Shown in pieces: positions 1 through 64,000 of a DNA stretch of 64,000 nucleotides. Every line of letters starts with the position of its first letter. The first letter of the stretch is position 1. Origin of the DNA: Flavobacterium sp. LPB0248 (GTDB taxonomy: Bacteria; Bacteroidota; Bacteroidia; Flavobacteriales; Flavobacteriaceae); assembly GCF_013388355.1 (NCBI RefSeq), contig NZ_CP058246.1:2170001-2234000 (forward strand). The letters run 5' to 3'. A program made the translations under genes and the position numbers. The notes below the pieces were generated by a model. It had not been told where the DNA came from. It searched no databases and saw only the letters and a program-made list of their open reading frames with translations.

Positions 1-723
1 CATAGAAGCAAAATAATCAGCTCGGCAAATTTCTTAAGCGGAGGTGTTTATGAAAAAATCAATCGTGTTAATGAGTACATGAATTTAAGAGCTGAAAACG
101 ACGAACTTGTACTTGAGAACGCAAGATTAAAAAGTCTTTTATTTAACAAAGAAGACACATCCAAATTACCTTTACCAGATACCATTAAAGGTTTAAAACC
201 TGCTGATATCATTGTGTCAAAAGTAATTCATAACACGTACAGCACACACGAAAATTTTCTTACTTTAAATTCTGGATCCAATGATGGCGTAAAACCAGAT
301 ATGGGAGTAATAAACAGTTTAGGAATTGTTGGTATCGTAGATGACACATCACCAAGATATTCTACTGTTGTGAGTATTTTGAACATGAAATCTCAGATTA
401 ATGCCAAGTTGAAAAAATCAAATCATTTTGGTTCTTTGACATGGGATGGAAAAAGTACAGGATTTGTACAGCTAAGAGACGTTCCAAGATTAGCTTCAGT
501 TAGAAAAGGAGATACAATTGTAACAGGAGGACAGTCTGTAATTTTCCCTGAAGGGATCAATATCGGAACTGTTGAAACAATTTACAAAGAAACCCAAACA
601 AGTTTTTATGTTATAAAAGTTAAGTTATTTAACGATATGACAAACTTAGGACACGTCTATATTATCAAGAGTAAGGACAGAGAGGAACTTATTAATTTAG
701 AAAACAAAGAAAAAAATGAATAG
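1..723 (+). CDS. mreC: Rod shape-determining protein MreC, 5' end outside window
   Basis: MreC is the periplasmic bitopic scaffold of the elongasome, linking MreB to PBP2 and RodA. The reading frame is open from base 1, so the N-terminus and membrane helix lie outside the window. The internal ATG at 79 is not the real start, because in-frame residues before it (HRSKIISSANF and onward) already read as MreC. A coiled-coil stretch rich in Glu, Asn and Leu (MNLRAENDELVLENARLK) is followed by the beta-barrel MreC domain with typical elements such as NSGSNDGVKPDMGVIN and VRKGDTIVTGG. The stop overlaps mreD by 8 bases, and gene order matches the usual mreB-mreC-mreD-mrdA-rodA operon, so mreB is expected just upstream. 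Confidence 0.95.
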   Translation, partial: HRSKIISSANFLSGGVYEKINRVNEYMNLRAENDELVLENARLKSLLFNKEDTSKLPLPDTIKGLKPADIIVSKVIHNTYSTHENFLTLNSGSNDGVKPDMGVINSLGIVGIVDDTSPRYSTVVSILNMKSQINAKLKKSNHFGSLTWDGKSTGFVQLRDVPRLASVRKGDTIVTGGQSVIFPEGINIGTVETIYKETQTSFYVIKVKLFNDMTNLGHVYIIKSKDREELINLENKEKNE

Positions 724-1222
724 CGCTCTGTTAGTCAATATTTTTCGATTTATTATGTTACTGGCAATTCAGATTGTTATTTTCAACAATATGAATTTCT
801 TAGGATATATAAGTCCCTTTCCGTATATCTTGTATATCATTCTTTATCCAGTAAACAGCAATAAAGCAGGATTAATTATTTCTAGCTTTTTCTTGGGACT
901 AATAATGGATATGTTCTGTAATTCCGGCGGAATACATGCAACTGCTTGTGTTATTTTAGCGTATTACAGACCTTACATTTTTAAATTTTCTTTTGGTTTA
1001 AGTTATGAATATCAGACTATTAAACTGAATGATTCTCTAACACCAGAACGATTTTCATTTATACTGGTCTCGGTTTTAATGCACCATATTGTATTATTTG
1101 TTTTGGAAGCATTTCAGTTCAAATTCATCTGGGACATTTTGCTCCGAACCTTATTTAGTTCTATCTTTACTATAATCACCTCAATAATAATAATTTATCT
1201 TATTAAGCCCAATAAACGATGA
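716..1222 (+). CDS. mreD: Rod shape-determining protein MreD
   Basis: A 168-residue integral membrane protein with about five hydrophobic helices and few charges, matching MreD in size and position. The motif FFLGLIMDMFCNSGGIHA resembles the conserved MreD segment around a GLxxD motif. MreD works with MreC in the inner-membrane elongasome that directs lateral wall synthesis. It overlaps mreC by 8 bases and the downstream PBP2 gene by 4 (ATGA), which suggests translational coupling. Sequence similarity within MreD is low, so the name rests on both topology and operon context. Confidence 0.92.
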   Translation: MNSALLVNIFRFIMLLAIQIVIFNNMNFLGYISPFPYILYIILYPVNSNKAGLIISSFFLGLIMDMFCNSGGIHATACVILAYYRPYIFKFSFGLSYEYQTIKLNDSLTPERFSFILVSVLMHHIVLFVLEAFQFKFIWDILLRTLFSSIFTIITSIIIIYLIKPNKR

Positions 1223-3192
1223 GAAAAGTCTTGCTGCCCACTATAATTATTATTGCAGCGTCTTTGCTAGTGATTAGGATTTTTTACTTGCAGATTATTG
1301 ATGATTCTTTTAAATTGAAATCGGAAAATAATGCGATAAAAAAAGTATATGACTATCCTGAAAGAGGTTATATTTATGATCGTAACGGAAAACTTCTTGT
1401 TGCGAATCAGGCTTCTTATGACATCATGGTTATTCCAAGAGATATAAAAAAGGATTTAAACATTGCCGAATTTTGTGCCCTTTTAAATATTACCGAAGAA
1501 GAATATCATAAACGTATTGAAAAAGCAAAAGTCTACAGCCCAAGACTTCCTTCTGTATTTTTATCTCAGCTGAATAAAAATGAATTTGCCGCTTTTCAGG
1601 AAAAAATCAGAAAATATGATGGTTTTTACTTCCAGAAAAGATCACTTCGTGATTATGAAGTAGATTACGGAGCCAATATTTTTGGTTTTATTACACAGGT
1701 GAACGAAAAACAGATCGAAAAAAATCCTTACTACAATAGTGGTGATTTAATTGGTAAACAAGGTGTAGAACAAAGCTATGAAGAAATTTTACGAGGAATA
1801 AAAGGGGTAAAATACATTCAGAAAGATAAATACAACCGAGAAATTGGCCCATATAAAGAAGGGAAATACGACACCATTGCTGTAGCTGGGGAAGATATCA
1901 ATTTAACTATTGATGCCGAACTTCAAAAATATGGAGAGGAATTGATGATTAACAAAAGAGGAGGTATTGTGGCAATTGAACCTAAATCTGGAGAAATTCT
2001 AGCATTGGTTACTGCCCCTTCTTATGATCCAGGTATTTTGGTAGGACGCCAAAGATCTAAAAATTACACACTTTTATATCACGATTCTATTGCAAAACCT
2101 TTATATGACAGAGGACTTTTAGCAGAATACCCTCCAGGTTCTCCATTCAAAATCCTGACTGGTTTAGTTGCATTGCAAGAAGGCGTAATAAATGAACAAA
2201 CTACTTTTATGTGTCATCATGGATTTAGTTATGGTGGAGGCCGATTCATGAAATGCCACGGTTTTGGTCCGCATCAATTGCATAACGGAATTTACAACTC
2301 TTGTAATACTTATTTCGGACAAGCCTATATGCTTACGATCAACAAGTACAAAGATCCCGGTCAAGCTGTTGATGTTTGGAGCAGTCACGTAAAAAGTTTT
2401 GGTTTAGGACAATTTATGGGATATGATTTACCTATTGGAAAACGAGGAAATATTCCAACTTCTAAAACTTATAAAAGAATTTACCCTAACGGAGGATGGA
2501 GAAGCTCAACCATTGTATCGAATGCAATTGGTCAGGGAGAGGTTTTAATGACTCCTATTCAATTAGCCAACATGATGGCCACCGTTGCAAATCAGGGTTA
2601 TTATTATACTCCTCACATCATCAAAAAAATTGAGGGAGAAAAAATAGACGAAAAGTTCACGACAAAGCACGTGACTACGATTGATCAAAAATATTTCCCG
2701 CCGGTTATCAGCGGACTATTTGATGTTTACAACAAAGGTACAGCTTACAGTCTTCGAGTAGAAGGAATTGATATTTGCGGAAAAACAGGTACTGCTGAGA
2801 ACTTTGCCAAAATAAACGGTAAAAGAACCCAGCTTAAAGACCACTCTATATTTGTTGCTTTTGCCCCAAAAGACAATCCGAAAATAGCTATTGCAGTTAT
2901 GATTGAAAACGGAGGTTTTGGAGCAACAGTAGCAGGTCCGATTGCGAGTTTAATGATTGAAAAATATCTAAGAAAAAAAATCACAAGAACAGATCTAGAA
3001 GTAAGAGTATTAAACAAAAGCTTACTTTCGGAATATGCTAAAGTAGGCGGAATAAGTGACGCTCTTAAAATTGAATCTGTGCCAAAAGATTCTGTATTAC
3101 AAGCTAAAATTATAAAGCCAAAAGCACCTATTACAACGGCACCAAAAACTGAAGTTAAAAAAACAGCGGTAGACACAACTAAGAAAAACTAA
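1219..3192 (+). CDS. mrdA: Penicillin-binding protein 2 (elongation transpeptidase)
   Basis: A 657-residue class B PBP with one N-terminal membrane helix (about residues 5-24), the PBP dimerisation/pedestal region (RGYIYDRNGKLL near residue 52) and a transpeptidase domain. The catalytic motifs are visible: SPFK with Ser308 and Lys311, SCN at 361-363, and KTG at 522-524. Several Cys and His residues just before the SCN motif (CHHG, KCHGFGPH) lie where some PBP2 enzymes bind structural zinc; that role is an inference here. The C-terminal tail after about residue 610 is Lys/Pro/Thr-rich and probably disordered. It cross-links lateral-wall peptidoglycan with RodA, encoded 15 bases downstream. Confidence 0.95.
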   Translation: MRKVLLPTIIIIAASLLVIRIFYLQIIDDSFKLKSENNAIKKVYDYPERGYIYDRNGKLLVANQASYDIMVIPRDIKKDLNIAEFCALLNITEEEYHKRIEKAKVYSPRLPSVFLSQLNKNEFAAFQEKIRKYDGFYFQKRSLRDYEVDYGANIFGFITQVNEKQIEKNPYYNSGDLIGKQGVEQSYEEILRGIKGVKYIQKDKYNREIGPYKEGKYDTIAVAGEDINLTIDAELQKYGEELMINKRGGIVAIEPKSGEILALVTAPSYDPGILVGRQRSKNYTLLYHDSIAKPLYDRGLLAEYPPGSPFKILTGLVALQEGVINEQTTFMCHHGFSYGGGRFMKCHGFGPHQLHNGIYNSCNTYFGQAYMLTINKYKDPGQAVDVWSSHVKSFGLGQFMGYDLPIGKRGNIPTSKTYKRIYPNGGWRSSTIVSNAIGQGEVLMTPIQLANMMATVANQGYYYTPHIIKKIEGEKIDEKFTTKHVTTIDQKYFPPVISGLFDVYNKGTAYSLRVEGIDICGKTGTAENFAKINGKRTQLKDHSIFVAFAPKDNPKIAIAVMIENGGFGATVAGPIASLMIEKYLRKKITRTDLEVRVLNKSLLSEYAKVGGISDALKIESVPKDSVLQAKIIKPKAPITTAPKTEVKKTAVDTTKKN

Positions 3193-3207
3193 GAAAGATT
3201 ATTTCAA

Positions 3208-4443
3208 ATGAAAAATCAAAGTGTAAAAAATAATATTGATTGGATAAGTGTCTTTATCTACATTGCGCTGGTAACTTTAGGTTGGCTTAATATCTATTCG
3301 TCTTCTTTATTATCAACCGATGGAACTTATCAAAAACAGCTGATTTTCATCTGCTGCACTATTCCATTGATATTTGTTGTGCTTTTTGTTGATGGTAAAT
3401 TTTATGAAAAATATGCCAGTATTATATTTGGAGTTTCCTTATTGTCTCTCGCTGGATTATTTCTCTTTGGAAAAACCATTGCAGGACAGCGATGCTGGTA
3501 TGCCATAGGAAGCTTCACTTTACAGCCATCTGAGTTTGCAAAAGCTGCCACTTCTTTGGCATTAGCCAAATACCTGAGTGATACACAAATCAACTTAAAA
3601 GAAACCAATAGACAAATTCAAGCTTTGGCTATTATGCTTTTGCCTGTAATATTGATTTTACCACAGCCAGACCCTGGAAGTGCTTTAATCTATAGCGCGT
3701 TCATCCTTGTTCTATATAGAGAAGGTTTGCCTTCTTGGTACGTTTGGACAGCATTTATAACTATTGTTCTTTTCGTTCTTACTTTAGTTTTAGAGCCATA
3801 TGCAGTTATTGGAATGGCTTTTATCGTGTTGGCCATTATACATTTTAAAGGCAGAGTAGTTGACAGAAATATTATTTTAAGCGGTATTTTATTGGTCTTA
3901 ATTTCTGGATTTGTTTTCTCTGTTGATTATGTATTTGACAATGTTTTTAAACAGCACCACAGAGATCGTTTCAATATTTTACTAGGCAAAACTGTAGATA
4001 TGAAAGGGATTGGATACAATACCAACCAATCTGAAATTGCCATTGGATCTGGAGGATGGATAGGAAAAGGTTTTCTTGAAGGTACACAAACCAAAGGAGG
4101 ATTTGTTCCAGAGCAACATACCGATTATATTTTTACAACGGTTGGTGAAGAATGGGGTTTTGCAGGTTCTTTTGTTGTTATTCTACTTTTTGTGAGTTTA
4201 TTACTTAGAGTAATTTACTTAGCAGAAAGACAGAAGACAAAATTCAGTCGGGTTTACGGATATTGTGTTGCCGCAATTCTCTTTATACATTTCTTTGTAA
4301 ACATTGCCATGGTAATCGGAATTTTCCCAACAATCGGGGTTCCTCTGCCCTTCTTTTCATATGGAGGTTCTGGACTCTGGGGATTTACAATTTTGCTGTT
4401 TATTTTCCTTAAAATGGATGCCAATAAAGTGAATGAATGGTAA
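3208..4443 (+). CDS. rodA: RodA, SEDS peptidoglycan glycosyltransferase
   Basis: A 411-residue polytopic protein of the SEDS family (about ten helices). Family signatures are visible: GQRCWYAIGSFTLQPSEFAK in the N-terminal half, PDPGSALI in the middle, the EQHTDYIFTTVGEEWG segment carrying the conserved acidic residue, and GIFPTIGVPLPFFSYGGSG near the C-terminus. RodA polymerises lipid II in complex with PBP2, encoded immediately upstream. It closes the mre operon and is followed by a strong hairpin terminator. RodA rather than FtsW is favoured by the operon context. Confidence 0.95.
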   Translation: MKNQSVKNNIDWISVFIYIALVTLGWLNIYSSSLLSTDGTYQKQLIFICCTIPLIFVVLFVDGKFYEKYASIIFGVSLLSLAGLFLFGKTIAGQRCWYAIGSFTLQPSEFAKAATSLALAKYLSDTQINLKETNRQIQALAIMLLPVILILPQPDPGSALIYSAFILVLYREGLPSWYVWTAFITIVLFVLTLVLEPYAVIGMAFIVLAIIHFKGRVVDRNIILSGILLVLISGFVFSVDYVFDNVFKQHHRDRFNILLGKTVDMKGIGYNTNQSEIAIGSGGWIGKGFLEGTQTKGGFVPEQHTDYIFTTVGEEWGFAGSFVVILLFVSLLLRVIYLAERQKTKFSRVYGYCVAAILFIHFFVNIAMVIGIFPTIGVPLPFFSYGGSGLWGFTILLFIFLKMDANKVNEW

Positions 4444-4518
4444 TGTTTAAGATATTGAATTTTTAAATGCCAAATTTCAATTAGAAATTACTTTTATACA
4501 ACTAAATAATTTAACCTA

Positions 4519-4558
4519 AAGCTGTAATTACGTTTTAAAAACTAATTACAGCTTTTTT
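4519..4558 (+). terminator. Intrinsic terminator of the mre operon
   Basis: A perfect 12-bp stem (4519-4530 with 4543-4554) and 12-base loop run into a T tract (4553-4558), 75 bases after the rodA stop. Confidence 0.85.
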
Positions 4559-4651
4559 GTTTTTACCCTTACTTCATAACTCCCATTTTATTTACTAAGC
4601 AAGATATATATTATATAGCAGAAATCTCAACAACAACTAAACAACAAGCAT

Positions 4652-4683
4652 AAAAAAATCCGAAGCTGCAACTTCGGATTTTT
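4652..4683. terminator. Bidirectional hairpin terminator between rodA and the DedA gene
   Basis: The GC-containing stem (ATCCGAAG/CTTCGGAT) is flanked by A and T tracts on both sides. It lies 17 bases past the stop of the minus-strand DedA gene and can also catch read-through from rodA. Confidence 0.85.
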
Positions 4684-4700
4684 ATTATTCTTTTTATTGA

Positions 4701-5381
4701 TTATATCTGTTCGTTTGGTGTCTTTTTAAGCAATTTTAATATAACAGGAAACGTTGAAATAATAATGATAATGATAATAATATATTCAATGTGTTTCTTT
4801 AAATCTATTCCTTGTTTTAAGAACACGCCGTATAAATAATGTCCTGCGAAGATTAATATAAACGACCAAAGAAAAGAACTCAAAACATTATAAAACATAA
4901 ACTTCTTTCTATCCATCGAAACGATTCCAGCAACGATTGGAGCAAAAGTTCTAAAAATTGGCAGGAAGCGCGCATAAATGATTGCTTTTCCTCCATATTT
5001 TTCAAAAAAGTCTTTTGATTGAAGCAGGTATTTTTTCTTAAACCAGAAGGTATCTTCTTTTTTAAACAAATAATAACCGCTTTTTGCACCAAACCAATAA
5101 CCAGTCATATTACCTAAAACACCCATTATAGCAACAGCTGTTGCAAGTAGAAATACATTTAGAAAATCATTCGGAATATAGGCAACATTTTCAATTAGAT
5201 CACGACTGTAAATACCCGCTAAGAAAAGTAAACTATCTCCAGGCAGAAAAAAACCTGCAAAAAGTCCTGTCTCAGCAAAAACTATAAACAGAACAATAAA
5301 CAACCCAATCTGAAAACCTCCGACGCTTAAAGTAATATAAAATTCAGGGTTTAGTAACTGAGTCCATTCAAAATTATTCAT
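4701..5381 (-). CDS. DedA/VTT-family membrane protein
   Basis: A 226-residue inner-membrane protein with the DedA (SNARE-associated/VTT) fold. The amphipathic re-entrant segment carries the family acidic residues Glu37 (FAETGL) and Asp49 (FLPGDSLLFLAG). The basic motif YARFLPIFRTFAPIVAG (about 136-152) contains the conserved arginines. DedA proteins are implicated in lipid-carrier or phospholipid flipping and in proton-motive-force homeostasis; the substrate of this one cannot be read from sequence. The last helix contains an unbroken run of isoleucines (201-208) encoded by ATN codons. It is monocistronic, convergent with rodA, with terminators on both sides. Confidence 0.9.
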   Translation of the reverse strand: MNNFEWTQLLNPEFYITLSVGGFQIGLFIVLFIVFAETGLFAGFFLPGDSLLFLAGIYSRDLIENVAYIPNDFLNVFLLATAVAIMGVLGNMTGYWFGAKSGYYLFKKEDTFWFKKKYLLQSKDFFEKYGGKAIIYARFLPIFRTFAPIVAGIVSMDRKKFMFYNVLSSFLWSFILIFAGHYLYGVFLKQGIDLKKHIEYIIIIIIIISTFPVILKLLKKTPNEQI

Positions 5382-5474
5382 AAATGTGATTGGTTATTTT
5401 TTATAGTTCGTGAAAGTAACAATAATTTACCTTAACCACAATAAAATGCAGTATTTTAAACATAAATTAACTAT

Positions 5475-5505
5475 TAAAAAAAGCCCAAACTAATTGTTCG
5501 GGCTT
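5475..5505 (-). terminator. Terminator after the HMA-domain gene
   Basis: The stem AAGCCC(A)AAC/GTTCGGGCTT with one mismatch is followed, reading the minus strand, by a T run. It lies 10 bases past the stop of the HMA gene. Confidence 0.75.
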
Positions 5506-5514
5506 CTCTAATTA

Positions 5515-5856
5515 TTATTCTCTTACATACTTGCAACAGCTGTGTAAGTTGTCATAATCTTCAGTAGTCGATTTAACTTCCTTAGTATCATGACCTGCCT
5601 TTGCTATTGCTTTATTTAAATCTGAAGGAGAACATTTCTCTTCGTTTAAAATAACTGAAAGCTGGTGCGAACCAACATCCCAAATTGCCGTTTTTACTCC
5701 CGGAACGCCGTAAGCTGCTTTTTCAATTCGTTTCTTACATTGTTCACAGTTTCCATTTACTTCTGTAGTGTATTTTAAATTCTTATTCTTTTTAGTTTGA
5801 GCCTGAGCTGAAAAACCCAGAAAAACCATCATTGCGATTAAAACTATTTTATTCAT
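5515..5856 (-). CDS. Exported heavy-metal-associated (HMA) domain protein
   Basis: A 113-residue protein with a signal peptide (MNKIVLIAMMVFLGFSAQAQ) and a single ferredoxin-like HMA domain. The metal-binding CxxC is Cys37/Cys40 (GNCEQCKKRI), and the partner half carries VPGVKTAIWDV and a SVIL strand. A second thiol cluster, Cys107-Cys108, sits at the C-terminus in LHSCCKY. It probably binds a soft metal such as copper in the periplasm. It is the last gene of a minus-strand set, 41 bases after a TonB receptor that itself has a vicinal CC, so it may receive metal imported by that receptor (inference). Confidence 0.88.
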   Translation of the reverse strand: MNKIVLIAMMVFLGFSAQAQTKKNKNLKYTTEVNGNCEQCKKRIEKAAYGVPGVKTAIWDVGSHQLSVILNEEKCSPSDLNKAIAKAGHDTKEVKSTTEDYDNLHSCCKYVRE

Positions 5857-5897
5857 TGTATTTAATTTATTGTTATTGAAATTGATTTTTGATATTG

Positions 5898-7904
5898 TTA
5901 TTTAATTTTAAATCTAAGTCCTGCATAATACATTTGTCCAAAAATTGGCGCGTATGCAATCGATGCATCAAAATTAGGCCCAAAAGGATCATTTGCTCCT
6001 AAAATTGCTTTTTCTTGTTTGTAATTTCCAATATTTTCTCCTCCTATATATACTTCAAAAACTGGCGAAAATACGCGGGTAACTTGCGCATTCATTACCG
6101 CATACGATGGTGAAAAATCAGGAAACTGATCTCCTGCAGGATTTGTGGCAGTATAAGGCAACTGCTGTTTTCCTGACCAATTATAGGTAAAATCAAATCT
6201 CCATTGCTTGTCGTTATTCATCGTAGTTTCGTATTCTAGATTCCCTAAGAAACGATGTTTTGCCTGTAATGGACGCTGAAATGTCCCTCTCAAATAATCA
6301 GTCTGAATATCATAATATTTGTAAGCCGTTCTTAAATTTAAGTTGTGAATCAATTCGTAATTAAACTCGAGTTGAAGACTGTTTGCAAAAGAACTTCCTT
6401 TCAAATCGTAAAACAATACTTGTTGCGGACTTTGCATCACATCTACAACTGCCTGATTTTGAAAATCGGTTCTATAAAGATCAAAACCTGCATCGGCATT
6501 TCTGTTGAAAAGACGGAATTTCTGCGAAAAACTCACACCATAATTCCATGCAATTTCTGGATTTAATCCGTACACTTTTCCATTAGAATCTAAAATCGAA
6601 AAAGTTCTTGAACTAGCAAAAAGCTGCTGATTCTCGGCAAAGATATTAGCAGAACGCTTTCCTCTTCCTGCAGAAAAACGAACTACTCCATTCTTCCAAG
6701 GATTATACCTCATGTGCAATCTTGGCGTAACAAAAAGTCCCAATCGGTTATGATTGTCAACTCTTCCTCCTAAAATCAAACTGAAATTATCTGTATTATC
6801 GTAAGTATATTCAAAGAAAGCCCCAACAGAGTTATCAATTCTGCTTACATCGGTTACGTTTACAAATTCCTGATATTGGTCGTAAGTAAAATTCAGACCC
6901 GTTGAAAACTTATGCATCGTATTATTGATGATCGAATTGAAAATCAAATTAGAATAAAAACTATTTTGCTTGATATCGTATTGATTCAAACCATAATAAG
7001 AATCCTGTTTATGACTATTAAATGCATTTTGAAAACCAATACTTTGATATGGCATGTCTTTAAATACATATCCGATTTTTGTAGAAACATCAAAACGTTC
7101 TGTATTGATTTCTGAACCCCAATAGTTAGTTGTGCCGCGATCACGATCTTTATCAAAATTAACTTCTCCAGTTTGCTTTTTATCATTCATATATCTGAAA
7201 TTGATAAAACTTACCAAACCACTTTCAGGATTGTAATATTGATAACGATTTAAAACATTTATTTGTTTTCCTAACGGATTATCTAGAAAACCATCTTTGT
7301 TCATATCGTTTTTTGCTACACGAGCATTTCCGTGAACAAATAAACTAGTAGCCCATTTATCTGATAATTTTTTATTGAAATGGGTATTCAATTCAAAACG
7401 AGAATCGGTTGAACCATAAGCGTTCAGAAAGAAAGGAATATCATTTAACGGTTTTAAAAGCTCTGTATTAATTTGCCCTGAAATACTCTCATAGCCGTTT
7501 ATAACACTCCCCGCACCTTTTGTAATTTGAACGCTTTCAATCCATGTTCCTGGTGTAAATGATAAACCGTAAGCTTGAGAAGCTCCACGAACAGAAGGGA
7601 TATTTTCTTCTGTAATCATTAAGTATGGACTGGTTAATCCAAGCATTTTGATTTGCTTGGTTCCTGTTAAGGCATCAGAAAAATTAACATCAATTGACGG
7701 ATTGGTCTCAAAACTTTCTGCCAGATTACAGCAAGCCGCCTTAAGCAGTTCTTTACTTGTAATTACAGATGTATTGGCTGTTACTGTAAAGGATTTTTTA
7801 ATCCCTTTTTGCTTTTTTGTAATTTTTACTTCTTGCAGATCTTCTTGCGAAAAGGCAGAAATAGAAAGTAAAAACGCTGCAAAAAGCATTATATTTTTTT
7901 GCAT
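5898..7904 (-). CDS. TonB-dependent receptor, probable metal (copper-type) uptake
   Basis: A 668-residue outer-membrane receptor with a signal peptide cleaved near residue 20 (SAFSQ), a plug domain (about 40-145; KGAGSVINGYESISGQINTE) and a 22-strand-type barrel ending in an aromatic-rich strand (MYYAGLRFKIK). It lacks the N-terminal carboxypeptidase-like domain common in Bacteroidota SusC-type receptors, so it resembles classical siderophore/metal receptors. A vicinal Cys58-Cys59 (KAACCNLAESF) lies at the start of the plug, which is unusual for a receptor and suggests soft-metal binding. The flanking genes, an HMA protein and an HYC/CC/PP protein, support a copper-like substrate; the metal itself is inferred. 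Confidence 0.9.
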   Translation of the reverse strand: MQKNIMLFAAFLLSISAFSQEDLQEVKITKKQKGIKKSFTVTANTSVITSKELLKAACCNLAESFETNPSIDVNFSDALTGTKQIKMLGLTSPYLMITEENIPSVRGASQAYGLSFTPGTWIESVQITKGAGSVINGYESISGQINTELLKPLNDIPFFLNAYGSTDSRFELNTHFNKKLSDKWATSLFVHGNARVAKNDMNKDGFLDNPLGKQINVLNRYQYYNPESGLVSFINFRYMNDKKQTGEVNFDKDRDRGTTNYWGSEINTERFDVSTKIGYVFKDMPYQSIGFQNAFNSHKQDSYYGLNQYDIKQNSFYSNLIFNSIINNTMHKFSTGLNFTYDQYQEFVNVTDVSRIDNSVGAFFEYTYDNTDNFSLILGGRVDNHNRLGLFVTPRLHMRYNPWKNGVVRFSAGRGKRSANIFAENQQLFASSRTFSILDSNGKVYGLNPEIAWNYGVSFSQKFRLFNRNADAGFDLYRTDFQNQAVVDVMQSPQQVLFYDLKGSSFANSLQLEFNYELIHNLNLRTAYKYYDIQTDYLRGTFQRPLQAKHRFLGNLEYETTMNNDKQWRFDFTYNWSGKQQLPYTATNPAGDQFPDFSPSYAVMNAQVTRVFSPVFEVYIGGENIGNYKQEKAILGANDPFGPNFDASIAYAPIFGQMYYAGLRFKIK

Positions 7905-8023
7905 AAAAAATGATTTTAATGTTTAAATAGAATTACATTTTAGATGTTTTTACAAGAACAAAAACGATCAAAATGTAAACACAAAGCCTTAATCAAGACT
8001 TGTATTGCATCTTAACATCAAAA

Positions 8024-8422
8024 TCAGGAATAGAAAATATACTGATGGTATAATTTAAATAAGGGGGGCGCATTTGCATCAGCATAATACGAGAGAACTT
8101 CTTTCTTTTTGAAAGTTGGAATTTCTAAAAAGACTAGAGGTTTATAATCTTGTACAACAGCTGGAAAAGCAAATTGAAAAAAGAAGAATTTGATGGTCGC
8201 GTTGTCTGATTTCTTTTCGAAATGAACAACTTTATCTTTACAGCAAGAGTTTTCTTTTTCTTTAGAACCGCAACATTTCTTTTCAACAACTGGTTCTGCC
8301 GTAGTTTTTAAAGAAACTGAAGCAATTTCTCCGCCACAATAGTGCACATCAAAAGCAAACCCAATATTGGAGACCAATAAAAGGAGCGCTAAAAACAGAC
8401 CTGTACACTTTTTCAAATTCAT
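8024..8422 (-). CDS. HYC_CC_PP-type exported small protein
   Basis: A 132-residue protein with an N-terminal hydrophobic signal segment (residues 7-24). The motifs that give this Bacteroidota family its name are present: HYC at 27-29, vicinal CC pairs at 50-51 and 60-61, and PP at 119-120 (NAPPLFKLYHQYIF). The Cys/His content suggests thiol metal binding. It lies 119 bases upstream of the CC-containing TonB receptor and in the same direction, so the pair plus the HMA gene probably act as one metal-handling set. No biochemical function is known to me. Confidence 0.85.
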   Translation of the reverse strand: MNLKKCTGLFLALLLLVSNIGFAFDVHYCGGEIASVSLKTTAEPVVEKKCCGSKEKENSCCKDKVVHFEKKSDNATIKFFFFQFAFPAVVQDYKPLVFLEIPTFKKKEVLSYYADANAPPLFKLYHQYIFYS

Positions 8423-8468
8423 ACTGCAAAGCTATTTAAAAACCGCATAAAAAAAACCTAAACAAATG

Positions 8469-8915
8469 TTATTTTTTAGTTTTTTGAAGCTGATAGTAAA
8501 ATCCAGGAATAAATAATAGCACTAAAATAGGTTGAATTAAAAATCGACGCACATAAAAAAGAAGCCAATTGCAGTCTGGAAAATATTCGAGAATAATATA
8601 AAATGCTATTAAAAACAAGACTAAAAATAAACCGTACACAAATAGACTAAACTTAAAAATATCCCGATCTTGAAATAAGGCAAAAATTAGCCAAAGAGAT
8701 AGAGCCGAATTTAAACAATAACGAAAAAAAAGTCCTGCAAAAAGTTTTAGGTCTTCTACAGGAGGATGTGGAATGGAATGAAAATCGGTATTAAAATATA
8801 TCAGAAATGGATCATAAAACAATTTTCTTTCAAATGTTCTAATTAAAGCCAAACCTATTACAACAACAATTGCAGTAAAGATTTTAAATCTATTCTCTTT
8901 TAATTTATTTAGCAT
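8469..8915 (-). CDS. Exosortase F system-associated membrane protein
   Basis: A 148-residue protein starting MLNKLKENRFKI, with about four hydrophobic helices. It matches the family found beside exosortase XrtF in flavobacteria (conserved elements ERKLFYDPFL and FFRYCLNSALSL). A longer reading from 8960 would overlap XrtF by 56 bases. The ATG at 8915 leaves an 11-base overlap and places the first helix correctly, so it is preferred. Its role is unknown; co-occurrence and overlap with XrtF suggest a partner in the same protein-sorting or processing step. Confidence 0.85.
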   Translation of the reverse strand: MLNKLKENRFKIFTAIVVVIGLALIRTFERKLFYDPFLIYFNTDFHSIPHPPVEDLKLFAGLFFRYCLNSALSLWLIFALFQDRDIFKFSLFVYGLFLVLFLIAFYIILEYFPDCNWLLFYVRRFLIQPILVLLFIPGFYYQLQKTKK

Positions 8916-9441
8916 ACTTTGAAAATCTATTGATCCAGAAAATCCATAAAACAAAAACATATCCGTAAATCATCAAAGGAAAAAAAGTGCCATGCAGAAA
9001 ACTGGTATACTGCGGAAAATTATATACGAGAACAATCAAAAGTGAAATTCTAATGACATTTAAAATATAAATAGATATAAGTCCAAAGATTATAAACAAT
9101 AGCGTCTTTTTGAAATTTCCAGAAAAAGCGGCCACAAACGACACAAAAAGTATCATCACGCTTACAGCATTACAGCCTTCGGTTATGTGCGCTATAAATC
9201 TGCCATTTAAAATAATGTCCTGCCACGGATTTTGTGAATTTTTCTGAATTAACACATCGTAACCAAAAAGCTTTAGCAATTGTTCCGAATTTTTGCCAGA
9301 AATCATCGTTATAGCATCAAGATCTTCTGCTTGATAGCTGTTTAAATAAAATTTATAAAGCAGCGTAAAAATAATATAAGTCAGAAAAAAGATGCTTATA
9401 AAAATCAGAAATGGCCTAAACTGGACTAAATATTTTTTCAA
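8905..9441 (-). CDS. xrtF: Exosortase family protein XrtF
   Basis: A 178-residue multi-pass membrane protein with the exosortase/archaeosortase catalytic triad pattern: Cys90 in HITEGCNAV, Arg131 in LNVIRISLL and His150 in SFLHGTFF. It is much shorter than the PEP-CTERM exosortases (EpsH) and fits the flavobacterial XrtF subfamily. Exosortases are transpeptidase-like enzymes thought to cleave and anchor proteins bearing a C-terminal sorting tag. No tagged substrate, EPS cluster or glycosyltransferase lies nearby, only its associated membrane protein. Confidence 0.9.
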   Translation of the reverse strand: MKKYLVQFRPFLIFISIFFLTYIIFTLLYKFYLNSYQAEDLDAITMISGKNSEQLLKLFGYDVLIQKNSQNPWQDIILNGRFIAHITEGCNAVSVMILFVSFVAAFSGNFKKTLLFIIFGLISIYILNVIRISLLIVLVYNFPQYTSFLHGTFFPLMIYGYVFVLWIFWINRFSKYAK

Positions 9442-9487
9442 GAGATTTTTTTTTCAAATTTATATATTTTTTGAGTTTAGCTTTAAA

Positions 9488-9495
9488 TACTTTTG
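9488..9495 (+). promoter_or_regulatory. Bacteroidota -7 promoter element before the GAF gene
   Basis: TACTTTTG fits TAnnTTTG exactly, 16 bases before the chosen ATG at 9512. No well-spaced -33 TTG was found. The element supports 9512 over the upstream in-frame start at 9392. Confidence 0.5.
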
Positions 9496-9511
9496 TATAA
9501 AATTTAATATC

Positions 9512-9967
9512 ATGACATTTCAAGAATTACAACCAAAGATAAGTACAATTGTCGCTGACAATGAAACAAATAGAGACGAAAAATTATTAGCAGTCTGCAA
9601 GCTATTAAACGAGAATATCGAATATTACAATTGGGTTGGCTTTTATTTTGCTAATCACGATACTAAAACTTTGCATTTAGGTCCATATGTTGGTGCAGAA
9701 ACAGATCATACAGTTATTCCGTTTGGTAAAGGAATCTGCGGTCAGGTTGCCGAAAGCAATGCCAATTTTGTAGTCCCTGACGTTAAAGCACAAGATAATT
9801 ATATTGCCTGCAGTTTAACAGTTAAATCTGAAATTGTAGTACCACTTTTTGTGAATGGAGTTAATATTGGCCAAATCGATATTGACAGTCATGTTATTGA
9901 TCCGTTTACAGAAGCCGACGAAAGATTTTTGGAATTTGTAAATCAAGAAGTTGCTAAATTATTCTAG
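9512..9967 (+). CDS. GAF-domain protein, free methionine-(R)-sulfoxide reductase-like
   Basis: A 151-residue single GAF domain resembling YebR/fRMsr enzymes, which reduce free methionine-R-sulfoxide. Family segments are clear: YYNWVGFYF (39-47), VIPFGKGICGQVAE (68-81) and IACSLTVKSEIVVPL (98-112). Of the three cysteines in E. coli fRMsr, the equivalents of Cys94 (Cys76) and the catalytic Cys118 (Cys100) are present, while the first one, normally 10 residues before GxCG, is His66. The start is the ATG at 9512; the 40 residues upstream in frame are hydrophobic, overlap the divergent xrtF gene and are not part of the family. Confidence 0.85.
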   Translation: MTFQELQPKISTIVADNETNRDEKLLAVCKLLNENIEYYNWVGFYFANHDTKTLHLGPYVGAETDHTVIPFGKGICGQVAESNANFVVPDVKAQDNYIACSLTVKSEIVVPLFVNGVNIGQIDIDSHVIDPFTEADERFLEFVNQEVAKLF

Positions 9968-10000
9968 AAGAACTATTTTTAAGATAAAAAATAGAACTGA

Positions 10001-10696
10001 ATGAAAAGAAACATCTTACTCTTTTTGCTTCTGATAATTTCAGTTAGTCTTTCTGCACAAATCAGCATGATGTCTAAAAAAATCTTTTTAGACTCGTTAA
10101 ATCAGGAATGCACGCCCAACAATTATAGTTACACAAGGGTAATTACAAATTATTCTCAAAAAACTGTTCGCTATGTTGTTACTGATTTTTATAAGAATGG
10201 AAGAAAGAAAATGACCGGTTCTACTCTGGATCGCGATGTTTTAAAAAAAGACGGCGAATTTATTTACTATTATAAAAACGGAGGAAAAGAAACAGTTGTC
10301 AACTATTCTGAGGATCACAAAAACGGAAAAGAAATCAATTGGTACGAAAACCAAAATAAAAAGTGCGAAAAGCAGAATCTCTGGGATCCGAAAACAAAAA
10401 AGACACAAACTTTAGTTCTTAACTGCTGGGATGAAAACAAAAGTCAGACCGTAGTTGACGGAAATGGAGATTATGAAGAAACAGATTTATTTGTAACACA
10501 AAAAGGAACTCTTAAAGATGGGTTGAAACAAGGAGTTTGGGAAGGAAATGATGCGTCGAGAAAAATTACATTTGTTGATAATTATGATAAAGGAGTTTTA
10601 ATTTCAGGCGTGAGCACTGATACAAACAATGTCAAATTTTCCTATTCTTCTTTAAGCGAAAAGCAATCTGGCAAAAAAGCCCAGAAGCTTAAGTAA
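10001..10696 (+). CDS. Exported MORN-like repeat protein
   Basis: A 231-residue protein with a signal peptide (MKRNILLFLLLIISVSLSAQ). Repeated short units of the type FYKNGRKKMTG, YYKNGGKETVV and NWYENQNKKCE resemble the MORN_2/YwqK-type beta-hairpin repeats common in Bacteroidota exported proteins. A last degenerate unit is TLKDGLKQGVWEG. No catalytic motif is visible. It lies 33 bases after the GAF gene in the same direction, but nothing links their functions. The C-terminus is Lys/Ser-rich. Confidence 0.7.
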   Translation: MKRNILLFLLLIISVSLSAQISMMSKKIFLDSLNQECTPNNYSYTRVITNYSQKTVRYVVTDFYKNGRKKMTGSTLDRDVLKKDGEFIYYYKNGGKETVVNYSEDHKNGKEINWYENQNKKCEKQNLWDPKTKKTQTLVLNCWDENKSQTVVDGNGDYEETDLFVTQKGTLKDGLKQGVWEGNDASRKITFVDNYDKGVLISGVSTDTNNVKFSYSSLSEKQSGKKAQKLK

Positions 10697-10762
10697 AAAA
10701 ACGATCATAAATCGTTAAAAACAAATTTCTTAACCCTTATTTTAAGATTCTTTTATTTTTGT

Positions 10763-10793
10763 TTGATTCTTTTGATTTTTTAATCTAATTTTG
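10763..10793 (+). promoter_or_regulatory. Promoter of rpsO
   Basis: TTG (10763-10765) and TAATTTTG (10786-10793, exact TAnnTTTG) are separated by 20 bases, matching the Bacteroidota housekeeping consensus. The ATG of rpsO is 56 bases downstream. Confidence 0.7.
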
Positions 10794-10848
10794 CACCCGT
10801 CTTACAAAAGTTGTATGACATACATAAAAATCATTAAATAATATTGGA

Positions 10849-11115
10849 ATGTATTTAACTAAAGAAAAGAAAGAAGAAATTTTCGCACAACACGGTGGTG
10901 CAACAAACACAGGAAGTGCAGAAGGTCAAATCGCATTGTTCACTTACAGAATTGCTCACTTAACTGAACACTTGAAAAAAAATCGTCACGATTATAACAC
11001 TGAGCGTTCTCTTGTACTATTAGTAGGTAAAAGAAGAGCGTTACTTGATTACTTGAAAAAGAAAGAGATCAACAGATATCGTGAGATTATCAAAGTATTG
11101 AATATCAGAAAATAA
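10849..11115 (+). CDS. rpsO: 30S ribosomal protein S15
   Basis: An 88-residue protein of exact S15 length. It contains the conserved segments GSAEGQIALFTYRIAHLTEHLK and a C-terminal LVGKRRALLDYLKK. S15 binds the central domain of 16S rRNA early in small-subunit assembly. It is followed by its own terminator and then pnp, the same rpsO-pnp gene order seen in many bacteria. Confidence 0.98.
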   Translation: MYLTKEKKEEIFAQHGGATNTGSAEGQIALFTYRIAHLTEHLKKNRHDYNTERSLVLLVGKRRALLDYLKKKEINRYREIIKVLNIRK

Positions 11116-11124
11116 TCAATATAG

Positions 11125-11155
11125 AAAAGAGGTGCGAAAGTGCCTCTTTTTGTTT
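11125..11155 (+). terminator. Terminator of rpsO
   Basis: An 11-bp stem with two G-T wobbles is closed by a GAAA tetraloop (11136-11139) and followed by a T-rich tail. It starts 10 bases after the rpsO stop, so pnp probably has its own promoter or depends on partial read-through. Confidence 0.85.
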
Positions 11156-11212
11156 TTACATTACAGCTGTTTATAATAAGCATATTACAAGAAAAAAAGT
11201 TTGGTTTTTCAT

Positions 11213-11279
11213 TGGGTTTTAGATAACAACAACTACACACAACAACAACTACAACACAACTAAAACCCATTGTATAATC
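11213..11279 (+). promoter_or_regulatory. Candidate pnp 5' leader stem with CAA-rich loop
   Basis: A perfect 10-bp stem (11213-11222 with 11270-11279) encloses a 47-base loop made almost only of A and C (ACAACAAC-type repeats). The stem ends 16 bases before the pnp ATG, and an AAGGA ribosome-binding-like motif (11283-11287) sits between them. In other bacteria pnp mRNA is autoregulated through a leader stem; a similar role here is inference only. Confidence 0.4.
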
Positions 11280-11295
11280 AATAAGGAAAAAATTT

Positions 11296-13431
11296 ATGAT
11301 TCCACAATTATTTGTAGAAAAGATCGATTTAGGTGATGGCAGAAGCATCACAATCGAGACAGGACGTTTAGCTAAACAAGCTGATGGTTCTGTAGTAGTT
11401 AGAATGGGCGACACTATGATTCTTGCAACTGCAGTTTCAGCTCGCACATCAAACCCAGGCGTTGACTTTTTACCATTAACGGTAGATTACCGCGAAAAAT
11501 TTGCAGCAGCAGGTCGTTTCCCAGGAGGTTTCTTTAAAAGAGAAGCACGTCCAAGCGACAGCGAAGTATTGACAATGAGATTAGTTGACCGTGTATTGCG
11601 TCCGCTTTTCCCAGACGATTACCATGCTGAAACACAAGTTATGATTCAGTTAATGTCTCACGACGAAGAAGTTATGCCAGATGCATTAGCTGGTTTAGCA
11701 GCTTCTGCAGCATTAGCTGTGTCAGATATTCCATTTTATAACTTAATTTCTGAAGTACGTGTTGCACGTATCGACGGAAAATTGGTTATCAACCCAAGTA
11801 GAGAAGAATTAGAAAAATCAGACATCGATATGATGATTGGAGCTTCTATGGATTCTGTAGCAATGGTTGAAGGTGAGATGAAAGAAATCTCAGAAGCTGA
11901 AATGATCGAAGCTATTAAGTTTGCTCACGAAGCTATCAAAGTTCAAATTCAGGCTCAATACCGTTTACAAGAAGCTTTTGGTAAAAAAGAAATTCGTACT
12001 TACGAAGGTGAGAAAGAAAACGAAGAAATTTACAAAAAAGTAAGAGAGGCAGCATACGATAAAATCTATGCTATTGCAAAAGTTGGTTCAGCTAAACACG
12101 AAAGAGGCGCTGCATTTGCTGAAGTAAAAGAAGAAGTTAAAGCTTTATTTACTGAAGAAGAATTAGCTGCTGATGGAGATTTAGTTTCAAAATATTTCTA
12201 CAAAACAAACAAAGAAGCTGTTCGTAATGTAGTTTTAGAATTAGGTGTTCGTTTAGATGGTAGAAAAACTACAGATATCAGACCAATCTGGTGTGAAACT
12301 GATTATTTACCAAGAGTACACGGTTCATCTTTATTTACACGTGGAGAAACTCAAGCTTTGGCTACAGTAACTTTAGGAACTTCTAGAGAAGCTAACCAAA
12401 TCGATTCTCCATCTGAACAAGGTGAAGAGAAATTCTACTTACACTATAACTTCCCTCCTTTCTCTACTGGTGAAGCAAAACCATTAAGAGGAACTTCAAG
12501 AAGAGAAGTTGGTCACGGTAACTTGGCTCAAAGAGCATTAAAAAATATGATTCCTGCAGATTGTCCTTATACAATTCGTGTTGTTTCTGAGGTTTTAGAA
12601 TCTAACGGTTCTTCTTCTATGGCAACAGTATGTGCTGGTACAATGGCTTTGATGGATGCTGGAGTTCAAATGGTAAAACCAGTTTCTGGAATTGCTATGG
12701 GATTGATTACTGACGGAGAGAAATTTGCTGTATTGTCTGACATCTTAGGAGACGAAGATCACTTAGGAGATATGGACTTTAAAGTAACTGGAACTGCTGA
12801 CGGTATTACAGCTTGTCAAATGGACATCAAAATTGATGGTTTACGTTATGACATTATGGAGCAAGCTTTGGCTCAAGCTCGTGATGGACGTTTACACATT
12901 TTAGGAAAATTAACTGAAACTATCGCTGCGCCAAGAGCTGACGTAAAAGCTCATGCACCAAAAATCATTACCAGAACTATTCCTGGAAACTTTATTGGAG
13001 CATTAATTGGACCTGGTGGAAAAGTAATTCAAGAATTACAAAAAGCTACTGGAACAACTATTGTAATTAACGAAGTTGATGAACAAGGTGTTATTGAAAT
13101 TTTAGGTACAGATCCTGCTGGAATTGAAGCAGTATTAGCAAAAATTGCTTCTATCACTTTCAAACCAGTATTAGGAGAAGCTTACGAAGTGAAAGTTATC
13201 AAAATGCTAGATTTTGGAGCTGTAGTTGAATATACTGCTGCACCAGGAAACGAAGTATTACTTCACGTATCTGAGCTTGCTTGGGAACGTACTGAAAACG
13301 TTGCTGACGTAGTTAAAATGGGAGATGTTTTCCAAGTGAAATACTTAGGAGTTGACCCTAAAACTAAAAAAGAGAAAGTGTCTAAAAAAGCACTTCTTCC
13401 AAGACCTCCGCGCGAGGAGAAAAAAGAGTAA
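11296..13431 (+). CDS. pnp: Polyribonucleotide nucleotidyltransferase (PNPase)
   Basis: A 711-residue enzyme of full family length that degrades RNA phosphorolytically from the 3' end. It has two RNase PH domains (first about 15-145, second about 320-540; [20 protein letters not shown] at the active-site region), the all-helical linker between them, a KH domain with the GPGG loop at 572-575, and a C-terminal S1 domain (about 620-690; [21 protein letters not shown]). Codon use is more G/C-ending than in the neighbouring cluster, as for a highly expressed gene. An AAGGA motif 8 bases before the ATG is unusual for this phylum. Confidence 0.97.
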
Positions 13432-13463
13432 TCAGATCTTAGTTTACTAAAGGTTTATTTATA

Positions 13464-13499
13464 AAAAACCCCAATTCATTTATTTGAATTGGGGTTTTT
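13464..13499 (+). terminator. Terminator of pnp
   Basis: A long stem (AACCCCAATTCA/TGAATTGGGGTT core) ends in a T run. The segment 13433-13499 resembles 20160-20223 after the first TonB module. Confidence 0.85.
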
Positions 13500-13585
13500 A
13501 AGTTTTATAGCTATTTTCCAATATAAAATCACAAGGTTAAAACACTAATCTACAACGTTTTCAGGAAACACATTATAGATTAAAT

Positions 13586-13622
13586 AATGTTGTTGGTTTA
13601 AAAATCAATGTTGTTGGTTTAA
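13586..13622 (+). repeat. Two 16-bp direct repeats, 21-bp period, upstream of the TonB module
   Basis: AATGTTGTTGGTTTAA occurs at 13586-13601 and again at 13607-13622 with no mismatch. The 21-base period is two helical turns, which would place both copies on the same DNA face. They lie 71 bases before the first module gene, in the position of an operator or activator site. No regulator is identified. Confidence 0.6.
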
Positions 13623-13692
13623 TTTATTTTTTAAAGGATTGTCATTAACATAGTTTTATATAGAAAATAGCTACACAAAAACTAAAATTTTG

Positions 13693-14499
13693 ATGAAAAA
13701 AGGTATTACAAGGTCAGGAATTAATAACACAATATTATTTATTACTATCTCTTTTAAATTCAAACTATATTGTAAAAACCAACCATCTAAAATCATAAAC
13801 CTCTCAACAATAGTTTTCATCCTGTTATTGCTTTCAATCAACGGTTTTTCTCAAACCAATGAAAAAAAAGAAGTCTCCAATTATTTTGACAAAATTGTTG
13901 GCGAAGAGATTTTAAACATCAATAACGGCAAAATTCATATTGATCCTTATAATTTAAAAAACAGCCATAATTATTATTTAGATAAAAACTTTGTTAAAGG
14001 ATCTGTTTTTTATGACAACCAGTTTTATGAAAATGTCCTCATAAAGTATGACATCTACAAAGATCAACTTGTTAAATCGTTTGCAAATAATACCGCATTC
14101 GGCATAACTCTGATAAATGAAAAAACAGATTATTTTTTCATTGAAAATAAAAAGTTTATCAATATTGACACTAAATATAAATTCCCCAAAGTCATCACTG
14201 GATTCTTTGAAGAAAAGTATTTAGGCAAAAAAATCTCCTTATACATTAAGCACTTTAAAACTGCAAAAGAAATTATAGTTGAAACTACTTTGTATACAGA
14301 ATTCAAAGAATTGAGCGATTATCAGCTTCTTTATAATTCAAAATTTACGCCTGTAAATACACAAAAAGAAATCCTCGCAATATTTCCTGACCTAAAAAAA
14401 GAAATAAAAGATTATTACAAAAAAAATAAACTTTTAGAAGAGACAGCCCCAAACCTATTTAAAGCAGATTTACTAAAATTTATTGATAACAATTTATAA
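13693..14499 (+). CDS. Exported protein of unknown function, TonB module copy 1
   Basis: A 268-residue protein from the ATG at 13693 (a TTG directly before it is less likely). A hydrophobic segment ending LLLSINGFSQ looks like a signal peptide, but about 35 residues precede it, so the true start may be internal. The mature part is rich in Lys, Asn and Tyr and shares its pattern with the protein at 20457: NYFDKIVG, LNINNGKIH, then an FYENVLIKYDI-like strand and a FFIENKKFI strand. No family is recognised. The 19-base gap to the TonB receptor suggests co-expression, and the conserved pairing in both module copies suggests a periplasmic or surface partner of the receptor. Confidence 0.7.
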   Translation: MKKGITRSGINNTILFITISFKFKLYCKNQPSKIINLSTIVFILLLLSINGFSQTNEKKEVSNYFDKIVGEEILNINNGKIHIDPYNLKNSHNYYLDKNFVKGSVFYDNQFYENVLIKYDIYKDQLVKSFANNTAFGITLINEKTDYFFIENKKFINIDTKYKFPKVITGFFEEKYLGKKISLYIKHFKTAKEIIVETTLYTEFKELSDYQLLYNSKFTPVNTQKEILAIFPDLKKEIKDYYKKNKLLEETAPNLFKADLLKFIDNNL

Positions 14500-14518
14500 G
14501 CTCTATTTCTAAATCTAA

Positions 14519-17281
14519 ATGAAAAAACCCTTTCTCTTCTGTTTATTTTTGTTACTGCCTCTCTTTCTTTTTTCTCAGGAAAAAAATGTTTCTGCAGCAT
14601 ATTCAAACGTAACACGAAAAAAAGCTATCGAAATAATTGAAAAAAACACATCTTTTCATTTCTATTTCGAAGACCAATGGCTATCTAAAGATGAACTTAT
14701 TTCGGGCGAATTTAAGAATACATCTATTACAGTAATTTTAGATGCTGTTTTTAATAACACAACCATAAATTATATTATTGACAACAATAATATAATTCTG
14801 AGCAATGGTCTTTTAATATCGAACCCGATTACTGAAAATTATTTCAAAAACACTGACAATAAAACTGTTAGCAAAATAAGTGCTTTGCAAGTTGTCCCGA
14901 TTTATAATAAACAGTATCTAAATGATTCTAAGAAAGATTCAGACTCTATAATTTCTTTAGGAAAACAGTCTTTAATAAACACGTCTCAAACTTATACCTT
15001 ATCAGGCTATATTAAAGACAGAATTTCAGGAAAACCAGAATACAATATTACCATCAAAATAAAAGACAAAGACATAAGCACCACAACTGATGCAAATGGC
15101 TATTATAGCTTTAGAGTTCCTGCAGGAATCAATATAATTGAGACACAATCATTAAATCATCAATCAAAGACCAAAAAGATTGTGCTTTATAATAATGGAA
15201 AGGTTGATTTTAATTTAGATGAAAATGTAAATGCACTTAAAGAAGTTGTTATTGAAAATAAAAGAACAAAAAATACCGCTTCGGCAGTTGCTGGTCTTAC
15301 AAGCATCAATGTTGAAAACATCAAAAATGTACCTTTAATTCTAGGTGAAAGAGATATTTTTAAAGTTGCGACAACACTCCCAGGGATAAAAACGGCAGGA
15401 GAAGGTTCTGCAGGATTTAATGTACGTGGAGGAAAAGATGATCAAAACTTGTTTTTACTTGACAACGCTTCTCTCTACAATCCATCTCACTTTTTGGGTT
15501 TCTTTTCTTCTGTAAATCCATTTACAACCAAAACAGCCGATATCTACAAAGGGAGTATTCCTGCTGAGTTTGGAGGACGTCTTTCTTCTGTTTTTGATAT
15601 AAAATCTAAAAGCGGAAATACCGAAAAAGTTTCTGGTGAAGCGGGAATTGGCCCTGTAATGAGTAATGTAACACTCGAACTTCCGATAGTAAAAGGAAAA
15701 TCAAGCTTGTTATTTGGCGGCAGAGCGAGTTATTCTGATTGGATTTTGAAGGCCATTAAGGAACCAGAATTAGACAATAGTCAAGCTTCTTTTTATGATT
15801 TGCTTATAAAATACAATCACCAAATCTCAAAAAAAGATGATCTGGAAACTTCCTTATATTATAGCCATGACAAATACAGTATTAATTCAGATTCTATCTA
15901 CAAATACAGCAATTTATTAGCAACAGTAAAATGGGATCACGATTTCAATCTAAAAAACAAATCTTCATTAATTGTTACAAATAGCCAATATAAATTCAAC
16001 ATCGATTACGATTCTCAACCAGAAAAATCATTTGATTACGGCTATAAAATCAATGAAACTCAGTTTGTTTTTAAAATGAAGTCCAATCTTAATGAAAAAC
16101 ACTTATTTAATTATGGCATTAGCAGTAAATTATACAATGTTGAACCTGGATTTCTTAAACCAACAACCAGCAACTCTCTAATTAAAAATATCACACTTGA
16201 AAAAGAAAAAGCATTAGAGTCGGCTTTATTCTTTACCGAAAATTATAAAGTCAACGATAAGTTTTTAATTAATTTAGGTTTACGCTATTCTTTCTATTCT
16301 GCACTTGGCCCTGCCACGCAAAACATCTACCAAGATGACCAGCCTAAATCTGACAGAACCGTTGTTGACACTAAGACTTATTCTAATAATGAGTCTGTAA
16401 AAACTTATGGTGGCTTTGAACCTAGATTTTCAGCTCGATATTTTATACTTCCAGATCTATCTATAAAAGCAAGTTTTGACAGAACATATCAATATATGCA
16501 TTTACTGTCTACAAACACCACTCAATCTCCAATGGATGTGTGGAAGCTTTCAGATTTAAATACTGAACCACAATCTTCTAATCAATTCTCGTTAGGAGTT
16601 TTCAAAAATATAATTGAGAAATCATTAGAATTAAGTGTCGAAGGTTATTATAAACGCTCTAAAAACATTCTGGATTACAAAGTTGGTGCCGAATTATTTT
16701 TGAACCAAAACATAGAAACTGAACTTCTTCAAGGAGAAGGAAAAGCTTATGGAGTTGAATTTTTAATCAAAAAAGAAAAAGGAAATTTTAACGGATGGTT
16801 AAGCTATACTTATTCGAGAGCTTTAATAAAACTGGATAGCAGATTTGACGCTGAAAAAATAAACAATGGAGATTATTTTCCTACGAATTATGACAAACCG
16901 CATGATTTTAGTGCTATTCTAAATTATAAATTCACAAAAAGGTATAGCTTGTCAACTAATTTTGTTTACCAAACCGGCAGACCTGTCACCTTCCCTATTG
17001 GATCTTATGACTTAACAGGAGAGCAATTTACTTTATACAGCAATCGCAACCAATATAGAATTCCAGATTATTATAGGCTAGATATAGGTCTAAATTTTGA
17101 AGGAAATCACAAAATAAAAAAACTCGCTCATAGTTTTTGGAACCTTTCAGTTTATAATGTTCTTGGGCGAAACAACCCTTACAATGTTTATTTTGTTACT
17201 GAAGATAAAAAAATCAAGGCTTACAAAACCTCTATTTTTTCTGTTCCAATTCCAACAATCACTTACAATATCAAGTTTTAA
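14519..17281 (+). CDS. TonB-dependent receptor with STN and carboxypeptidase-like domains, module copy 1
   Basis: A 920-residue outer-membrane receptor. The signal peptide ends near residue 20 (PLFLFSQ). It is followed by an STN-type domain (about 25-95; KKAIEIIEKNTSFHFYFED), a carboxypeptidase D regulatory-like domain (about 158-240; TDANGYYSFRVPAG), a plug (about 265-375; AGEGSAGFNVRGG, YKGSIPAEFGGRLSSVFDI) and the barrel. STN domains usually signal to an inner-membrane FecR anti-sigma, but no FecR is encoded here. It is followed 13 bases later by a DUF4249 lipoprotein, a known pairing in Bacteroidota. The ligand is unknown. A close paralog sits at 21201. Confidence 0.92.
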   Translation: MKKPFLFCLFLLLPLFLFSQEKNVSAAYSNVTRKKAIEIIEKNTSFHFYFEDQWLSKDELISGEFKNTSITVILDAVFNNTTINYIIDNNNIILSNGLLISNPITENYFKNTDNKTVSKISALQVVPIYNKQYLNDSKKDSDSIISLGKQSLINTSQTYTLSGYIKDRISGKPEYNITIKIKDKDISTTTDANGYYSFRVPAGINIIETQSLNHQSKTKKIVLYNNGKVDFNLDENVNALKEVVIENKRTKNTASAVAGLTSINVENIKNVPLILGERDIFKVATTLPGIKTAGEGSAGFNVRGGKDDQNLFLLDNASLYNPSHFLGFFSSVNPFTTKTADIYKGSIPAEFGGRLSSVFDIKSKSGNTEKVSGEAGIGPVMSNVTLELPIVKGKSSLLFGGRASYSDWILKAIKEPELDNSQASFYDLLIKYNHQISKKDDLETSLYYSHDKYSINSDSIYKYSNLLATVKWDHDFNLKNKSSLIVTNSQYKFNIDYDSQPEKSFDYGYKINETQFVFKMKSNLNEKHLFNYGISSKLYNVEPGFLKPTTSNSLIKNITLEKEKALESALFFTENYKVNDKFLINLGLRYSFYSALGPATQNIYQDDQPKSDRTVVDTKTYSNNESVKTYGGFEPRFSARYFILPDLSIKASFDRTYQYMHLLSTNTTQSPMDVWKLSDLNTEPQSSNQFSLGVFKNIIEKSLELSVEGYYKRSKNILDYKVGAELFLNQNIETELLQGEGKAYGVEFLIKKEKGNFNGWLSYTYSRALIKLDSRFDAEKINNGDYFPTNYDKPHDFSAILNYKFTKRYSLSTNFVYQTGRPVTFPIGSYDLTGEQFTLYSNRNQYRIPDYYRLDIGLNFEGNHKIKKLAHSFWNLSVYNVLGRNNPYNVYFVTEDKKIKAYKTSIFSVPIPTITYNIKF

Positions 17282-17293
17282 TTCATTTATCTC

Positions 17294-18478
17294 ATGCATA
17301 TGAATTTATCAATAATCAAAAAAAAATCGTTGGCCATTTTTGCATTTGCTTTTTTATCAAGTTGCACAGAACAATATGTATATCAAAATCAAGATTTTGA
17401 AGATGCAATGAGTGTTGAAGCCACATTAACAAATGAATTAAAACATCAGGAAATAAACATTTCACGAACAAGACTGGTTAACGATACAATAAAAAAACCA
17501 GAATCTGGAGCTAATGTTACTGTTGTTGATAGCGATGGAAATGTATTTAATTTTAACGAAAAAGATGGAAAATATATTTCTGTAAATGAATTTAAAGCAG
17601 AACCAAATAAAAACTATCAATTAAAAATAACTACCAGTTCTAGAAAATCGTATGTTTCTTCAACAGAAATTTTACCTACAGAAAATAGTATTGATCTAGA
17701 AACAGAGATTGCAGACAAAGATGGAGCTCGAGGGGTTCAGGTTAACGTTAAAAGTTTTGATCCAACCAATACTTCCAAATATTATCGATATGAATATGAA
17801 GAAACGTACAAAATAATAACTCCTTATAATATTCAAACACGTCTGAAATTAGTACAAAAAAGCGACTATTCTTATAGCTTCGAAAAAGTTCCTGCCGAGC
17901 CAAACACTCAAATTTGCTACACAACTAAGCACTCTACAGGAATAAGGCAAACCAATACCGTGAATTTAACTGAAGATCGTGTAAAATATCCTGTCCGTTT
18001 TATTAACAACACAGATTATATGCTAACAAATCGTTATAGCATAATGGTTTCTCAATACACGCAAAGTCAATCGGCTTATGACTACTATTACAAATCAAAA
18101 AAAATGATTGATTCTGGAGAATTACTATCTCCAAATCAACCAGGATATGTTTCTGGAAATATAAAATCAACAACAGATTTACATGAAAAAGTTGTGGGCT
18201 ATTTTGAAGTTGCATCTGTCTCTAAAAAAAGAATCTTTTTTAACTTCAACGACATTTTCCCCTTAGAAAAACCTGTTAAATATTTTCAAACTTGCGATGC
18301 GAGACCCTATAATTTTGATGAAATAGAGCGACAAAATTATCTCTTACTTAGCACACATGTTTATATAGCAGATGGTCCTGGAGGAATTATTCCCACCAGT
18401 TTCATAATGGTTGAAAAAAAATGTGGCGATTGCACAACATTCTCTTCTAACGTAATACCTTCATTTTGGGAAAATTAA
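17294..18478 (+). CDS. DUF4249 surface/periplasmic lipoprotein, module copy 1
   Basis: A 394-residue lipoprotein with lipobox FLSSC (Cys24), then CTEQYVYQNQDFEDAMSVE and Ig-like beta-sandwich repeats (EPNKNYQLKI, GVQVNVKSFDPTNTSKYYRY) typical of DUF4249. The C-terminus carries a CGDC pair followed by TTFSSNVIPSFW, shared with the other two copies in this window. DUF4249 proteins are encoded beside TonB receptors and are presumed to be substrate-binding or receptor-capping partners; no substrate is known. Two possible ATGs (17294, 17300) differ by two residues. The 3' end overlaps the next gene by 13 bases. Confidence 0.88.
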   Translation: MHMNLSIIKKKSLAIFAFAFLSSCTEQYVYQNQDFEDAMSVEATLTNELKHQEINISRTRLVNDTIKKPESGANVTVVDSDGNVFNFNEKDGKYISVNEFKAEPNKNYQLKITTSSRKSYVSSTEILPTENSIDLETEIADKDGARGVQVNVKSFDPTNTSKYYRYEYEETYKIITPYNIQTRLKLVQKSDYSYSFEKVPAEPNTQICYTTKHSTGIRQTNTVNLTEDRVKYPVRFINNTDYMLTNRYSIMVSQYTQSQSAYDYYYKSKKMIDSGELLSPNQPGYVSGNIKSTTDLHEKVVGYFEVASVSKKRIFFNFNDIFPLEKPVKYFQTCDARPYNFDEIERQNYLLLSTHVYIADGPGGIIPTSFIMVEKKCGDCTTFSSNVIPSFWEN

Positions 18479-20154
18479 ACATCAAATTAGCTTTTCTACT
18501 GCTACTAGTAAATTTTACTTTTAAAAGCAGTGCTCAAAACAATACTGTTTTGAGTGCAGAATCATTATTGGTTAAAACGAATACCTCGGTAATTCTAACC
18601 GGTGAAACTCTATATTACCAATTATACTGCTTAAGTAAGACGAATGTATTTTCTGATATTAGTGAAATTGCATACGTAGAAGTAATTAATGATAAGAAAG
18701 AAAGTGTCTTTAAAAATAAAATTAGCCTGAAAAACGGAATCGGATCTGGCGATTATTTTATTCCAACCATATTAAAAACCGGAAACTATAAACTTATTGC
18801 TTACACAAACTGGATGTTAAACAATAGTACAAACAACTTTTTTGAAAAGGATTTTACCATTATAAATCCATTTCAAGAAAACATCAATATGGTCATTGAT
18901 AGTTCTTATAACAAAGTTGACGTTTCTCAAGATAAAGCCAAAAACTCATCTGAAAATATTCTTTTAAGTCTGGATAAAGAAAAATACTCTAAAAGAGAAA
19001 AAGCTTCTCTTATAATACCAAAAACATTAGATCGAGGGAATTACTTTCTAAATATTAGGAAAATAGATCATATGTCTACAAACACAAATAACGAAACAAG
19101 TAATGCTAATATAAATTTAAACCAAGAAATAAAGATACTTCCAGAAACTAGAGGCGAAATTATAACTGGCTATATAATTGCAAAAGCTGCAAATTCTAGT
19201 TTAGATTCTAAAATAGTTACATTATCTGTCTCGGGAAAAAATTTCATTTTCAAAACATCTAAAACAGATCGCAACGGAAAATTCATTTTTTTAATAGATA
19301 AACAAACCAGTACATCAGACTGTTATGTGCAGTTATCAGAACTTGATAAAGAAAATTACACTATTGTAATAGATAAAAATCCAAGTCCAGATTTATCAAA
19401 TTTAGTTTTCTCCAAAAAGACCTTTATTTCAGCTAAATATTTAAAAGCGATTCAGGAGCGTTCTCTAGCAACTCAAGTCGAAAACGTATATTTTTCACAG
19501 AAAAAAGACAGTCTTATTGAAACTGATAATAACGATTTCTTTTTTCAACCTACCGAAAAAAAATATAATCTTGATGATTTTGAAAGATTTAGAACGTTTA
19601 AAGAAACAATAATAGAAATTGTTATCGAACTTAACTTTAAAGATTATAATCAAGTGCCTTCCCTGTATTTAAGAGACATCAGATACAATATCACACAATC
19701 TCCCGAACCATGTCTTGTTTTGGTTGACGGACTACAAATTCAGGATATAAATGCACTATTAAATTACAACACTTATCAAATTGAAAGTATTAGCGTTGTA
19801 GATAGACCTTATTGTTATGGGCCTAAAATATTTAATGGAATAGTCAGTGTCATTACAAAAAACAAAGATTTTGCCACTATTTATAACGACAAAAATGTTT
19901 TAAAAACCACGATTTTAAGACCCGAACCTGCAAAAGTATATTTTGAACCAAAATACAATACATCAAGCAACCTTAGCCGAATTCCTGATTATAGATATCA
20001 ATTAGTTTGGAAACCCAATATTGTTTTTAAAAATAACGACATGACAATTCCTTTTTATACATCTGATATTTCTGGAGATTATCAGATCAGTTTAGAAGGA
20101 ATTACCGAAACAGGAAAGTATGTTCATTTTTATAAAACATTCAAAACGGAATAA
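18466..20154 (+). CDS. MG2-like plus TonB-plug-like exported protein, module copy 1
   Basis: A 562-residue protein from a TTG at 18466 inside the end of the DUF4249 gene, giving a good signal peptide (MGKLNIKLAFLLLLVNFTF, cleavage after SSAQ). No ATG is available nearby. Residues about 35-135 resemble a macroglobulin MG2 domain (ILTGETLYYQLYCL, LKTGNYKLIAYTNWML). About 225-295 is a transthyretin-like beta-sandwich (TDRNGKFIFLID). About 413-467 resembles a TonB plug core (CLVLVDGLQIQD, IFNGIVSVITK), yet no barrel follows; about 95 residues of beta structure end the protein. It probably sits in the periplasm or at the outer membrane with the receptor. Function is unknown. Confidence 0.8.
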   Translation: MGKLNIKLAFLLLLVNFTFKSSAQNNTVLSAESLLVKTNTSVILTGETLYYQLYCLSKTNVFSDISEIAYVEVINDKKESVFKNKISLKNGIGSGDYFIPTILKTGNYKLIAYTNWMLNNSTNNFFEKDFTIINPFQENINMVIDSSYNKVDVSQDKAKNSSENILLSLDKEKYSKREKASLIIPKTLDRGNYFLNIRKIDHMSTNTNNETSNANINLNQEIKILPETRGEIITGYIIAKAANSSLDSKIVTLSVSGKNFIFKTSKTDRNGKFIFLIDKQTSTSDCYVQLSELDKENYTIVIDKNPSPDLSNLVFSKKTFISAKYLKAIQERSLATQVENVYFSQKKDSLIETDNNDFFFQPTEKKYNLDDFERFRTFKETIIEIVIELNFKDYNQVPSLYLRDIRYNITQSPEPCLVLVDGLQIQDINALLNYNTYQIESISVVDRPYCYGPKIFNGIVSVITKNKDFATIYNDKNVLKTTILRPEPAKVYFEPKYNTSSNLSRIPDYRYQLVWKPNIVFKNNDMTIPFYTSDISGDYQISLEGITETGKYVHFYKTFKTE

Positions 20155-20191
20155 GTTCTCAGATCTTACTGCGCTAAAGGTCTATTAGAGA

Positions 20192-20223
20192 AAACCCCCA
20201 ATTCGGTAATGAATTAGGGGTTT
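20192..20223 (+). terminator. Hairpin after module copy 1
   Basis: The stem AAACCCC(C)AATTC/GAATTAGGGGTTT has one mismatch and a short T run only, so termination may be incomplete and allow read-through into copy 2. Confidence 0.6.
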
Positions 20224-20412
20224 CAGCTTATAGAAGCAAACATTATTTTTTAAATTTAAGCTGATTTGAAAATTAAAGATCGCTGTTGCAGCCTTTTCAA
20301 CCCAATTCCTAACTTTTCTTCTAAAATATACTATAAATATAGTTTCAAATCAATTCATAGAATTTTTATTACATTTTAACAATATTACGTGATTTTTATA
20401 ACATTTTTTTAA

Positions 20413-20420
20413 TACTTTTG
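20413..20420 (+). promoter_or_regulatory. -7 element of module copy 2
   Basis: TACTTTTG fits TAnnTTTG exactly. It overlaps the most upstream possible TTG start (20418), so translation must begin further down, which favours the TTG at 20457. No clear -33 TTG was found. A small palindrome (20330-20343, ACTATA-AA-TATAGT) lies about 70 bases upstream. Confidence 0.55.
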
Positions 20421-20456
20421 AAATCCATCAATCCAAAAACAAAAATTACGTTTCCT

Positions 20457-21200
20457 TTGAAAAATTACAAAAAAAAAATCATTTATCTTTCGATATTTGC
20501 AAGCCTGTTAAAAATATCGTACGCACATTCCCAATCCACTGAAAAATCCTCACTGTATGATTACTTCGATGAAGCGGTTGGAAAAGACAACCTAAACATC
20601 AATAACGGAATCATTCATAGCGAGTCTTTCCGCCCCTTAGAAGGTAAAAACAGATATTACATTGATGAGTTTAATCTTGGAGATATAAGTTTCGAAGGTC
20701 AGATTTATTCAAATGTTAATCTTAAATACGATATTCTTGTCGACCAAGTCATCTACAAACAGAATGGTTCTTCAGAGAATGCACCTATAAACCTAATTAA
20801 CAATAAGGTTGATTACTTCTTTATTAAAAACAAAAAATTTGTCAACCTAAAAGAAGAATCAGTAAAATTTCCTTCTATAATAAAAGGTATTTATGAGGAG
20901 ACATACATTGGAGACAATGTCTCTCTTTACATCAAGCATACCAAAGAAAAAGTAAAGTCTTTTCAGGCAGATATCATCTACTATAATTTCATTTATAAAA
21001 TAGGTTATGTCTTAAAATATAACAACTATTTCTACAAGGTTGAAACAGAAAAGGATTTCAAGAAAATTTTTCCAAATCTTAAGAAAGAAATAAGCAACAT
21101 TTATAGTACCGATAAAAAATTAGAACGCTCCAACAAGCCCCAATTCATGGAAAATCTAACGAAACAAATCAATGGTCTTTTAAAAAAAAGTTCTAATTAA
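20457..21200 (+). CDS. Exported protein of unknown function, TonB module copy 2
   Basis: A 247-residue paralog of the protein at 13693. The TTG at 20457 yields a convincing signal peptide (MKNYKKKIIYLSIFASLL, ending YAHSQ); an upstream TTG at 20418 falls inside the promoter -7 element. Conserved features with copy 1 are YDYFDEAVG, LNINNGIIH, a YSNVNLKYDILVDQ strand, FFIKNKKFV and a C-terminal FPNLKKEI helix. No catalytic motif or named family is recognised. The stop codon is directly followed by the ATG of the receptor gene, indicating tight coupling. Confidence 0.72.
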   Translation: MKNYKKKIIYLSIFASLLKISYAHSQSTEKSSLYDYFDEAVGKDNLNINNGIIHSESFRPLEGKNRYYIDEFNLGDISFEGQIYSNVNLKYDILVDQVIYKQNGSSENAPINLINNKVDYFFIKNKKFVNLKEESVKFPSIIKGIYEETYIGDNVSLYIKHTKEKVKSFQADIIYYNFIYKIGYVLKYNNYFYKVETEKDFKKIFPNLKKEISNIYSTDKKLERSNKPQFMENLTKQINGLLKKSSN

Positions 21201-23984
21201 ATGAAAAAAATTACTCTTATTCTATTTCTAATTGCCTTTCAACAAATCATATATTCTCAAGTAATCAGTGACAAAATATCTGTTGATTTTAAAAATGCCA
21301 ATATAAAAACTGCTATTCAAGACATTGAAAAAGTGTCTTATTATAAATTTTATTTTGATGAAAAATGGTTTGAAAATGACAGCACATCTATAACCAAACA
21401 ATATAAAGAAATAAAAATTGGTGAAGTCCTTGAAGACGTTTTTCAAAATACAAGCTTTAATTTTTATATTTCTGAAAACAAGGTTATAGTAACTAATAAC
21501 AGTATTATCTACAGTCAATTGCCAGATGATTATTTTGGGATTCCGCTAGAAAGAGATGAAAACGGACAAATAACTCCGATATTTTATCAGCAATACGACT
21601 CAATAAAAAAGACAAACTCTCGAAATCCTAATAAAAACATTCGAGATCTTGTTCTTATTGGTAAAGAAGTCAAAAATCAAAAAAAGAAATCTACTTATAC
21701 ACTATCTGGATTTATAAAGGGCGGAAAAAACAATTCTGGCCTTGCCAATATTGTAGTAAAAATACCAAATTCCGAATTTTCAGCTGTAACAGACAAAAAA
21801 GGGTTCTACAGCTTGCAAGTTCCAGGAGGATTAAATGCAGTAGAAACCGAAAGTTTCTCCTATAATAAGGTCACTAAAAATATAATGGTTTATAATGATG
21901 GTGCGCTAAATTTTTCTTTAACGGACAATATAAACCAACTGGATGAAGTACTTATTAAAACCAATAAAAGTAAAAGCGCAAAATCTGCTATAACAGGAGT
22001 AACAACAATTGATTCTGAAGGAATTAAAAACGTCCCTTTGGTGCTTGGAGAGCGTGATATCCTTAAAGTTGCTTTAACTATGCCTGGAATAAAAACTGCT
22101 GGCGAAGGTTCAGCAGGATTCAATGTTAGAGGTGGTAAAGAAGATCAAAATCTATTCTTATTAGACCATGCTACTTTATACAATCCGTCACATTTCTTTG
22201 GCTTTTTTACAGCGCTAAACCCTTATACAACTAAAAAAGTAGACATTTATAAAGGAAGTATTCCTGCGGAATTTGGAGGAAGATTATCATCTGTTTTTGA
22301 TATTTCATCAAAAAGCGGCAATGTCAACGAATTTCAAGGTGAAGGCGGTATTGGACCTGTGACCAGCAATTTAATGGTTTCAACTCCAATTGTAAAAGGG
22401 AAATCAAGCCTAGTTGCGGGAGGAAGAGCAACTTATTCAGATTATATTTTAAAAAGTCTTGACGATGAAAATTTAAAAAACAGCCAAGCTTCATTTTATG
22501 ATCTAATTCTAAAATACAACCATAAAATAAATGCCAGTAACGATATTGAATCTACCTTATATTACAGTCACGATAAATTTAGTGTTTCTTCAGATTCTTT
22601 ATACAAATACAGCAATAGATTAGCGACTTTAAAATGGAATCATACTTTTAATGAAAAAAATAAAGGCTCTCTGATTGTTACTAATAGTGAATATAAATTC
22701 AATATTGATTATGAATCTGAAGGAGTAAACAATTTTGATTTTGGCTATAAAATCAACGAAACTCAGGCAATGATCAAAATGAATTATTTGTACAACGAAA
22801 AACACAAATTTAGTTATGGTATTTCGACAAAATTATATTCTGTTGATCCTGGATATTTAAATCCAAAAAATCCTGAAACTATTTTGGTTCCTGTTGATGT
22901 AGAAACAGAAAAAGGCTTAGAATCTGCCGCATATATTGGTGATAATTTCAAAATAAGCGATAAATTTCTTCTTGATTTCGGTTTGCGCTATTCCACTTTT
23001 GCTGCTTTAGGAAAATCTACTCAGAGAATTTACGAGGAGAATAAGCCTATAAGTGATGCTACTGTAATTGACACTAAAACTTATGGCAACAATGAAGTGA
23101 TTAAAAGATATGGCGGGCTTGAACCGAGAGTCGCTGCGAGATATTTTATTACAGATGATTTTTCTGTAAGAGCAAGTTACGACAAAACATATCAGTATAT
23201 CCATCTACTATCTAACAACACCACACAATCGCCAACTGACATTTGGAAGCTTTCAGATTTAAACGTTAAACCAGAAAGTGCACAGCAAGTTTCTTTAGGT
23301 TTCTACAAAAATTTAAAAGATGGTGATGTTGAACTTAGTTTAGAAGGATATTATAAAAGATCTAAAAACATCTTGGATTACAAAGTTGCAGCTGAATTAT
23401 TATTGAATGAAAATATAGAAACTGAACTTTTACAAGGTGAAGGCAAAGCTTATGGTGTTGAAGTTTTGTTAAAGAAACAAGTTGGAAAGTTAAATGGATG
23501 GCTTGGCTATACGTATTCAAGATCATTGATAAAACTTGACAGTCAGTTCGAGCAGGAAAAGGTAAACAACGGAAAATACTTCCCTTCAAACTTTGATAAA
23601 CCGCACGATTTCAGTGCTGTTTTAAACTATAAAATTACTAAGCGTTATAGTTTTTCAAGCAACTTTACATATCAAACCGGAAGACCAATTACATACCCGA
23701 TTGGAAAATACGATTATGGTAATGAGCAATACACCTTATATAGTGATCGTAATAAATTTAGAATTCCAGATTATTTCAGACTTGACATTGGTCTAAATAT
23801 CGAAGGAAATCATAAAATTAAAAAGTTAGCTCATAGTTTTTGGAATATTTCAGTGTATAATGTTTTAGGAAGAAACAATCCTTACTCGGTATTTTTTGTT
23901 ACTGATAAAGGACAGATTAAAGCTTACAAAACATCTATTTTTTCTATTCCAATTCCTAGTATTACTTACAATTTCAAGTTCTAA
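21201..23984 (+). CDS. TonB-dependent receptor with STN and carboxypeptidase-like domains, module copy 2
   Basis: A 927-residue paralog of the receptor at 14519 with the same order: signal peptide (about 1-19), STN (about 25-95; FKNANIKTAIQDIEKVSYYK), carboxypeptidase-like beta-sandwich (about 168-250; TDKKGFYSLQVPGG), plug (about 275-385; GEGSAGFNVRGGKEDQN, IPAEFGGRLSS) and barrel. Similarity to copy 1 is very high in plug and barrel and low in the STN domain and the linker after it. That suggests a retained substrate class with divergent periplasmic signalling or partner contacts. The first base of its ATG abuts the preceding stop. Confidence 0.92.
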   Translation: MKKITLILFLIAFQQIIYSQVISDKISVDFKNANIKTAIQDIEKVSYYKFYFDEKWFENDSTSITKQYKEIKIGEVLEDVFQNTSFNFYISENKVIVTNNSIIYSQLPDDYFGIPLERDENGQITPIFYQQYDSIKKTNSRNPNKNIRDLVLIGKEVKNQKKKSTYTLSGFIKGGKNNSGLANIVVKIPNSEFSAVTDKKGFYSLQVPGGLNAVETESFSYNKVTKNIMVYNDGALNFSLTDNINQLDEVLIKTNKSKSAKSAITGVTTIDSEGIKNVPLVLGERDILKVALTMPGIKTAGEGSAGFNVRGGKEDQNLFLLDHATLYNPSHFFGFFTALNPYTTKKVDIYKGSIPAEFGGRLSSVFDISSKSGNVNEFQGEGGIGPVTSNLMVSTPIVKGKSSLVAGGRATYSDYILKSLDDENLKNSQASFYDLILKYNHKINASNDIESTLYYSHDKFSVSSDSLYKYSNRLATLKWNHTFNEKNKGSLIVTNSEYKFNIDYESEGVNNFDFGYKINETQAMIKMNYLYNEKHKFSYGISTKLYSVDPGYLNPKNPETILVPVDVETEKGLESAAYIGDNFKISDKFLLDFGLRYSTFAALGKSTQRIYEENKPISDATVIDTKTYGNNEVIKRYGGLEPRVAARYFITDDFSVRASYDKTYQYIHLLSNNTTQSPTDIWKLSDLNVKPESAQQVSLGFYKNLKDGDVELSLEGYYKRSKNILDYKVAAELLLNENIETELLQGEGKAYGVEVLLKKQVGKLNGWLGYTYSRSLIKLDSQFEQEKVNNGKYFPSNFDKPHDFSAVLNYKITKRYSFSSNFTYQTGRPITYPIGKYDYGNEQYTLYSDRNKFRIPDYFRLDIGLNIEGNHKIKKLAHSFWNISVYNVLGRNNPYSVFFVTDKGQIKAYKTSIFSIPIPSITYNFKF

Positions 23985-23988
23985 AATC

Positions 23989-25215
23989 ATGAAAAGTTTC
24001 ATATATAAAATTAGTCTTTTATTCCTTCTTGTACTTGTGGCTAGCAGTTGTACAGAACAGTATGTTTTTCAGAACAATGATTTTGAAAGTGCTCTTGTAG
24101 TAGAAGGAACCATTACAAATGAACTTAAAAATCAAACAATAAGACTCTCACAAGTCTATCAACTAGAAGAAACAGGTCCCAAACTTGAAAAAGGAGCACA
24201 TGTTTTCATTTCTGATGATCAAGGAAACGAATATCAATTTGAAGAAAAAGATACAATCTATTCTTCTATAACTCCTTTTAAAGCAGAACCTGGAAGAAAA
24301 TACCAATTAAAAATCAGAACAAGTGTGGGTAAAAACTATACCTCTGACGAACAGGTTCTAACAACCGAAACCAAAATTGACAATGTCACTGCAACCGTTG
24401 AGAATGTTAACGGACAAAGGGGGGTGCAAATAAATGTAAATAGTTTTGACCCAGCCAATTCTTCAAAATATTACAGATATGAATATACAGAAACTTATAA
24501 AATCATAGCACCAATGTGGGACAATAGGGAAGCAATTATAGTCGATATTCCCGCAGATCCAGGAAATCCAATTGAAGGGACTCCTCCATCACCCGCTTCA
24601 GAAGTTATTGTTGTAAGACCAAGAAATAAAGAAACTAAAACATGCTTTTCTACTAAAAAATCAAATGAAATAATCTTGAACAACACCAATAGTCTAAGCG
24701 AAGACAGAGTACATTTTCCTGTACGTTTTATAAGTAATCAGAATTACATAATCACAAATCGCTATACTATTTTTGTAAAACAATATGTTCAAAATTTAGC
24801 AGCATATACTTATTATAGAACACTAAAGGAATTATCTTCTTCCGGAAGTATCCTTTCTCCTAAACAACCAGGTTTTTTCAATGGGAACATGAGGTCGGTA
24901 GAAAATCCCACCGAAAAAGTTATTGGCTTTTTTGAAGTATCTGCAGTTTCATCTGAAAGAATATTTTTTAACTATGCCGATTTATTCCCGAATGAACCTC
25001 TTCCTCCATATTATGAAACCGATTGTAATATACGTGATTTTCTTGACTGTATAGGAGATCCTCCTTGCGCAGCCATACAGCTACGTTCTATATTAAAAAG
25101 TCGTGAACTAGTACATTTTTCATCTAGTTCATCTTCATACGCATTAGTAAAACCTGCTTGCGGAGATTGCACTTCATTTTCGTCCAATATCGTTCCTCCT
25201 TTTTGGGTAGAATAA
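23989..25215 (+). CDS. DUF4249 lipoprotein, module copy 2, first of a tandem pair
   Basis: A 408-residue lipoprotein with signal MKSFIYKISLLFLLVLVASSC and the same CTEQY start to the mature protein as the other copies. The ATG at 23989, four bases after the receptor stop, is preferred over an in-frame start at 23896 inside the receptor gene. Beta-sandwich segments FKAEPGRKYQLKI and GVQINVNSFDPANSSKYY match DUF4249. A Pro-rich insert (about 183-202, containing IEGTPPSPASE) distinguishes it from its neighbour. The end is CGDCTSFSSNIVPPFW. Confidence 0.88.
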   Translation: MKSFIYKISLLFLLVLVASSCTEQYVFQNNDFESALVVEGTITNELKNQTIRLSQVYQLEETGPKLEKGAHVFISDDQGNEYQFEEKDTIYSSITPFKAEPGRKYQLKIRTSVGKNYTSDEQVLTTETKIDNVTATVENVNGQRGVQINVNSFDPANSSKYYRYEYTETYKIIAPMWDNREAIIVDIPADPGNPIEGTPPSPASEVIVVRPRNKETKTCFSTKKSNEIILNNTNSLSEDRVHFPVRFISNQNYIITNRYTIFVKQYVQNLAAYTYYRTLKELSSSGSILSPKQPGFFNGNMRSVENPTEKVIGFFEVSAVSSERIFFNYADLFPNEPLPPYYETDCNIRDFLDCIGDPPCAAIQLRSILKSRELVHFSSSSSSYALVKPACGDCTSFSSNIVPPFWVE

Positions 25216-25233
25216 ATTCATTAATAAAAAGAA

Positions 25234-26424
25234 ATGCAACATTACATCAAATATAAAATATCAGCAATATTTTTTCTGTCACTTATTTTTAATAGCTGTA
25301 CAGAACAATATGCTTTTAAGAATGGTGATTTTGAAAGTGCACTAGTCGTTGAAGGCACAATTACAAATGAGCTCAAAAATCAAACCATTAAGGTTTCCAA
25401 AGTTTATCAACTGGAAGAAACGGGACCGAAATTTGAAACTGGCGCAAACGTATATGTCTTAGATGACCAGGGAACCGAATATCAATTTGAAGAAAAAGAC
25501 ACTGTTTATGCATCTATCACTCCATTCAAAGCCGAACCAGGAAGAAAATATCAATTAAAAATTAGAACAAAAGAAGCCAAAAATTATTCTTCGGATCAAC
25601 AAACTTTAACAACAGAAACAAAAATTGATAATGTAACCGCAACTGTAGAAACGGTTAACGGACAAAGAGGTGTTCAAATAAACGTAAATAGTTATGACCC
25701 TACTAATACCTCAAAATATTACAGGTATGAATACACAGAAACTTATAAAATTATAGCTCCGATGTGGGATTTTCGGAAAGCAACAACAGAGGGAACTTCT
25801 ATTTTCATAAGCCCGAGAACAAAAGAAACAAGAACATGCTATTCCAGTAAAAAATCTGAAGAAATTATCTTAAATAGTACAAATAATCTCAGTGAAGATA
25901 GAGTTCATTTCCCTGTTCGTTTTATTAGTGATCAAAATTATATTATATCCCATCGTTATACAATTTTTGTAAAACAATATATCCAAACTTTAGCTGCTTA
26001 TAGTTTTTACAAAACAATGAGGGATATATCTTCATCTTCAGGAAATATCCTTTCACCAAAACAACCGGGCTTCTTTTATGGAAATATAAAATCAGATGAA
26101 AATTCGGATGAGAAAATTATAGGTTTTTTTGAAGTTTCTGCTGTTTCATCTGAAAGAATTTATTTTAATTATGCCGATTTATTTCCTAAAGAACCGTTAC
26201 CGCCATATTATGAAAGCAATTGTCTAATACAGAAATTTAAAAATTGTGATAATGCAGAGAACCCTGAATGCAATGGTCCTATTTTACGTGCACGAATTGA
26301 TAATTACACACTAGCGCACTTTTCTTCAAGCGAAGCTGAAAATCTTTATTATATGGTAAATACTCCATGTGGAGACTGTACTTCATTTTCTTCTAATATC
26401 ATTCCTCCTTTTTGGGTAGATTAA
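25234..26424 (+). CDS. DUF4249 lipoprotein, module copy 2, second of a tandem pair
   Basis: A 396-residue lipoprotein (lipobox FNSC, mature start CTEQYAFKN), closely similar to the protein just upstream throughout and clearly a recent local duplication. It lacks the Pro-rich insert of its neighbour. A variable Cys-containing segment before the end (NCLIQKFKNCDNAENPEC) and the C-terminal CGDCTSFSSNIIPPFW follow the family pattern. The two may bind different ligands or form a heteromer with the receptor; this is inference. The gap to the upstream copy is 18 bases. Confidence 0.88.
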   Translation: MQHYIKYKISAIFFLSLIFNSCTEQYAFKNGDFESALVVEGTITNELKNQTIKVSKVYQLEETGPKFETGANVYVLDDQGTEYQFEEKDTVYASITPFKAEPGRKYQLKIRTKEAKNYSSDQQTLTTETKIDNVTATVETVNGQRGVQINVNSYDPTNTSKYYRYEYTETYKIIAPMWDFRKATTEGTSIFISPRTKETRTCYSSKKSEEIILNSTNNLSEDRVHFPVRFISDQNYIISHRYTIFVKQYIQTLAAYSFYKTMRDISSSSGNILSPKQPGFFYGNIKSDENSDEKIIGFFEVSAVSSERIYFNYADLFPKEPLPPYYESNCLIQKFKNCDNAENPECNGPILRARIDNYTLAHFSSSEAENLYYMVNTPCGDCTSFSSNIIPPFWVD

Positions 26425-26441
26425 TACAATTTTTAAATCTC

Positions 26442-28232
26442 ATGAAACACCTTTCCATACATAACCAGAATAATATTTCAATTAGAATCAAACAATTGCT
26501 GTTTTTGATGTTTTTGTTTATTCAAATCGAATTTGCTTGCGCCCAGAGCTCGCAAAACAAAAATTCATTGCCTAATATTAACGATCAGGAAACTATCTTT
26601 ATCCATTCAAATACAACAACTTTTTTGACTGGCGAGACATTATATTTCAAATTATACTGTCTAAATCCATTAAATAACAAAACTAGCCTAATAAGCAAAA
26701 TTGCTTATGTTGAATTGATTGACAGTGAAAAAAAACCACTCCAAAAAAACAAAATTTACCTTGATAAAGGAATTGGAACTGGAGATTATTTTATACCTAC
26801 AACCTTAAAAACAGGAAATTACAAAATTGTAGCGTATACAAAATGGATGCTCAATAATGTTAATTCTCAAAAATATGAAATTGATATTTTTATTATTAAC
26901 CCATTTCAGACTCAAGAACCAAATGACAATATTACATTTGACATAACCAAGCCAGGCAAATCGAATACAGCAATTCAAATCACAAATTCGAACTCTGAAA
27001 ATGATAAAAGAATCGATTTATTATTTGACAAAGAAAGCTATTATACAAGAGAAAAGGTTGGCTTAAAATTAAAGCACCTAACCGAAACAATTGAAAAAGG
27101 GAATTATTCTGTTTCGATACGAAAAACAGATCAAATTCCGACATTAAAACAATTAAGTCCATCAGAGTTTGCAAAAAAAACTGCTGAAAACTATGTTAAT
27201 ACTCCAAACAGTTTTGATTATATTCCAGAAATTAGATCAGAATTAATTACTGGAAATCTAACTTCAAATACTAATCAAAACGTAGCCAACAAATCGATTG
27301 CGTTATCGCTACCAGGTAAGGAGTATGTTTTAAAAATTGTAAAAACAAATGCTCAGGGAAAATTTGCATTTTTACTGGATCAATTTCCTAATTTTCCAAA
27401 TGCAATTTTACAGGTACTTGATGAAAACCGAAATGATTATACGATCAATCTAGATCCGTTTCCAAAATTTGACGCTTCTTCATTACAGTTTACATCAAAA
27501 CTAAATTTATCGCCAGAATTAAAAAATGATATTGAAGAAAGATCAACAGCAAGTCAAATTCAAAATGCCTATTATCAAATCAAGAAAGACAGTTTGGTTA
27601 CAGAGGCTGTTATGAATCCTTTTTTTACTACAATAGAAAAATCATATCTTTTAGATGATTATACCAGATTTCCAACTTTAAAAGAAAACATAGTAGAGAT
27701 TATTGTAGAACTTTATTATAGAAAAAATAATGGAAAATATCAGCTCTTTGTAAGAAACAATCAAAAAGATTTACAAATTTTTGGACCACCATTGGTACTT
27801 GTTGACGGGCTTTTAATTCAAGATCCAAGTGATCTTTTTGAGTACAACATGGCAAATGTTAGTAAAGTTAGTTTAATTACAGAACCTTATGTATATGGTC
27901 CAAATTTATATGGCGGATTAATTAGTTTCGAAACCAAAAACAATGAATTTTCAGAAAATTATGCGAAGAAGTATCTGAAAACAATGGAGCTTCAGCGTCC
28001 TAATCCTGAAAAAGTCTATAATAATCCGGATTATTCATCAGGCAATAAATTACAGAGAATTCCTGATTACAGATACCAACTATTATGGAAACCAGATATT
28101 AAACTAGATACAAAAGAAGAAAACTTATCATTTTACACTTCTGATATTAAAGGAAATTTTGAGGTCGTTCTAGAAGGTTTTACTGAAAATGGACACCCAG
28201 TTTACGTTTCAAAAAATATTACAGTAAAATAA
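26442..28232 (+). CDS. MG2-like plus TonB-plug-like exported protein, module copy 2
   Basis: A 596-residue paralog of the protein at 18466. The ATG at 26442 is preferred; a TTG at 26412 overlaps the DUF4249 gene as in copy 1. The signal segment is long (MKHLSIHNQNN and a hydrophobic core ending FACAQ). MG2-like residues are about 45-150 (FLTGETLYFKLYCL, LKTGNYKIVAYTKWML), a central beta-sandwich is about 245-325, and the plug-like segment is about 445-500 (PLVLVDGLLIQDPS, GPNLYGGLISFETK). The end of both paralogs is conserved (RIPDYRYQLLWKPDI, SFYTSDIKGNFEVVLEG), so the C-terminal domain is not decayed. It closes the module and is followed by a strong terminator. Confidence 0.8.
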   Translation: MKHLSIHNQNNISIRIKQLLFLMFLFIQIEFACAQSSQNKNSLPNINDQETIFIHSNTTTFLTGETLYFKLYCLNPLNNKTSLISKIAYVELIDSEKKPLQKNKIYLDKGIGTGDYFIPTTLKTGNYKIVAYTKWMLNNVNSQKYEIDIFIINPFQTQEPNDNITFDITKPGKSNTAIQITNSNSENDKRIDLLFDKESYYTREKVGLKLKHLTETIEKGNYSVSIRKTDQIPTLKQLSPSEFAKKTAENYVNTPNSFDYIPEIRSELITGNLTSNTNQNVANKSIALSLPGKEYVLKIVKTNAQGKFAFLLDQFPNFPNAILQVLDENRNDYTINLDPFPKFDASSLQFTSKLNLSPELKNDIEERSTASQIQNAYYQIKKDSLVTEAVMNPFFTTIEKSYLLDDYTRFPTLKENIVEIIVELYYRKNNGKYQLFVRNNQKDLQIFGPPLVLVDGLLIQDPSDLFEYNMANVSKVSLITEPYVYGPNLYGGLISFETKNNEFSENYAKKYLKTMELQRPNPEKVYNNPDYSSGNKLQRIPDYRYQLLWKPDIKLDTKEENLSFYTSDIKGNFEVVLEGFTENGHPVYVSKNITVK

Positions 28233-28257
28233 TTATTCTTCATTTATAGGATATTGA

Positions 28258-28298
28258 AAGCCTTGACCAAAGCATTTTGGTCAAGGCTTAATTTTTTT
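28258..28298 (+). terminator. Terminator of module copy 2
   Basis: A perfect 14-bp stem (28258-28271 with 28276-28289) with a GCAT loop, followed by a run of seven T, 25 bases after the stop. Confidence 0.92.
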
Positions 28299-28369
28299 AT
28301 TCAATTTGTACGCAACCTTTTTAATTTCTCTAGACTATTATTTAGAACCGAACTTAAAAGTCAGATACA

Positions 28370-29683
28370 ATGAAAAACTTATCAAAAATAATCATACTTC
28401 TATTATCCATTTTTATTGTTTACGGATGCGAGTTTCAAGATAATCTTCATGAAGTTGTTAATTTAGAAACTGGAGAATTTGGAAAACTAATTAAAAAAGA
28501 TTCCGAATTATATAATACTTTAGAAAATACAACTTCTCAAAAAACGCTTGAAGAAGGAGAAACACCTCCATGTGTAGAATTTATTTATCCTTTAACTTTA
28601 AAGGTTTACGACAGCAATAAGAATCCTATTGGAGTACAATATATAATGAGTGACATCCAATTCAGTAAAATTTTAGAGAATCTTTCTTCAGATCAATCTT
28701 TAAGTATAAGCTATCCTATTTCAACAACTTTAGCAGATAATACGGTCTATACAGTAAATAGTAATTCGGAGCTCGATATTGCTCTTAAAAACTGCACTAG
28801 AGAAGATATCATAATATATTGTAACGGAATAATTTCTCCTCCTTTGGATAAACCGTTAGATTATTATTGGAGAGTAACTTATTCTCAAACTAATGAAAAC
28901 ACTTATTTAAGTGGTCGATTTTTGATAAACTCAGATGGAACTTTAGTTTTTTATTTCAATAATCAAGAATATAACGGAACATGGTTCTTCTTATTTGTTG
29001 ATGATAAATTACATCTAAATATAAAGCTTGATGGGGAATCTGAATTAGCAAAATATTGGAGCATTGATAGCGAAGTTGAAATGGGCGGCACAAACATGAC
29101 CATAAAAATGTTGAATAAAAATATAAAACTAGAACTCCTATACGAGACTAAATATCCATACAAAATTGGCAATAAAGGACCAGCAAATGGAATTGTTTTT
29201 TATGACAAAGGCCAATATAGTTTTGGGTGGCGTTACATAGAAGTAGCAACAACAGATTTAAAAGATTTAGAATGGGGATGTGTGGCTTCATCTATATTAA
29301 AAGCAAGAAATAATGAAATCGGAAGTGGTTATTACAATACAGCACAAATTGTGATTTATCATGATAATCTAACCAATTACTACGCAAATCCAGCAGTTTG
29401 CAGCAATTTAAACAACGGAAGTCTTTTGGCCAAAGATGCTCTATTATTTAATCAAGGTATTTATAACGATTGGTTTTTGCCATCATACAATGAATTAGAA
29501 CTTATATATAAAAACCTACATTTAAGCAATTTGGGTGATTTTAAAGAGTCTATTTATTGGAGTTCAACAGAAATGAATCAAAATACAGTTTCGACAATTA
29601 ATTTTAAAACAGGAGAAAAAACTTCTACATCAAAAATTCCAGAAAAAAGCAGTGTTAAAGCTCGATTTGTAAGATATTTTTAA
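28370..29683 (+). CDS. Lipoprotein with C-terminal DUF1566/Lcl-type domain
   Basis: A 437-residue lipoprotein (signal ends IFIVYGC, Cys20). Residues about 25-260 are an unassigned beta-rich region. From about residue 265 the DUF1566-like fold begins: NKGPANGIVFYDKGQYSFGW, EWGC, DWFLPSYNELELIYKNL, IYWSSTE and a final ARFVRYF. Such domains resemble C-type-lectin/FGE-like folds and occur in adhesins and surface lipoproteins. It lies between the TonB modules and an ECF sigma factor, and might be a surface input or output of that sigma system (inference). Confidence 0.78.
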   Translation: MKNLSKIIILLLSIFIVYGCEFQDNLHEVVNLETGEFGKLIKKDSELYNTLENTTSQKTLEEGETPPCVEFIYPLTLKVYDSNKNPIGVQYIMSDIQFSKILENLSSDQSLSISYPISTTLADNTVYTVNSNSELDIALKNCTREDIIIYCNGIISPPLDKPLDYYWRVTYSQTNENTYLSGRFLINSDGTLVFYFNNQEYNGTWFFLFVDDKLHLNIKLDGESELAKYWSIDSEVEMGGTNMTIKMLNKNIKLELLYETKYPYKIGNKGPANGIVFYDKGQYSFGWRYIEVATTDLKDLEWGCVASSILKARNNEIGSGYYNTAQIVIYHDNLTNYYANPAVCSNLNNGSLLAKDALLFNQGIYNDWFLPSYNELELIYKNLHLSNLGDFKESIYWSSTEMNQNTVSTINFKTGEKTSTSKIPEKSSVKARFVRYF

Positions 29684-29738
29684 TTTACCAAAAAGTTTTT
29701 TGATTCTTATATTTAAAACAAAATAAATCGTTTCATTT

Positions 29739-30290
29739 TTGGATTTAGAGCAAATCATAAAAGGTTGCATTAAGCAAAATCGGAAATCACAAGAAGAACT
29801 TTATAATCTCTATTATAAAAGTCTTTTTGTGCTAAGTCTAAAGTATTGTCAAAATGATTCTGAAGCCGAAGACAATCTCCACGATGCTTTTATAGAGATA
29901 TTCGCCAACATAAAAAACTTTAGGGCAACAGGAAGTTTTGAAGGATGGATGAAACGGATTTTAATAAATAAAGCAATTAGCAGGTACAAAAAAACTTTTT
30001 TTCTCACATCAATTAAAGATGATAATATTCCTGAGATAACGATCACTGATGCTGAAATGGATTATCCCATCGATTATTTGTTGTCATTAATACAAGAGCT
30101 GCCACATCAATATCGGTTAATTTTTAACCTTTATGAACTTGACGAATACAGCCACAAAGAAATTGCCGAAATGCTTTCTATAAGCGAAAGCACATCAAAA
30201 TCTAATTTACATAGAGCAAAATTAATTCTTAAAGAAAAGATTACTTCAAAAAAGTCATTCCATAATTATCAAGTAAACCATGGAAAATAA
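29739..30290 (+). CDS. ECF-family RNA polymerase sigma factor
   Basis: A 183-residue extracytoplasmic-function sigma factor. Region 2 (about 10-80; EELYNLYYKSLFVLSLKYC, SEAEDNLHDAFIEIF, FEGWMKRILINKAISRY) and region 4 (about 112-165; LPHQYRLIFNLYELDEYSHKE, LSISESTSKSNLHRAK) are complete. The start is a TTG (MDLEQIIKGC); no ATG is suitably placed. It overlaps by 11 bases the gene for a membrane protein with anti-sigma-like topology. It is not paired with a FecR-type anti-sigma, unlike most TonB-linked ECF factors. Confidence 0.92.
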   Translation: MDLEQIIKGCIKQNRKSQEELYNLYYKSLFVLSLKYCQNDSEAEDNLHDAFIEIFANIKNFRATGSFEGWMKRILINKAISRYKKTFFLTSIKDDNIPEITITDAEMDYPIDYLLSLIQELPHQYRLIFNLYELDEYSHKEIAEMLSISESTSKSNLHRAKLILKEKITSKKSFHNYQVNHGK

Positions 30291-31848
30291 AAAAGAAATA
30301 GGTAAAATATTTAAAAACAAATTAGAGCTTTTGGACAAAAGTCCGAGTAATAATTTGTGGGCTTCAATTGAACGTGATTTAAACAAAAAAAGAAAAAAAC
30401 GCCTTCTATTCTGGCTTATTCCAAGTCTATTATTAATGGGACTTGCAAGTTCAGTTTTTGTTTTAGAATTAAAACAAAATCAAAATAAACCTTTAGGTCT
30501 TGAAAAAGATAAAACCGTTATCAATCAGTTAAAAACAACAAATGACCAAAAGCAATCTTTAGCAATTAAAAACAATACATCTCAAGATTCTGTAAACAAA
30601 ACTCTTTCTACAAATCAGCCAATTGCAAAAAAAACAATTCAAAACTCCAGTGAAACCAAAACAACAATTAAAAAAAGCAGAACAGAAAAACTAATTAAAC
30701 AATCTTCAAAATTGGTTGCCACTACAGACGAATATGAAGAATATGAAGTAGTAAAAAAATATAAAGTAATCATTAGAAAAAATAAAACTGTTACAACTTC
30801 TGAAAAGCCTAATTCTACTTCAGAAAAACGAGAAAATAAGTCAACGAAATCAAATAGTTTTTCTAAAAAAACACCTGTAATTTCTAAAAAATCAAATTCT
30901 AAAACTGTTTTAAAGAATCCAAAAAATAAATTTTCGCAAAATAAAATCTCAAAAAGCAAAAACAAGAAATCGGCAATTCAAAAAAGAGAGGACGATTCTA
31001 TTGTTCCCAAACAAAATTGGCCAATTAAAACTGAAGATTCAGAAAAAAACAATACAAAAACCAACAAAGAAAGTTTAAAAGATTCAGACAATCCGAAAAT
31101 TATTAAACAAGACAGCATTATTCCTAAACAGGAGAAAAAAACAACTCCTAAAAGAGAATATATTGAAAGAGAATATCCTGAACAAAAAAGTGAAAACGAA
31201 CCTGAATTTTCAGTTTCTGTTTTTTACGGGCCAGCAATTTTTGGTTCATTATCAGGAAAATCAACAATCAATGAATCTTTTGATGATGTCTCAAAAAGCC
31301 ATCCGATAACTTCTCACTATGGAGTTTACTTCAAAACTATGTATGGAAAATATGGTTTTAAAGCTGGTTTTTCTAAAATAAATTTAAAAATATCCAATCA
31401 TTTAAACAATCAATCGTCAATTAATTATGAGAATATGGTTTTGAGCAATGATGCCATTTATAACGTTATGGGTAATGATGAAGATATTCGGCTAGTGCAA
31501 AAAATATCCTATTATGAAATTCCCTTAGAATTTAATTATGCTATTAAAAAAGATGAAACGCCATACGGAATGGAAGCTTTTAGCGGATTCAGCGTATTGT
31601 TTTCTGATGCAAATCAACTTTATCTTTCTTCCAATAATTTGAAAAATGAAAGTATTGGTTCTACTAAAAATTTAAATAAAATGAATCTATCGTTTAATTT
31701 AGGAATGGGTTTTTATTATAAACTAAATGATAAATTTCAAATCGATTGCAATCCAATTTTTAAATATTATTTAAGCACTTTTAAAGATTACAGTGCGCCA
31801 AAACCTTATAGTTTATCTATTCAATCTGGGGTTACATATAAATTTTAA
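30280..31848 (+). CDS. Dma-like dual membrane-spanning anti-sigma candidate
   Basis: A 522-residue protein with four parts: a cytoplasmic N-terminus (1-41) containing the motif DKSPSNNLWASIERDL, a single membrane helix (42-62), a very long Lys/Ser/Thr/Asn-rich low-complexity linker (about 65-300), and a C-terminal beta-barrel-like domain (about 306-522; EFSVSVFYGPAIFG to the terminal strand SIQSGVTYKF). This reads as one chain anchored in both membranes. Bacteroidota have a described family of dual membrane-spanning anti-sigma factors (Dma) with this layout beside ECF sigma genes. The 11-base overlap with the sigma gene fits. Anti-sigma activity is inferred from architecture. Confidence 0.78.
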   Translation: MENKKEIGKIFKNKLELLDKSPSNNLWASIERDLNKKRKKRLLFWLIPSLLLMGLASSVFVLELKQNQNKPLGLEKDKTVINQLKTTNDQKQSLAIKNNTSQDSVNKTLSTNQPIAKKTIQNSSETKTTIKKSRTEKLIKQSSKLVATTDEYEEYEVVKKYKVIIRKNKTVTTSEKPNSTSEKRENKSTKSNSFSKKTPVISKKSNSKTVLKNPKNKFSQNKISKSKNKKSAIQKREDDSIVPKQNWPIKTEDSEKNNTKTNKESLKDSDNPKIIKQDSIIPKQEKKTTPKREYIEREYPEQKSENEPEFSVSVFYGPAIFGSLSGKSTINESFDDVSKSHPITSHYGVYFKTMYGKYGFKAGFSKINLKISNHLNNQSSINYENMVLSNDAIYNVMGNDEDIRLVQKISYYEIPLEFNYAIKKDETPYGMEAFSGFSVLFSDANQLYLSSNNLKNESIGSTKNLNKMNLSFNLGMGFYYKLNDKFQIDCNPIFKYYLSTFKDYSAPKPYSLSIQSGVTYKF

Positions 31849-31917
31849 AAAAAAATAAATAATTATTGTAACTTTTTTGATACTCCTTACGTATAACCAT
31901 TTGTACACTTTAAAAAT

Positions 31918-31923
31918 AGGGAG
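31918..31923 (+). promoter_or_regulatory. Strong Shine-Dalgarno motif before the primary sigma gene
   Basis: AGGGAG lies 8 bases before the ATG at 31932. Flavobacteria rarely use Shine-Dalgarno motifs, so a near-perfect one at optimal spacing stands out and firmly fixes the start. Confidence 0.65.
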
Positions 31924-31931
31924 ACAACAAC

Positions 31932-32795
31932 ATGAGACAACTTAAAATCACCAAGCAGGTAACTAATCGTGAAACTGCATCGTTAGATAAATATCTACAA
32001 GAAATTGGAAAAGTTGACCTAATTACCGCTGATGAAGAGGTAGAATTAGCACAAAGAATAAAGGCTGGTGATCAAAGAGCTTTAGAAAAACTAACAAAAG
32101 CCAACCTACGTTTCGTAGTATCTGTGGCTAAACAATATCAAAATCAAGGATTAACTCTTCCTGACTTAATTAATGAAGGAAACTTAGGTTTAATTAAAGC
32201 GGCTCAACGTTTTGATGAAACTCGTGGTTTTAAATTCATTTCTTACGCTGTATGGTGGATTCGTCAATCGATTCTTCAAGCTTTAGCTGAACAATCTCGT
32301 ATTGTACGTTTACCATTAAATAAAATTGGTTCTATCAATAAAATCAACAAAATGTATGCGTTATTAGAGCAATCTAACGAGCGTCCACCTTCTGCTGAAG
32401 AAATTGCTAAAGAACTAGACATGACTGTAAACGACGTAAAAGAGTCTATGAAAAACTCTGGACGTCACCTATCAATGGATGCACCTCTTGTTGAAGGTGA
32501 AGATTCTAACCTTTATGACGTATTGCGTTCTGGTGAATCTCCAAATCCAGATAGAGAATTAATTCACGAATCTCTTCGTACTGAAATCGAACGTTCTTTA
32601 GAAACATTAACTCCAAGAGAGGCAGATGTTGTTCGTTTGTATTTTGGTCTTGGCGATCAGCACCCAATGACTCTTGAAGAAATTGGAGAAACTTTCGACC
32701 TTACTCGTGAGCGTGTTCGTCAGATTAAAGAAAAAGCAATCCGTAGATTGAAACACACTTCTAGAAGTAAAATCCTTAAAACTTATTTAGGATAA
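31932..32795 (+). CDS. rpoD: Primary sigma factor RpoD/SigA of Bacteroidota type
   Basis: A 287-residue sigma-70 factor lacking region 1.1 and the non-conserved region, as usual for the short Bacteroidota primary sigma. It starts in region 1.2 ([20 protein letters not shown]), then has region 2 ([51 protein letters not shown]), region 3 ([14 protein letters not shown]) and region 4 ([20 protein letters not shown]). It recognises the -33/-7 promoters seen in this window. Codon use resembles pnp and other highly expressed genes. Confidence 0.96.
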
Positions 32796-32804
32796 GACAA
32801 TATT

Positions 32805-32862
32805 TGTTTCAGGTTTAAAGTTTCAGGTTGCTTTTGTAACTTGAAACATAAAACTTGAAACC
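32805..32862. repeat. Long imperfect inverted repeat after rpoD
   Basis: The arms (32805-32831 and 32836-32862) are each built from a tandem GTTTCAGGTT-like unit and are nearly complementary, with a 4-base TTTT loop. The repeat starts 10 bases after the rpoD stop, so it may also act in 3'-end formation. The composition looks like a dispersed flavobacterial intergenic repeat. Confidence 0.6.
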
Positions 32863-32915
32863 TTTGTACCGCAAACAACAGTTTGATTGACTGTTCGTTT
32901 TTTGATTGATGATTG

Positions 32916-32943
32916 AAACTCCGGCTGATTACCGGAGTTTTTT
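32916..32943 (+). terminator. Terminator downstream of rpoD
   Basis: A 9-bp stem AAACTCCGG/CCGGAGTTT with a 7-base loop and trailing T run, 121 bases after the rpoD stop. Confidence 0.8.
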
Positions 32944-33053
32944 ATTTTATCTTTTTCATCGCAAAATTCGTCAAGGCTTTTTCGCACAGTATAATCTTTA
33001 TTTGAAGTTTTTTTTGCCACAGATTAAAGGATTAAAATAATTAAAAATCTTCT

Positions 33054-33190
33054 CGCAGATCTTGCAGATTTAGCAGATTCATTTTGCTGAATTTATTGCG
33101 CAATAATTTAATCAGATCTGCACAATCTGCTAAATCTGCGTGAAAAAAACTTAGCGCACCTTGCGTAATTCTTTGCGCTCTTTGCGGTTA
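33054..33190. repeat. GCAGAT/TTTGCG intergenic repeat element before rpe
   Basis: The 432-base gap between rpoD and rpe holds no gene. After the two hairpins at its left end comes this element. A perfect 16-bp inverted pair (33064-33079 with 33124-33139) built from GCAGATT units is followed by TTTGCG-type units ending TTTGCGGTTAAA. The second half matches the element after tRNA-Phe (60047-60227), so it is a dispersed repeat. Confidence 0.6.
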
Positions 33191-33206
33191 AAAAAAATTA
33201 TCTTTG
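33173..33206 (+). promoter_or_regulatory. Promoter of rpe
   Basis: TTG (33173-33175) and TATCTTTG (33199-33206, exact TAnnTTTG) are 23 bases apart. The -33 TTG lies inside the TTTGCG repeat, so the repeat appears to contribute promoter sequence. Confidence 0.55.
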
Positions 33207-33227
33207 TAAAAAAAACAACACACTACA

Positions 33228-33890
33228 ATGAAAAATACACTTATTGCTCCTTCAGTTCTTGCTGCCGATTTTGGTAATTTACAGCGCGATTCAGAAATGC
33301 TTAACAACAGTCAGGCAGATTGGTTTCATATCGATATTATGGATGGAGTTTTCGTTCCAAACATCTCATTTGGAATGCCAGTTTTAGAAGCAATTTCAAA
33401 ACATGCCAAAAAATATATTGATGTACATTTAATGATTGTCGATCCAGACCGATACATTAAAACTTTTGCCGATTTAGGAGCAAATGGATTGACTGTACAT
33501 TATGAAGCATGCACGCACTTACACAGAACACTACAAGCAATTAAAGCTGAAGGAATGAAAGCAGGTGTAGCTATGAATCCGCATACAAATGTTGATTTAT
33601 TAGAAGATATCATCAACGACATCGATGTGGTTTGCATAATGAGCGTAAATCCAGGATTTGGAGGACAATCGTTCATCGAAAACACTTACGACAAGGTAAA
33701 GAAACTAAAAGCACTTATTACTCGTAAAAACGCTTCAACGTTAATCGAAATTGACGGCGGCGTAACCAGCAAAAATGCAAAACAATTGGTAGAAGCTGGA
33801 GCAGATGTTTTAGTAGCTGGAAGTTTTGTTTTTAAAGCTGAAAATCCGACAGAAACCATAGCAGATTTAAAAAGCCTTACTACTTTTTAA
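33228..33890 (+). CDS. rpe: Ribulose-phosphate 3-epimerase
   Basis: A 220-residue TIM-barrel enzyme interconverting ribulose-5-phosphate and xylulose-5-phosphate in the pentose phosphate pathway. Family motifs are LIAPSVLAADFGNL at the start, WFHIDIMDGVFVPNISFG, VHLMIVDPD, the metal/substrate segment MSVNPGFGGQSFI and LIEIDGGV near the C-terminus. It is full length, monocistronic and ends at a bidirectional terminator. Confidence 0.97.
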   Translation: MKNTLIAPSVLAADFGNLQRDSEMLNNSQADWFHIDIMDGVFVPNISFGMPVLEAISKHAKKYIDVHLMIVDPDRYIKTFADLGANGLTVHYEACTHLHRTLQAIKAEGMKAGVAMNPHTNVDLLEDIINDIDVVCIMSVNPGFGGQSFIENTYDKVKKLKALITRKNASTLIEIDGGVTSKNAKQLVEAGADVLVAGSFVFKAENPTETIADLKSLTTF

Positions 33891-33902
33891 ATTCTCAAAA
33901 AC

Positions 33903-33938
33903 AAAAAAAAGTCCAAAATAATTTTTGGACTTTTTTTT
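33903..33938. terminator. Bidirectional terminator between rpe and glsA
   Basis: The stem GTCCAAAA/TTTTGGAC is flanked by eight A on one side and eight T on the other. It serves the convergent rpe and glutaminase genes. Confidence 0.9.
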
Positions 33939-33950
33939 GTTATATAAAAC

Positions 33951-34976
33951 CTACTTAGGTTCAATCCAATAAGGATTCACTTTAAGTTTTTCCACAACAT
34001 ATTGAATCACTTTCTGAGCTTTCAAACTATTTCCAGATCCATCTAATGGCGGCGAAATGACAGCAATTCCAAATTTACCAGGACATATAGCCAACATTCC
34101 TCCTCCAACTCCACTCTTTGCTGGAAGTCCCGAGTTAAACAGCCATATTCCAGAATTATCATAAAGACCTGCAGTTGCCATTACAGGTAAAGTATACATT
34201 ACAGTTGCCTGACTAACTACCTTATTTTTTGTAATAGGATTAACGCCTCCATTTGCCAATGTGGCCGCCATCGTAGCAAGATCCTTTACATTTACATTCA
34301 ATGCACATTGTTTAGTATAAATATCTGTTGCTTGTACGGGATCAAAATACATTCTATTATAAGCCAATAACAAATGTGCAATAGCTTGATTTCTCAAATT
34401 ATCACCAGCTTCACTTATATAAACAGGACGATTCATAGAAAGCTGCCTTCCGGCAAAGTCGCTCTGAACTTTCTGGATTTCTTTCCATTTTGCTACAGAA
34501 TCATTACCTCGAATAAGACTTGTTGTTGCAATAGCCCCAGGGTTTACCAGAGGATTTATTTTATCACCTTTATGCATTTCTACTGCAACAATCGAATTAA
34601 ATGGTAATCCAGTGGCATTTACGCCTACTTTGTCTTGCAAAAACTGTGGGCCTTCTTGCTCAATTACTTTTGCCATCGTAAATACTTTCGATATACTTTG
34701 AATTGAAACCATTGACGTTATATCTCCTTTTGTATATACGGCTCCTTCTGCAGTAACAATTGCAATACCAAAAATATTAGGATCAACATTGGCTAATTCT
34801 TTAATATAATCAGCATTTTTTCCTTCTTTTAAATCTTTAAATTTATTAAAGGCGTCGTTAAGCGTATTTTCTATATTTTGTTTATTCAGTATTGTTTGGC
34901 TATAGCCGTGGTTTATGATAAAAGCAATCATTAAACCAGCAAAAATCAATTGCTTGTTCATTTTAAAAAAAGGCAT
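33951..34976 (-). CDS. glsA: Glutaminase, exported form
   Basis: A 341-residue serine-dependent glutaminase (beta-lactamase-like fold) that hydrolyses glutamine to glutamate and ammonia. The catalytic SxxK is Ser94-Ile-Ser-Lys97; other family segments are NPLVNPGAIAT, ISEAGDNLRNQAIAHLL and AKSGVGGGMLA. A hydrophobic N-terminus (about 8-27, ending HGYSQ) indicates export, whereas most glutaminases of this family are cytoplasmic. The ATG at 34961 (MNKQLIFAGLM) would give a cleaner signal peptide than 34976. Periplasmic action would feed ammonia/glutamate from external glutamine (inference). Confidence 0.9.
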   Translation of the reverse strand: MPFFKMNKQLIFAGLMIAFIINHGYSQTILNKQNIENTLNDAFNKFKDLKEGKNADYIKELANVDPNIFGIAIVTAEGAVYTKGDITSMVSIQSISKVFTMAKVIEQEGPQFLQDKVGVNATGLPFNSIVAVEMHKGDKINPLVNPGAIATTSLIRGNDSVAKWKEIQKVQSDFAGRQLSMNRPVYISEAGDNLRNQAIAHLLLAYNRMYFDPVQATDIYTKQCALNVNVKDLATMAATLANGGVNPITKNKVVSQATVMYTLPVMATAGLYDNSGIWLFNSGLPAKSGVGGGMLAICPGKFGIAVISPPLDGSGNSLKAQKVIQYVVEKLKVNPYWIEPK

Positions 34977-35020
34977 TCTTATTTCTATTCTAGATTAATT
35001 TATAGGTAAACAGTATTTAA

Positions 35021-35806
35021 TTAAAAATCCTTACTGCTTTTTAAGTTTTTAAGATTTGGAAAGAAATCAATTCCAGTCATTTTTTCTAAAGTTTCGATTG
35101 GAACAACAAAATCATAAATGGATTTATCACTTTTTTCATTTGGCACTAAGAAAGCAATTGCCTTATGTTCTTTTCCTGATTTAGCTAAAACAATTTTATA
35201 AAAATATTTAGGAACCGCAACTTTCTCTGTTCCAATTTTTTTATCCGAATCTTTCGCAATTCCACCAGTTACGACATAAATATCATTGTATTTTCCTGCC
35301 CAATAGCGAGTCTTCTGCTCGATTCTATTCCAAATTCCTGCATTAAATTCTTTTTTCTGTGGAGAAATGTTCGATGTATAAAAAGTATCATTATATGCAT
35401 ATTTACTAAACTCCATATCACCAGCAGGACAAAGATGGCCTTTATCGTAGCCTGATTTTTTATAATTTCTCCAATCAGCAGAACCTGTTGTTACTTTTGG
35501 ATCTTCTACAAAATAAGGTCTTTTGTAATCATTGTTTTTTAAATACTCCTTTTTCAATTCGTAAGCCACCCATTCTGCCTGTTCAAATTTTTCATTATAA
35601 GAAAGCGTGTAATATTGGTGCTTTACAATCTGTTTGGTGGTCGAAGTCGGGAGATAAGCAACTGTGTATAAAGAATCTTTGTGAGTAGAATTCCCTTTAA
35701 AAGAAAACACTTCATTATTATTTATCTCTTCCTTAATTTTTGCATTTTCATTTTTACATGATAATAATGCAAAACTCAGCAAAATTAAACCTACACAACC
35801 TTTCAT
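35021..35806 (-). CDS. DNA/RNA non-specific endonuclease lipoprotein
   Basis: A 261-residue lipoprotein (lipobox ALLSC, Cys17) with the beta-beta-alpha metal nuclease fold of the NucA/Serratia family. The catalytic motif is DKGHLCPAGD with His124 (Lys in place of the more usual Arg of DRGH), and the metal-binding Asn lies in the FNAGIWNRIE segment (155-163). Being anchored in the envelope, it could degrade extracellular nucleic acid for phosphate or nucleotides, or restrict incoming DNA. Standalone gene. Confidence 0.9.
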   Translation of the reverse strand: MKGCVGLILLSFALLSCKNENAKIKEEINNNEVFSFKGNSTHKDSLYTVAYLPTSTTKQIVKHQYYTLSYNEKFEQAEWVAYELKKEYLKNNDYKRPYFVEDPKVTTGSADWRNYKKSGYDKGHLCPAGDMEFSKYAYNDTFYTSNISPQKKEFNAGIWNRIEQKTRYWAGKYNDIYVVTGGIAKDSDKKIGTEKVAVPKYFYKIVLAKSGKEHKAIAFLVPNEKSDKSIYDFVVPIETLEKMTGIDFFPNLKNLKSSKDF

Positions 35807-35834
35807 ATTTCTATTTTTAAAAGCGAACTTACAA

Positions 35835-35873
35835 AAAAACGCTCCATAAATTCAAAATTTATAGAGCGTTTTT
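35835..35873 (-). terminator. Terminator of the tail-specific protease gene
   Basis: An 18-bp stem (AAAAACGCTC arm) with one mismatch and a short loop. Reading the minus strand it ends in a T run, 25 bases after the protease stop. Confidence 0.85.
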
Positions 35874-35897
35874 AAACAAATTAAATTCTTCTCGAAC

Positions 35898-38084
35898 TTA
35901 AGACTTCACTAGTTTGTCCTTTTTCATTTTAGGATTAACTGTAGTTTTTACCAAACTTTTTGTTTGCAAATCATCTAATACATTTAAAGCCTCTTCTACA
36001 TAAACATCTTTAGATAATGCTTGGTGCCATGCGTCTCTTTTTTCTTTTAAAGAAGCATCAGCTTTCATTTCTTCTTCTTCATAAGGAAGTGATGTAAAAA
36101 TCAGATCGTTTTTGTAATCAGAAATTGGCTTATATTTTTTTCCTTCGTTTTCAACTTGTTCCTGAGTCTCTTTAAAACTCTTAATATTCAAGCTATAAAC
36201 GTTTTCTTTATTTTTAACATCGATCCATTTTGCATTATCATCAATTAATTTAAACTGAGGATTTTGTGCAATTCTGTTTCTACTGTTGTTGATTGCTTTA
36301 GAAAAATTCTCATTAGAAGTCCAAGTGCTATAATCAGCTGGATCAATTTTATCCCAAGGCATTGCATTATCAATATCTCTCTCACCCATTTTAAGGTAAG
36401 CATAACGATCTGGCATTACAACATCGCTATGAACTCCTTCAAGCTGAGTAGAACCACCGTTTATTCTGTAAAACTTCTGTCCTGTAATTTTCAATGCACC
36501 AAGATCTCCATAATTTGCATTACGCACAAATTGATTTAAATCTAATACATTTTGAACCGTTCCTTTTCCGTAAGTCTGTTTACTTCCGATAATTACACCA
36601 CGTTTGTAATCCTGAATTGCCGCTGCTAAAATCTCAGATGCCGAAGCAGAAAAACTGTTTACCATAATAACCAATGGACCATCCCATTCGATTTTTTTGT
36701 CTTTATCGTATAAAACTTCTTTCTTTTTACCAGCAGATTTTACCTGAACGATTGGTCCGTCTTCGATAAATAAACCTGCAATATCAACCACTGTAGAAAG
36801 AGATCCTCCACCATCATCGCGAACGTCCAAAACAATACCGTTAACGTTTGCTTGTTTCAATCTTTCTACTTCACGCGCAATATCTTTTCCTGCATCACGT
36901 CCGTCTTTATTTTCAAAATCGATATAGAACTTAGGAAGATAAATTACTCCGTATTTCAAACCATTTTTCTCAACAACACTAGACTTAGCATATGTTTCTT
37001 CAATTTCAACAACATCTCTAATAATAGAAATCACTTTGATAGAACCGTCAACTTTCTTAACTGTCAGTTTTACTTCGGTTCCTTTGTGACCTTTAATTTT
37101 TTTCACAACATCATCCAAACGCATTCCCACAACATCTACTGGCTCTTCGTTTCCTTGAGCTACTTTTAAGATTAAATCTCCAGCTTCAAGCTGTTTTCCT
37201 TTCCAAGCTGGACCTCCCGAAATTAATTCATCAATTTGAGTAAAATCGTTTTTCTTAGTCAAACGAGCTCCGATACCTTCAAGTTTTCCACTGATATTTA
37301 CATCAAAACGATCTTTTTCTTCTGGTGCAAAATAACTTGTGTGTGGGTCAAAACGAGCCATAATAGAGTTTAAATACACAGAAAACCAGTAGTCTCTATT
37401 CAAATCTTTAATTACGCTAAAATTATCATCTAGAGATTTTAAAGAGCTTTCACGAGTTTCTTTTTCTAAAGTTTCAAAAGATTTTTCTTTGTAAGCTGGA
37501 TCTTTTTTCTTCTTTTCTTCTTCAATTTTTTGTTTTGTAACTAAAGAAGAAAGAGTAGATAATTTAATCTGTTTTCTCCATCTTTCATTGATCTCATTTA
37601 AGTTCTTTGCATACGGGATTTTCTCATAATCCGCATCAAAAGTCTCATCTACATTATAGTTAAATGGCTGACTTAAAATCGTTTTGTAACGTTTTTTACT
37701 TTCTTCCATACGCTTCATTAACCTTGTATAAGTAAGGTTAAAAAACGTAATATCTTTATTCAAAAACTGATCATCCAACATTAATTCATACTGTTTGAAC
37801 TCATCAATATCAGACTGAAGAAAGAACCTTTTTGAAGGGTCTAAAGCATCAATATAATCCTTAAAAATACCTTTTGAAAACTCATCATTTATTTCTGCTG
37901 GACTATAATGTCCTTTTTCAATAACAAATGCTAATAATTCTAAAAGTGTCTTGTCTCTGTTCGGATCTGGGTCGATTGTCCTATCAGCATTCATCTTAAA
38001 TGCAAATAATGTAAGCGATAAGCACAATACGGCTATGAGTATCTTATAATTTCTTTTCATAAACTTTATAATAGCATTCATCAA
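35898..38084 (-). CDS. prc: Carboxy-terminal processing (tail-specific) protease, Prc type
   Basis: A 728-residue S41 serine protease with a signal/anchor helix (about residues 13-31), an N-terminal helical region with DPSKRFFLQSDID, a PDZ domain (about 245-330; LEGIGARLTKKNDFTQI, GGPAWKGKQLEAGD), and the protease core with Ser481 (SFSASASEIL) and Lys507 (QTYGKGTVQN) as the Ser/Lys dyad. The extended C-terminal region matches the Prc/Tsp subtype rather than short CtpA. It degrades or trims periplasmic proteins by their C-termini. The ATG at 38060 (MKRNYKILIA) is an alternative start. It is divergent from surE. Confidence 0.95.
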   Translation of the reverse strand: MMNAIIKFMKRNYKILIAVLCLSLTLFAFKMNADRTIDPDPNRDKTLLELLAFVIEKGHYSPAEINDEFSKGIFKDYIDALDPSKRFFLQSDIDEFKQYELMLDDQFLNKDITFFNLTYTRLMKRMEESKKRYKTILSQPFNYNVDETFDADYEKIPYAKNLNEINERWRKQIKLSTLSSLVTKQKIEEEKKKKDPAYKEKSFETLEKETRESSLKSLDDNFSVIKDLNRDYWFSVYLNSIMARFDPHTSYFAPEEKDRFDVNISGKLEGIGARLTKKNDFTQIDELISGGPAWKGKQLEAGDLILKVAQGNEEPVDVVGMRLDDVVKKIKGHKGTEVKLTVKKVDGSIKVISIIRDVVEIEETYAKSSVVEKNGLKYGVIYLPKFYIDFENKDGRDAGKDIAREVERLKQANVNGIVLDVRDDGGGSLSTVVDIAGLFIEDGPIVQVKSAGKKKEVLYDKDKKIEWDGPLVIMVNSFSASASEILAAAIQDYKRGVIIGSKQTYGKGTVQNVLDLNQFVRNANYGDLGALKITGQKFYRINGGSTQLEGVHSDVVMPDRYAYLKMGERDIDNAMPWDKIDPADYSTWTSNENFSKAINNSRNRIAQNPQFKLIDDNAKWIDVKNKENVYSLNIKSFKETQEQVENEGKKYKPISDYKNDLIFTSLPYEEEEMKADASLKEKRDAWHQALSKDVYVEEALNVLDDLQTKSLVKTTVNPKMKKDKLVKS

Positions 38085-38239
38085 TTTTTTTATCTAAGTT
38101 ACGTTAAAAACTATGCCACGAGAGCTAACGCTTCGATAATTTTTTGTTAAAGATATAAAAATGTTTAATTCGTAAAAAAGTTCTTTACCTTAGTTGACAA
38201 ATTTTACAGTATTTGTGACTTATCGCAAATAATTGTGAT

Positions 38240-38247
38240 TAATTTTG
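38240..38247 (+). promoter_or_regulatory. -7 element of surE promoter
   Basis: TAATTTTG fits TAnnTTTG exactly, 46 bases before the surE ATG. A TTG at 38213-38215 could serve as -33, though its 24-base spacing is slightly long. Confidence 0.5.
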
Positions 38248-38293
38248 TTCTTAAAATCTTACAATTGTTAAAACTACACATAATATTTATTAA

Positions 38294-39073
38294 ATGAAAG
38301 CTGAGAAACCACTTATATTAGTAACTAACGATGATGGTATTTTGGCTCCTGGAATTAGAGCCCTTATTAGCGTTATGGAAACAATAGGCGATGTCATTGT
38401 TGTTGCACCAGACAAACCTCAAAGCGCCATGGGACACGCAATCACAGTCAACAATACTTTGTTTATCGATAAAATTTCAAAAGACGATGACACAATTGCA
38501 GAGTACAGCTGCTCTGGAACTCCTGTAGATTGTGTAAAATTGGCAGTAAATGAAATCTTGAAACGTAAACCCGATTTATGCGTTTCAGGAATCAACCACG
38601 GATCGAATTCCTCAATAAATGTTATTTATTCTGGGACTATGAGCGCGGCTGTTGAAGCTGGAATTGAAGGCATCCAGGCAATAGGTTTTTCTCTTTTAGA
38701 TTTTGATTGGAATGCCGATTTTGAACCTATAAAGTCTTTTGTGAAAAAAATTGCTTTAGAAACTTTGGCCAATAAATTGCCGCCCGGAGTAGTTTTAAAT
38801 GTCAATTTCCCAAAACTAAAAGAATCTGAAATTAAAGGGATAAAAGTTTGTCGTCAAGCGAAAGCGTACTATGCACAAAAGTTTGACAAAAGACAAACTC
38901 CTTTTGGAAAAGATTATTACTGGCTTGCGGGCAAATTTGTAAACGAAGATAAAGGTGAAGATACCGATGAATGGGCCTTGGCAAACGGATACATTTCGGT
39001 AGTTCCGGTACAATTTGACTTAACTGCCCACCACTCTATTCAGCAACTTAACACTTGGAAATTAAATGACTAA
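38294..39073 (+). CDS. surE: 5'/3'-nucleotidase SurE
   Basis: A 259-residue metal-dependent nucleoside monophosphatase with the diagnostic LVTNDDGILAPGI (Asn12, Asp13, Asp14), VVAPDKPQSAMGHAIT, CSGTPVDCVKLA and the metal-site region SGINHGSNSSINVIYSGTM. SurE acts in nucleotide salvage and stationary-phase survival. It overlaps the following small membrane protein gene by 8 bases. Confidence 0.97.
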   Translation: MKAEKPLILVTNDDGILAPGIRALISVMETIGDVIVVAPDKPQSAMGHAITVNNTLFIDKISKDDDTIAEYSCSGTPVDCVKLAVNEILKRKPDLCVSGINHGSNSSINVIYSGTMSAAVEAGIEGIQAIGFSLLDFDWNADFEPIKSFVKKIALETLANKLPPGVVLNVNFPKLKESEIKGIKVCRQAKAYYAQKFDKRQTPFGKDYYWLAGKFVNEDKGEDTDEWALANGYISVVPVQFDLTAHHSIQQLNTWKLND

Positions 39074-39335
39074 AGAAATACTGATCGGTTTTATAATCGG
39101 AATTTTTACGGCTCTTTTAGGAAGTTATCTCTTCATCACTTTTTTTACCACATTTGACATTTCACAAGGATTTCAAATGATACGAGAATACGGATATCTT
39201 GGAAAAATAATTACCATAGGAACACTTTTAGATCTTGGCGTATTTGCCATTCTTTTAAAGAGAAACAAAGAATATATGGCTCGAGGCGTAATTTTAGCTG
39301 TGATTGTATTGGCAATTTCTACATTAGTTATTTAA
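39066..39335 (+). CDS. Small membrane protein of unknown function
   Basis: An 89-residue protein with three predicted hydrophobic segments (about 4-26, 45-62 and 71-89). It contains the charged pieces REYGYLGK and KRNKEYMARG between them. It overlaps surE by 8 bases and precedes lpxB, so it is co-transcribed with surE. No domain is recognised; a flavobacterial conserved hypothetical is likely. Confidence 0.75.
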   Translation: MTKEILIGFIIGIFTALLGSYLFITFFTTFDISQGFQMIREYGYLGKIITIGTLLDLGVFAILLKRNKEYMARGVILAVIVLAISTLVI

Positions 39336-39339
39336 ATCT

Positions 39340-39347
39340 TATCTTTG
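39340..39347 (+). promoter_or_regulatory. -7 element of lpxB promoter
   Basis: TATCTTTG fits TAnnTTTG exactly, 51 bases before the lpxB ATG. No well-spaced -33 TTG was found. Confidence 0.45.
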
Positions 39348-39398
39348 CTAAGTTCCCTTTAACGGTTACAACTTTAGCACATTTACAAAAAAACCAAC

Positions 39399-40520
39399 AT
39401 GAAATATTACATAATTGCAGGAGAAGCCTCTGGAGATTTACACGGTTCTAATTTAATGAAAGCATTATATGTTGAAGATCCAGAAGCAGAAATTAGATTT
39501 TGGGGCGGAGACTTAATGCAGAAAGCAGGCGGAACTCTGGTAAAACACTATCGCGACCTGGCATTTATGGGTTTTATTGAAGTTGTTTTCAATTTGAAAA
39601 CTATTTTGAACAATATCAAAATCTGTAAAAAAGACATCGCAGAATTCAAACCAGACGTGATTATTTTTATTGATTATCCTGGTTTTAATATGCGAATTGC
39701 AAAATGGGCAAAAGAATTAGGCTATAAAACACACTATTATATTTCTCCTCAAATTTGGGCTTGGAAAGAAAACAGAATTAAAGCCATCAAACAAGATGTC
39801 GATAAGATGTTTGTGATTTTGCCTTTTGAGAAAAGCTTCTACGAAGACAAACATCATTTTCCTGTAGATTTTGTTGGGCATCCGCTTATTGATGCTATTC
39901 AGAATCAGCCTGCTTTTGATGAGGCTTTGTTTAGAAAAGAAAATAACCTAGGTGAAAAACCAATCATTGCTGTTCTGCCAGGAAGCCGTAAACAGGAAAT
40001 CACCAAAATGCTAAGTGTGATGCTGAGCGTTGTAGATGATTTTCAGGATTACGAATTTGTTATTGCGGGTGCTCCAAGTCAAGAATATGAATTCTATCAG
40101 CAATTCTTAAAGAACAAAAACATCGCATTTGTTTCAAATAAAACGTACGATTTGCTTCGCTCTTCAACCGCAGCTTTAGTGACTTCTGGAACTGCAACTC
40201 TTGAAACAGCCCTTTTTAAAGTGCCTGAGGTGGTTTGCTATAAAGGAAGTGAAGTTTCTTATCAGATTGCAAAACGTATTATCACTTTAAAATATATTTC
40301 TCTTGTCAATTTAATTATGGATCAAGAAGTGGTAACAGAATTGATTCAAGGAGATTGCAACAAAAAACGAATTAAAGAAGAGCTTCAAAAATTATTAGAG
40401 CCTAGCTATCGCAATAAAGTGCTACAAAATTACGATATATTAGAACAAAAACTTGGCGGAGTTGGAGCGAGTAAAAACACAGCGAGACTCATTGTTGCCG
40501 ATTTAAAACAAACTAATTAA
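39399..40520 (+). CDS. lpxB: Lipid-A-disaccharide synthase
   Basis: A 373-residue GT19 glycosyltransferase that joins UDP-2,3-diacylglucosamine and lipid X on the inner face of the inner membrane. Motifs are YYIIAGEASGDLHGSNLM at the start, FWGGDLMQKAGG, DYPGFNMRIAKWAK, YISPQIWAWKENRI, VGHPLIDAI, VLPGSRKQEI and VTSGTATLETAL. It is full length. Lipid A assembly links it to the lptC gene elsewhere in the window. It is followed 6 bases later by an NlpC/P60 lipoprotein gene. Confidence 0.97.
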   Translation: MKYYIIAGEASGDLHGSNLMKALYVEDPEAEIRFWGGDLMQKAGGTLVKHYRDLAFMGFIEVVFNLKTILNNIKICKKDIAEFKPDVIIFIDYPGFNMRIAKWAKELGYKTHYYISPQIWAWKENRIKAIKQDVDKMFVILPFEKSFYEDKHHFPVDFVGHPLIDAIQNQPAFDEALFRKENNLGEKPIIAVLPGSRKQEITKMLSVMLSVVDDFQDYEFVIAGAPSQEYEFYQQFLKNKNIAFVSNKTYDLLRSSTAALVTSGTATLETALFKVPEVVCYKGSEVSYQIAKRIITLKYISLVNLIMDQEVVTELIQGDCNKKRIKEELQKLLEPSYRNKVLQNYDILEQKLGGVGASKNTARLIVADLKQTN

Positions 40521-40526
40521 TCTATT

Positions 40527-41012
40527 TTGAAAAGAATACTCCTTTTTCTGCTTTTGGCAATTGCTTTTACTTCTTGTAAATCGACTTCTTCGGTTACAAA
40601 CAAAAACGAATCTAAAAGGGAAAACAGAACTTTAGTAAATAATCTAGTTGAAAAAGCTACTGACAATATTGGTGTTCGATATAAAGCAGGAGGAACCACA
40701 AAAAGCGGATTTGATTGTTCTGGATTGGTTTACACTACTTTTGAAAGCGAAAGCATCAATCTTCCAAGAAGTTCTTATGAGCAGGCAAAAATCGGAAAAG
40801 TGATTCCGTTAAATGATGCCAAAAAAGGTGATCTAATTTTCTTTAAAACCAATAAAAGCAGACAAATTAATCATGTTGGATTGATTACAGAAGTCAATTC
40901 TGATGAAATAAAATTTGTTCATTCCTCGACTTCAAAAGGAGTTATTATTTCCTCCACTAAAGAACCTTATTACAAAAACTCTTTTGAACAGGTTAACAGA
41001 GTAATTCCTTAA
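40527..41012 (+). CDS. NlpC/P60 cell-wall peptidase lipoprotein
   Basis: A 161-residue lipoprotein (TTG start; MKRILLFLLLAIAFTSC with Cys17) with a single NlpC/P60 domain. The catalytic Cys64 is in FDCSGLVYTTF, His116 in NHVGLITEV and His132 in FVHSS. Such gamma-D-glutamyl-diamino acid endopeptidases cut peptidoglycan stem peptides or crosslinks, like Spr/MepS. The closely preceding lpxB suggests a shared transcript but no shared pathway. Confidence 0.92.
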   Translation: MKRILLFLLLAIAFTSCKSTSSVTNKNESKRENRTLVNNLVEKATDNIGVRYKAGGTTKSGFDCSGLVYTTFESESINLPRSSYEQAKIGKVIPLNDAKKGDLIFFKTNKSRQINHVGLITEVNSDEIKFVHSSTSKGVIISSTKEPYYKNSFEQVNRVIP

Positions 41013-41063
41013 AAAGAATATTTTTTTATTATTTTTCTTACAAATATTTAATACTTTTACGCC

Positions 41064-43094
41064 ATGAAAGTATTAGATTTTCCGTTAGTAAAAATTACGT
41101 CTGCCTTTATAATTGGCATAATTGCTTCGTATTATCTTCATTTTCCCATCTCGGTAGTTTACATTTTCGTCTCGATTATTTTTATAGCATTTTCTGGAGT
41201 TTTCTTTTGGAATTTAAAACGCAATAAGAAATCGACATTATTCGGTATTTTGAGTTACATTTTATCTTTCTGCATTGGAGCATTAACACTTTTATGCCAT
41301 ACACAAAGTCTTCAGAAAAAAAATTATACAAATTGTCAGACCGCTTTCAAAAATTCTCAAGCCATAACATTAATCTTAAGAGAAAAATTAAAAAGCAACG
41401 ATTTTAGCGATCGATACATTGGCCTCATAAAAACAATCTCAGGCAAAGCATATTCAGGAAAAGTAATTGTAAATGTTCAAAAAGATAGCTGTCAAAATAC
41501 TTTATTGATAGGAAATAGCATTAAACTTGAAACCGTACTTCAGCAAAATAAACCAAACAAAAATCCAAACCAGTTTGATTATAGTAGGTATTTGGCAGAC
41601 AAACAAATCTACGCGCAGATTTATTGCCAGAAGAAAGAAATTCTGGTTAGCAAAACGATTCAAAAAGACATTTGGTATTACTGTGCAAAATTGCATCCCA
41701 GAATAATTTCCAATCTCGAAAAATCAAAATTCAATAAAGCTGAAATGAATGTTGCTTTGGCTCTAATTTTAGGACAGCAACAGGAGATTTCACAAGATAT
41801 TATTCAGGATTATCAATATTCTGGAGCAACGCATATATTATCTGTTTCAGGGCTGCATGTAGGCTTTATAATGCTTTTTATAACTTTTATCCTTAAACCT
41901 ATTCCCAACACAAGAAAAGGCTCATTCTTTAAATTAGCGTCAATCTTAATATCATTGGCTGGTTTTGCTATAATTTCTGGCTTATCTCCTTCGGTTTTAA
42001 GATCTGTAGTTATGTTCTCATTTGTTGCAATCGGAAGTCATTTACGCAGAAATGGCAATATCTATCACACTTTATTAGTTTCTATTTTATTGATATTACT
42101 TTTCGAGCCGTATTTTTTATTTGATGTTGGTTTTCAATTAAGTTATATCGCCTTATTCTTTATTCTTTGGTTACATCCTATTTTAAAAAACCTTTATAAA
42201 CCAAAGAACAAATTGACCGTTTATATTTGGGAAGCTTTGACCGTTTCTTTTGCTGCACAAATTGGTACTTTGCCTTTATGCCTTTACTATTTTCACCAAT
42301 TTCCAGGTCTGTTTTTTGTCACAAACATCATTATCCTTCCCGTTTTATCTTTTATTATGATTGCAGGAATAATAGTTATGATTATCGCCATTTTTACAAG
42401 TCCACCGCTATTCATAACATTGATTTTTGAAAAAAGCATTTATCTTTTAAACTTAATGATTCATGCTGTAGCATCTGTCGATTCATTTGTCATTAGAGAT
42501 ATCCGTTTCAACTTCTATCATTTATGCGCATTCTCACTCTTTACAATTGGCTCAATAATCTGGATTAAAAAACCAAACTACAACAAATTGATATTGGTAT
42601 TTATCTCAATCATTACGATCCAAATTTCTTTTATTCTAACTAAAATCGAAACCGAAAACAAAGAAGAATTAATTATTTACAATGAAAAAAGCAATACAAT
42701 TATTTCTGAACGTTCAGGAAAAAACTTGACACTTTATACCCGAGATACAATTCAGAAGAACATCAATACAAGAACTATAAATTCTTATCTAGTTGGAAAT
42801 TCAATTGCTCTTTCTAAAATCAAAGAGACTAAAAACATGCTTTACTTTAAAAACAACAAAATTCTAATAATTGACAGCGCTAAAGTTGTTCCAGAAAAAA
42901 TTCACCCAGACATTTTAATCCTTACTCAAACTTCAAAAATAAATCTAGATCGAGTACTTGAAAATATTCATCCAAAAGTTGTTATTGCAGATGGTTCAAA
43001 TTCTAATTCGATTCAGAAATACTGGAAAAAAAGCTGTCTTAAAAAAAACATCCCTTTTCATTCAACAAAAGAAAAGGGATATTATCAACTATAA
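41064..43094 (+). CDS. comEC: ComEC/Rec2-family DNA channel protein
   Basis: A 676-residue membrane protein with an N-terminal DUF4131/OB-like region (about 1-215; NPNQFDYSRYLADKQIYAQIY) and the competence core (about 220-510; YSGATHILSVSGLHVGFIML, GLSPSVLRSVVMFSF). It transports single-stranded DNA through the inner membrane during natural transformation. After the last helix (about 530), a short C-terminal region (PDILILTQTSKINLDRVLE, PKVVIADGSNS) resembles the end of the usual metallo-beta-lactamase domain, but the metal ligands (HxHxD) are absent. It is convergent with the thioredoxin genes, 4 bases apart. Confidence 0.92.
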   Translation: MKVLDFPLVKITSAFIIGIIASYYLHFPISVVYIFVSIIFIAFSGVFFWNLKRNKKSTLFGILSYILSFCIGALTLLCHTQSLQKKNYTNCQTAFKNSQAITLILREKLKSNDFSDRYIGLIKTISGKAYSGKVIVNVQKDSCQNTLLIGNSIKLETVLQQNKPNKNPNQFDYSRYLADKQIYAQIYCQKKEILVSKTIQKDIWYYCAKLHPRIISNLEKSKFNKAEMNVALALILGQQQEISQDIIQDYQYSGATHILSVSGLHVGFIMLFITFILKPIPNTRKGSFFKLASILISLAGFAIISGLSPSVLRSVVMFSFVAIGSHLRRNGNIYHTLLVSILLILLFEPYFLFDVGFQLSYIALFFILWLHPILKNLYKPKNKLTVYIWEALTVSFAAQIGTLPLCLYYFHQFPGLFFVTNIIILPVLSFIMIAGIIVMIIAIFTSPPLFITLIFEKSIYLLNLMIHAVASVDSFVIRDIRFNFYHLCAFSLFTIGSIIWIKKPNYNKLILVFISIITIQISFILTKIETENKEELIIYNEKSNTIISERSGKNLTLYTRDTIQKNINTRTINSYLVGNSIALSKIKETKNMLYFKNNKILIIDSAKVVPEKIHPDILILTQTSKINLDRVLENIHPKVVIADGSNSNSIQKYWKKSCLKKNIPFHSTKEKGYYQL

Positions 43095-43098
43095 TTTT

Positions 43099-43548
43099 TT
43101 ATTCTGGATTTAAAATCGAATTAGATTCAGAAATCCAATTCTTAACTCCAGAAGCTTTGTAAGCAATAAGCCCTAGCTTATTAAAACTGGTTTTTCCTTT
43201 CCTGACCGCGACTTCAGAAAAACATACTTGCGGAATATCTTCTATACCAAAAGCATTCTTTAATCTTAAATTTTGCTCTTTAACCGTTTCAGATGCGGTA
43301 GGATCAGAAAGGTCAAGTTTTAACAAAATAACATTTTTACGCGCCCATTCTTCAAAATCTCGAGTAGAGAATATTTCATTCTGCAACTGAGGATTAACAC
43401 CTTGAGCAGTAAAAAAAATCAATAGAGGCTTTCTTTTCTCAGCGCTCACAGCCACAGCATCATTAATGTCTGTTTTCCATATTACATTTTGAGAATTCAT
43501 GCAAAACGGACTTAAAAACAGCAATAGGATAAGTAATTTTTTAGGCAT
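43099..43548 (-). CDS. Thioredoxin-fold exported protein without CxxC (paralog 1)
   Basis: A 149-residue protein with a signal peptide (LLILLLFLSPFCMNSQ) and a thioredoxin-like fold (KPLLIFFTAQGVNPQLQNEIF). The active-site CxxC seen in the paralog at 44481 is replaced by a shorter AQGVNPQ loop. The cis-Pro region remains as EDIPQVCFSEV with a single Cys. It is therefore probably not an ordinary thiol oxidoreductase; a chaperone, binding or single-Cys role is possible. It shares the C-terminal ending (GLIAYKASGVKNWISESNSIL) with paralog 2. Confidence 0.8.
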   Translation of the reverse strand: MPKKLLILLLFLSPFCMNSQNVIWKTDINDAVAVSAEKRKPLLIFFTAQGVNPQLQNEIFSTRDFEEWARKNVILLKLDLSDPTASETVKEQNLRLKNAFGIEDIPQVCFSEVAVRKGKTSFNKLGLIAYKASGVKNWISESNSILNPE

Positions 43549-43738
43549 ATAATTGGGGTTTTTGGTAAGTTAATACAACTAAATTAATACAAAAACACAA
43601 TCCAATAAAAAATTTAAGCTATTAAAAATCAACCTTTAAGCATTAAAATGAAATTGATAATAAATAGGTTGTTTTTTAACAAATGTAAAATAAACACTCC
43701 TAGAAATAATCAAATTATTTATATCTTATTTTTAGATC

Positions 43739-43773
43739 AAAAAAAATCCCTCTCTGCATGAAACAGAAAGGGA
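43739..43773 (-). terminator. Terminator after thioredoxin-like paralog 2
   Basis: The stem TCCCT(C/T)TCTG/CAGAAAGGGA has one mismatch. On the minus strand it is followed by a T run. It lies about 40 bases beyond the stop at 43813. The remaining intergenic bases to 43549 show no gene. Confidence 0.7.
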
Positions 43774-43812
43774 CTAAAAAAAATTAAAATAAAAGTCGAA
43801 TGAAATCGTTTA

Positions 43813-44265
43813 CTATTCTGCTGGGTGCAAAATTGCATTTGATTCTGCAATCCACGCTTTTGCTCCTCCAGGTTTGTAGGCTATTTTTCCTAAAGCACTA
43901 AATGTAGTTTTGTTTTTTCGTACTGATGCCATTGCAAAACATACTTCTGGAAGATCTTGAACTCCAAATGCATTTTTCAATTTTACGTTTTGCTCCCGAT
44001 CACTATCTGAAGCATTCATATCAGATAAATCTAATTTTACTAAGACCACGTTGTCACGCGACCATACAGCAAAATCAGGAGTTTTAAAGATTTCATTTTG
44101 AAGATTTTCTGGTACACCTGAGGCAGTGAATAAAATCAACATTGGTTTTTTCTGGTCATTACTTATCGCAATAGCATCGGTCATATTTGTTCTCCATGCT
44201 AAATTTTGTGCTTGCATCATAAATGAACCTAAAAAAAACACTAGGGCAAGTAGTTTTTTAGTCAT
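43813..44265 (-). CDS. Thioredoxin-fold exported protein without CxxC (paralog 2)
   Basis: A 150-residue protein (signal LLALVFFLGSFMMQAQ). It matches paralog 1 along its length: KPMLILFTASGVPENLQNEIF in place of a redox loop, DLPEVCFAMASVRKNKTTF at the cis-Pro, and KAWIAESNAILHP at the end. As in paralog 1, the CxxC is missing while one Cys after the cis-Pro is retained. Separate terminators around each paralog suggest that they are separately transcribed rather than an operon. Confidence 0.8.
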   Translation of the reverse strand: MTKKLLALVFFLGSFMMQAQNLAWRTNMTDAIAISNDQKKPMLILFTASGVPENLQNEIFKTPDFAVWSRDNVVLVKLDLSDMNASDSDREQNVKLKNAFGVQDLPEVCFAMASVRKNKTTFSALGKIAYKPGGAKAWIAESNAILHPAE

Positions 44266-44425
44266 ATAAATTGGTTTTGGTTAGATTAGCAAGACGAAAT
44301 TAACACTATATTTTAATTATCCAAATTTAATTAATACAAAAAATACATTATGTGTTTTTTTACCTAAAATAAAATACCAAATACTCAATTATCAGGATTT
44401 TTTTAAAGAGTTTTTCTTACTAAAC

Positions 44426-44457
44426 AAAAAAAGCCTCTTACTTAGTAAGAGGCTTTT
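44426..44457 (-). terminator. Terminator after thioredoxin paralog 3
   Basis: A 10-bp stem AAGCCTCTTA/TAAGAGGCTT with a 5-base loop. Reading the minus strand it ends in a T run, 24 bases past the stop. Confidence 0.85.
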
Positions 44458-44480
44458 CATTTATCTTTTTTAATTAAAAA

Positions 44481-44948
44481 CTACAATTTCTTCGGATGCA
44501 CAATTTCTTCCGCAACAGTCAACCATGCTGATGGTCCACCCGCTACATATCCTGTTTTACCAAGACCTTTAAAGTTTACCCTACCATCTTTTGTTTCTGC
44601 ACTAGTAAAGAAAACCGTCGGAAAACCTTGAATTCCAAAAGCTTGCTGCAATTCGTTATTCTGACTTTTAAGTTCTGGTGTTTGAGGAACAGATCTAGGA
44701 TAATCCAACTCAACTAAAACCACATTATCTGTCGCCCATTTTTTAAACTCAGCAGTCTTTAAAACTTCATTTTGTAAACGAATACACCATCCGCACCAAT
44801 CACTGCCTGTAAAAAACATCAGCATAGGCTTCTGCTCTTTATTACTTACAGTAATTGCTTCTCTAACATCTGTATACCATTTTAATTCTTGTGCCTGTAG
44901 ATTAGCGGCACCAATTAAGAACAAAGCAATAAGTACTATTTTTTTCAT
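44481..44948 (-). CDS. Exported thioredoxin-family protein with CGWC active site (paralog 3)
   Basis: A 155-residue protein with a signal peptide (IALFLIGAANLQAQ) and a full thioredoxin-type active site Cys52-Gly-Trp-Cys55 (FFTGSDWCGWCIRLQN). The cis-Pro is in IQGFPTVFFTS. It probably acts as a periplasmic disulfide reductase or isomerase, comparable to thioredoxin_7/DsbD-gamma-like proteins. It is the ancestral-looking member of the three tandem paralogs because only it keeps both cysteines. Confidence 0.88.
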   Translation of the reverse strand: MKKIVLIALFLIGAANLQAQELKWYTDVREAITVSNKEQKPMLMFFTGSDWCGWCIRLQNEVLKTAEFKKWATDNVVLVELDYPRSVPQTPELKSQNNELQQAFGIQGFPTVFFTSAETKDGRVNFKGLGKTGYVAGGPSAWLTVAEEIVHPKKL

Positions 44949-44995
44949 AATGGGAAATTTTTCACAAATTTATGCAAAAACTAATTACGATATAA

Positions 44996-46480
44996 TTATT
45001 TAACTTCTTGCATTAATTTTCTAATTAACGGGGTAAAAACAATTAAAACGACTCCAGCAATTAAAGAATACAATGCTAATTGATAATATCCGTCTGTATA
45101 AGCAATAAGTTTAGACATTAACGTAGTTCCAGTATTGGCATCAGATATTTCAGCTCCCAATTTCCCAGCAGCAAATTGACCAAATGCACTTGACAGGAAC
45201 CACAATCCCATCATCATTCCAAACAATCTTTTAGGCGATAATTTTGTAATTACCGACATTCCGATTGGACCAATACACAACTCTCCAAGTGTATATACAA
45301 GATATCCTAAAGCAAAAACATCTAGAGAACTTAATCCGTCTGCATCAATAAAAAATCTAGCAGAATAAAAAATGAAGAAACCTGCCGCAAGCAAAACAAA
45401 TGATAAACCGAACTTAATAACAGTATTAGGTTCAATTTTTCGTTTAGCCATAAATATCCATAACAATCCTACCAACGGGCTAAAAATAACAACATACAAT
45501 GAGTTGATACTATTATTTACAACATTTGGATCAATATTAAAAAATAGCAATTTGTTAGATAAATTATCTTTTGCAAACAATGACAATGAACCTCCAGATT
45601 GCTCCGAAATTGCCATAAACATAAAGTATCCGAAAATAAACACAAACGCGGCCAAAAGTTTTCGCTGCTGTTTTCCATCTTTTAACATTATCAATTCATA
45701 TGCGAAATACCCTAATGCTACTATCCCCATAGTGTACATAAAGTATTCTGTAAAATCAGAATTGATAACCATTATATAAACTAATGGTATTACAACAAAA
45801 GAACCAACATATACCGCAATTTCGTAAAGATTACGTTTTTTAGGCGCATGATTTTCTAACGGAGAATTTCCAATTGGCGCTAAATGCTTTTTAGTCAAAA
45901 GAAAAGTTATAACGCCTACAATCATAACAATTGCCGCAGAAAGAAAACAAAGGCTCCAAGAATAGTTCTTTCCTAAATAAATAGGAATAGCTCCACCAAG
46001 CATTCCGCCTATATTAATTCCTGCATAAAACAATCCGTAACCAGCATCACGACGACCGTCCTTTTCATGATACAACTCACCTACCATCGAAGAAACGTTT
46101 GGTTTAAAAAAACCTGTCCCAATAATAGAAAGTGTTATTCCGTAATAAAAGAAATCATGCGGAGAAGCTGCAATAAGCAAGTTCCCTAGAATCATAACAA
46201 TTCCTCCGAAAAGAAGCGATTTCTTGAATCCTAAAATTTTATCAGCAAAAATTCCACCGATAAAAGTAAATGCATATACAAAAGCCTGAATTGCTCCATA
46301 TTGCAAATTTGCTTTTCCTTCCACTAGACCTAATTGGTCCACCATAAAGAAAGCTAAAACCCCACGCATTCCGTAGAAACAAAAACGTTCCCACATTTCA
46401 ACCAAAAACAAGTACCACAATTGTTTTGGGTACTTGCCTTTAAAATTTTGAATTTCTTCTAAAGTAATATTGTTTTCCAT
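44996..46480 (-). CDS. POT-family proton-coupled peptide transporter (copy 1)
   Basis: A 494-residue MFS protein of the proton-dependent oligopeptide transporter (PTR2) family. It starts MENNITLEEIQ at the ATG 46480, four bases after the stop of the upstream paralog; a GTG at 46495 is less likely. Family features are LVEMWERFCFYGMRG (helix 1 ExxER motif region), FFKPNVSSMVGELY and AGINIGGMLGG. About 12 helices are seen, plus two extra helices in the central linker. It imports di- and tripeptides, consistent with the nearby dipeptidyl peptidase gene. Confidence 0.93.
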   Translation of the reverse strand: MENNITLEEIQNFKGKYPKQLWYLFLVEMWERFCFYGMRGVLAFFMVDQLGLVEGKANLQYGAIQAFVYAFTFIGGIFADKILGFKKSLLFGGIVMILGNLLIAASPHDFFYYGITLSIIGTGFFKPNVSSMVGELYHEKDGRRDAGYGLFYAGINIGGMLGGAIPIYLGKNYSWSLCFLSAAIVMIVGVITFLLTKKHLAPIGNSPLENHAPKKRNLYEIAVYVGSFVVIPLVYIMVINSDFTEYFMYTMGIVALGYFAYELIMLKDGKQQRKLLAAFVFIFGYFMFMAISEQSGGSLSLFAKDNLSNKLLFFNIDPNVVNNSINSLYVVIFSPLVGLLWIFMAKRKIEPNTVIKFGLSFVLLAAGFFIFYSARFFIDADGLSSLDVFALGYLVYTLGELCIGPIGMSVITKLSPKRLFGMMMGLWFLSSAFGQFAAGKLGAEISDANTGTTLMSKLIAYTDGYYQLALYSLIAGVVLIVFTPLIRKLMQEVK

Positions 46481-46484
46481 TTTT

Positions 46485-48161
46485 TTATCTAACACCGTGC
46501 ATTAATTTTTTCAATAGTGGTGTTAAAGCAAATAATAAGATTGCAGCAATACCTGTAAGTACAACAAATACCATAAAGAATTCATATAAATTATGGATTT
46601 CAAATCCTGCAAAAATTGGATTTTGCGCACTAATTTGATGGTGATCCAATAAAGATATTTGCTCTGCCGATAATGTTACTTTTTTATCTAAAACCGCCTG
46701 AAGGTCGATCCCTAATTCTTTTGCTTTTGCAAATTTATCACCCGTTGCTGGCAAAATAGAACCTAAAGTCCCTCCTAAAGCATATCCTGATGCATTAGAT
46801 AAAAAGAATACTCCGTATAATAATGATGCAAAACGTTTTGGAGATAATTTACCAACCAAAGACAAACCAATTGGAGATAAACACAATTCAGCACATGTAT
46901 TTAAGAAATATAATAAGATTAACCATTTAACTAGCAATAAACCAGAAGTTCCGATATAAGAAACTTGAGTTGCGATCATAAAGAAACTCACCGAAATGAT
47001 CACTAAACCAGCTGCTAATTTTACAGGAGAGATCGGCTCTTTTCCTTTAGCTCTTAAAGTATCCCAAAGAATACTAAAAGGAACTGCTAAAACCACAACA
47101 AACATTCCGTTAAAAATCTGAACCATCGATGGCGGCATTGCCCAACCAAAGAAATGTCTGTCTGTTTGGTTATCTGCAATAAAAGTTAAAGACGAACCTG
47201 CTTGCTCAAACGCCGCCCAGAAGAAGATAATAAAGAACGACACGATGTAAATTACAATAATTCTATCTCTTTCAACTTTAGTCAAAGAAGTATCAGATAT
47301 AATTAATCCTGCTAAAGCTAAACCACTTGAATAAATCAAAGTATAAATTAAGTTCTGACCTACAACATAATGAAAAAAGAATCCTAAAGCGATAAACGCA
47401 ACTCCTGCAACTGCTAAAGCCTTATTAGAAAAGTTTGCTTTTTGCGCTTCTCCTTCTTCAAAATCCGAAGCATCATTTTTAGAAGGAAGTCCTCCTAATG
47501 GTTTTCCTTCTGGAGAAACTACATATTTATTTTTCAAGAAATAGAAAAGAACTGTCCCTAACAACATTGCAACAGAAGCTGCCAAGAACCCCCATCTAAA
47601 AGCATGAATATCTCTAATTCCTCCTGCGTCTTTAACATCTCCTAATAAAGGACAGATAGACTGACCTAAAAATGCTCCGATGTTAATTCCCATATAAAAA
47701 ATAGTAAAAGCACTATCTAATTTGGTTTTTTCTTGTTTTGGATATAAACTTCCAACCATACTAGAAATGTTTGGCTTAAAGAATCCATTACCAAAAACAA
47801 TTACTCCTAACGCAGAGTACATGATGATTTTTGCTAAACCTAAATTAGATCCAAAAACGCTTCCGCTCGTAAACAAAAGCAATTGTCCTATTGCCATCAA
47901 TAATCCTCCTAATAAGATACAATTTCTGTTTCCTAAATATCGGTCAGCAACAAAACCACCTAACATTGGTGTCAAATAACAAAGTCCAAGAAAACCTCCA
48001 TAAATTAATGACGCTTCCTCTTCTTTCATCAATAATGAATTCACAAGAAATAAAGTCAATAAAGCTCGCATTCCATAAAAATTGAACCGCTCCCACATCT
48101 CAGTTCCAAACAATACCCAAAGTCCTTTTGGATGCGCAGTTTTCACTTGATTTTCTCCCAT
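46485..48161 (-). CDS. POT-family proton-coupled peptide transporter (copy 2)
   Basis: A 558-residue paralog of the transporter just downstream. It has FGTEMWERFNFYGMRALLTL, FFKPNISSMVGSLYP and YMGINIGAFLGQSICPLLG. It is longer because of a hydrophilic linker (about 215-245) and a C-terminal loop (about 470-520) before the last helix. The two copies differ enough to suggest distinct peptide preferences. It lies 38 bases after the dipeptidyl peptidase IV gene in the same direction, so the three probably form an operon for peptide use. Confidence 0.93.
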   Translation of the reverse strand: MGENQVKTAHPKGLWVLFGTEMWERFNFYGMRALLTLFLVNSLLMKEEEASLIYGGFLGLCYLTPMLGGFVADRYLGNRNCILLGGLLMAIGQLLLFTSGSVFGSNLGLAKIIMYSALGVIVFGNGFFKPNISSMVGSLYPKQEKTKLDSAFTIFYMGINIGAFLGQSICPLLGDVKDAGGIRDIHAFRWGFLAASVAMLLGTVLFYFLKNKYVVSPEGKPLGGLPSKNDASDFEEGEAQKANFSNKALAVAGVAFIALGFFFHYVVGQNLIYTLIYSSGLALAGLIISDTSLTKVERDRIIVIYIVSFFIIFFWAAFEQAGSSLTFIADNQTDRHFFGWAMPPSMVQIFNGMFVVVLAVPFSILWDTLRAKGKEPISPVKLAAGLVIISVSFFMIATQVSYIGTSGLLLVKWLILLYFLNTCAELCLSPIGLSLVGKLSPKRFASLLYGVFFLSNASGYALGGTLGSILPATGDKFAKAKELGIDLQAVLDKKVTLSAEQISLLDHHQISAQNPIFAGFEIHNLYEFFMVFVVLTGIAAILLFALTPLLKKLMHGVR

Positions 48162-48199
48162 ATTATTCGTTTATTTAATTAGGTTAAATTATTTTTAGA

Positions 48200-50371
48200 T
48201 TATAAATTTTCTTTAATAAAGTTGGTCATTTTAGTATAAAGCTGAACTCTTGTTTTTCCGCCATAAATACCATGATCTTTATCTGGATAAATTTGAGAAT
48301 CAAATTGTTTATTAGCCTGAATTAAAGCCTCCATCATCTGCATTGTGTTTTGAACATGAACATTGTCATCTCCAGAACCGTGAATCAATAAAAACTTCCC
48401 TTTTAATTTATCGACATGATTGATTGGGGAGTTTTGATCATATCCGCTTGCATTTTCTTGCGGAGTCTGCATATATCTTTCTGTATAAACACTGTCATAA
48501 AATCTCCAGTTTGTAACTGGTGCAACAGCAATTGCCATTTTAAACACATCATTTCCTTGGAAAATACAGTTAGAAGCCATAAATCCACCATAGCTCCATC
48601 CGAAGATTCCAATTCTTGAAGCATCAACGTAAGGATAAGCACCAATTACTTTTGCTGCATCGATTTGGTCTTCAACCTCGTATTTCCCTAATTCTTTTTG
48701 TGTTACTTTTTTGAAATCAGCTCCCTTGTAACCTGTACCTCTTCCGTCAACACAAGCTACGATATAACCTTGTTGTGTTAAAGAAAGGAACCAGTAATCA
48801 TTAGAATTATTCCACTGATTTGCCACCTGCTGAGATCCTGGTCCTGAATATTGGAACATGAAAACAGGATATTTTTTTGAAGGATCAAAATCTTTTGGTT
48901 TTAAAATCCATGCATTCAATTCATTTCCTTTTGCTGTTTTTAAAACAAAGTATTCTTTTGAAGGAAGGTTATACGCTTTCAATTTATCCGCAAGAGCCTG
49001 ATTGTTTTCGATAACCTGAATTTCTTTTCCTGTTTTAGCTTCGTTTAAAGTATACGTTGTAGGCTGTGTATTACTTGAGAAAGTTGTAATAAAGTATTGG
49101 AAGTTTGGACTAAAAGTCGCTGCACTTGTTCCTGTTTTTGAAGACAAACGCACTTTATTTTTTCCGTCTAAACCAATTCTGTAAAGATCTCTATTGATAG
49201 AACCATTTTCTGTAGACTGATAGAAAATAGTTTTTGTTTTTTCGTCGAAACCGTAGTATGAAACCACTTCCCAGTTTCCTTTTGTAACTTGATTTTTAAG
49301 TTTTCCGTTTTTATCATATACATAAATATGATTAAACCCGTCTTTTTCGCTTGTCCAGATAAAACTGTTGTCTTTTAAGAACGTCAAATTATCATTGATA
49401 TCTACATACGCTTTATCTTTTTCATTTAAAACTACTTTTGCAGTTGCTGTATTTCCATCAACAAACAATAGATCTAAATTATCTTGGTGACGGTTTAAAA
49501 CCTGTGCCGAAAGTACATTTGCATCATTTGTCCATTGCATTCTTGCAATATAGAAATCATTATATTTTCCTAAATCTACTTTTTTCGTTGCACCTGCAGC
49601 TACATCGTAAATATGTAACGAAACTTCAGAATTTTTTTCTCCAGCTTTAGGATATTTAAAAGTCTCAATTTTAGGATATAGATCTTTATGGAAGATTGAC
49701 ATTGAAAACTCAGGAACCTGGCTTTCGTCAAAACGAATATAAGCTACTTTTTTACTGTCTTTACTCCAGTCGAAAGCACGAACAAATGCAAACTCTTCTT
49801 CGTAAACCCAGTCAGTAATACCATTTATAACAACATTTTTCTTGCCGTCTGTTGTAATCGCCGTAGATTTTTTTGATGCTACATCGTATACATATAAATT
49901 ATTTTCTTTTGCGTAAGCGATTTTTGTTCCGTCAGGTGAAAATGTTGGTTCTTGAATCTGAAAATCAACAAGTTTTATCAAGGATTTTGCTGCAATATCA
50001 TAAAGGAAATAATCAGCAGTAAAAGAGTGACGGAAGATTTTAGAAGAATGACAAGCAATTAAGATCTTTTTTTCAGAAGCATCAAAAGTGTAGCTGTCAA
50101 TTCCGTCTGCAAGTTCTTTGAAGTTTTTAGTATCGATAAGATTTGATACTTTTTTCAGGGTAGCAAAGTCGTATAAATCAATCTGCATACTTCTGCTCGC
50201 CTGATCAACATTTAAAACAGTATATTGATTTGTATTTTTCAGCGATTGTAGTTCATCCATTCCTTTTGCCCGGAAAGTACCGCTAAAAACATTTTCGACA
50301 GTTATTTTCTGCTGTCCAAAAACAACCGCAGTTAAGAATAAAAGTACTGCAGTAAATTTGCTTGTATTCAT
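48200..50371 (-). CDS. Dipeptidyl peptidase IV (S9 family)
   Basis: A 723-residue exported serine peptidase: signal (LLFLTAVVFGQ), an eight-bladed propeller DPPIV N-terminal domain (about 90-450; DWVYEEEFAFVRAFDWSKD carries the family Glu-Glu pair binding the substrate amino terminus), and an alpha/beta-hydrolase domain. The catalytic triad is Ser593 (GWSYGG), Asp668 (GSGDDNVHV) and His700 (DKDHGIYGG). It releases X-Pro or X-Ala dipeptides in the periplasm, which the two adjacent POT transporters can import. It heads the operon. Confidence 0.94.
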   Translation of the reverse strand: MNTSKFTAVLLFLTAVVFGQQKITVENVFSGTFRAKGMDELQSLKNTNQYTVLNVDQASRSMQIDLYDFATLKKVSNLIDTKNFKELADGIDSYTFDASEKKILIACHSSKIFRHSFTADYFLYDIAAKSLIKLVDFQIQEPTFSPDGTKIAYAKENNLYVYDVASKKSTAITTDGKKNVVINGITDWVYEEEFAFVRAFDWSKDSKKVAYIRFDESQVPEFSMSIFHKDLYPKIETFKYPKAGEKNSEVSLHIYDVAAGATKKVDLGKYNDFYIARMQWTNDANVLSAQVLNRHQDNLDLLFVDGNTATAKVVLNEKDKAYVDINDNLTFLKDNSFIWTSEKDGFNHIYVYDKNGKLKNQVTKGNWEVVSYYGFDEKTKTIFYQSTENGSINRDLYRIGLDGKNKVRLSSKTGTSAATFSPNFQYFITTFSSNTQPTTYTLNEAKTGKEIQVIENNQALADKLKAYNLPSKEYFVLKTAKGNELNAWILKPKDFDPSKKYPVFMFQYSGPGSQQVANQWNNSNDYWFLSLTQQGYIVACVDGRGTGYKGADFKKVTQKELGKYEVEDQIDAAKVIGAYPYVDASRIGIFGWSYGGFMASNCIFQGNDVFKMAIAVAPVTNWRFYDSVYTERYMQTPQENASGYDQNSPINHVDKLKGKFLLIHGSGDDNVHVQNTMQMMEALIQANKQFDSQIYPDKDHGIYGGKTRVQLYTKMTNFIKENL

Positions 50372-50490
50372 TAGAATTATTTTAAATATAAAAAGAGCCC
50401 AATTTTAGTAAAAAAAATAAACATAATACACATTTTAAGTGTTAAATGTTAAAAAAAATAACGATTGCGTACTTTCATGTCTGAAATAGA

Positions 50491-50522
50491 TTGCAATCAA
50501 AACTCTTAAAATAGTATCTTTG
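50491..50522 (+). promoter_or_regulatory. Promoter of HMG-CoA reductase gene
   Basis: TTG (50491-50493) and TATCTTTG (50515-50522, exact TAnnTTTG) are separated by 21 bases, and the ATG at 50552 is 30 bases downstream. Confidence 0.7.
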
Positions 50523-50551
50523 CCGCAACATTATTATTTAATACATTGAGA

Positions 50552-51865
50552 ATGAACAACGCTGTTGCCGGATTTTCTAAATTATCCAAAAAAGAAAAAA
50601 TTAATTGGATTGCAAATGAATATTTTTCAAATTCAGAAGAGGCGCAAAATATTATAAGAAATTACTGGAATTCAGACGAAAAGCTTCAGCAGCTTCATGA
50701 TGAATTTATAGAAAACACCATTACAAACCTTTATATCCCACTTGGAGTTGCACCTAACTTTTTGATCAACGGAAAATACAAAACCATTCCGATGGCAATT
50801 GAAGAAAGTTCTGTAGTGGCAGCAGCTTCAAAAGCAGCAAAATACTGGTCAACAAGAGGCGGTTTTAAAGCTACAATTATAGATACTGAAAAAATCGGAC
50901 AGGTTCATTTTACTTACAATGGAGATGCAGAAAAATTAAATACCTTTTTTGACCAGATAAAACCAAAATTCTTCTCAGAAACGCAAAGCATTACCAAAAA
51001 TATGCAACAACGTGGCGGAGGAATTTTAGACATCAAACTAAAAGACAAAAGAAGTTTACTAGAAAATTACTACCAGCTTCATGCTACTTTTGAAACTAAA
51101 GATAGCATGGGTGCTAATTTCATCAATTCTTGTTTAGAGCAATTTGCTACAACTTTAAAAGAAGAAGCTCAAAATTCTGACTTATGTCAAAATAACGAAA
51201 AGCTTGAAGTTATAATGAGCATTCTCTCGAATTATGTTCCACATTGTCTTGTTAGAGCTGAAGTTTCTTGCCCAATTGAAGATTTAGCAGAAAAACACAT
51301 AACCAATCCGCAAGAATTTGCAGAGCGTTTTGTTCAAGCTGTTCAAATTGCAGAAATAGAACCTTTTAGAGCGGTTACACACAACAAAGGCATCATGAAT
51401 GGTGTTGATGCTGTCATTCTAGCAACCGGAAATGATTTTAGAGCTGTAGAAGCTGGTGTACATGCTTATGCAGCTAAAAATGGCCAGTACGCAAGTTTAT
51501 CGCATGCGAAAATAGAAGATGGAATTTTCACTTTTTGGCTTGAAATTCCGCTTGCAGTGGGTACCGTTGGCGGTTTAACTTCTTTGCACCCTTTAGTAAA
51601 ACTGTGTTTGGAAATTTTAGAAAAACCATCTGCTCCAGAGTTAATGGAAATTGTTGCTGTTGCTGGTTTAGCGCAAAATTTCGCCGCATTGCGTTCCTTA
51701 ACCACAACAGGAATTCAGGAAGGACACATGAAAATGCACCTTAATAATATTATCAATCAATTTGAAGCTACCGATGAAGAACGTCATTTAATTAAAGCGC
51801 ACTTCAAAAAAACAGCTGTTTCTCATAGCGCTGTGGTTGAATTTATTGAGAATTTAAGAAAATAA
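50552..51865 (+). CDS. Hydroxymethylglutaryl-CoA reductase
   Basis: A 437-residue class II HMG-CoA reductase starting MNNAVAGFSKLSKKEK; a TTG two codons earlier is less likely. Substrate-binding and catalytic segments are visible: ENTITNLYIPLGVAPNFLING (catalytic Glu region), THNKGIMNGVDAVILATGNDFRA (catalytic Lys and Asp), LPLAVGTVGGLTSLHP-like (IPLAVGTVGG) and EGHMKMH near the C-terminus (catalytic His). It makes mevalonate for isoprenoid synthesis. The GHMP kinase downstream supports a biosynthetic rather than catabolic role. Confidence 0.93.
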   Translation: MNNAVAGFSKLSKKEKINWIANEYFSNSEEAQNIIRNYWNSDEKLQQLHDEFIENTITNLYIPLGVAPNFLINGKYKTIPMAIEESSVVAAASKAAKYWSTRGGFKATIIDTEKIGQVHFTYNGDAEKLNTFFDQIKPKFFSETQSITKNMQQRGGGILDIKLKDKRSLLENYYQLHATFETKDSMGANFINSCLEQFATTLKEEAQNSDLCQNNEKLEVIMSILSNYVPHCLVRAEVSCPIEDLAEKHITNPQEFAERFVQAVQIAEIEPFRAVTHNKGIMNGVDAVILATGNDFRAVEAGVHAYAAKNGQYASLSHAKIEDGIFTFWLEIPLAVGTVGGLTSLHPLVKLCLEILEKPSAPELMEIVAVAGLAQNFAALRSLTTTGIQEGHMKMHLNNIINQFEATDEERHLIKAHFKKTAVSHSAVVEFIENLRK

Positions 51866-51870
51866 TTAGA

Positions 51871-51949
51871 AGCTAATCCCGCTATCCGTTTCAATCTTTT
51901 GCTTTTTTAAAGAAAAAAAGCAAAAGGATTTCCACTGCTATCGGGGCTA
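51871..51949. repeat. Imperfect palindromic intergenic repeat (CCCGCTATCC type)
   Basis: Outer arms (TAATCCCGCTATCC and GCTATCGGGGCTA) and inner arms (ATCTTTTGCTTTTTT and AAAAAAGCAAAAGGAT) form a long imperfect hairpin filling the 95-base gap between the HMG-CoA reductase and kinase genes. From memory this resembles a common dispersed repeat of Flavobacterium genomes. It may attenuate transcription between the two genes. Confidence 0.6.
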
Positions 51950-51960
51950 AAAAATAAAGC

Positions 51961-52869
51961 ATGAAGAATACCTTTTACAGTAACGGAAAACTTTTTATTG
52001 CTGGAGAATATCTAGTTTTGGATGGAGCAGATGCATTTGCGCTACCAACAAAATTTGGTCAGGATTTAGTAATTGAAGACTCAGAAAACAAACAAATTGA
52101 ATGGAAAAGTTACGATTACGATAAACACTTGTGGTTTGAAGAAACCATTTCATTTGACGAAGTTGTAAAAGGCACAGACTCTCACATTGACACTGTAAAA
52201 TCGACTTTAGTCAACATTTTACATGAAGCTTATATTTTAAATCCAAAATTTATCGATAATGCTAACGGATATAAAGTAAGCACACATTTGAGTTTTCCAA
52301 AAAATTGGGGACTAGGAACTTCTTCGACTCTTATCAATAATATTGCACAGTGGACTGAAATCAATGCTTTCACCCTACTAAAAAACAGTTTCGGTGGAAG
52401 TGGTTACGATATTGCGTGCGCACAAAATAATACGCCAATTTTATACCGCATAAAAGATAATTTCGTAAAGCAAGTCGAATTTAATCCAGATTTTACACAA
52501 CACCTTTATTTTGTGTATTTGAATAAAAAACAAAACAGCAAATCTGCCATATTCTCCTACAACAACCACAAAGGCAATCATTTAGCCGCTAATGTTGCAG
52601 AAAACAATAAAATCACGAATGAAATTCTTCACGCCAAAACATTAAAAGAATTTGCGTCGGCGATTCAGAAACACGAAATTCATTTAAGTAAAGTTTTAGA
52701 AATGCAGACGATAAAAGAGGCTGTTTTTCCTGATTTTAATGGTGTTATCAAAAGTTTGGGAGCTTGGGGAGGCGACTTTATTCTGGTAGTCTCTAAAGAA
52801 AATCCGAAAGAATATTTCTTCAATAAAGGATATGAGACAATTTTGACTTATGATGAAATGATTTTATAA
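51961..52869 (+). CDS. GYDIA-family GHMP kinase (mevalonate pathway)
   Basis: A 302-residue GHMP-superfamily kinase, named after the GYDIACA segment (about residue 148). It has KLFIAGEYLVLDGADAFALP at the start, the phosphate-binding loop SFPKNWGLGTSSTLIN (about 110-125) and a C-terminal LGAWGGDFILVV. It probably phosphorylates mevalonate or phosphomevalonate, given the adjacent HMG-CoA reductase. The exact substrate is not determined from sequence. Convergent with the next gene. Confidence 0.88.
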   Translation: MKNTFYSNGKLFIAGEYLVLDGADAFALPTKFGQDLVIEDSENKQIEWKSYDYDKHLWFEETISFDEVVKGTDSHIDTVKSTLVNILHEAYILNPKFIDNANGYKVSTHLSFPKNWGLGTSSTLINNIAQWTEINAFTLLKNSFGGSGYDIACAQNNTPILYRIKDNFVKQVEFNPDFTQHLYFVYLNKKQNSKSAIFSYNNHKGNHLAANVAENNKITNEILHAKTLKEFASAIQKHEIHLSKVLEMQTIKEAVFPDFNGVIKSLGAWGGDFILVVSKENPKEYFFNKGYETILTYDEMIL

Positions 52870-52886
52870 TTCATTTCAAGAAGCTA

Positions 52887-53327
52887 TTAGTTTGCTTTTT
52901 TACTGCTTTTAACTTCTTTTGTCTCCAAACGACGAACCGATTTATCTTGTTCATTTGACTCTATAAGTCTATTATGCAAGCGTTCTGCCATTTTTTCTAT
53001 GCTATTTGTAATAGAATCATAAACAACCTCCATCCGTCGGTGTTTCTCTTCTTTTACTGCTTTCAAAACATCTTCGACAAAAACTTTATCATATTTTTCA
53101 GCAACAGAATCATGTGTATTCGTCAATCTGATCACATAGTCGTTACTTAAAATGGTCACTTTAAAATGTTGTTCCTCGTTACTCAAATAATATTTTCCAC
53201 CCAATTCATCAACATTGATGTCGGTGCTGCTCACTTTTAAAAGCTCTGTAATAATACCATAGATGTGGCTCTCTATTTTGGTATATACTCTCGGCTTCTT
53301 TTTAAAAATTTTAAAAGTAAAAAACAT
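52887..53327 (-). CDS. Conserved hypothetical protein, possibly cytoplasmic
   Basis: A 146-residue charged protein without signal peptide or membrane helix. A beta-rich N-terminal half (EQHFKVTILSNDYVIRLTN) is followed by a long helical region (VFVEDVLKAVKEEKHRRMEVVYDSI onward) and a Lys-rich tail. No family is recognised. Its position upstream of the PpiD-like gene on the same strand order is separated by a strong terminator, so it is probably monocistronic. Confidence 0.65.
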   Translation of the reverse strand: MFFTFKIFKKKPRVYTKIESHIYGIITELLKVSSTDINVDELGGKYYLSNEEQHFKVTILSNDYVIRLTNTHDSVAEKYDKVFVEDVLKAVKEEKHRRMEVVYDSITNSIEKMAERLHNRLIESNEQDKSVRRLETKEVKSSKKAN

Positions 53328-53524
53328 TAAATAGGCGATTTGTTTATTAGCTCATTATTCTTCTTTACCCTATTTCCTCGCAAAAGCTAAAAATATGTTA
53401 AAGTGAAAATCGAGCAAATTAACTGTAATAATTTGAAAATCACAAGTTTTTTAAATTAAATTTCGATAATCCCTATATACTTTAAGAAAATTAACACAAA
53501 GTAGATTTTCTTAATTTTATAAAA

Positions 53525-53566
53525 AACAAGAAACCCGAAACATATTAATGTTTCGGGTTTCTTGTT
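53525..53566 (-). terminator. Terminator of the PpiD-like gene
   Basis: A perfect 18-bp stem (53525-53542 with 53549-53566) and 6-base loop. The minus-strand reading ends in a T run, 18 bases past the stop. The rest of the gap 53328-53524 shows no gene. Confidence 0.93.
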
Positions 53567-53584
53567 ATGATAAATTACTTTTAA

Positions 53585-55684
53585 TTAGTAATTAAATTGT
53601 AATCTGTTATCTTCAATTTTAGCATTGTTTTTTAACGCTGGCAATACTCTGTTTACATCAGATGCGCTTTGAGCTTTTACTTTCTCTACGTAAGCTGCAT
53701 GATTAGCAATTGCTGGAGCTTTTACTGTCTTAATGTTTTTAACTACATAAACACCAGTATTTCCTTCAATTGGAGTAGAGATTTTGTTTGCTGCTAATGC
53801 AAATGCATTACCTACTACTCTTGGCTCTTGTCCAACTCCACCAGGTAAAACTGGATTATCAAGAGTTACATCTGCAGCTTGTTGAACAGCAACTCCTGCA
53901 GCTTTAGCAATAGCTTCAAGGCTTGAACCTTGCATTTTAGCTTTTAACAATTCTGCTTTTTTCTTGTTTTTCAAGATTGGCTCTACATAAGGTCTAGCCA
54001 TATCAACAGAAACTAAACCTGATTTGTTTTCACCTTTATATTGTGCGATAACGTGTCCGATGTTTGCAATTTCGAAACGTTTTACGTCACCTTTACTTGT
54101 TTCTTTATCAAAAGCCCATCTTACAATGTTACGTTGGTTTCCTAATGGTCCAAACGCTTCATCCATAGCTTTTGCATTAACAGCTGGAGCAACTTTTAAT
54201 CCTAATTCTTTTGCTGCAGCATTGAAGTCTTTATCAGCAGCATCCATTTCAAATTTAGTTGCTAATGTAAATACTTTATCAGAAGTAGCTTCAGATGGTT
54301 CAATTTTTTGAGCAATTGTAGCTAAACGAATTCCGTCTTGTTTGTCTGTAATTTTGATTACGTGAAATCCAAAAGGAGTTTCTACTAAACCAACTTTACC
54401 AATTCCGTTGCTGAATACAAAATCATTGAAAGGTTTTACCATTTGGTTTGGCCCAAAATATCCTAAGTCACCACCTTGCTGTGCAGATGAATCATCAGAA
54501 CTTGTAAAAGCTAACATCATAAAACTATCTGGATTAGCTTGAACTTGTGCTAAAATTTCTTCAGCTTTAGCTTTAGCTTCTTCTTTAGTTCTTTTTTCTT
54601 TTTGGTTTGGAGTTTGAGATCCTTCGTAACCAATTAAGATATGACTAGCTTTTGCATTAACTCCAGCTTTAAATCCTTGAGATTTAGAAATTGCATAGTA
54701 TCTTCCGTAAACGTATGGTCCGTAGATTGCTCCAGCAGGTAAGCTGAATAATTTGTCAGCATCAACTGCTGGCAATGCATTTTTAGGAACATAAGTAGAA
54801 TCGTAAGGAACATCAGAATTTGCGTTTACAAATTCAGCAATGTTTGTAGCATTTTTAAACCCTGGCAATGTATCGTTTTTACCAGTTTTTGCATTGTAAA
54901 CAACACTTCCTGATAATAGCGCAGTTAATTTAGCTTTAATTTCAGCCTCATCTTCTTTAGATGCTTTATCTTCAACTAAAACGTATTGAATTTCGCGAGT
55001 TGCATCTGCTTTGAATTTTTTCTCGTTTTTCTTCATGTAAGCTACGATCTCATCATCAGAGATTTTTACTTCACTATCTTTAATAGAAGAATAAGGAGCT
55101 GCTGCAAAAGCAAAACTTACTTTATTAGCTTCCATTTCATACTTTAATTTTCCTTCACTAGCAGTTGTGTAAAGACCCGATTTAATTAAAGTATTATAGA
55201 TTTGAAATTTTGCATTCAATTCAGCATCTTTCTCTTTTTGAGAAATGTATTGCGCCGCTTCTGGGTTTGATTTAAAATAATCTTTGAACTTAACAACATC
55301 AAACATTCCTGCTGCGTTTAAGAACATTGGGTTTTTACCAATATTTGGATCTGATTTTAAAACCTCTAAAATGTGTTTTTCACCAACTCTCAATCCTAAT
55401 TTATCAAACTGTGATGATAATAAAGCGATTGAAACTTCTTGATCCCAAACTCTGTTTGCAGCTTCAGTGGAAGTTATTCCTTGTCCACTTTTTTCAACAT
55501 TACTAACTTTAACTCTAAAGTCTTCAAATGAAATATCTTTTCCATCGATGCTTCCTACATCTTTTGAACTTTGACCGAATGTTCCTCTTGTAAATAGATC
55601 TTGTATTATAAATGCAAATAATGCAAGTGCAATAACTCCTATCAATAAAGCGGAACGCTGTCTAATTTTTGCTAAAACTGCCAT
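53585..55684 (-). CDS. Peptidyl-prolyl isomerase, PpiD/SurA-like periplasmic foldase
   Basis: A 699-residue protein with a single N-terminal membrane anchor (about 12-31), a SurA_N-like chaperone region (about 40-240), a parvulin rotamase domain (about 345-445; KASHILIGYEG, GGDLGYFGPNQMVKPF, VETPFGFHVIKIT) and a large C-terminal region. The layout is that of PpiD, an inner-membrane chaperone for newly exported outer-membrane and periplasmic proteins. Clients would include the many receptors encoded nearby. Full length for the family. Confidence 0.92.
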   Translation of the reverse strand: MAVLAKIRQRSALLIGVIALALFAFIIQDLFTRGTFGQSSKDVGSIDGKDISFEDFRVKVSNVEKSGQGITSTEAANRVWDQEVSIALLSSQFDKLGLRVGEKHILEVLKSDPNIGKNPMFLNAAGMFDVVKFKDYFKSNPEAAQYISQKEKDAELNAKFQIYNTLIKSGLYTTASEGKLKYEMEANKVSFAFAAAPYSSIKDSEVKISDDEIVAYMKKNEKKFKADATREIQYVLVEDKASKEDEAEIKAKLTALLSGSVVYNAKTGKNDTLPGFKNATNIAEFVNANSDVPYDSTYVPKNALPAVDADKLFSLPAGAIYGPYVYGRYYAISKSQGFKAGVNAKASHILIGYEGSQTPNQKEKRTKEEAKAKAEEILAQVQANPDSFMMLAFTSSDDSSAQQGGDLGYFGPNQMVKPFNDFVFSNGIGKVGLVETPFGFHVIKITDKQDGIRLATIAQKIEPSEATSDKVFTLATKFEMDAADKDFNAAAKELGLKVAPAVNAKAMDEAFGPLGNQRNIVRWAFDKETSKGDVKRFEIANIGHVIAQYKGENKSGLVSVDMARPYVEPILKNKKKAELLKAKMQGSSLEAIAKAAGVAVQQAADVTLDNPVLPGGVGQEPRVVGNAFALAANKISTPIEGNTGVYVVKNIKTVKAPAIANHAAYVEKVKAQSASDVNRVLPALKNNAKIEDNRLQFNY

Positions 55685-55791
55685 TTTATTATCGTTAATT
55701 TTATATTCAGTTTGCGAAAATACAATTATCTAGTTAATAACAATACAACTAGCGTTTTATTTTCAACATTTTTTTTCATTAATTTAAAAAA

Positions 55792-57048
55792 TCACTCTTT
55801 AATTGTCATTTTGACTAGTTCTATTTTCTTATTTGAAGCCTCTTCAATAGAAAAATGAAACTTATCTATTACAATTTTGTCTCCTTTTTGTGGGATTTCT
55901 TTAGTATGATTTACAATAAAACCTCCTAATGTGCCATAAGAATCTTCTTCTGGAATCATTAATTTATAGGTCTCGTTCAAATACTCAACATCTAATCTAG
56001 TAGAAAACAAATACTTCCCTTCTCCTAATTCTTCTTCGATTAATTCTTCATCCAAATCGTGCTCATCTTCAATCTCTCCAAAAAGCTCTTCCACAATATC
56101 TTCAATTGTAATAATTCCAGAAGTTCCTCCATATTCATCTAAAACAACTGCAATATTTTTTCGTTTTTTGATCAATAAATTCAGGACGTCTTTAATCAGA
56201 ATTGTTTCTGGCACAAATTCGACTGTCATTAAAACCGATTTTATAGTTGCTGGCTTTTTAAACAAATCAAACGAATGAACATATCCAACAATATCGTCTA
56301 ATGAATTCTGGCTTATGATAATCTTAGAATATCCCGTTTCAATAAACAAAGCTCTAAGATCATCAACAGTATCAAAAAGATCGATATCTACAATTTCTGT
56401 TCGAGGCGTCATAATATCACGTGCCTTCACACCAGAGAATTCTAATGCATTTTGAAAAATCTGAATTTCAGAATCTACCTCTTCGTCTTCTTCAACAGTA
56501 CTCATTTGTTCTGTTATATAATTTCCTAACTCTATACGGCTAAACAAATGAATTTGATTTCCTTCTGTTTTAAAGAATTTACTTAACACAAAATCGGCTA
56601 TCCAAATAAAGAAAGTAGAGATGTAATAAAATAATCGATAGAACAGATAAGCTGGAAGCGCCAGGATTTTAATTAAAGAATTGGCATAAATTTGAAAAAA
56701 CACCTTTGGAAAAAACTCCGAAGTAAGCAAAACCACAAATGTGGCAAGAAGTGTCTGAATAAGTATATTCCACCAATCAGAAAAAATCAATCCAAAATAA
56801 GCCATCCAGCTTAAAATAAGATCGCCCATAAAAAAGCCGTAAATCACCAAAGCTACATTGTTGCCAATAAGCATGGCAGCAATAAATTTGGATGGGTTTT
56901 CGGTTAGCTTGGTTAAGATTCGAGACAGGAAATCATCTTGTTTCTTTTCGATTTCAAGATAAATTTTGTTGGCGGATGTAAAAGCAATTTCCATCCCAGA
57001 AAAAAAGGCAGCTAGTATTAAACATATTATTATAATACTAATTTCCAT
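55792..57048 (-). CDS. Hemolysin-family (CNNM/CBS/CorC_HlyC) membrane protein
   Basis: A 418-residue protein with a CNNM/DUF21 transmembrane domain (about 1-180; IICLILAAFFSGMEIAFTSA), a CBS pair (about 200-320; ARDIMTPRTEIVDID, VLDEYGGTSGIITIEDIVEELFGEIEDEHD) and a CorC_HlyC domain (about 335-415). It is related to CorC/MpfA magnesium-efflux proteins and to the gliding protein GldE. No gldD or other gliding gene is adjacent, so a general cation-transport role is favoured. Confidence 0.9.
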   Translation of the reverse strand: MEISIIIICLILAAFFSGMEIAFTSANKIYLEIEKKQDDFLSRILTKLTENPSKFIAAMLIGNNVALVIYGFFMGDLILSWMAYFGLIFSDWWNILIQTLLATFVVLLTSEFFPKVFFQIYANSLIKILALPAYLFYRLFYYISTFFIWIADFVLSKFFKTEGNQIHLFSRIELGNYITEQMSTVEEDEEVDSEIQIFQNALEFSGVKARDIMTPRTEIVDIDLFDTVDDLRALFIETGYSKIIISQNSLDDIVGYVHSFDLFKKPATIKSVLMTVEFVPETILIKDVLNLLIKKRKNIAVVLDEYGGTSGIITIEDIVEELFGEIEDEHDLDEELIEEELGEGKYLFSTRLDVEYLNETYKLMIPEEDSYGTLGGFIVNHTKEIPQKGDKIVIDKFHFSIEEASNKKIELVKMTIKE

Positions 57049-57051
57049 TTT

Positions 57052-57246
57052 TTATTGTTTTTTGTTTCGGTCGTTGTGCCTGTTAAGAAATCTTCTTCTG
57101 AAGAAAAACATAAAAATAGCCATCCCTGCAATTACAAAATAGAAAGGATAGCTTTCATCACCCTCATTTAGTTTTACAATACCATCATAAGTAAAGAAAA
57201 CTGCAAAAAGGATGTAAACGTATTGTGTATATTTTAAATAACCCAT
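57052..57246 (-). CDS. Small membrane protein between lptC and the CNNM protein
   Basis: A 64-residue protein starting MGYLKYTQYVYILFAVFF at the ATG 57246; a longer reading from 57279 would overlap lptC. There are two hydrophobic helices separated by VKLNEGDESYP, and a strongly basic tail (FFRRRFLNRHNDRNKKQ). It lies between lptC (4-base gap) and the CNNM gene (3-base gap), so it is part of the same operon. Function unknown. Confidence 0.75.
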   Translation of the reverse strand: MGYLKYTQYVYILFAVFFTYDGIVKLNEGDESYPFYFVIAGMAIFMFFFRRRFLNRHNDRNKKQ

Positions 57247-57250
57247 AATA

Positions 57251-57808
57251 TTATAATTCTTCGTTCGATTCAATTTCACCGCTTATTCGCTGCGAATTGA
57301 TCACTTTAAAATCTTTGCTAAAATCTATTCCCTGACCGTGGGAAACTCCTTTTGTATCGGTCAATTTAAATTTTCTTTCTGTATAAAACCATTCGTTTTT
57401 CTGATCGAAATACAACTGTTCTGTTTCCAAAACTTGTCCCGCTTCTGAAGTGATTTTGACCTTTCCTATTAAATCAATAATCCCAGTATTCTTATAAGAA
57501 ACTGCGTAATTACCTCTTATAAAAGTACGTTTTTGCTTTTTATCATATAATGTAACATCGATTCCTTTAGGAAATTCTGTAAAAGGAAAATCGAGATTTG
57601 AATAGTCTAACATTTTTGGACTTATCAAAACCCCCGTAATGCGTCCAGAATCTGTATATTTAATATTTACAGTATCAGCATCACTGGCAGGAACAAATTC
57701 TGAGAAGTTAATTTTCTGAACTTCTTTAAAATTACTTTCGCATCCAAAAAATAGTGTCACAGCAAAAACTGTGACAGCTATGAGACTATATCTTTTTGGT
57801 AAATTCAT
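57251..57808 (-). CDS. lptC: LPS export ABC transporter periplasmic protein LptC
   Basis: A 185-residue lipoprotein (lipobox LFFGC, Cys23), which is a common form in Bacteroidota, whereas E. coli LptC keeps an uncleaved anchor. The beta-jellyroll repeats typical of LptC are visible: ISPKMLDYSNLDFPF-EFPKG, GNYAVSYKNTGIIDLIGKVKI, LETEQLYFDQKNEWFYTERKF and GVSHGQGIDFSKDF. It passes LPS from LptBFG to LptA. Downstream of an outer-membrane protein gene and upstream of a small membrane protein. Confidence 0.93.
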   Translation of the reverse strand: MNLPKRYSLIAVTVFAVTLFFGCESNFKEVQKINFSEFVPASDADTVNIKYTDSGRITGVLISPKMLDYSNLDFPFTEFPKGIDVTLYDKKQKRTFIRGNYAVSYKNTGIIDLIGKVKITSEAGQVLETEQLYFDQKNEWFYTERKFKLTDTKGVSHGQGIDFSKDFKVINSQRISGEIESNEEL

Positions 57809-57859
57809 TTGCCAAATGTAGTAAATTGTAATGAGCTTCGAAAAGATAATATGTTTTGA

Positions 57860-59089
57860 TTATTGGAATTTGCTCTTCACAAACCATTTATCGTTGAAAG
57901 AGAAACTTACGCTAAAATTCACATAATTTTCCTGCACTAAATCTGCAGCTGTTGTACCACGCTTACCAAACTCGATTCCGAAATTTACATTTGAGAAAGA
58001 TCCTGGAATTGGAACTCCTGCTCCCAATGACATTCCGATATCTTTAATTGACTCGTTATTTACAATCAAACCAATTTTTTCGTATTTCAAACCAGCTCTA
58101 TAGGTAATTCTGCTCATATAGCTAGTAAAAGAAGCATAATTTGGAAGGTAATATCCTCCAACAGCATATTTAGAGTAGCTTTCGTATCTTACATTGTTTG
58201 CGGCATTGTAATAATTCCCTAGCTGCCCATCTCCTTGAAAAGTCATATTTGCTCCCACAAGCCATTTTCTAGCTTCACCAACTCCTACTCCAATACTTAA
58301 TTTGTTTGGAAGTTTTAGCTTTGTTGATTCTGTAGGAACTACATAAGGATCTGGATCTCCTTGAACTGAAATAACTCGTGTATTATCTGAATTTAAATTA
58401 CTTGCAAAAGAATAACTCAAACTAGAGAATATGCTCATCTTTTTATAGATCTTTTTCTGGTACATAGTCCCGAAACTAAATGCCATACCTGAAAGTTCAG
58501 AAGTATTTACTTCAGCTGTTCCATTTTGAACTCCTGTAACAGCTTCGACACTTGTTGTAGTAATTTTTCCAAAGTTATACTGCGCATCTACTCCAATATT
58601 CCAGTCTTTCATTATTTTGTATGACAAACCAAAATACACCTTATTTACACCACCTTTTCCATCAAGCTGTGAACTTGTTGCTCCTTCTGTTGCAGAATTG
58701 TCGTTACGAATTTTATACCCTACCGAAGTTACCGGTATCAAACCGAATGAAGCACCAAATTTCCCCATCGGGATTCCTAATGCTAAATAATCAAAAGTAG
58801 AACGTTGTGCTTTTTCTGATGCAGAATCCGTTTTTAAATTTGAAGTAGCAAATGTTCCTCCAACTGTAAAAGTTGTCTGAATTAAGCTGGCATAACTTGC
58901 CGGATTTTCTAAATTTAAGTGAATCGTATCCTGCTCTACTGCAACTCCTGCCATAGATCTGTTCTCAAGAGTTCCTTTGAATCTCACATCTCCTATTCCG
59001 AAAAAAGAATAAGGCGAAGCAGTACCTTGTTGAGCGAATGAAACGAACGATATAAGCAAACAAGCGCTTAGTATTACTTTTTTAATCAT
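57860..59089 (-). CDS. Outer-membrane beta-barrel protein, FadL/OmpP1-like
   Basis: A 409-residue protein with a signal peptide (ILSACLLISFVSFAQQ). It contains many amphipathic strands: YSFFGIGDVRFKGTLENRSMAG near the N-terminus, KVYFGLSYKIMKDWNIGVDAQYNFG, WLVGANMTFQGDG, and a terminal aromatic strand NFSVSFSFNDKWFVKSKF. It resembles long-chain fatty-acid-porin-like proteins widely annotated in flavobacteria, but the substrate is not clear. It lies between coaX (8-base overlap) and lptC (51-base gap), so it may be co-expressed with LPS export. Confidence 0.82.
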   Translation of the reverse strand: MIKKVILSACLLISFVSFAQQGTASPYSFFGIGDVRFKGTLENRSMAGVAVEQDTIHLNLENPASYASLIQTTFTVGGTFATSNLKTDSASEKAQRSTFDYLALGIPMGKFGASFGLIPVTSVGYKIRNDNSATEGATSSQLDGKGGVNKVYFGLSYKIMKDWNIGVDAQYNFGKITTTSVEAVTGVQNGTAEVNTSELSGMAFSFGTMYQKKIYKKMSIFSSLSYSFASNLNSDNTRVISVQGDPDPYVVPTESTKLKLPNKLSIGVGVGEARKWLVGANMTFQGDGQLGNYYNAANNVRYESYSKYAVGGYYLPNYASFTSYMSRITYRAGLKYEKIGLIVNNESIKDIGMSLGAGVPIPGSFSNVNFGIEFGKRGTTAADLVQENYVNFSVSFSFNDKWFVKSKFQ

Positions 59090-59816
59090 TGTCGATTTTA
59101 TATTGATATGTTTGGCTCAAACTTTCTAAAAGGAAATTTGAATTGGCAAATATGGTATTTTTTAATCGTTTAGCCAAAAAATCTGCATCGCCTCCCGTTA
59201 AAATTATGATAAAATTTGAAAACTCTTTGCGATATTCATCGATAAAACCGTCAATCTCATAGACGAAACCGTTGACAACACCAGAATGTATGGCTTGTGC
59301 CGTAGAGTTTCCTACATAAGAATCGGGCTCTTCTAAGGTTAATAACGGTAGTCTAGCCGTAAAATTATGCAATGATTCGTATCGTAAACGAAGACCTGGA
59401 GAAATGGCTCCTCCTAAATAATTGTCTTGTTCGTCGATAAAATCGTAGGTAATGCAAGTTCCAGCATCTATAACCAAACGGTTTTGTTTTGGAAATTGAA
59501 GCGTTGCTCCTGCAGCCAAAATCATTCGGTCTATTCCTAAAGTTTTTGGAGTTGCATACTTATTATGGAAAGGAAAAATATCTTCGTGGGTAAAAAAATG
59601 AACTTTGAGTCTATTTTCGAAAGACAAAAATGATTGTTTTTCGATACTTCCTACCGAAGCAACAACCAAATCGGAGCATTTTGGATATTTTTCTAAAATT
59701 TTTTCAATTTTTTTTTCAAGTTCTTTTTTTTCAAAAACAAAATTCTCCAGAGTAGTATTTCCCTCAAAGACAGATGCTTTAATTCTAGTATTTCCGACAT
59801 CAACCGTTAAAATCAT
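59082..59816 (-). CDS. coaX: Type III pantothenate kinase
   Basis: A 244-residue enzyme starting MILTVDVGNTRIKASVF at the ATG 59816; the 22 extra residues possible upstream do not fit the family. Diagnostic motifs are DVGNTRIK (6-13), TLGIDRMILAAGA, VIDAGTCITYDFID, GGAISPGLRLRYESL and ILTGGDADFLAKRL. It carries out the first step of coenzyme A synthesis and is insensitive to CoA feedback. Its 3' end overlaps the outer-membrane protein gene by 8 bases. Confidence 0.95.
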   Translation of the reverse strand: MILTVDVGNTRIKASVFEGNTTLENFVFEKKELEKKIEKILEKYPKCSDLVVASVGSIEKQSFLSFENRLKVHFFTHEDIFPFHNKYATPKTLGIDRMILAAGATLQFPKQNRLVIDAGTCITYDFIDEQDNYLGGAISPGLRLRYESLHNFTARLPLLTLEEPDSYVGNSTAQAIHSGVVNGFVYEIDGFIDEYRKEFSNFIIILTGGDADFLAKRLKNTIFANSNFLLESLSQTYQYKIDND

Positions 59817-59869
59817 ATTTCCTTTTTTGCTTTTGCGAAGATACGAATTGATTTTTTCTAAAAAATGTT

Positions 59870-59899
59870 TTGCACAAACCAAAAATGATTATATATTTG
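59870..59899 (+). promoter_or_regulatory. Promoter of tRNA-Phe
   Basis: TTG (59870-59872) and TATATTTG (59892-59899, exact TAnnTTTG) are 19 bases apart, and the tRNA begins 16 bases after the -7 element. Confidence 0.75.
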
Positions 59900-59915
59900 C
59901 ACCCGCAACAAGCAC

Positions 59916-59988
59916 GGTACCTTAGCTCAGATGGTAGAGCAATGGACTGAAAATCCATGTGTCCCTGGTTCGATCCCTGGAGGTACCA
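59916..59988 (+). tRNA. tRNA-Phe (GAA)
   Basis: A 73-base tRNA with a 7-bp acceptor stem (GGTACCT/AGGTACC), D-arm TAGCTCAGATGGTAGAGC, anticodon stem ATGGA/TCCAT with loop CTGAAAA (anticodon GAA), and T-loop TTCGATC. The 3' CCA is not encoded. As read, the T-stem CCTGG/CCTGG has a central T-T opposition with the other four pairs intact. Confidence 0.96.
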
Positions 59989-59990
59989 CA

Positions 59991-60019
59991 AAACCCGGAT
60001 AGAAATATTCGGGTTTTTT
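59991..60019 (+). terminator. Terminator of tRNA-Phe
   Basis: A 10-bp stem AAACCCGGAT/ATTCGGGTTT with one G-T wobble, followed by a run of T. Confidence 0.85.
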
Positions 60020-60046
60020 GTTTTTTATACTTTTCTGTTTTTTTTT

Positions 60047-60227
60047 AAACCGCAAAGAGCGCTAGGATTTACGCATAGGTTCGCAAGGTTTTAAAAATTA
60101 AACATTGCGAACCTTTGCGCTTTTTCTTTGTGCTCTTTGCGATTAAACCCTTTTCATTTTTTTTGTGAGCCAATTCAAATAAAACTTTGCGAACCTTTGC
60201 GCTTTTTCTTTGCGCCTTTGCGGTTAA
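60047..60227. repeat. TTTGCG-type intergenic repeat: inverted pair plus a third direct copy
   Basis: The 364-base gap between tRNA-Phe and the MFS gene has no gene. It holds three copies of a roughly 45-base unit with consensus pieces TTGCGAACCTTTGCGC and CTCTTTGCGGTTAAA. The copies are at 60047-60090 (inverted), 60101-60147 and 60183-60227 (both direct). Copies 1 and 2 can form a long hairpin. The same end sequence occurs before rpe. Confidence 0.7.
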
Positions 60228-60352
60228 ATTCAAAAGTCAACAAATTAATGGTTTTTGTTAAAAAAGTATTGACTGAATAAAAAAATATCTTCTATATTCG
60301 TAAAACTGTATTTTTATTTTTCATTCATTAACAAGATCTCAAAAGCAGTTTT

Positions 60353-61846
60353 ATGAGCAAAACTTCTACTAAAGGCATTTGGAAAGTAATTTCGGCCTCT
60401 TCAATGGGCACCATGATTGAATGGTACGATTTCTATATTTTCGGCAGTTTGGCTGTCGTAATTTCAACAAAATTTTTTCCTAGCGACAATCCAACCGCAG
60501 CATTTTTATCTACTTTAGCCACATTTGCCGCTGGATTTGTAGTTCGGCCATTTGGAGCTTTATTTTTTGGAAGGCTTGGAGATATTATTGGTCGAAAATA
60601 TACTTTTATGGCTACCTTATTATTAATGGGTGGTTCAACCTTTTTGATAGGCTGTATTCCAAGCTATGAAACAATTGGTTTTCTAGCTCCTTTATTGGTT
60701 TTGATTTTACGCTTACTTCAAGGTCTTGCTCTTGGAGGAGAATATGGCGGCGCTGCTACGTATGTTGCCGAGCATGCTCCACCGGGAGAAAAAGGATATT
60801 GGACTTCATGGATTCAGACTACTGCTACGGTTGGTTTATTTATTTCTCTAATGGTTATTCTAGCCACCAAAAATATACTTTCTCCTGAAGCTTTTAATCT
60901 TTGGGGATGGCGTGTTCCTTTTTGGGTTTCTATTGCTATGGTTGGAGTCTCATATCTGATTAGAAAAAATATGGATGAATCTCCTGTTTTTGCAAAGGCT
61001 AAAAAAGAGGGAACGACAAGTGCAAATCCGTTGAAGGAAAGTTTTGGAAACCGATACAATTTAAAATTTGTGCTTTTGGCATTGTTTGGAGCTACAATGG
61101 GACAAGGTGTTGTCTGGTATACTGGACAATTTTATGCGATGAGCTTTATGAAAACAGTAATGAATGTCGATTCTTCGCAAGTTGATCAACTATTAGGAAT
61201 TGCTCTTTTAATTGGAACTCCATTTTTTATTGTTTTTGGATGGCTTAGCGATAAGATTGGCCGTAAATACATAATGATGTTCGGAATGTTGATTGCTATA
61301 CTATCATACAGACCTATTTACAAGATGATGTACGATACGACCGATGTAAGCAAGAAAACAGAGATTCTTGAAAATCCAAGAATAAAAACTGAAAACAATG
61401 CTGACGGAAGTTCGATCACAATTACAGAAAAAAAATATACAGACGGAACATCCGTGGTAGAGAAAAAAACGTACATGCACAAAAAAGATGCTCAAACTAG
61501 CATTTCAGTAACAATTAATTCAAGCGATAAATGGACATTAACCTTCTTAATTTTTATTCAAGTACTATTTGTAACAATGGTTTATGGCCCTATTGCAGCT
61601 TTCTTAGTCGAAATGTTTCCAACCAAAATTAGATACACTTCTATGTCATTGCCTTATCATGTTGGAAACGGAATTTTCGGAGGTTTACTTCCAGCTATTT
61701 CTACTTATTTTGTATCTCACGCCAAAACAGCTGGCAAAACCGATTTTTATCTCGACGGATTATGGTATCCTATTATTATTGCAGGAATCTGCTTTGTAAT
61801 TGGAATGATTTATATTGACAACAAAAACAAAACTACTCACCTTTAA
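60353..61846 (+). CDS. MFS transporter, metabolite:H+ symporter type, with long cytoplasmic insert
   Basis: A 497-residue transporter of the MHS group (ProP/KgtP/ShiA-like). Signatures are SSMGTMIEWYDFYIFGSLA, VVRPFGALFFGRLGDIIGRKYTF, LRLLQGLALGGEYGGAA and WLSDKIGRKYIMM. A hydrophilic segment of about 70 residues (about 322-390, rich in Lys, Thr, Glu, Asp, with TEKKYTDGTSVVEKKTY) separates two late helices where the family normally has a short loop. The substrate could be an organic acid or osmolyte; it cannot be set from sequence. It is followed 10 bases later by a small membrane protein. Confidence 0.9.
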   Translation: MSKTSTKGIWKVISASSMGTMIEWYDFYIFGSLAVVISTKFFPSDNPTAAFLSTLATFAAGFVVRPFGALFFGRLGDIIGRKYTFMATLLLMGGSTFLIGCIPSYETIGFLAPLLVLILRLLQGLALGGEYGGAATYVAEHAPPGEKGYWTSWIQTTATVGLFISLMVILATKNILSPEAFNLWGWRVPFWVSIAMVGVSYLIRKNMDESPVFAKAKKEGTTSANPLKESFGNRYNLKFVLLALFGATMGQGVVWYTGQFYAMSFMKTVMNVDSSQVDQLLGIALLIGTPFFIVFGWLSDKIGRKYIMMFGMLIAILSYRPIYKMMYDTTDVSKKTEILENPRIKTENNADGSSITITEKKYTDGTSVVEKKTYMHKKDAQTSISVTINSSDKWTLTFLIFIQVLFVTMVYGPIAAFLVEMFPTKIRYTSMSLPYHVGNGIFGGLLPAISTYFVSHAKTAGKTDFYLDGLWYPIIIAGICFVIGMIYIDNKNKTTHL

Positions 61847-61856
61847 AATTTAAAAA

Positions 61857-62093
61857 ATGAATGCGATTAAACAAGTTTTAGGGGCTTTATGGATTGCTTT
61901 AGCGGCTGCAGCGGCTTATTTCTGTGTCTTTGAATTTGGTTTGCCTAAACTGCTTTCGGACCAGCAAGATGATTTGGTGTTTGGCGCCATTATTCTATTT
62001 ATACTTACACCTCTTATTGTTATGGGTTTAGGAACATTTGGATATTATTCTTTAATTGGAGAATACAACGATACGAAAAGAAAAAATAAATAA
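61857..62093 (+). CDS. Small two-helix membrane protein paired with the MFS transporter
   Basis: A 78-residue protein with an Ala-rich first helix (about 8-27; LGALWIALAAAAAYFCVF), a short loop (PKLLSDQQDDLVF), a second helix (about 42-64) and a charged tail (EYNDTKRKNK). The 10-base gap to the transporter gene suggests co-translation. Small proteins of this type are found beside such transporters in Bacteroidota and may be accessory subunits; no direct evidence is available here. Confidence 0.78.
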   Translation: MNAIKQVLGALWIALAAAAAYFCVFEFGLPKLLSDQQDDLVFGAIILFILTPLIVMGLGTFGYYSLIGEYNDTKRKNK

Positions 62094-62113
62094 ACCCAAT
62101 CTTAAAAAATTAG

Positions 62114-62150
62114 AAAAGGGCTGTCTGCAATACACAGAACTGCCCTTTTT
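62114..62150 (+). terminator. Terminator of the MFS operon
   Basis: The stem AAAAGGGC/GCCCTTTT encloses a longer loop with its own TCTG/CAGA pairing and is followed by T residues, 20 bases after the stop. Confidence 0.8.
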
Positions 62151-62199
62151 CATTACTAACCTAACCAAATTTTTAATCTGTTAAGATTTATTTTTAAGT

Positions 62200-64000
62200 T
62201 TATCTCTTAATAAACTTCATCACCTGAGTTTTGTTATTTTCGTCAGAAGCTTTTACAATGTACAATCCTGATTGCAATTCGCTAACGCCAAATTGAGAAT
62301 CGGGAGTTCCTTTTGAATTAAAACTTTTCACCAATTGGCCAGAAGCAGAATAAATTTGAACTTTTACAAAACCAGCATTTAAAGTAAAATAATCTGATAC
62401 TGGATTTGGATACAGATTAACAGAATTTCCTTTTTCAAAATCTTCTATCGCTAAATTTGCAACTTTATTCCCGTAAATTCTATACTCTCCTGCTGGAAGA
62501 TTTACAGGAGCATTAACATCTGTTACTGTAATAGTAGTATTATCCATTAAATTATACCAAGTTCCCGCATACGGAAAACCAGTTGCTACGTTTTGAGCTG
62601 TAGTATCAAAATTGGCTAAGATCAAAACATCTTTTAACTGTGCAGAAGTCAAACTGCTGTTTGTAATTTTAATGTTTATTGTTAACGAGTTCGTATTTGG
62701 AATAGTTGATATTCCAGAGAAAACAGGCTCTGTTTTTTTAAGTGTAATCATCTTAGCCCAATCGTTATAAATTTTATTACGATTAGAATCGCCTAACCAA
62801 TTTTCTGTCCATTGCGGTTGTGGTTTTGTATCTAATTTACAATCGCCAGGAACAGTTGGTGTTTCATCATTTACGGTTCCGTTATTACAGCTAAATATAG
62901 AATCGTCCATACCCAATTCTCCAAAATGCCAGATCATTTTTGGCCCAGGAACTAACAGAGAAACTGCACCAATTGCCGACATTCTAGACAAAGCTGTATT
63001 TAACGTTTTTACATTATAAGAACCATTTACAGCTCCATACTGCACATTTTTATACATTAGACGTTCTTCATCATGACTTTCAGCATAACCCATTAAGCGA
63101 TTGGCAATAAAACCATGATTTACGCTTGACATCCTTGAAATGTTGCTATTAGAAGCATACCCCATAGACAATTGGTTGTAAGGATCTGTCATTTTTCCCC
63201 ACATCATAACTCCTTTGCTAGGCGTTTCGGCAACTCTATAATTTGCCCATTGCTGTTCTTCAACATCATCATTTCCTAGATGCTCAAAAATGGTATAATG
63301 TGTTGGATCTATTGCCCAAGAAAAGTCAGCATATTTTTTCAAAACATCAACACGATCTTGCTGATATGCATTTGTACATGTTTGATCTGAAGCTGTACAA
63401 GCCTGTGTAAAACCTTTTGTCAAATCCCAACGGAAACCATCAATTTTATACTCTTGAATCCATTGTTTGATCACTCGACTTACATAATACTGCGTTTTTG
63501 GTGATTGATGATTAAAATCTTCCCCTACACTATAACTATGTTTTGCTACTGTATTAAAATAAGGATTCTCGGCAGTTGGCGATCCAAAACCGTCTCCATC
63601 AGGATCATTCATCCACATTCTCACCATCGGATTTCTTCCAAAAGCATGATTTAATGCAACGTCAAGAATTACTGCAATTCCATTTTGGTGACATAAATCA
63701 ATAAACTCTTTTAATTTATCCGAAGTTCCGTAGAACTTATCCAAAGCCATATGGAATGACGTATTATACCCCCAACTTTCATTGCCTTCAAATTCCATTA
63801 CTGGCATTAACTCGATTGCGTTTATTTTTAGATTCTTAAAATAATCTATTCGATCAATTAAACTTTGATAGCTTCTAGACGCATCAAAATCACGAACCAA
63901 AACTTCGTAAACAACCAGCTTTTCTTTTTCAGGTTTTTCAAAATTGGTTACTTGCCAATTATATGGAGTCTGTCCTGTTTTTAAAACAGTTACTTCAAAA
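62200..64000 (-). CDS. Secreted GH13 alpha-amylase with T9SS sorting domain, 5' end outside window
   Basis: The frame is open to the right edge (residues FEVTVLKTGQTPYNW onward are in frame before position 63900), so about 599 C-terminal residues are visible. GH13 regions are complete: DVALNHAFG (region I), DGFRWDLTKG with the nucleophile Asp (II), YTIFEHLGND with the acid/base Glu (III) and YAESHDEERL (IV). After a C-terminal beta domain, the last roughly 75 residues form a type A T9SS sorting domain (NLYPNPVSDYFTL, VQIYSASGQLVKSF, GLYIVKASD, ending KFIKR). It should be secreted by T9SS and act on starch-like glucans outside the cell. The upstream part (N-terminal CBM-like domain) is missing. 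Confidence 0.93.
   Translation of the reverse strand, partial: FEVTVLKTGQTPYNWQVTNFEKPEKEKLVVYEVLVRDFDASRSYQSLIDRIDYFKNLKINAIELMPVMEFEGNESWGYNTSFHMALDKFYGTSDKLKEFIDLCHQNGIAVILDVALNHAFGRNPMVRMWMNDPDGDGFGSPTAENPYFNTVAKHSYSVGEDFNHQSPKTQYYVSRVIKQWIQEYKIDGFRWDLTKGFTQACTASDQTCTNAYQQDRVDVLKKYADFSWAIDPTHYTIFEHLGNDDVEEQQWANYRVAETPSKGVMMWGKMTDPYNQLSMGYASNSNISRMSSVNHGFIANRLMGYAESHDEERLMYKNVQYGAVNGSYNVKTLNTALSRMSAIGAVSLLVPGPKMIWHFGELGMDDSIFSCNNGTVNDETPTVPGDCKLDTKPQPQWTENWLGDSNRNKIYNDWAKMITLKKTEPVFSGISTIPNTNSLTINIKITNSSLTSAQLKDVLILANFDTTAQNVATGFPYAGTWYNLMDNTTITVTDVNAPVNLPAGEYRIYGNKVANLAIEDFEKGNSVNLYPNPVSDYFTLNAGFVKVQIYSASGQLVKSFNSKGTPDSQFGVSELQSGLYIVKASDENNKTQVMKFIKR

Follow-up and report, generated by a model that had tools for sequence, protein, structure and literature searches.

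A conserved gene cassette joining a TonB receptor, a DUF4249 lipoprotein and a macroglobulin-related protein in Flavobacterium

TonB receptors are usually regarded as gates made of a single chain, to which Bacteroidota add a lipoprotein lid. What, then, is the meaning of a locus in which such a receptor and its lipoprotein come with two further proteins, and come twice? In the stretch of Flavobacterium sp. LPB0248 DNA analyzed here (the window, 64,000 nucleotides), positions 13693-28232 carry two gene sets side by side in the order A-R-D-M, where A is a family-less exported protein, R an STN-type TonB receptor, D a DUF4249 lipoprotein and M an MG2-plug protein; the second set has one more D (Table 1). 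An earlier note on this DNA had described two adjacent copies in this common order with an extra DUF4249 gene in the second, and reading the open reading frames of the window confirmed all nine, D2a and D2b included, on the forward strand.

Table 1. Features of the cassette locus and its borders
Feature	Coordinates	Strand	Evidence and remarks
pnp, upstream border of the hotspot	11296..13431	+	Homologue in view in 48/75 named loci
A1, family-less exported protein opening cassette 1	13693..14499	+	ORF without a Pfam match; homologues are A2 and the first genes of other cassettes
R1, TonB receptor, 920 aa, N-terminal STN-like region, CarboxypepD, plug and barrel	14519..17281	+	Pfam; full-length alignment with R2
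D1, long DUF4249 lipoprotein, 394 aa, C-terminal CGDC	17294..18478	+	DUF4249 5.3e-36; lipobox-like cysteine; CGDC motif
M1, MG2-plug protein, 562 aa	18466..20154	+	TTG start; overlaps D1 stop
Cassette 1/cassette 2 junction, imperfect repeat of the pnp 3' terminator stretch (13432-13505)	20159..20235	+	Local score 78
A2, first gene of cassette 2	20418..21200	+	TTG start as read; homologous to A1
R2, STN-type TonB receptor, 927 aa	21201..23984	+	Pfam
D2a, long DUF4249 lipoprotein	23989..25215	+	DUF4249 5.3e-43; ORF opens 23896
D2b, second DUF4249 lipoprotein	25234..26424	+	DUF4249 1.5e-41; 73% identity to D2a
M2, MG2-plug protein, 606 aa from TTG 26412	26412..28232	+	MG2 0.00043; alternative ATG 26442 possible
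Sigma factor of rpoD type (287 aa) bordering the hotspot downstream	31932..32795	+	Regions 1.2-4 of sigma70; 71/75 named loci have a homologue in view

A pnp-rpoD locus with an array of divergent cassettes

The upstream border gene, pnp, presumably encodes polynucleotide phosphorylase, judging by its sequence. In Pfam searches, R1 matches the barrel (4e-21), CarbopepD_reg_2 (1.4e-11) and Plug (4.1e-8) models and has no STN match, and R2 matches the same three (4.7e-27, 8.4e-9 and 4.5e-8) with a sub-cutoff STN hit (0.0019). All three D proteins match DUF4249 (E 5e-36 to 5e-43); D2a likely starts at the ATG at 23989, with a lipoprotein-like signal directly after it. The resemblance of the junction to the pnp terminator stretch exceeds that of shuffled sequences, whose maximum score is 53 (n=200). 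Scans for promoters and for the Flavobacterium-type motif TANNTTTG returned matches at about chance level.

Protein identity between the two sets is 41% for A1-A2 (104/252), 60% for R1-R2 (549/914), 46% for both D1-D2a (180/389) and D1-D2b (177/386), and 41.5% for M1-M2 (232/559), and D2a and D2b share 73% (285/390). At the DNA level, repeats in a 6703-nt register match at 76-80% over stretches of 160-300 nt, far above chance. Within the receptors, identity is 34% in the STN region, 27% in the linker, 43% in CarboxypepD, 75% in the plug and 67.5% in the barrel. The divergence that the earlier note saw in the STN domains and first genes holds, but its description of the barrels as nearly alike was overstated. 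This contrast is rate variation found across the whole receptor family and is not peculiar to R1 and R2: among 35 representatives of 99 modules (receptors below 850 aa and same-class repeats were dropped), conservation is highest in the plug (0.70) and barrel (0.62), and A, the linker, the STN region and the middle of M are the most variable parts.

The note had attributed the arrangement to tandem duplication, a reading that the receptor tree does not support. In this tree, built from receptors longer than 600 aa of 33 hand-picked loci among the 75 named ones, plus the unnamed loci, the receptors of cassette 1 (W1) and cassette 2 (W2) fall in different old clades. By sequence identity, W1 has relatives in other species that are nearer to it than W2 is. 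Clade placement and nearer kin elsewhere thus rule out a recent duplication of the copies, with the exception of the D2a/D2b pair. Gene conversion of the barrels was likewise rejected, since W1 groups with L071, L099, L135 and L126 rather than with W2; the W1 and W2 plugs and barrels share 60-75% identity, just as cassette lineages do when species are compared. Sequence comparison thus identifies the two copies as separate old lineages, each nearer to cassettes of other species than to its neighbor, and the locus as an array of divergent cassettes.

Where a Flavobacterium genome has the unit, the space from pnp to rpoD holds one, two or three divergent cassettes, whose combination and order vary; in F. 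johnsoniae CI04 one cassette is seen (L081). On a 72-tip tree of rpoD and rpe, the class of the rpoD-proximal cassette changes at least 33 times among 15 classes, the A, R and M classes being single-linkage groups with thresholds of our choosing. Strains of the genus seem to exchange whole gene sets at this spot.

Composition of the conserved unit

The earlier note held that A and M should not be counted with the receptor in one unit if most genomes with the receptor lacked them. Co-occurrence points the other way. Across 149 genomes of the family (the two window receptors counted; five candidates scored per genome), 30 full-length receptors score 1159-1938 bits; 29 of them share their contig with M, and D is adjacent too. 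The contig of the thirtieth, in genome G079, stops after R-D, and D-M stands at the start of a different G079 contig. Across 247 genomes of the phylum (three best candidates scored per genome, E<=1e-190), M adjoins all 29 receptors. A further 75 named loci, picked by M from the best 80 of 431 matches and hence biased to relatives of M2 and giving no measure of R without M, hold R and D in 75/75 cases and A in 74/75, the remaining one ending at a contig edge. A is found in 18 of the 29 non-window modules of the family sample, one of the 11 A-less modules ending at a contig edge; it occurs in 7/7 loci of families f3, f4, f9 and f10 and in 3/6 of f8. Since only part of the modules contain it, A is frequent yet dispensable. 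Gene order is also variable, M standing ahead of D in L052, L055 and L201 and D following M in L033 and L034, and a cassette of the named loci has one to four copies of D. These comparisons indicate that the A-R-D-M unit is real and old; of the four parts that the note had joined into one unit, R, D and M stay constantly together, while A is not universal and the order is not fixed.

The pairing of a TonB receptor with a DUF4249 protein was already known, as the note had stated: PMC11003636 reports that the transporter-DUF4249 pair BT2172/BT2173 of Bacteroides thetaiotaomicron acts together and that loss of either gene has the same phenotype. The cassettes share with this type a plug-and-barrel receptor adjoining DUF4249 genes (R1-D1 and R2-D2a-D2b). 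They differ, against a contrast set of 20 ordinary DUF4249-type loci, in the STN region of R, in the long D with its CxxC, and in M, always adjoining, and A, often so. M and A are absent from 20/20 of these ordinary loci, also with models widened to other families, and their D partners measure 269-351 aa and lack the C-terminal CxxC tail of the cassette D proteins (~400 aa). The window cassettes consequently do not fit a stand-alone pair of an ~800-aa receptor and a short DUF4249 protein.

Resemblance to SusCD/RagAB extends to a TonB outer-membrane barrel with a lipoprotein and, likely, to lid-like gating. The SusD fold is helical. In contrast, R1 and R2 have no match to the SusC/RagA model TIGR04056 up to E 1, the D2b model is beta-rich (pLDDT 90), and M and A have no SusCD counterpart. 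A fold search with D retrieved generic beta-sandwiches (best Z 7.5, IL-7 receptor). The A family has no Pfam match, and comparison of the A2 model (pLDDT 83) with PDB folds produced no convincing match (best Foldseek E 0.15, best Z 2.9). Sequence searches against solved structures gave no useful match for D and A, and none at 1e-5 for R with a two-row profile.

Our own STN-like profile matches 16/16 cassette receptors from other genomes and 0/20 ordinary DUF4249-type receptors; it also matches a weakly related 784-aa receptor and its 308-aa neighbor in L160. The Pfam STN model rises above cut-off in one relative from another family (2.5e-7, 30.8 bits) and stays below it in two others. A receptor akin to the cassette clade but without the STN part, in genome G139, has no M adjoining. 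A strict rule tying STN to M is nevertheless broken by L006: this ordinary DUF4249-type receptor, encoded in the same genome as the window, has an STN-like region (E 5.7e-7) and neither M nor A in the 16 kb fetched; M is thus not required by STN. STN distances show a modest partial correlation with those of the plug/C-terminal part of M (0.32, p 0.001), compared with 0.07 for D and a non-significant 0.11 (p 0.056) for A.

Relationship of M to plug-bearing macroglobulins

Pfam recognizes MG2 weakly in M1 (0.12), and 18 of 31 M proteins match at E<=0.1, all weakly (best 0.00012); a longer M of another family exceeds the cut-off with 37.5 bits. The M family profile aligns over 575 columns with MG2-plug proteins of ~820 aa (E 1.7e-45). 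Like bacterial alpha-2-macroglobulins, M thus has an MG2 domain, and it can be aligned to the N-terminal part (~900 residues) of macroglobulins from the same phylum that bear a plug. Unlike them, M measures 489-878 aa in the loci read and ends ahead of the thioester domain, and TED, A2M receptor and bMG10 are listed for 0/31 M proteins; TED is present in 2/2 scanned relatives of 1505-1533 aa. The alignments identify M as a shortened, thioester-less relative of plug-bearing alpha-2-macroglobulins.

Assignment of the plug-like region depends on longer homologues; its direct match to the R plug profile is weak (P 0.031), as is the whole M-R profile comparison. Pfam Plug is not listed for the 31 M proteins, but it is found in two longer homologues (6e-11 and 7e-7), to whose family M aligns through the plug region, and a 1340-aa relative combines STN, CarboxypepD and Plug in a single chain. 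Searches of solved structures with M profiles gave weak matches, complement C3/C4 and the colicin I receptor among them, or chance matches.

In related genomes, a full thioester macroglobulin carries a SusC plug, and the neighboring SusC barrel gene lacks one. The two genes are adjacent in 8/8 genomes of the 149-genome sample having either at the thresholds used, and the pair recurs in 3/4 genomes with a full-length match in the phylum sample, the fourth match skipping a stretch beside the plug. The plug missing from this SusC barrel would thus apparently be provided in trans by the macroglobulin.

A candidate importer with a periplasmic half

We lean, with confidence barely past even, toward reading the stretch as a pair of cassettes from a conserved operon whose usual order is A-R-D(1-4)-M and which encodes one outer-membrane importer driven by TonB, with D as its lid at the surface and with M, A and the STN domain forming a complex in the periplasm. 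Import is suggested because R has a TonB barrel and plug and because a receptor-DUF4249 pair is reported in PMC11003636 to act together. Signal sequences, judged by eye, suggest that D lies at the surface and M and A in the periplasm, and we likewise infer both the contacts among R, M, A and D and the import function. D would be a lipid-anchored beta-sandwich that binds the substrate on the outer side and lies over the receptor as a cover, and R a gated barrel that TonB opens. M, a mini-macroglobulin that lacks the thioester and has a plug-like domain of its own, would dock on the periplasmic STN and CarboxypepD domains of R, and A would join this complex. M and A may then take up the substrate or regulate gating, so that every cassette would have a separate set of partners.

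More tentatively, the trans-plug pair and the cassettes may be two forms of macroglobulin-gated outer-membrane transport, in which TonB-plug domains of macroglobulins act on barrels encoded next door. The full form would provide the SusC plug in trans; cassette M would dock via its plug-like domain and the receptor STN domain as a second periplasmic gate, with the receptor keeping its own plug. This generalization is possible, though we would not bet on it.

An STN domain usually indicates signaling, and R could instead be a TonB-dependent transducer, its STN domain relaying the binding of a ligand to M and A and from there to gene regulation. Like FecA-type transducers, R has an STN domain ahead of the plug; two relatives show weak FecR_C-like matches (0.003-0.005) in that region, STN distances track the C-terminal part of M, and an ECF sigma gene (29739-30290) lies downstream of cassette 2. 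That gene, however, is paired with its own 522-aa partner, and an ECF sigma homologue is in view in only 26/75 named loci. FecR matches none of the nine cassette proteins in Pfam; unlike FecA systems, the unit lacks a conserved FecR/FecI pair and has the MG2-plug partner in its place. We regard such a relay as rather unlikely.

Less probable still is a variable surface locus, in which phages or bacteriocins use R or D as receptor and whole-cassette exchange alters the exposed parts. The frequent class changes next to rpoD, the differing combinations and orders at one locus and the range of D copy numbers would fit such pressure, which leaves M and A unexplained. Moreover, the plug and barrel are the most conserved parts, the opposite of what pressure on exposed parts predicts, as scored over whole regions. 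That M acts like alpha-2-macroglobulin in a protease- or toxin-trapping device is very improbable, for despite its homology to the N-terminal part of macroglobulins with thioester-bearing full-length relatives, M stops short of the TED domain, and TED, A2M receptor and bMG10 are absent from the domains listed for the 31 M proteins.

For the candidate importer, narrow literature searches on links between macroglobulins and TonB or SusC receptors and on STN domains in Flavobacterium johnsoniae found no description of the four-gene unit or its periplasmic half; the receptor-DUF4249 pair is the known part. That a conserved unit also includes an orphan exported protein and a mini-macroglobulin bearing a plug suggests that TonB machines of this kind have a periplasmic half. 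It opens direct tests of the roles of M and STN, of the ligand of the DUF4249 lid and of plug supply in trans, and the pnp-rpoD array offers a natural set of divergent cassettes in which specificity determinants may be found.

Conservation of the receptor-DUF4249-MG2-plug unit

The two adjacent cassettes of the window comprise nine ORFs in total and encode an exported protein without family (A), an STN-type TonB receptor (R), DUF4249 lipoproteins (D) and an MG2-plug protein (M), with digits denoting the cassette. Domain searches detect clear DUF4249, TonB barrel, plug and CarboxypepD domains and assign no family to A; for STN and MG2 the signal is weak in the proteins of the window, and relatives give clearer matches.

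Coordinates of the cassettes and of related features in other loci (L) and genomes (G).
Feature	Location	Strand	Remark
Cassette 1, A1-R1-D1-M1	window 13693-20154	+	ORFs
Cassette 2, A2-R2-D2a-D2b-M2	window 20418-28232	+	ORFs
Lcl_C-type lipoprotein, ECF sigma factor, 522-aa protein	window 28370-31848		between cassette 2 and rpoD
Further recurrent gene sets of the pnp-rpoD interval	L078:1619-4567; L074:2245-3903; L122:11827-17653
Ordinary DUF4249-type receptor with STN-like region	L006:8143-10758		window's genome (G000), outside the window
Orphan long DUF4249 gene with CGDC tail	L060:9173-10432		no adjacent receptor or M
Single 1340-aa chain matching the M profile	L168:3837-7856		STN and CarboxypepD in front, M-like middle, Plug near end
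Apparent split SusC examples	L176:1180-3957 and next gene; L179:3076-10512; L172-L175, L177		8/8 adjacent, family sample
Thioester macroglobulin-like ORF of distant family	G424:C23:66362-70867

Membership in the unit was judged starting from the receptor, the fair direction. In a family sample of 149 genomes (five candidates scored per genome), the receptor profile gives 30 full-length matches at 1159-1938 bits, including the window's two, set off by a sharp gap from two odd receptors (818 and 806 bits) and then from ordinary receptors at ≤630 bits, which align only from profile position ≥113, apart from a single row that contains in-frame stops. M and D lie on the same strand and contig for 27 of the 28 full-length receptors outside the window; the contig of the remaining one (G079) breaks off behind A-R-D, and D-M open a different contig of the same genome. 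A contig end truncates the 818-bit receptor, which is accompanied by D and M; the 806-bit receptor (G139) has neither the STN part nor an adjacent M. Control loci of ordinary receptors show a DUF4249 match in 19 of 20 cases and M or A in 0 of 20, also with models widened to other families. Within a phylum sample of 247 genomes (three candidates scored per genome, receptor threshold E≤1e-190), M is present for all 29 receptors, which occur in 23 genomes. Sixteen of these assignments come from coordinates, among them the window's two, the three of G032 and those of G350, G377 and G381, which were also read directly. The rest, 7 in families f3, f4, f9 and f10 and 6 in family f8, were all read directly. 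In f8, M has diverged (489-782 aa, 93-193 bits), and the M search at 1e-30 failed to pick it up.

M therefore stands beside every judgeable receptor of the clade in both samples, bearing out the earlier note's view that the parts form one unit. Outside the window, 18 of 29 family-sample modules contain A, as do 74 of 75 named loci taken from the best 80 of 431 M matches (the remaining locus is cut by a contig end), 7/7 modules of f3, f4, f9 and f10, and 3/6 of f8. Because M accompanies the receptors throughout and A only part of the modules, the core is R-D-M with A as a frequent fourth part; the four-part composition originally proposed holds for this core but not for A as a constant member. 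The usual order is A-R-D-M, with M before D in L052, L055 and L201 and D after M in L033 and L034. The unit is a real, conserved variant of the known TonB receptor and DUF4249 pair, and no description of the four-gene variant was found in the literature searched.

An STN profile trained on the window's family matches 16/16 cassette receptors from other loci (ten in one locus set, six in f8) and none of 20 ordinary control receptors. The STN-M association is strong but not strict, since the L006 receptor, which has a short D, lacks M and A within 16 kb despite its STN profile match. Long D proteins carry a C-terminal CxxC tail and four cysteines besides the lipobox cysteine, invariant in 77/77 aligned sequences (the alignment drew on the window and named loci only); short D partners in control loci lack the tail. 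CxxC is present in one medium-length D that belongs to a different receptor type (L067), and by eye the tail is also absent from the three f8 loci without A (L202-L204).

Cassette arrays between pnp and rpoD

Identity between copies 1 and 2 is 41% for A, 60% for R, 46% for D and 41.5% for M, and D2a and D2b are 73% identical. The closest named locus among the matches listed is that of Flavobacterium nitrogenifigens (M 94% identical). In a receptor tree (84 rows, FastTree), the first module of the window groups with F. nitrogenifigens, F. zhairuonense, LC2016-01 and TAB 87 (support 100), and the second falls with a different set. The two modules thus lie in tandem, as claimed earlier, but are not each other's closest relatives; a simple duplication of one module is not supported. 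Nor is the reported contrast between alike barrels and diverged STN domains specific to this pair: plug and barrel are about as similar here as in the family generally, and STN and linker evolve fast throughout it (mean identity across 35 representatives: plug 0.70, barrel 0.62, STN 0.33, linker 0.31, A 0.30).

Among the 75 named loci (best 80 of 431 M matches; Flavobacterium or near), the downstream border gene rpoD is in view in 71, the upstream border gene pnp in 48 and both in 44, and multiple M genes are visible in 14 loci (13 genomes), with up to three modules. Across the genus, M is found at 1e-60 in 43/150 genomes, with two or more in 8 of the 43. Cassettes of differing lineage neighbour each other, and both their combination and their order vary (an M2-type precedes an M3-type in L127 and follows it in L092 and L138); A and M classes correspond one-to-one in 77/80 modules. 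On an rpoD+rpe tree (72 tips, 15 classes), the rpoD-adjacent cassette switches class no fewer than 33 times, a rough figure because the tree is modestly resolved (23/69 inner branches starred); 50 label shuffles on the same tree give 43-52 changes (mean 47). Transfer could explain these changes, and so could differential loss, starting from an ancestral array of greater length. Downstream of M1 the pnp terminator stretch recurs in imperfect form (score 78 versus a maximum of 53 in 200 shuffles), and 5 of 15 other M-A junctions score 64-102 (maximum 43 in 300 random stretches). Since 9 of the 15 are at background (one is slightly above, at 44) and sites where M is followed by other genes also reach 82, the putative terminator copies at cassette junctions are a hint only.

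The window's ECF sigma gene has a homologue within view in 26 of the 75 named loci, so the interval also holds other variable cargo. Further recurrent sets include one of three genes (130, 577 and 248 aa), the last of which resembles a response regulator by eye, and a ~200-aa/320-aa pair.

Proposed working of the unit

R has its own plug and barrel, and the predicted model of D is confident and beta-rich (pLDDT 90), with generic beta-sandwiches as fold matches. In distance correlations corrected for barrel and plug, STN correlates most with the plug/C-terminal part of M (0.32), and A correlates with that same part (0.38) and with MG2 (0.32); STN shows next to no correlation with D (0.07) or A (0.11, p 0.056). 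We propose that D would act outside the cell as a substrate-binding lid and R as a TonB-driven gate, while M and A would be periplasmic and attached to STN, where they may pass substrate on or control the gate. The R-D part is supported by the BT2172/BT2173 pair, reported in PMC11003636 to act together. The main rival, a signalling role for the cassettes, is weakened by the downstream ECF sigma homologue being in view in only 26/75 loci from the best 80 of 431 M matches.

MG2-plug proteins, macroglobulins and an apparently split SusC

Over 575 columns, the M family can be aligned with seven MG2-plug proteins of 787-845 aa (E 1.7e-45), which in turn correspond to the N-terminal ~900 residues of five proteins of ~1520 aa (E 2e-102); the direct match between M and these longer proteins has E 2.3e-17. 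Pfam scans of two ~1520-aa proteins list MG2, Plug, A2M, TED, bMG10 and A2M_recep, and by these predicted domains the two are full alpha-2-macroglobulins. For M, the Pfam scan of 31 members lists no TED domain. Since M of the unit is 788-878 aa in f3, f4, f9 and f10, the ~600-aa form probably arose later by shortening. The 1340-aa gene of L168 is followed by two ~840-aa MG2-plug genes.

The ~1520-aa macroglobulin genes adjoin a ~930-aa gene that encodes a CarboxypepD domain and a SusC barrel with no plug. Six such barrel genes match TIGR04056 from 209-282 to 979-980, and Pfam Plug is found in none of the three complete ones, the other three being incomplete because the fetched stretch ends within them. 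For four macroglobulins, the match to the same model runs from 42-69 to 207-344 (E 2e-51 to 3e-47). Across the 149 genomes, macroglobulin and plug-less barrel occur in the same 8, directly adjacent, one pair being cut by contig ends. A phylum sample of 228 has a full-length macroglobulin match in four genomes, with the barrel adjacent in three (one already counted in the family sample). The match in the fourth, G424, skips model positions 594-765, near the plug location, and that genome has no plug-less barrel match; the other five barrel matches in the 228 are of ordinary SusC length (1059-1128 aa). A narrow literature search found nothing on macroglobulin or MG2 together with TonB, plug or SusC. 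A SusC receptor appears to have been split, with its plug given in trans on a macroglobulin. This link to a plug-bearing macroglobulin is the most surprising part of the analysis and is directly testable.
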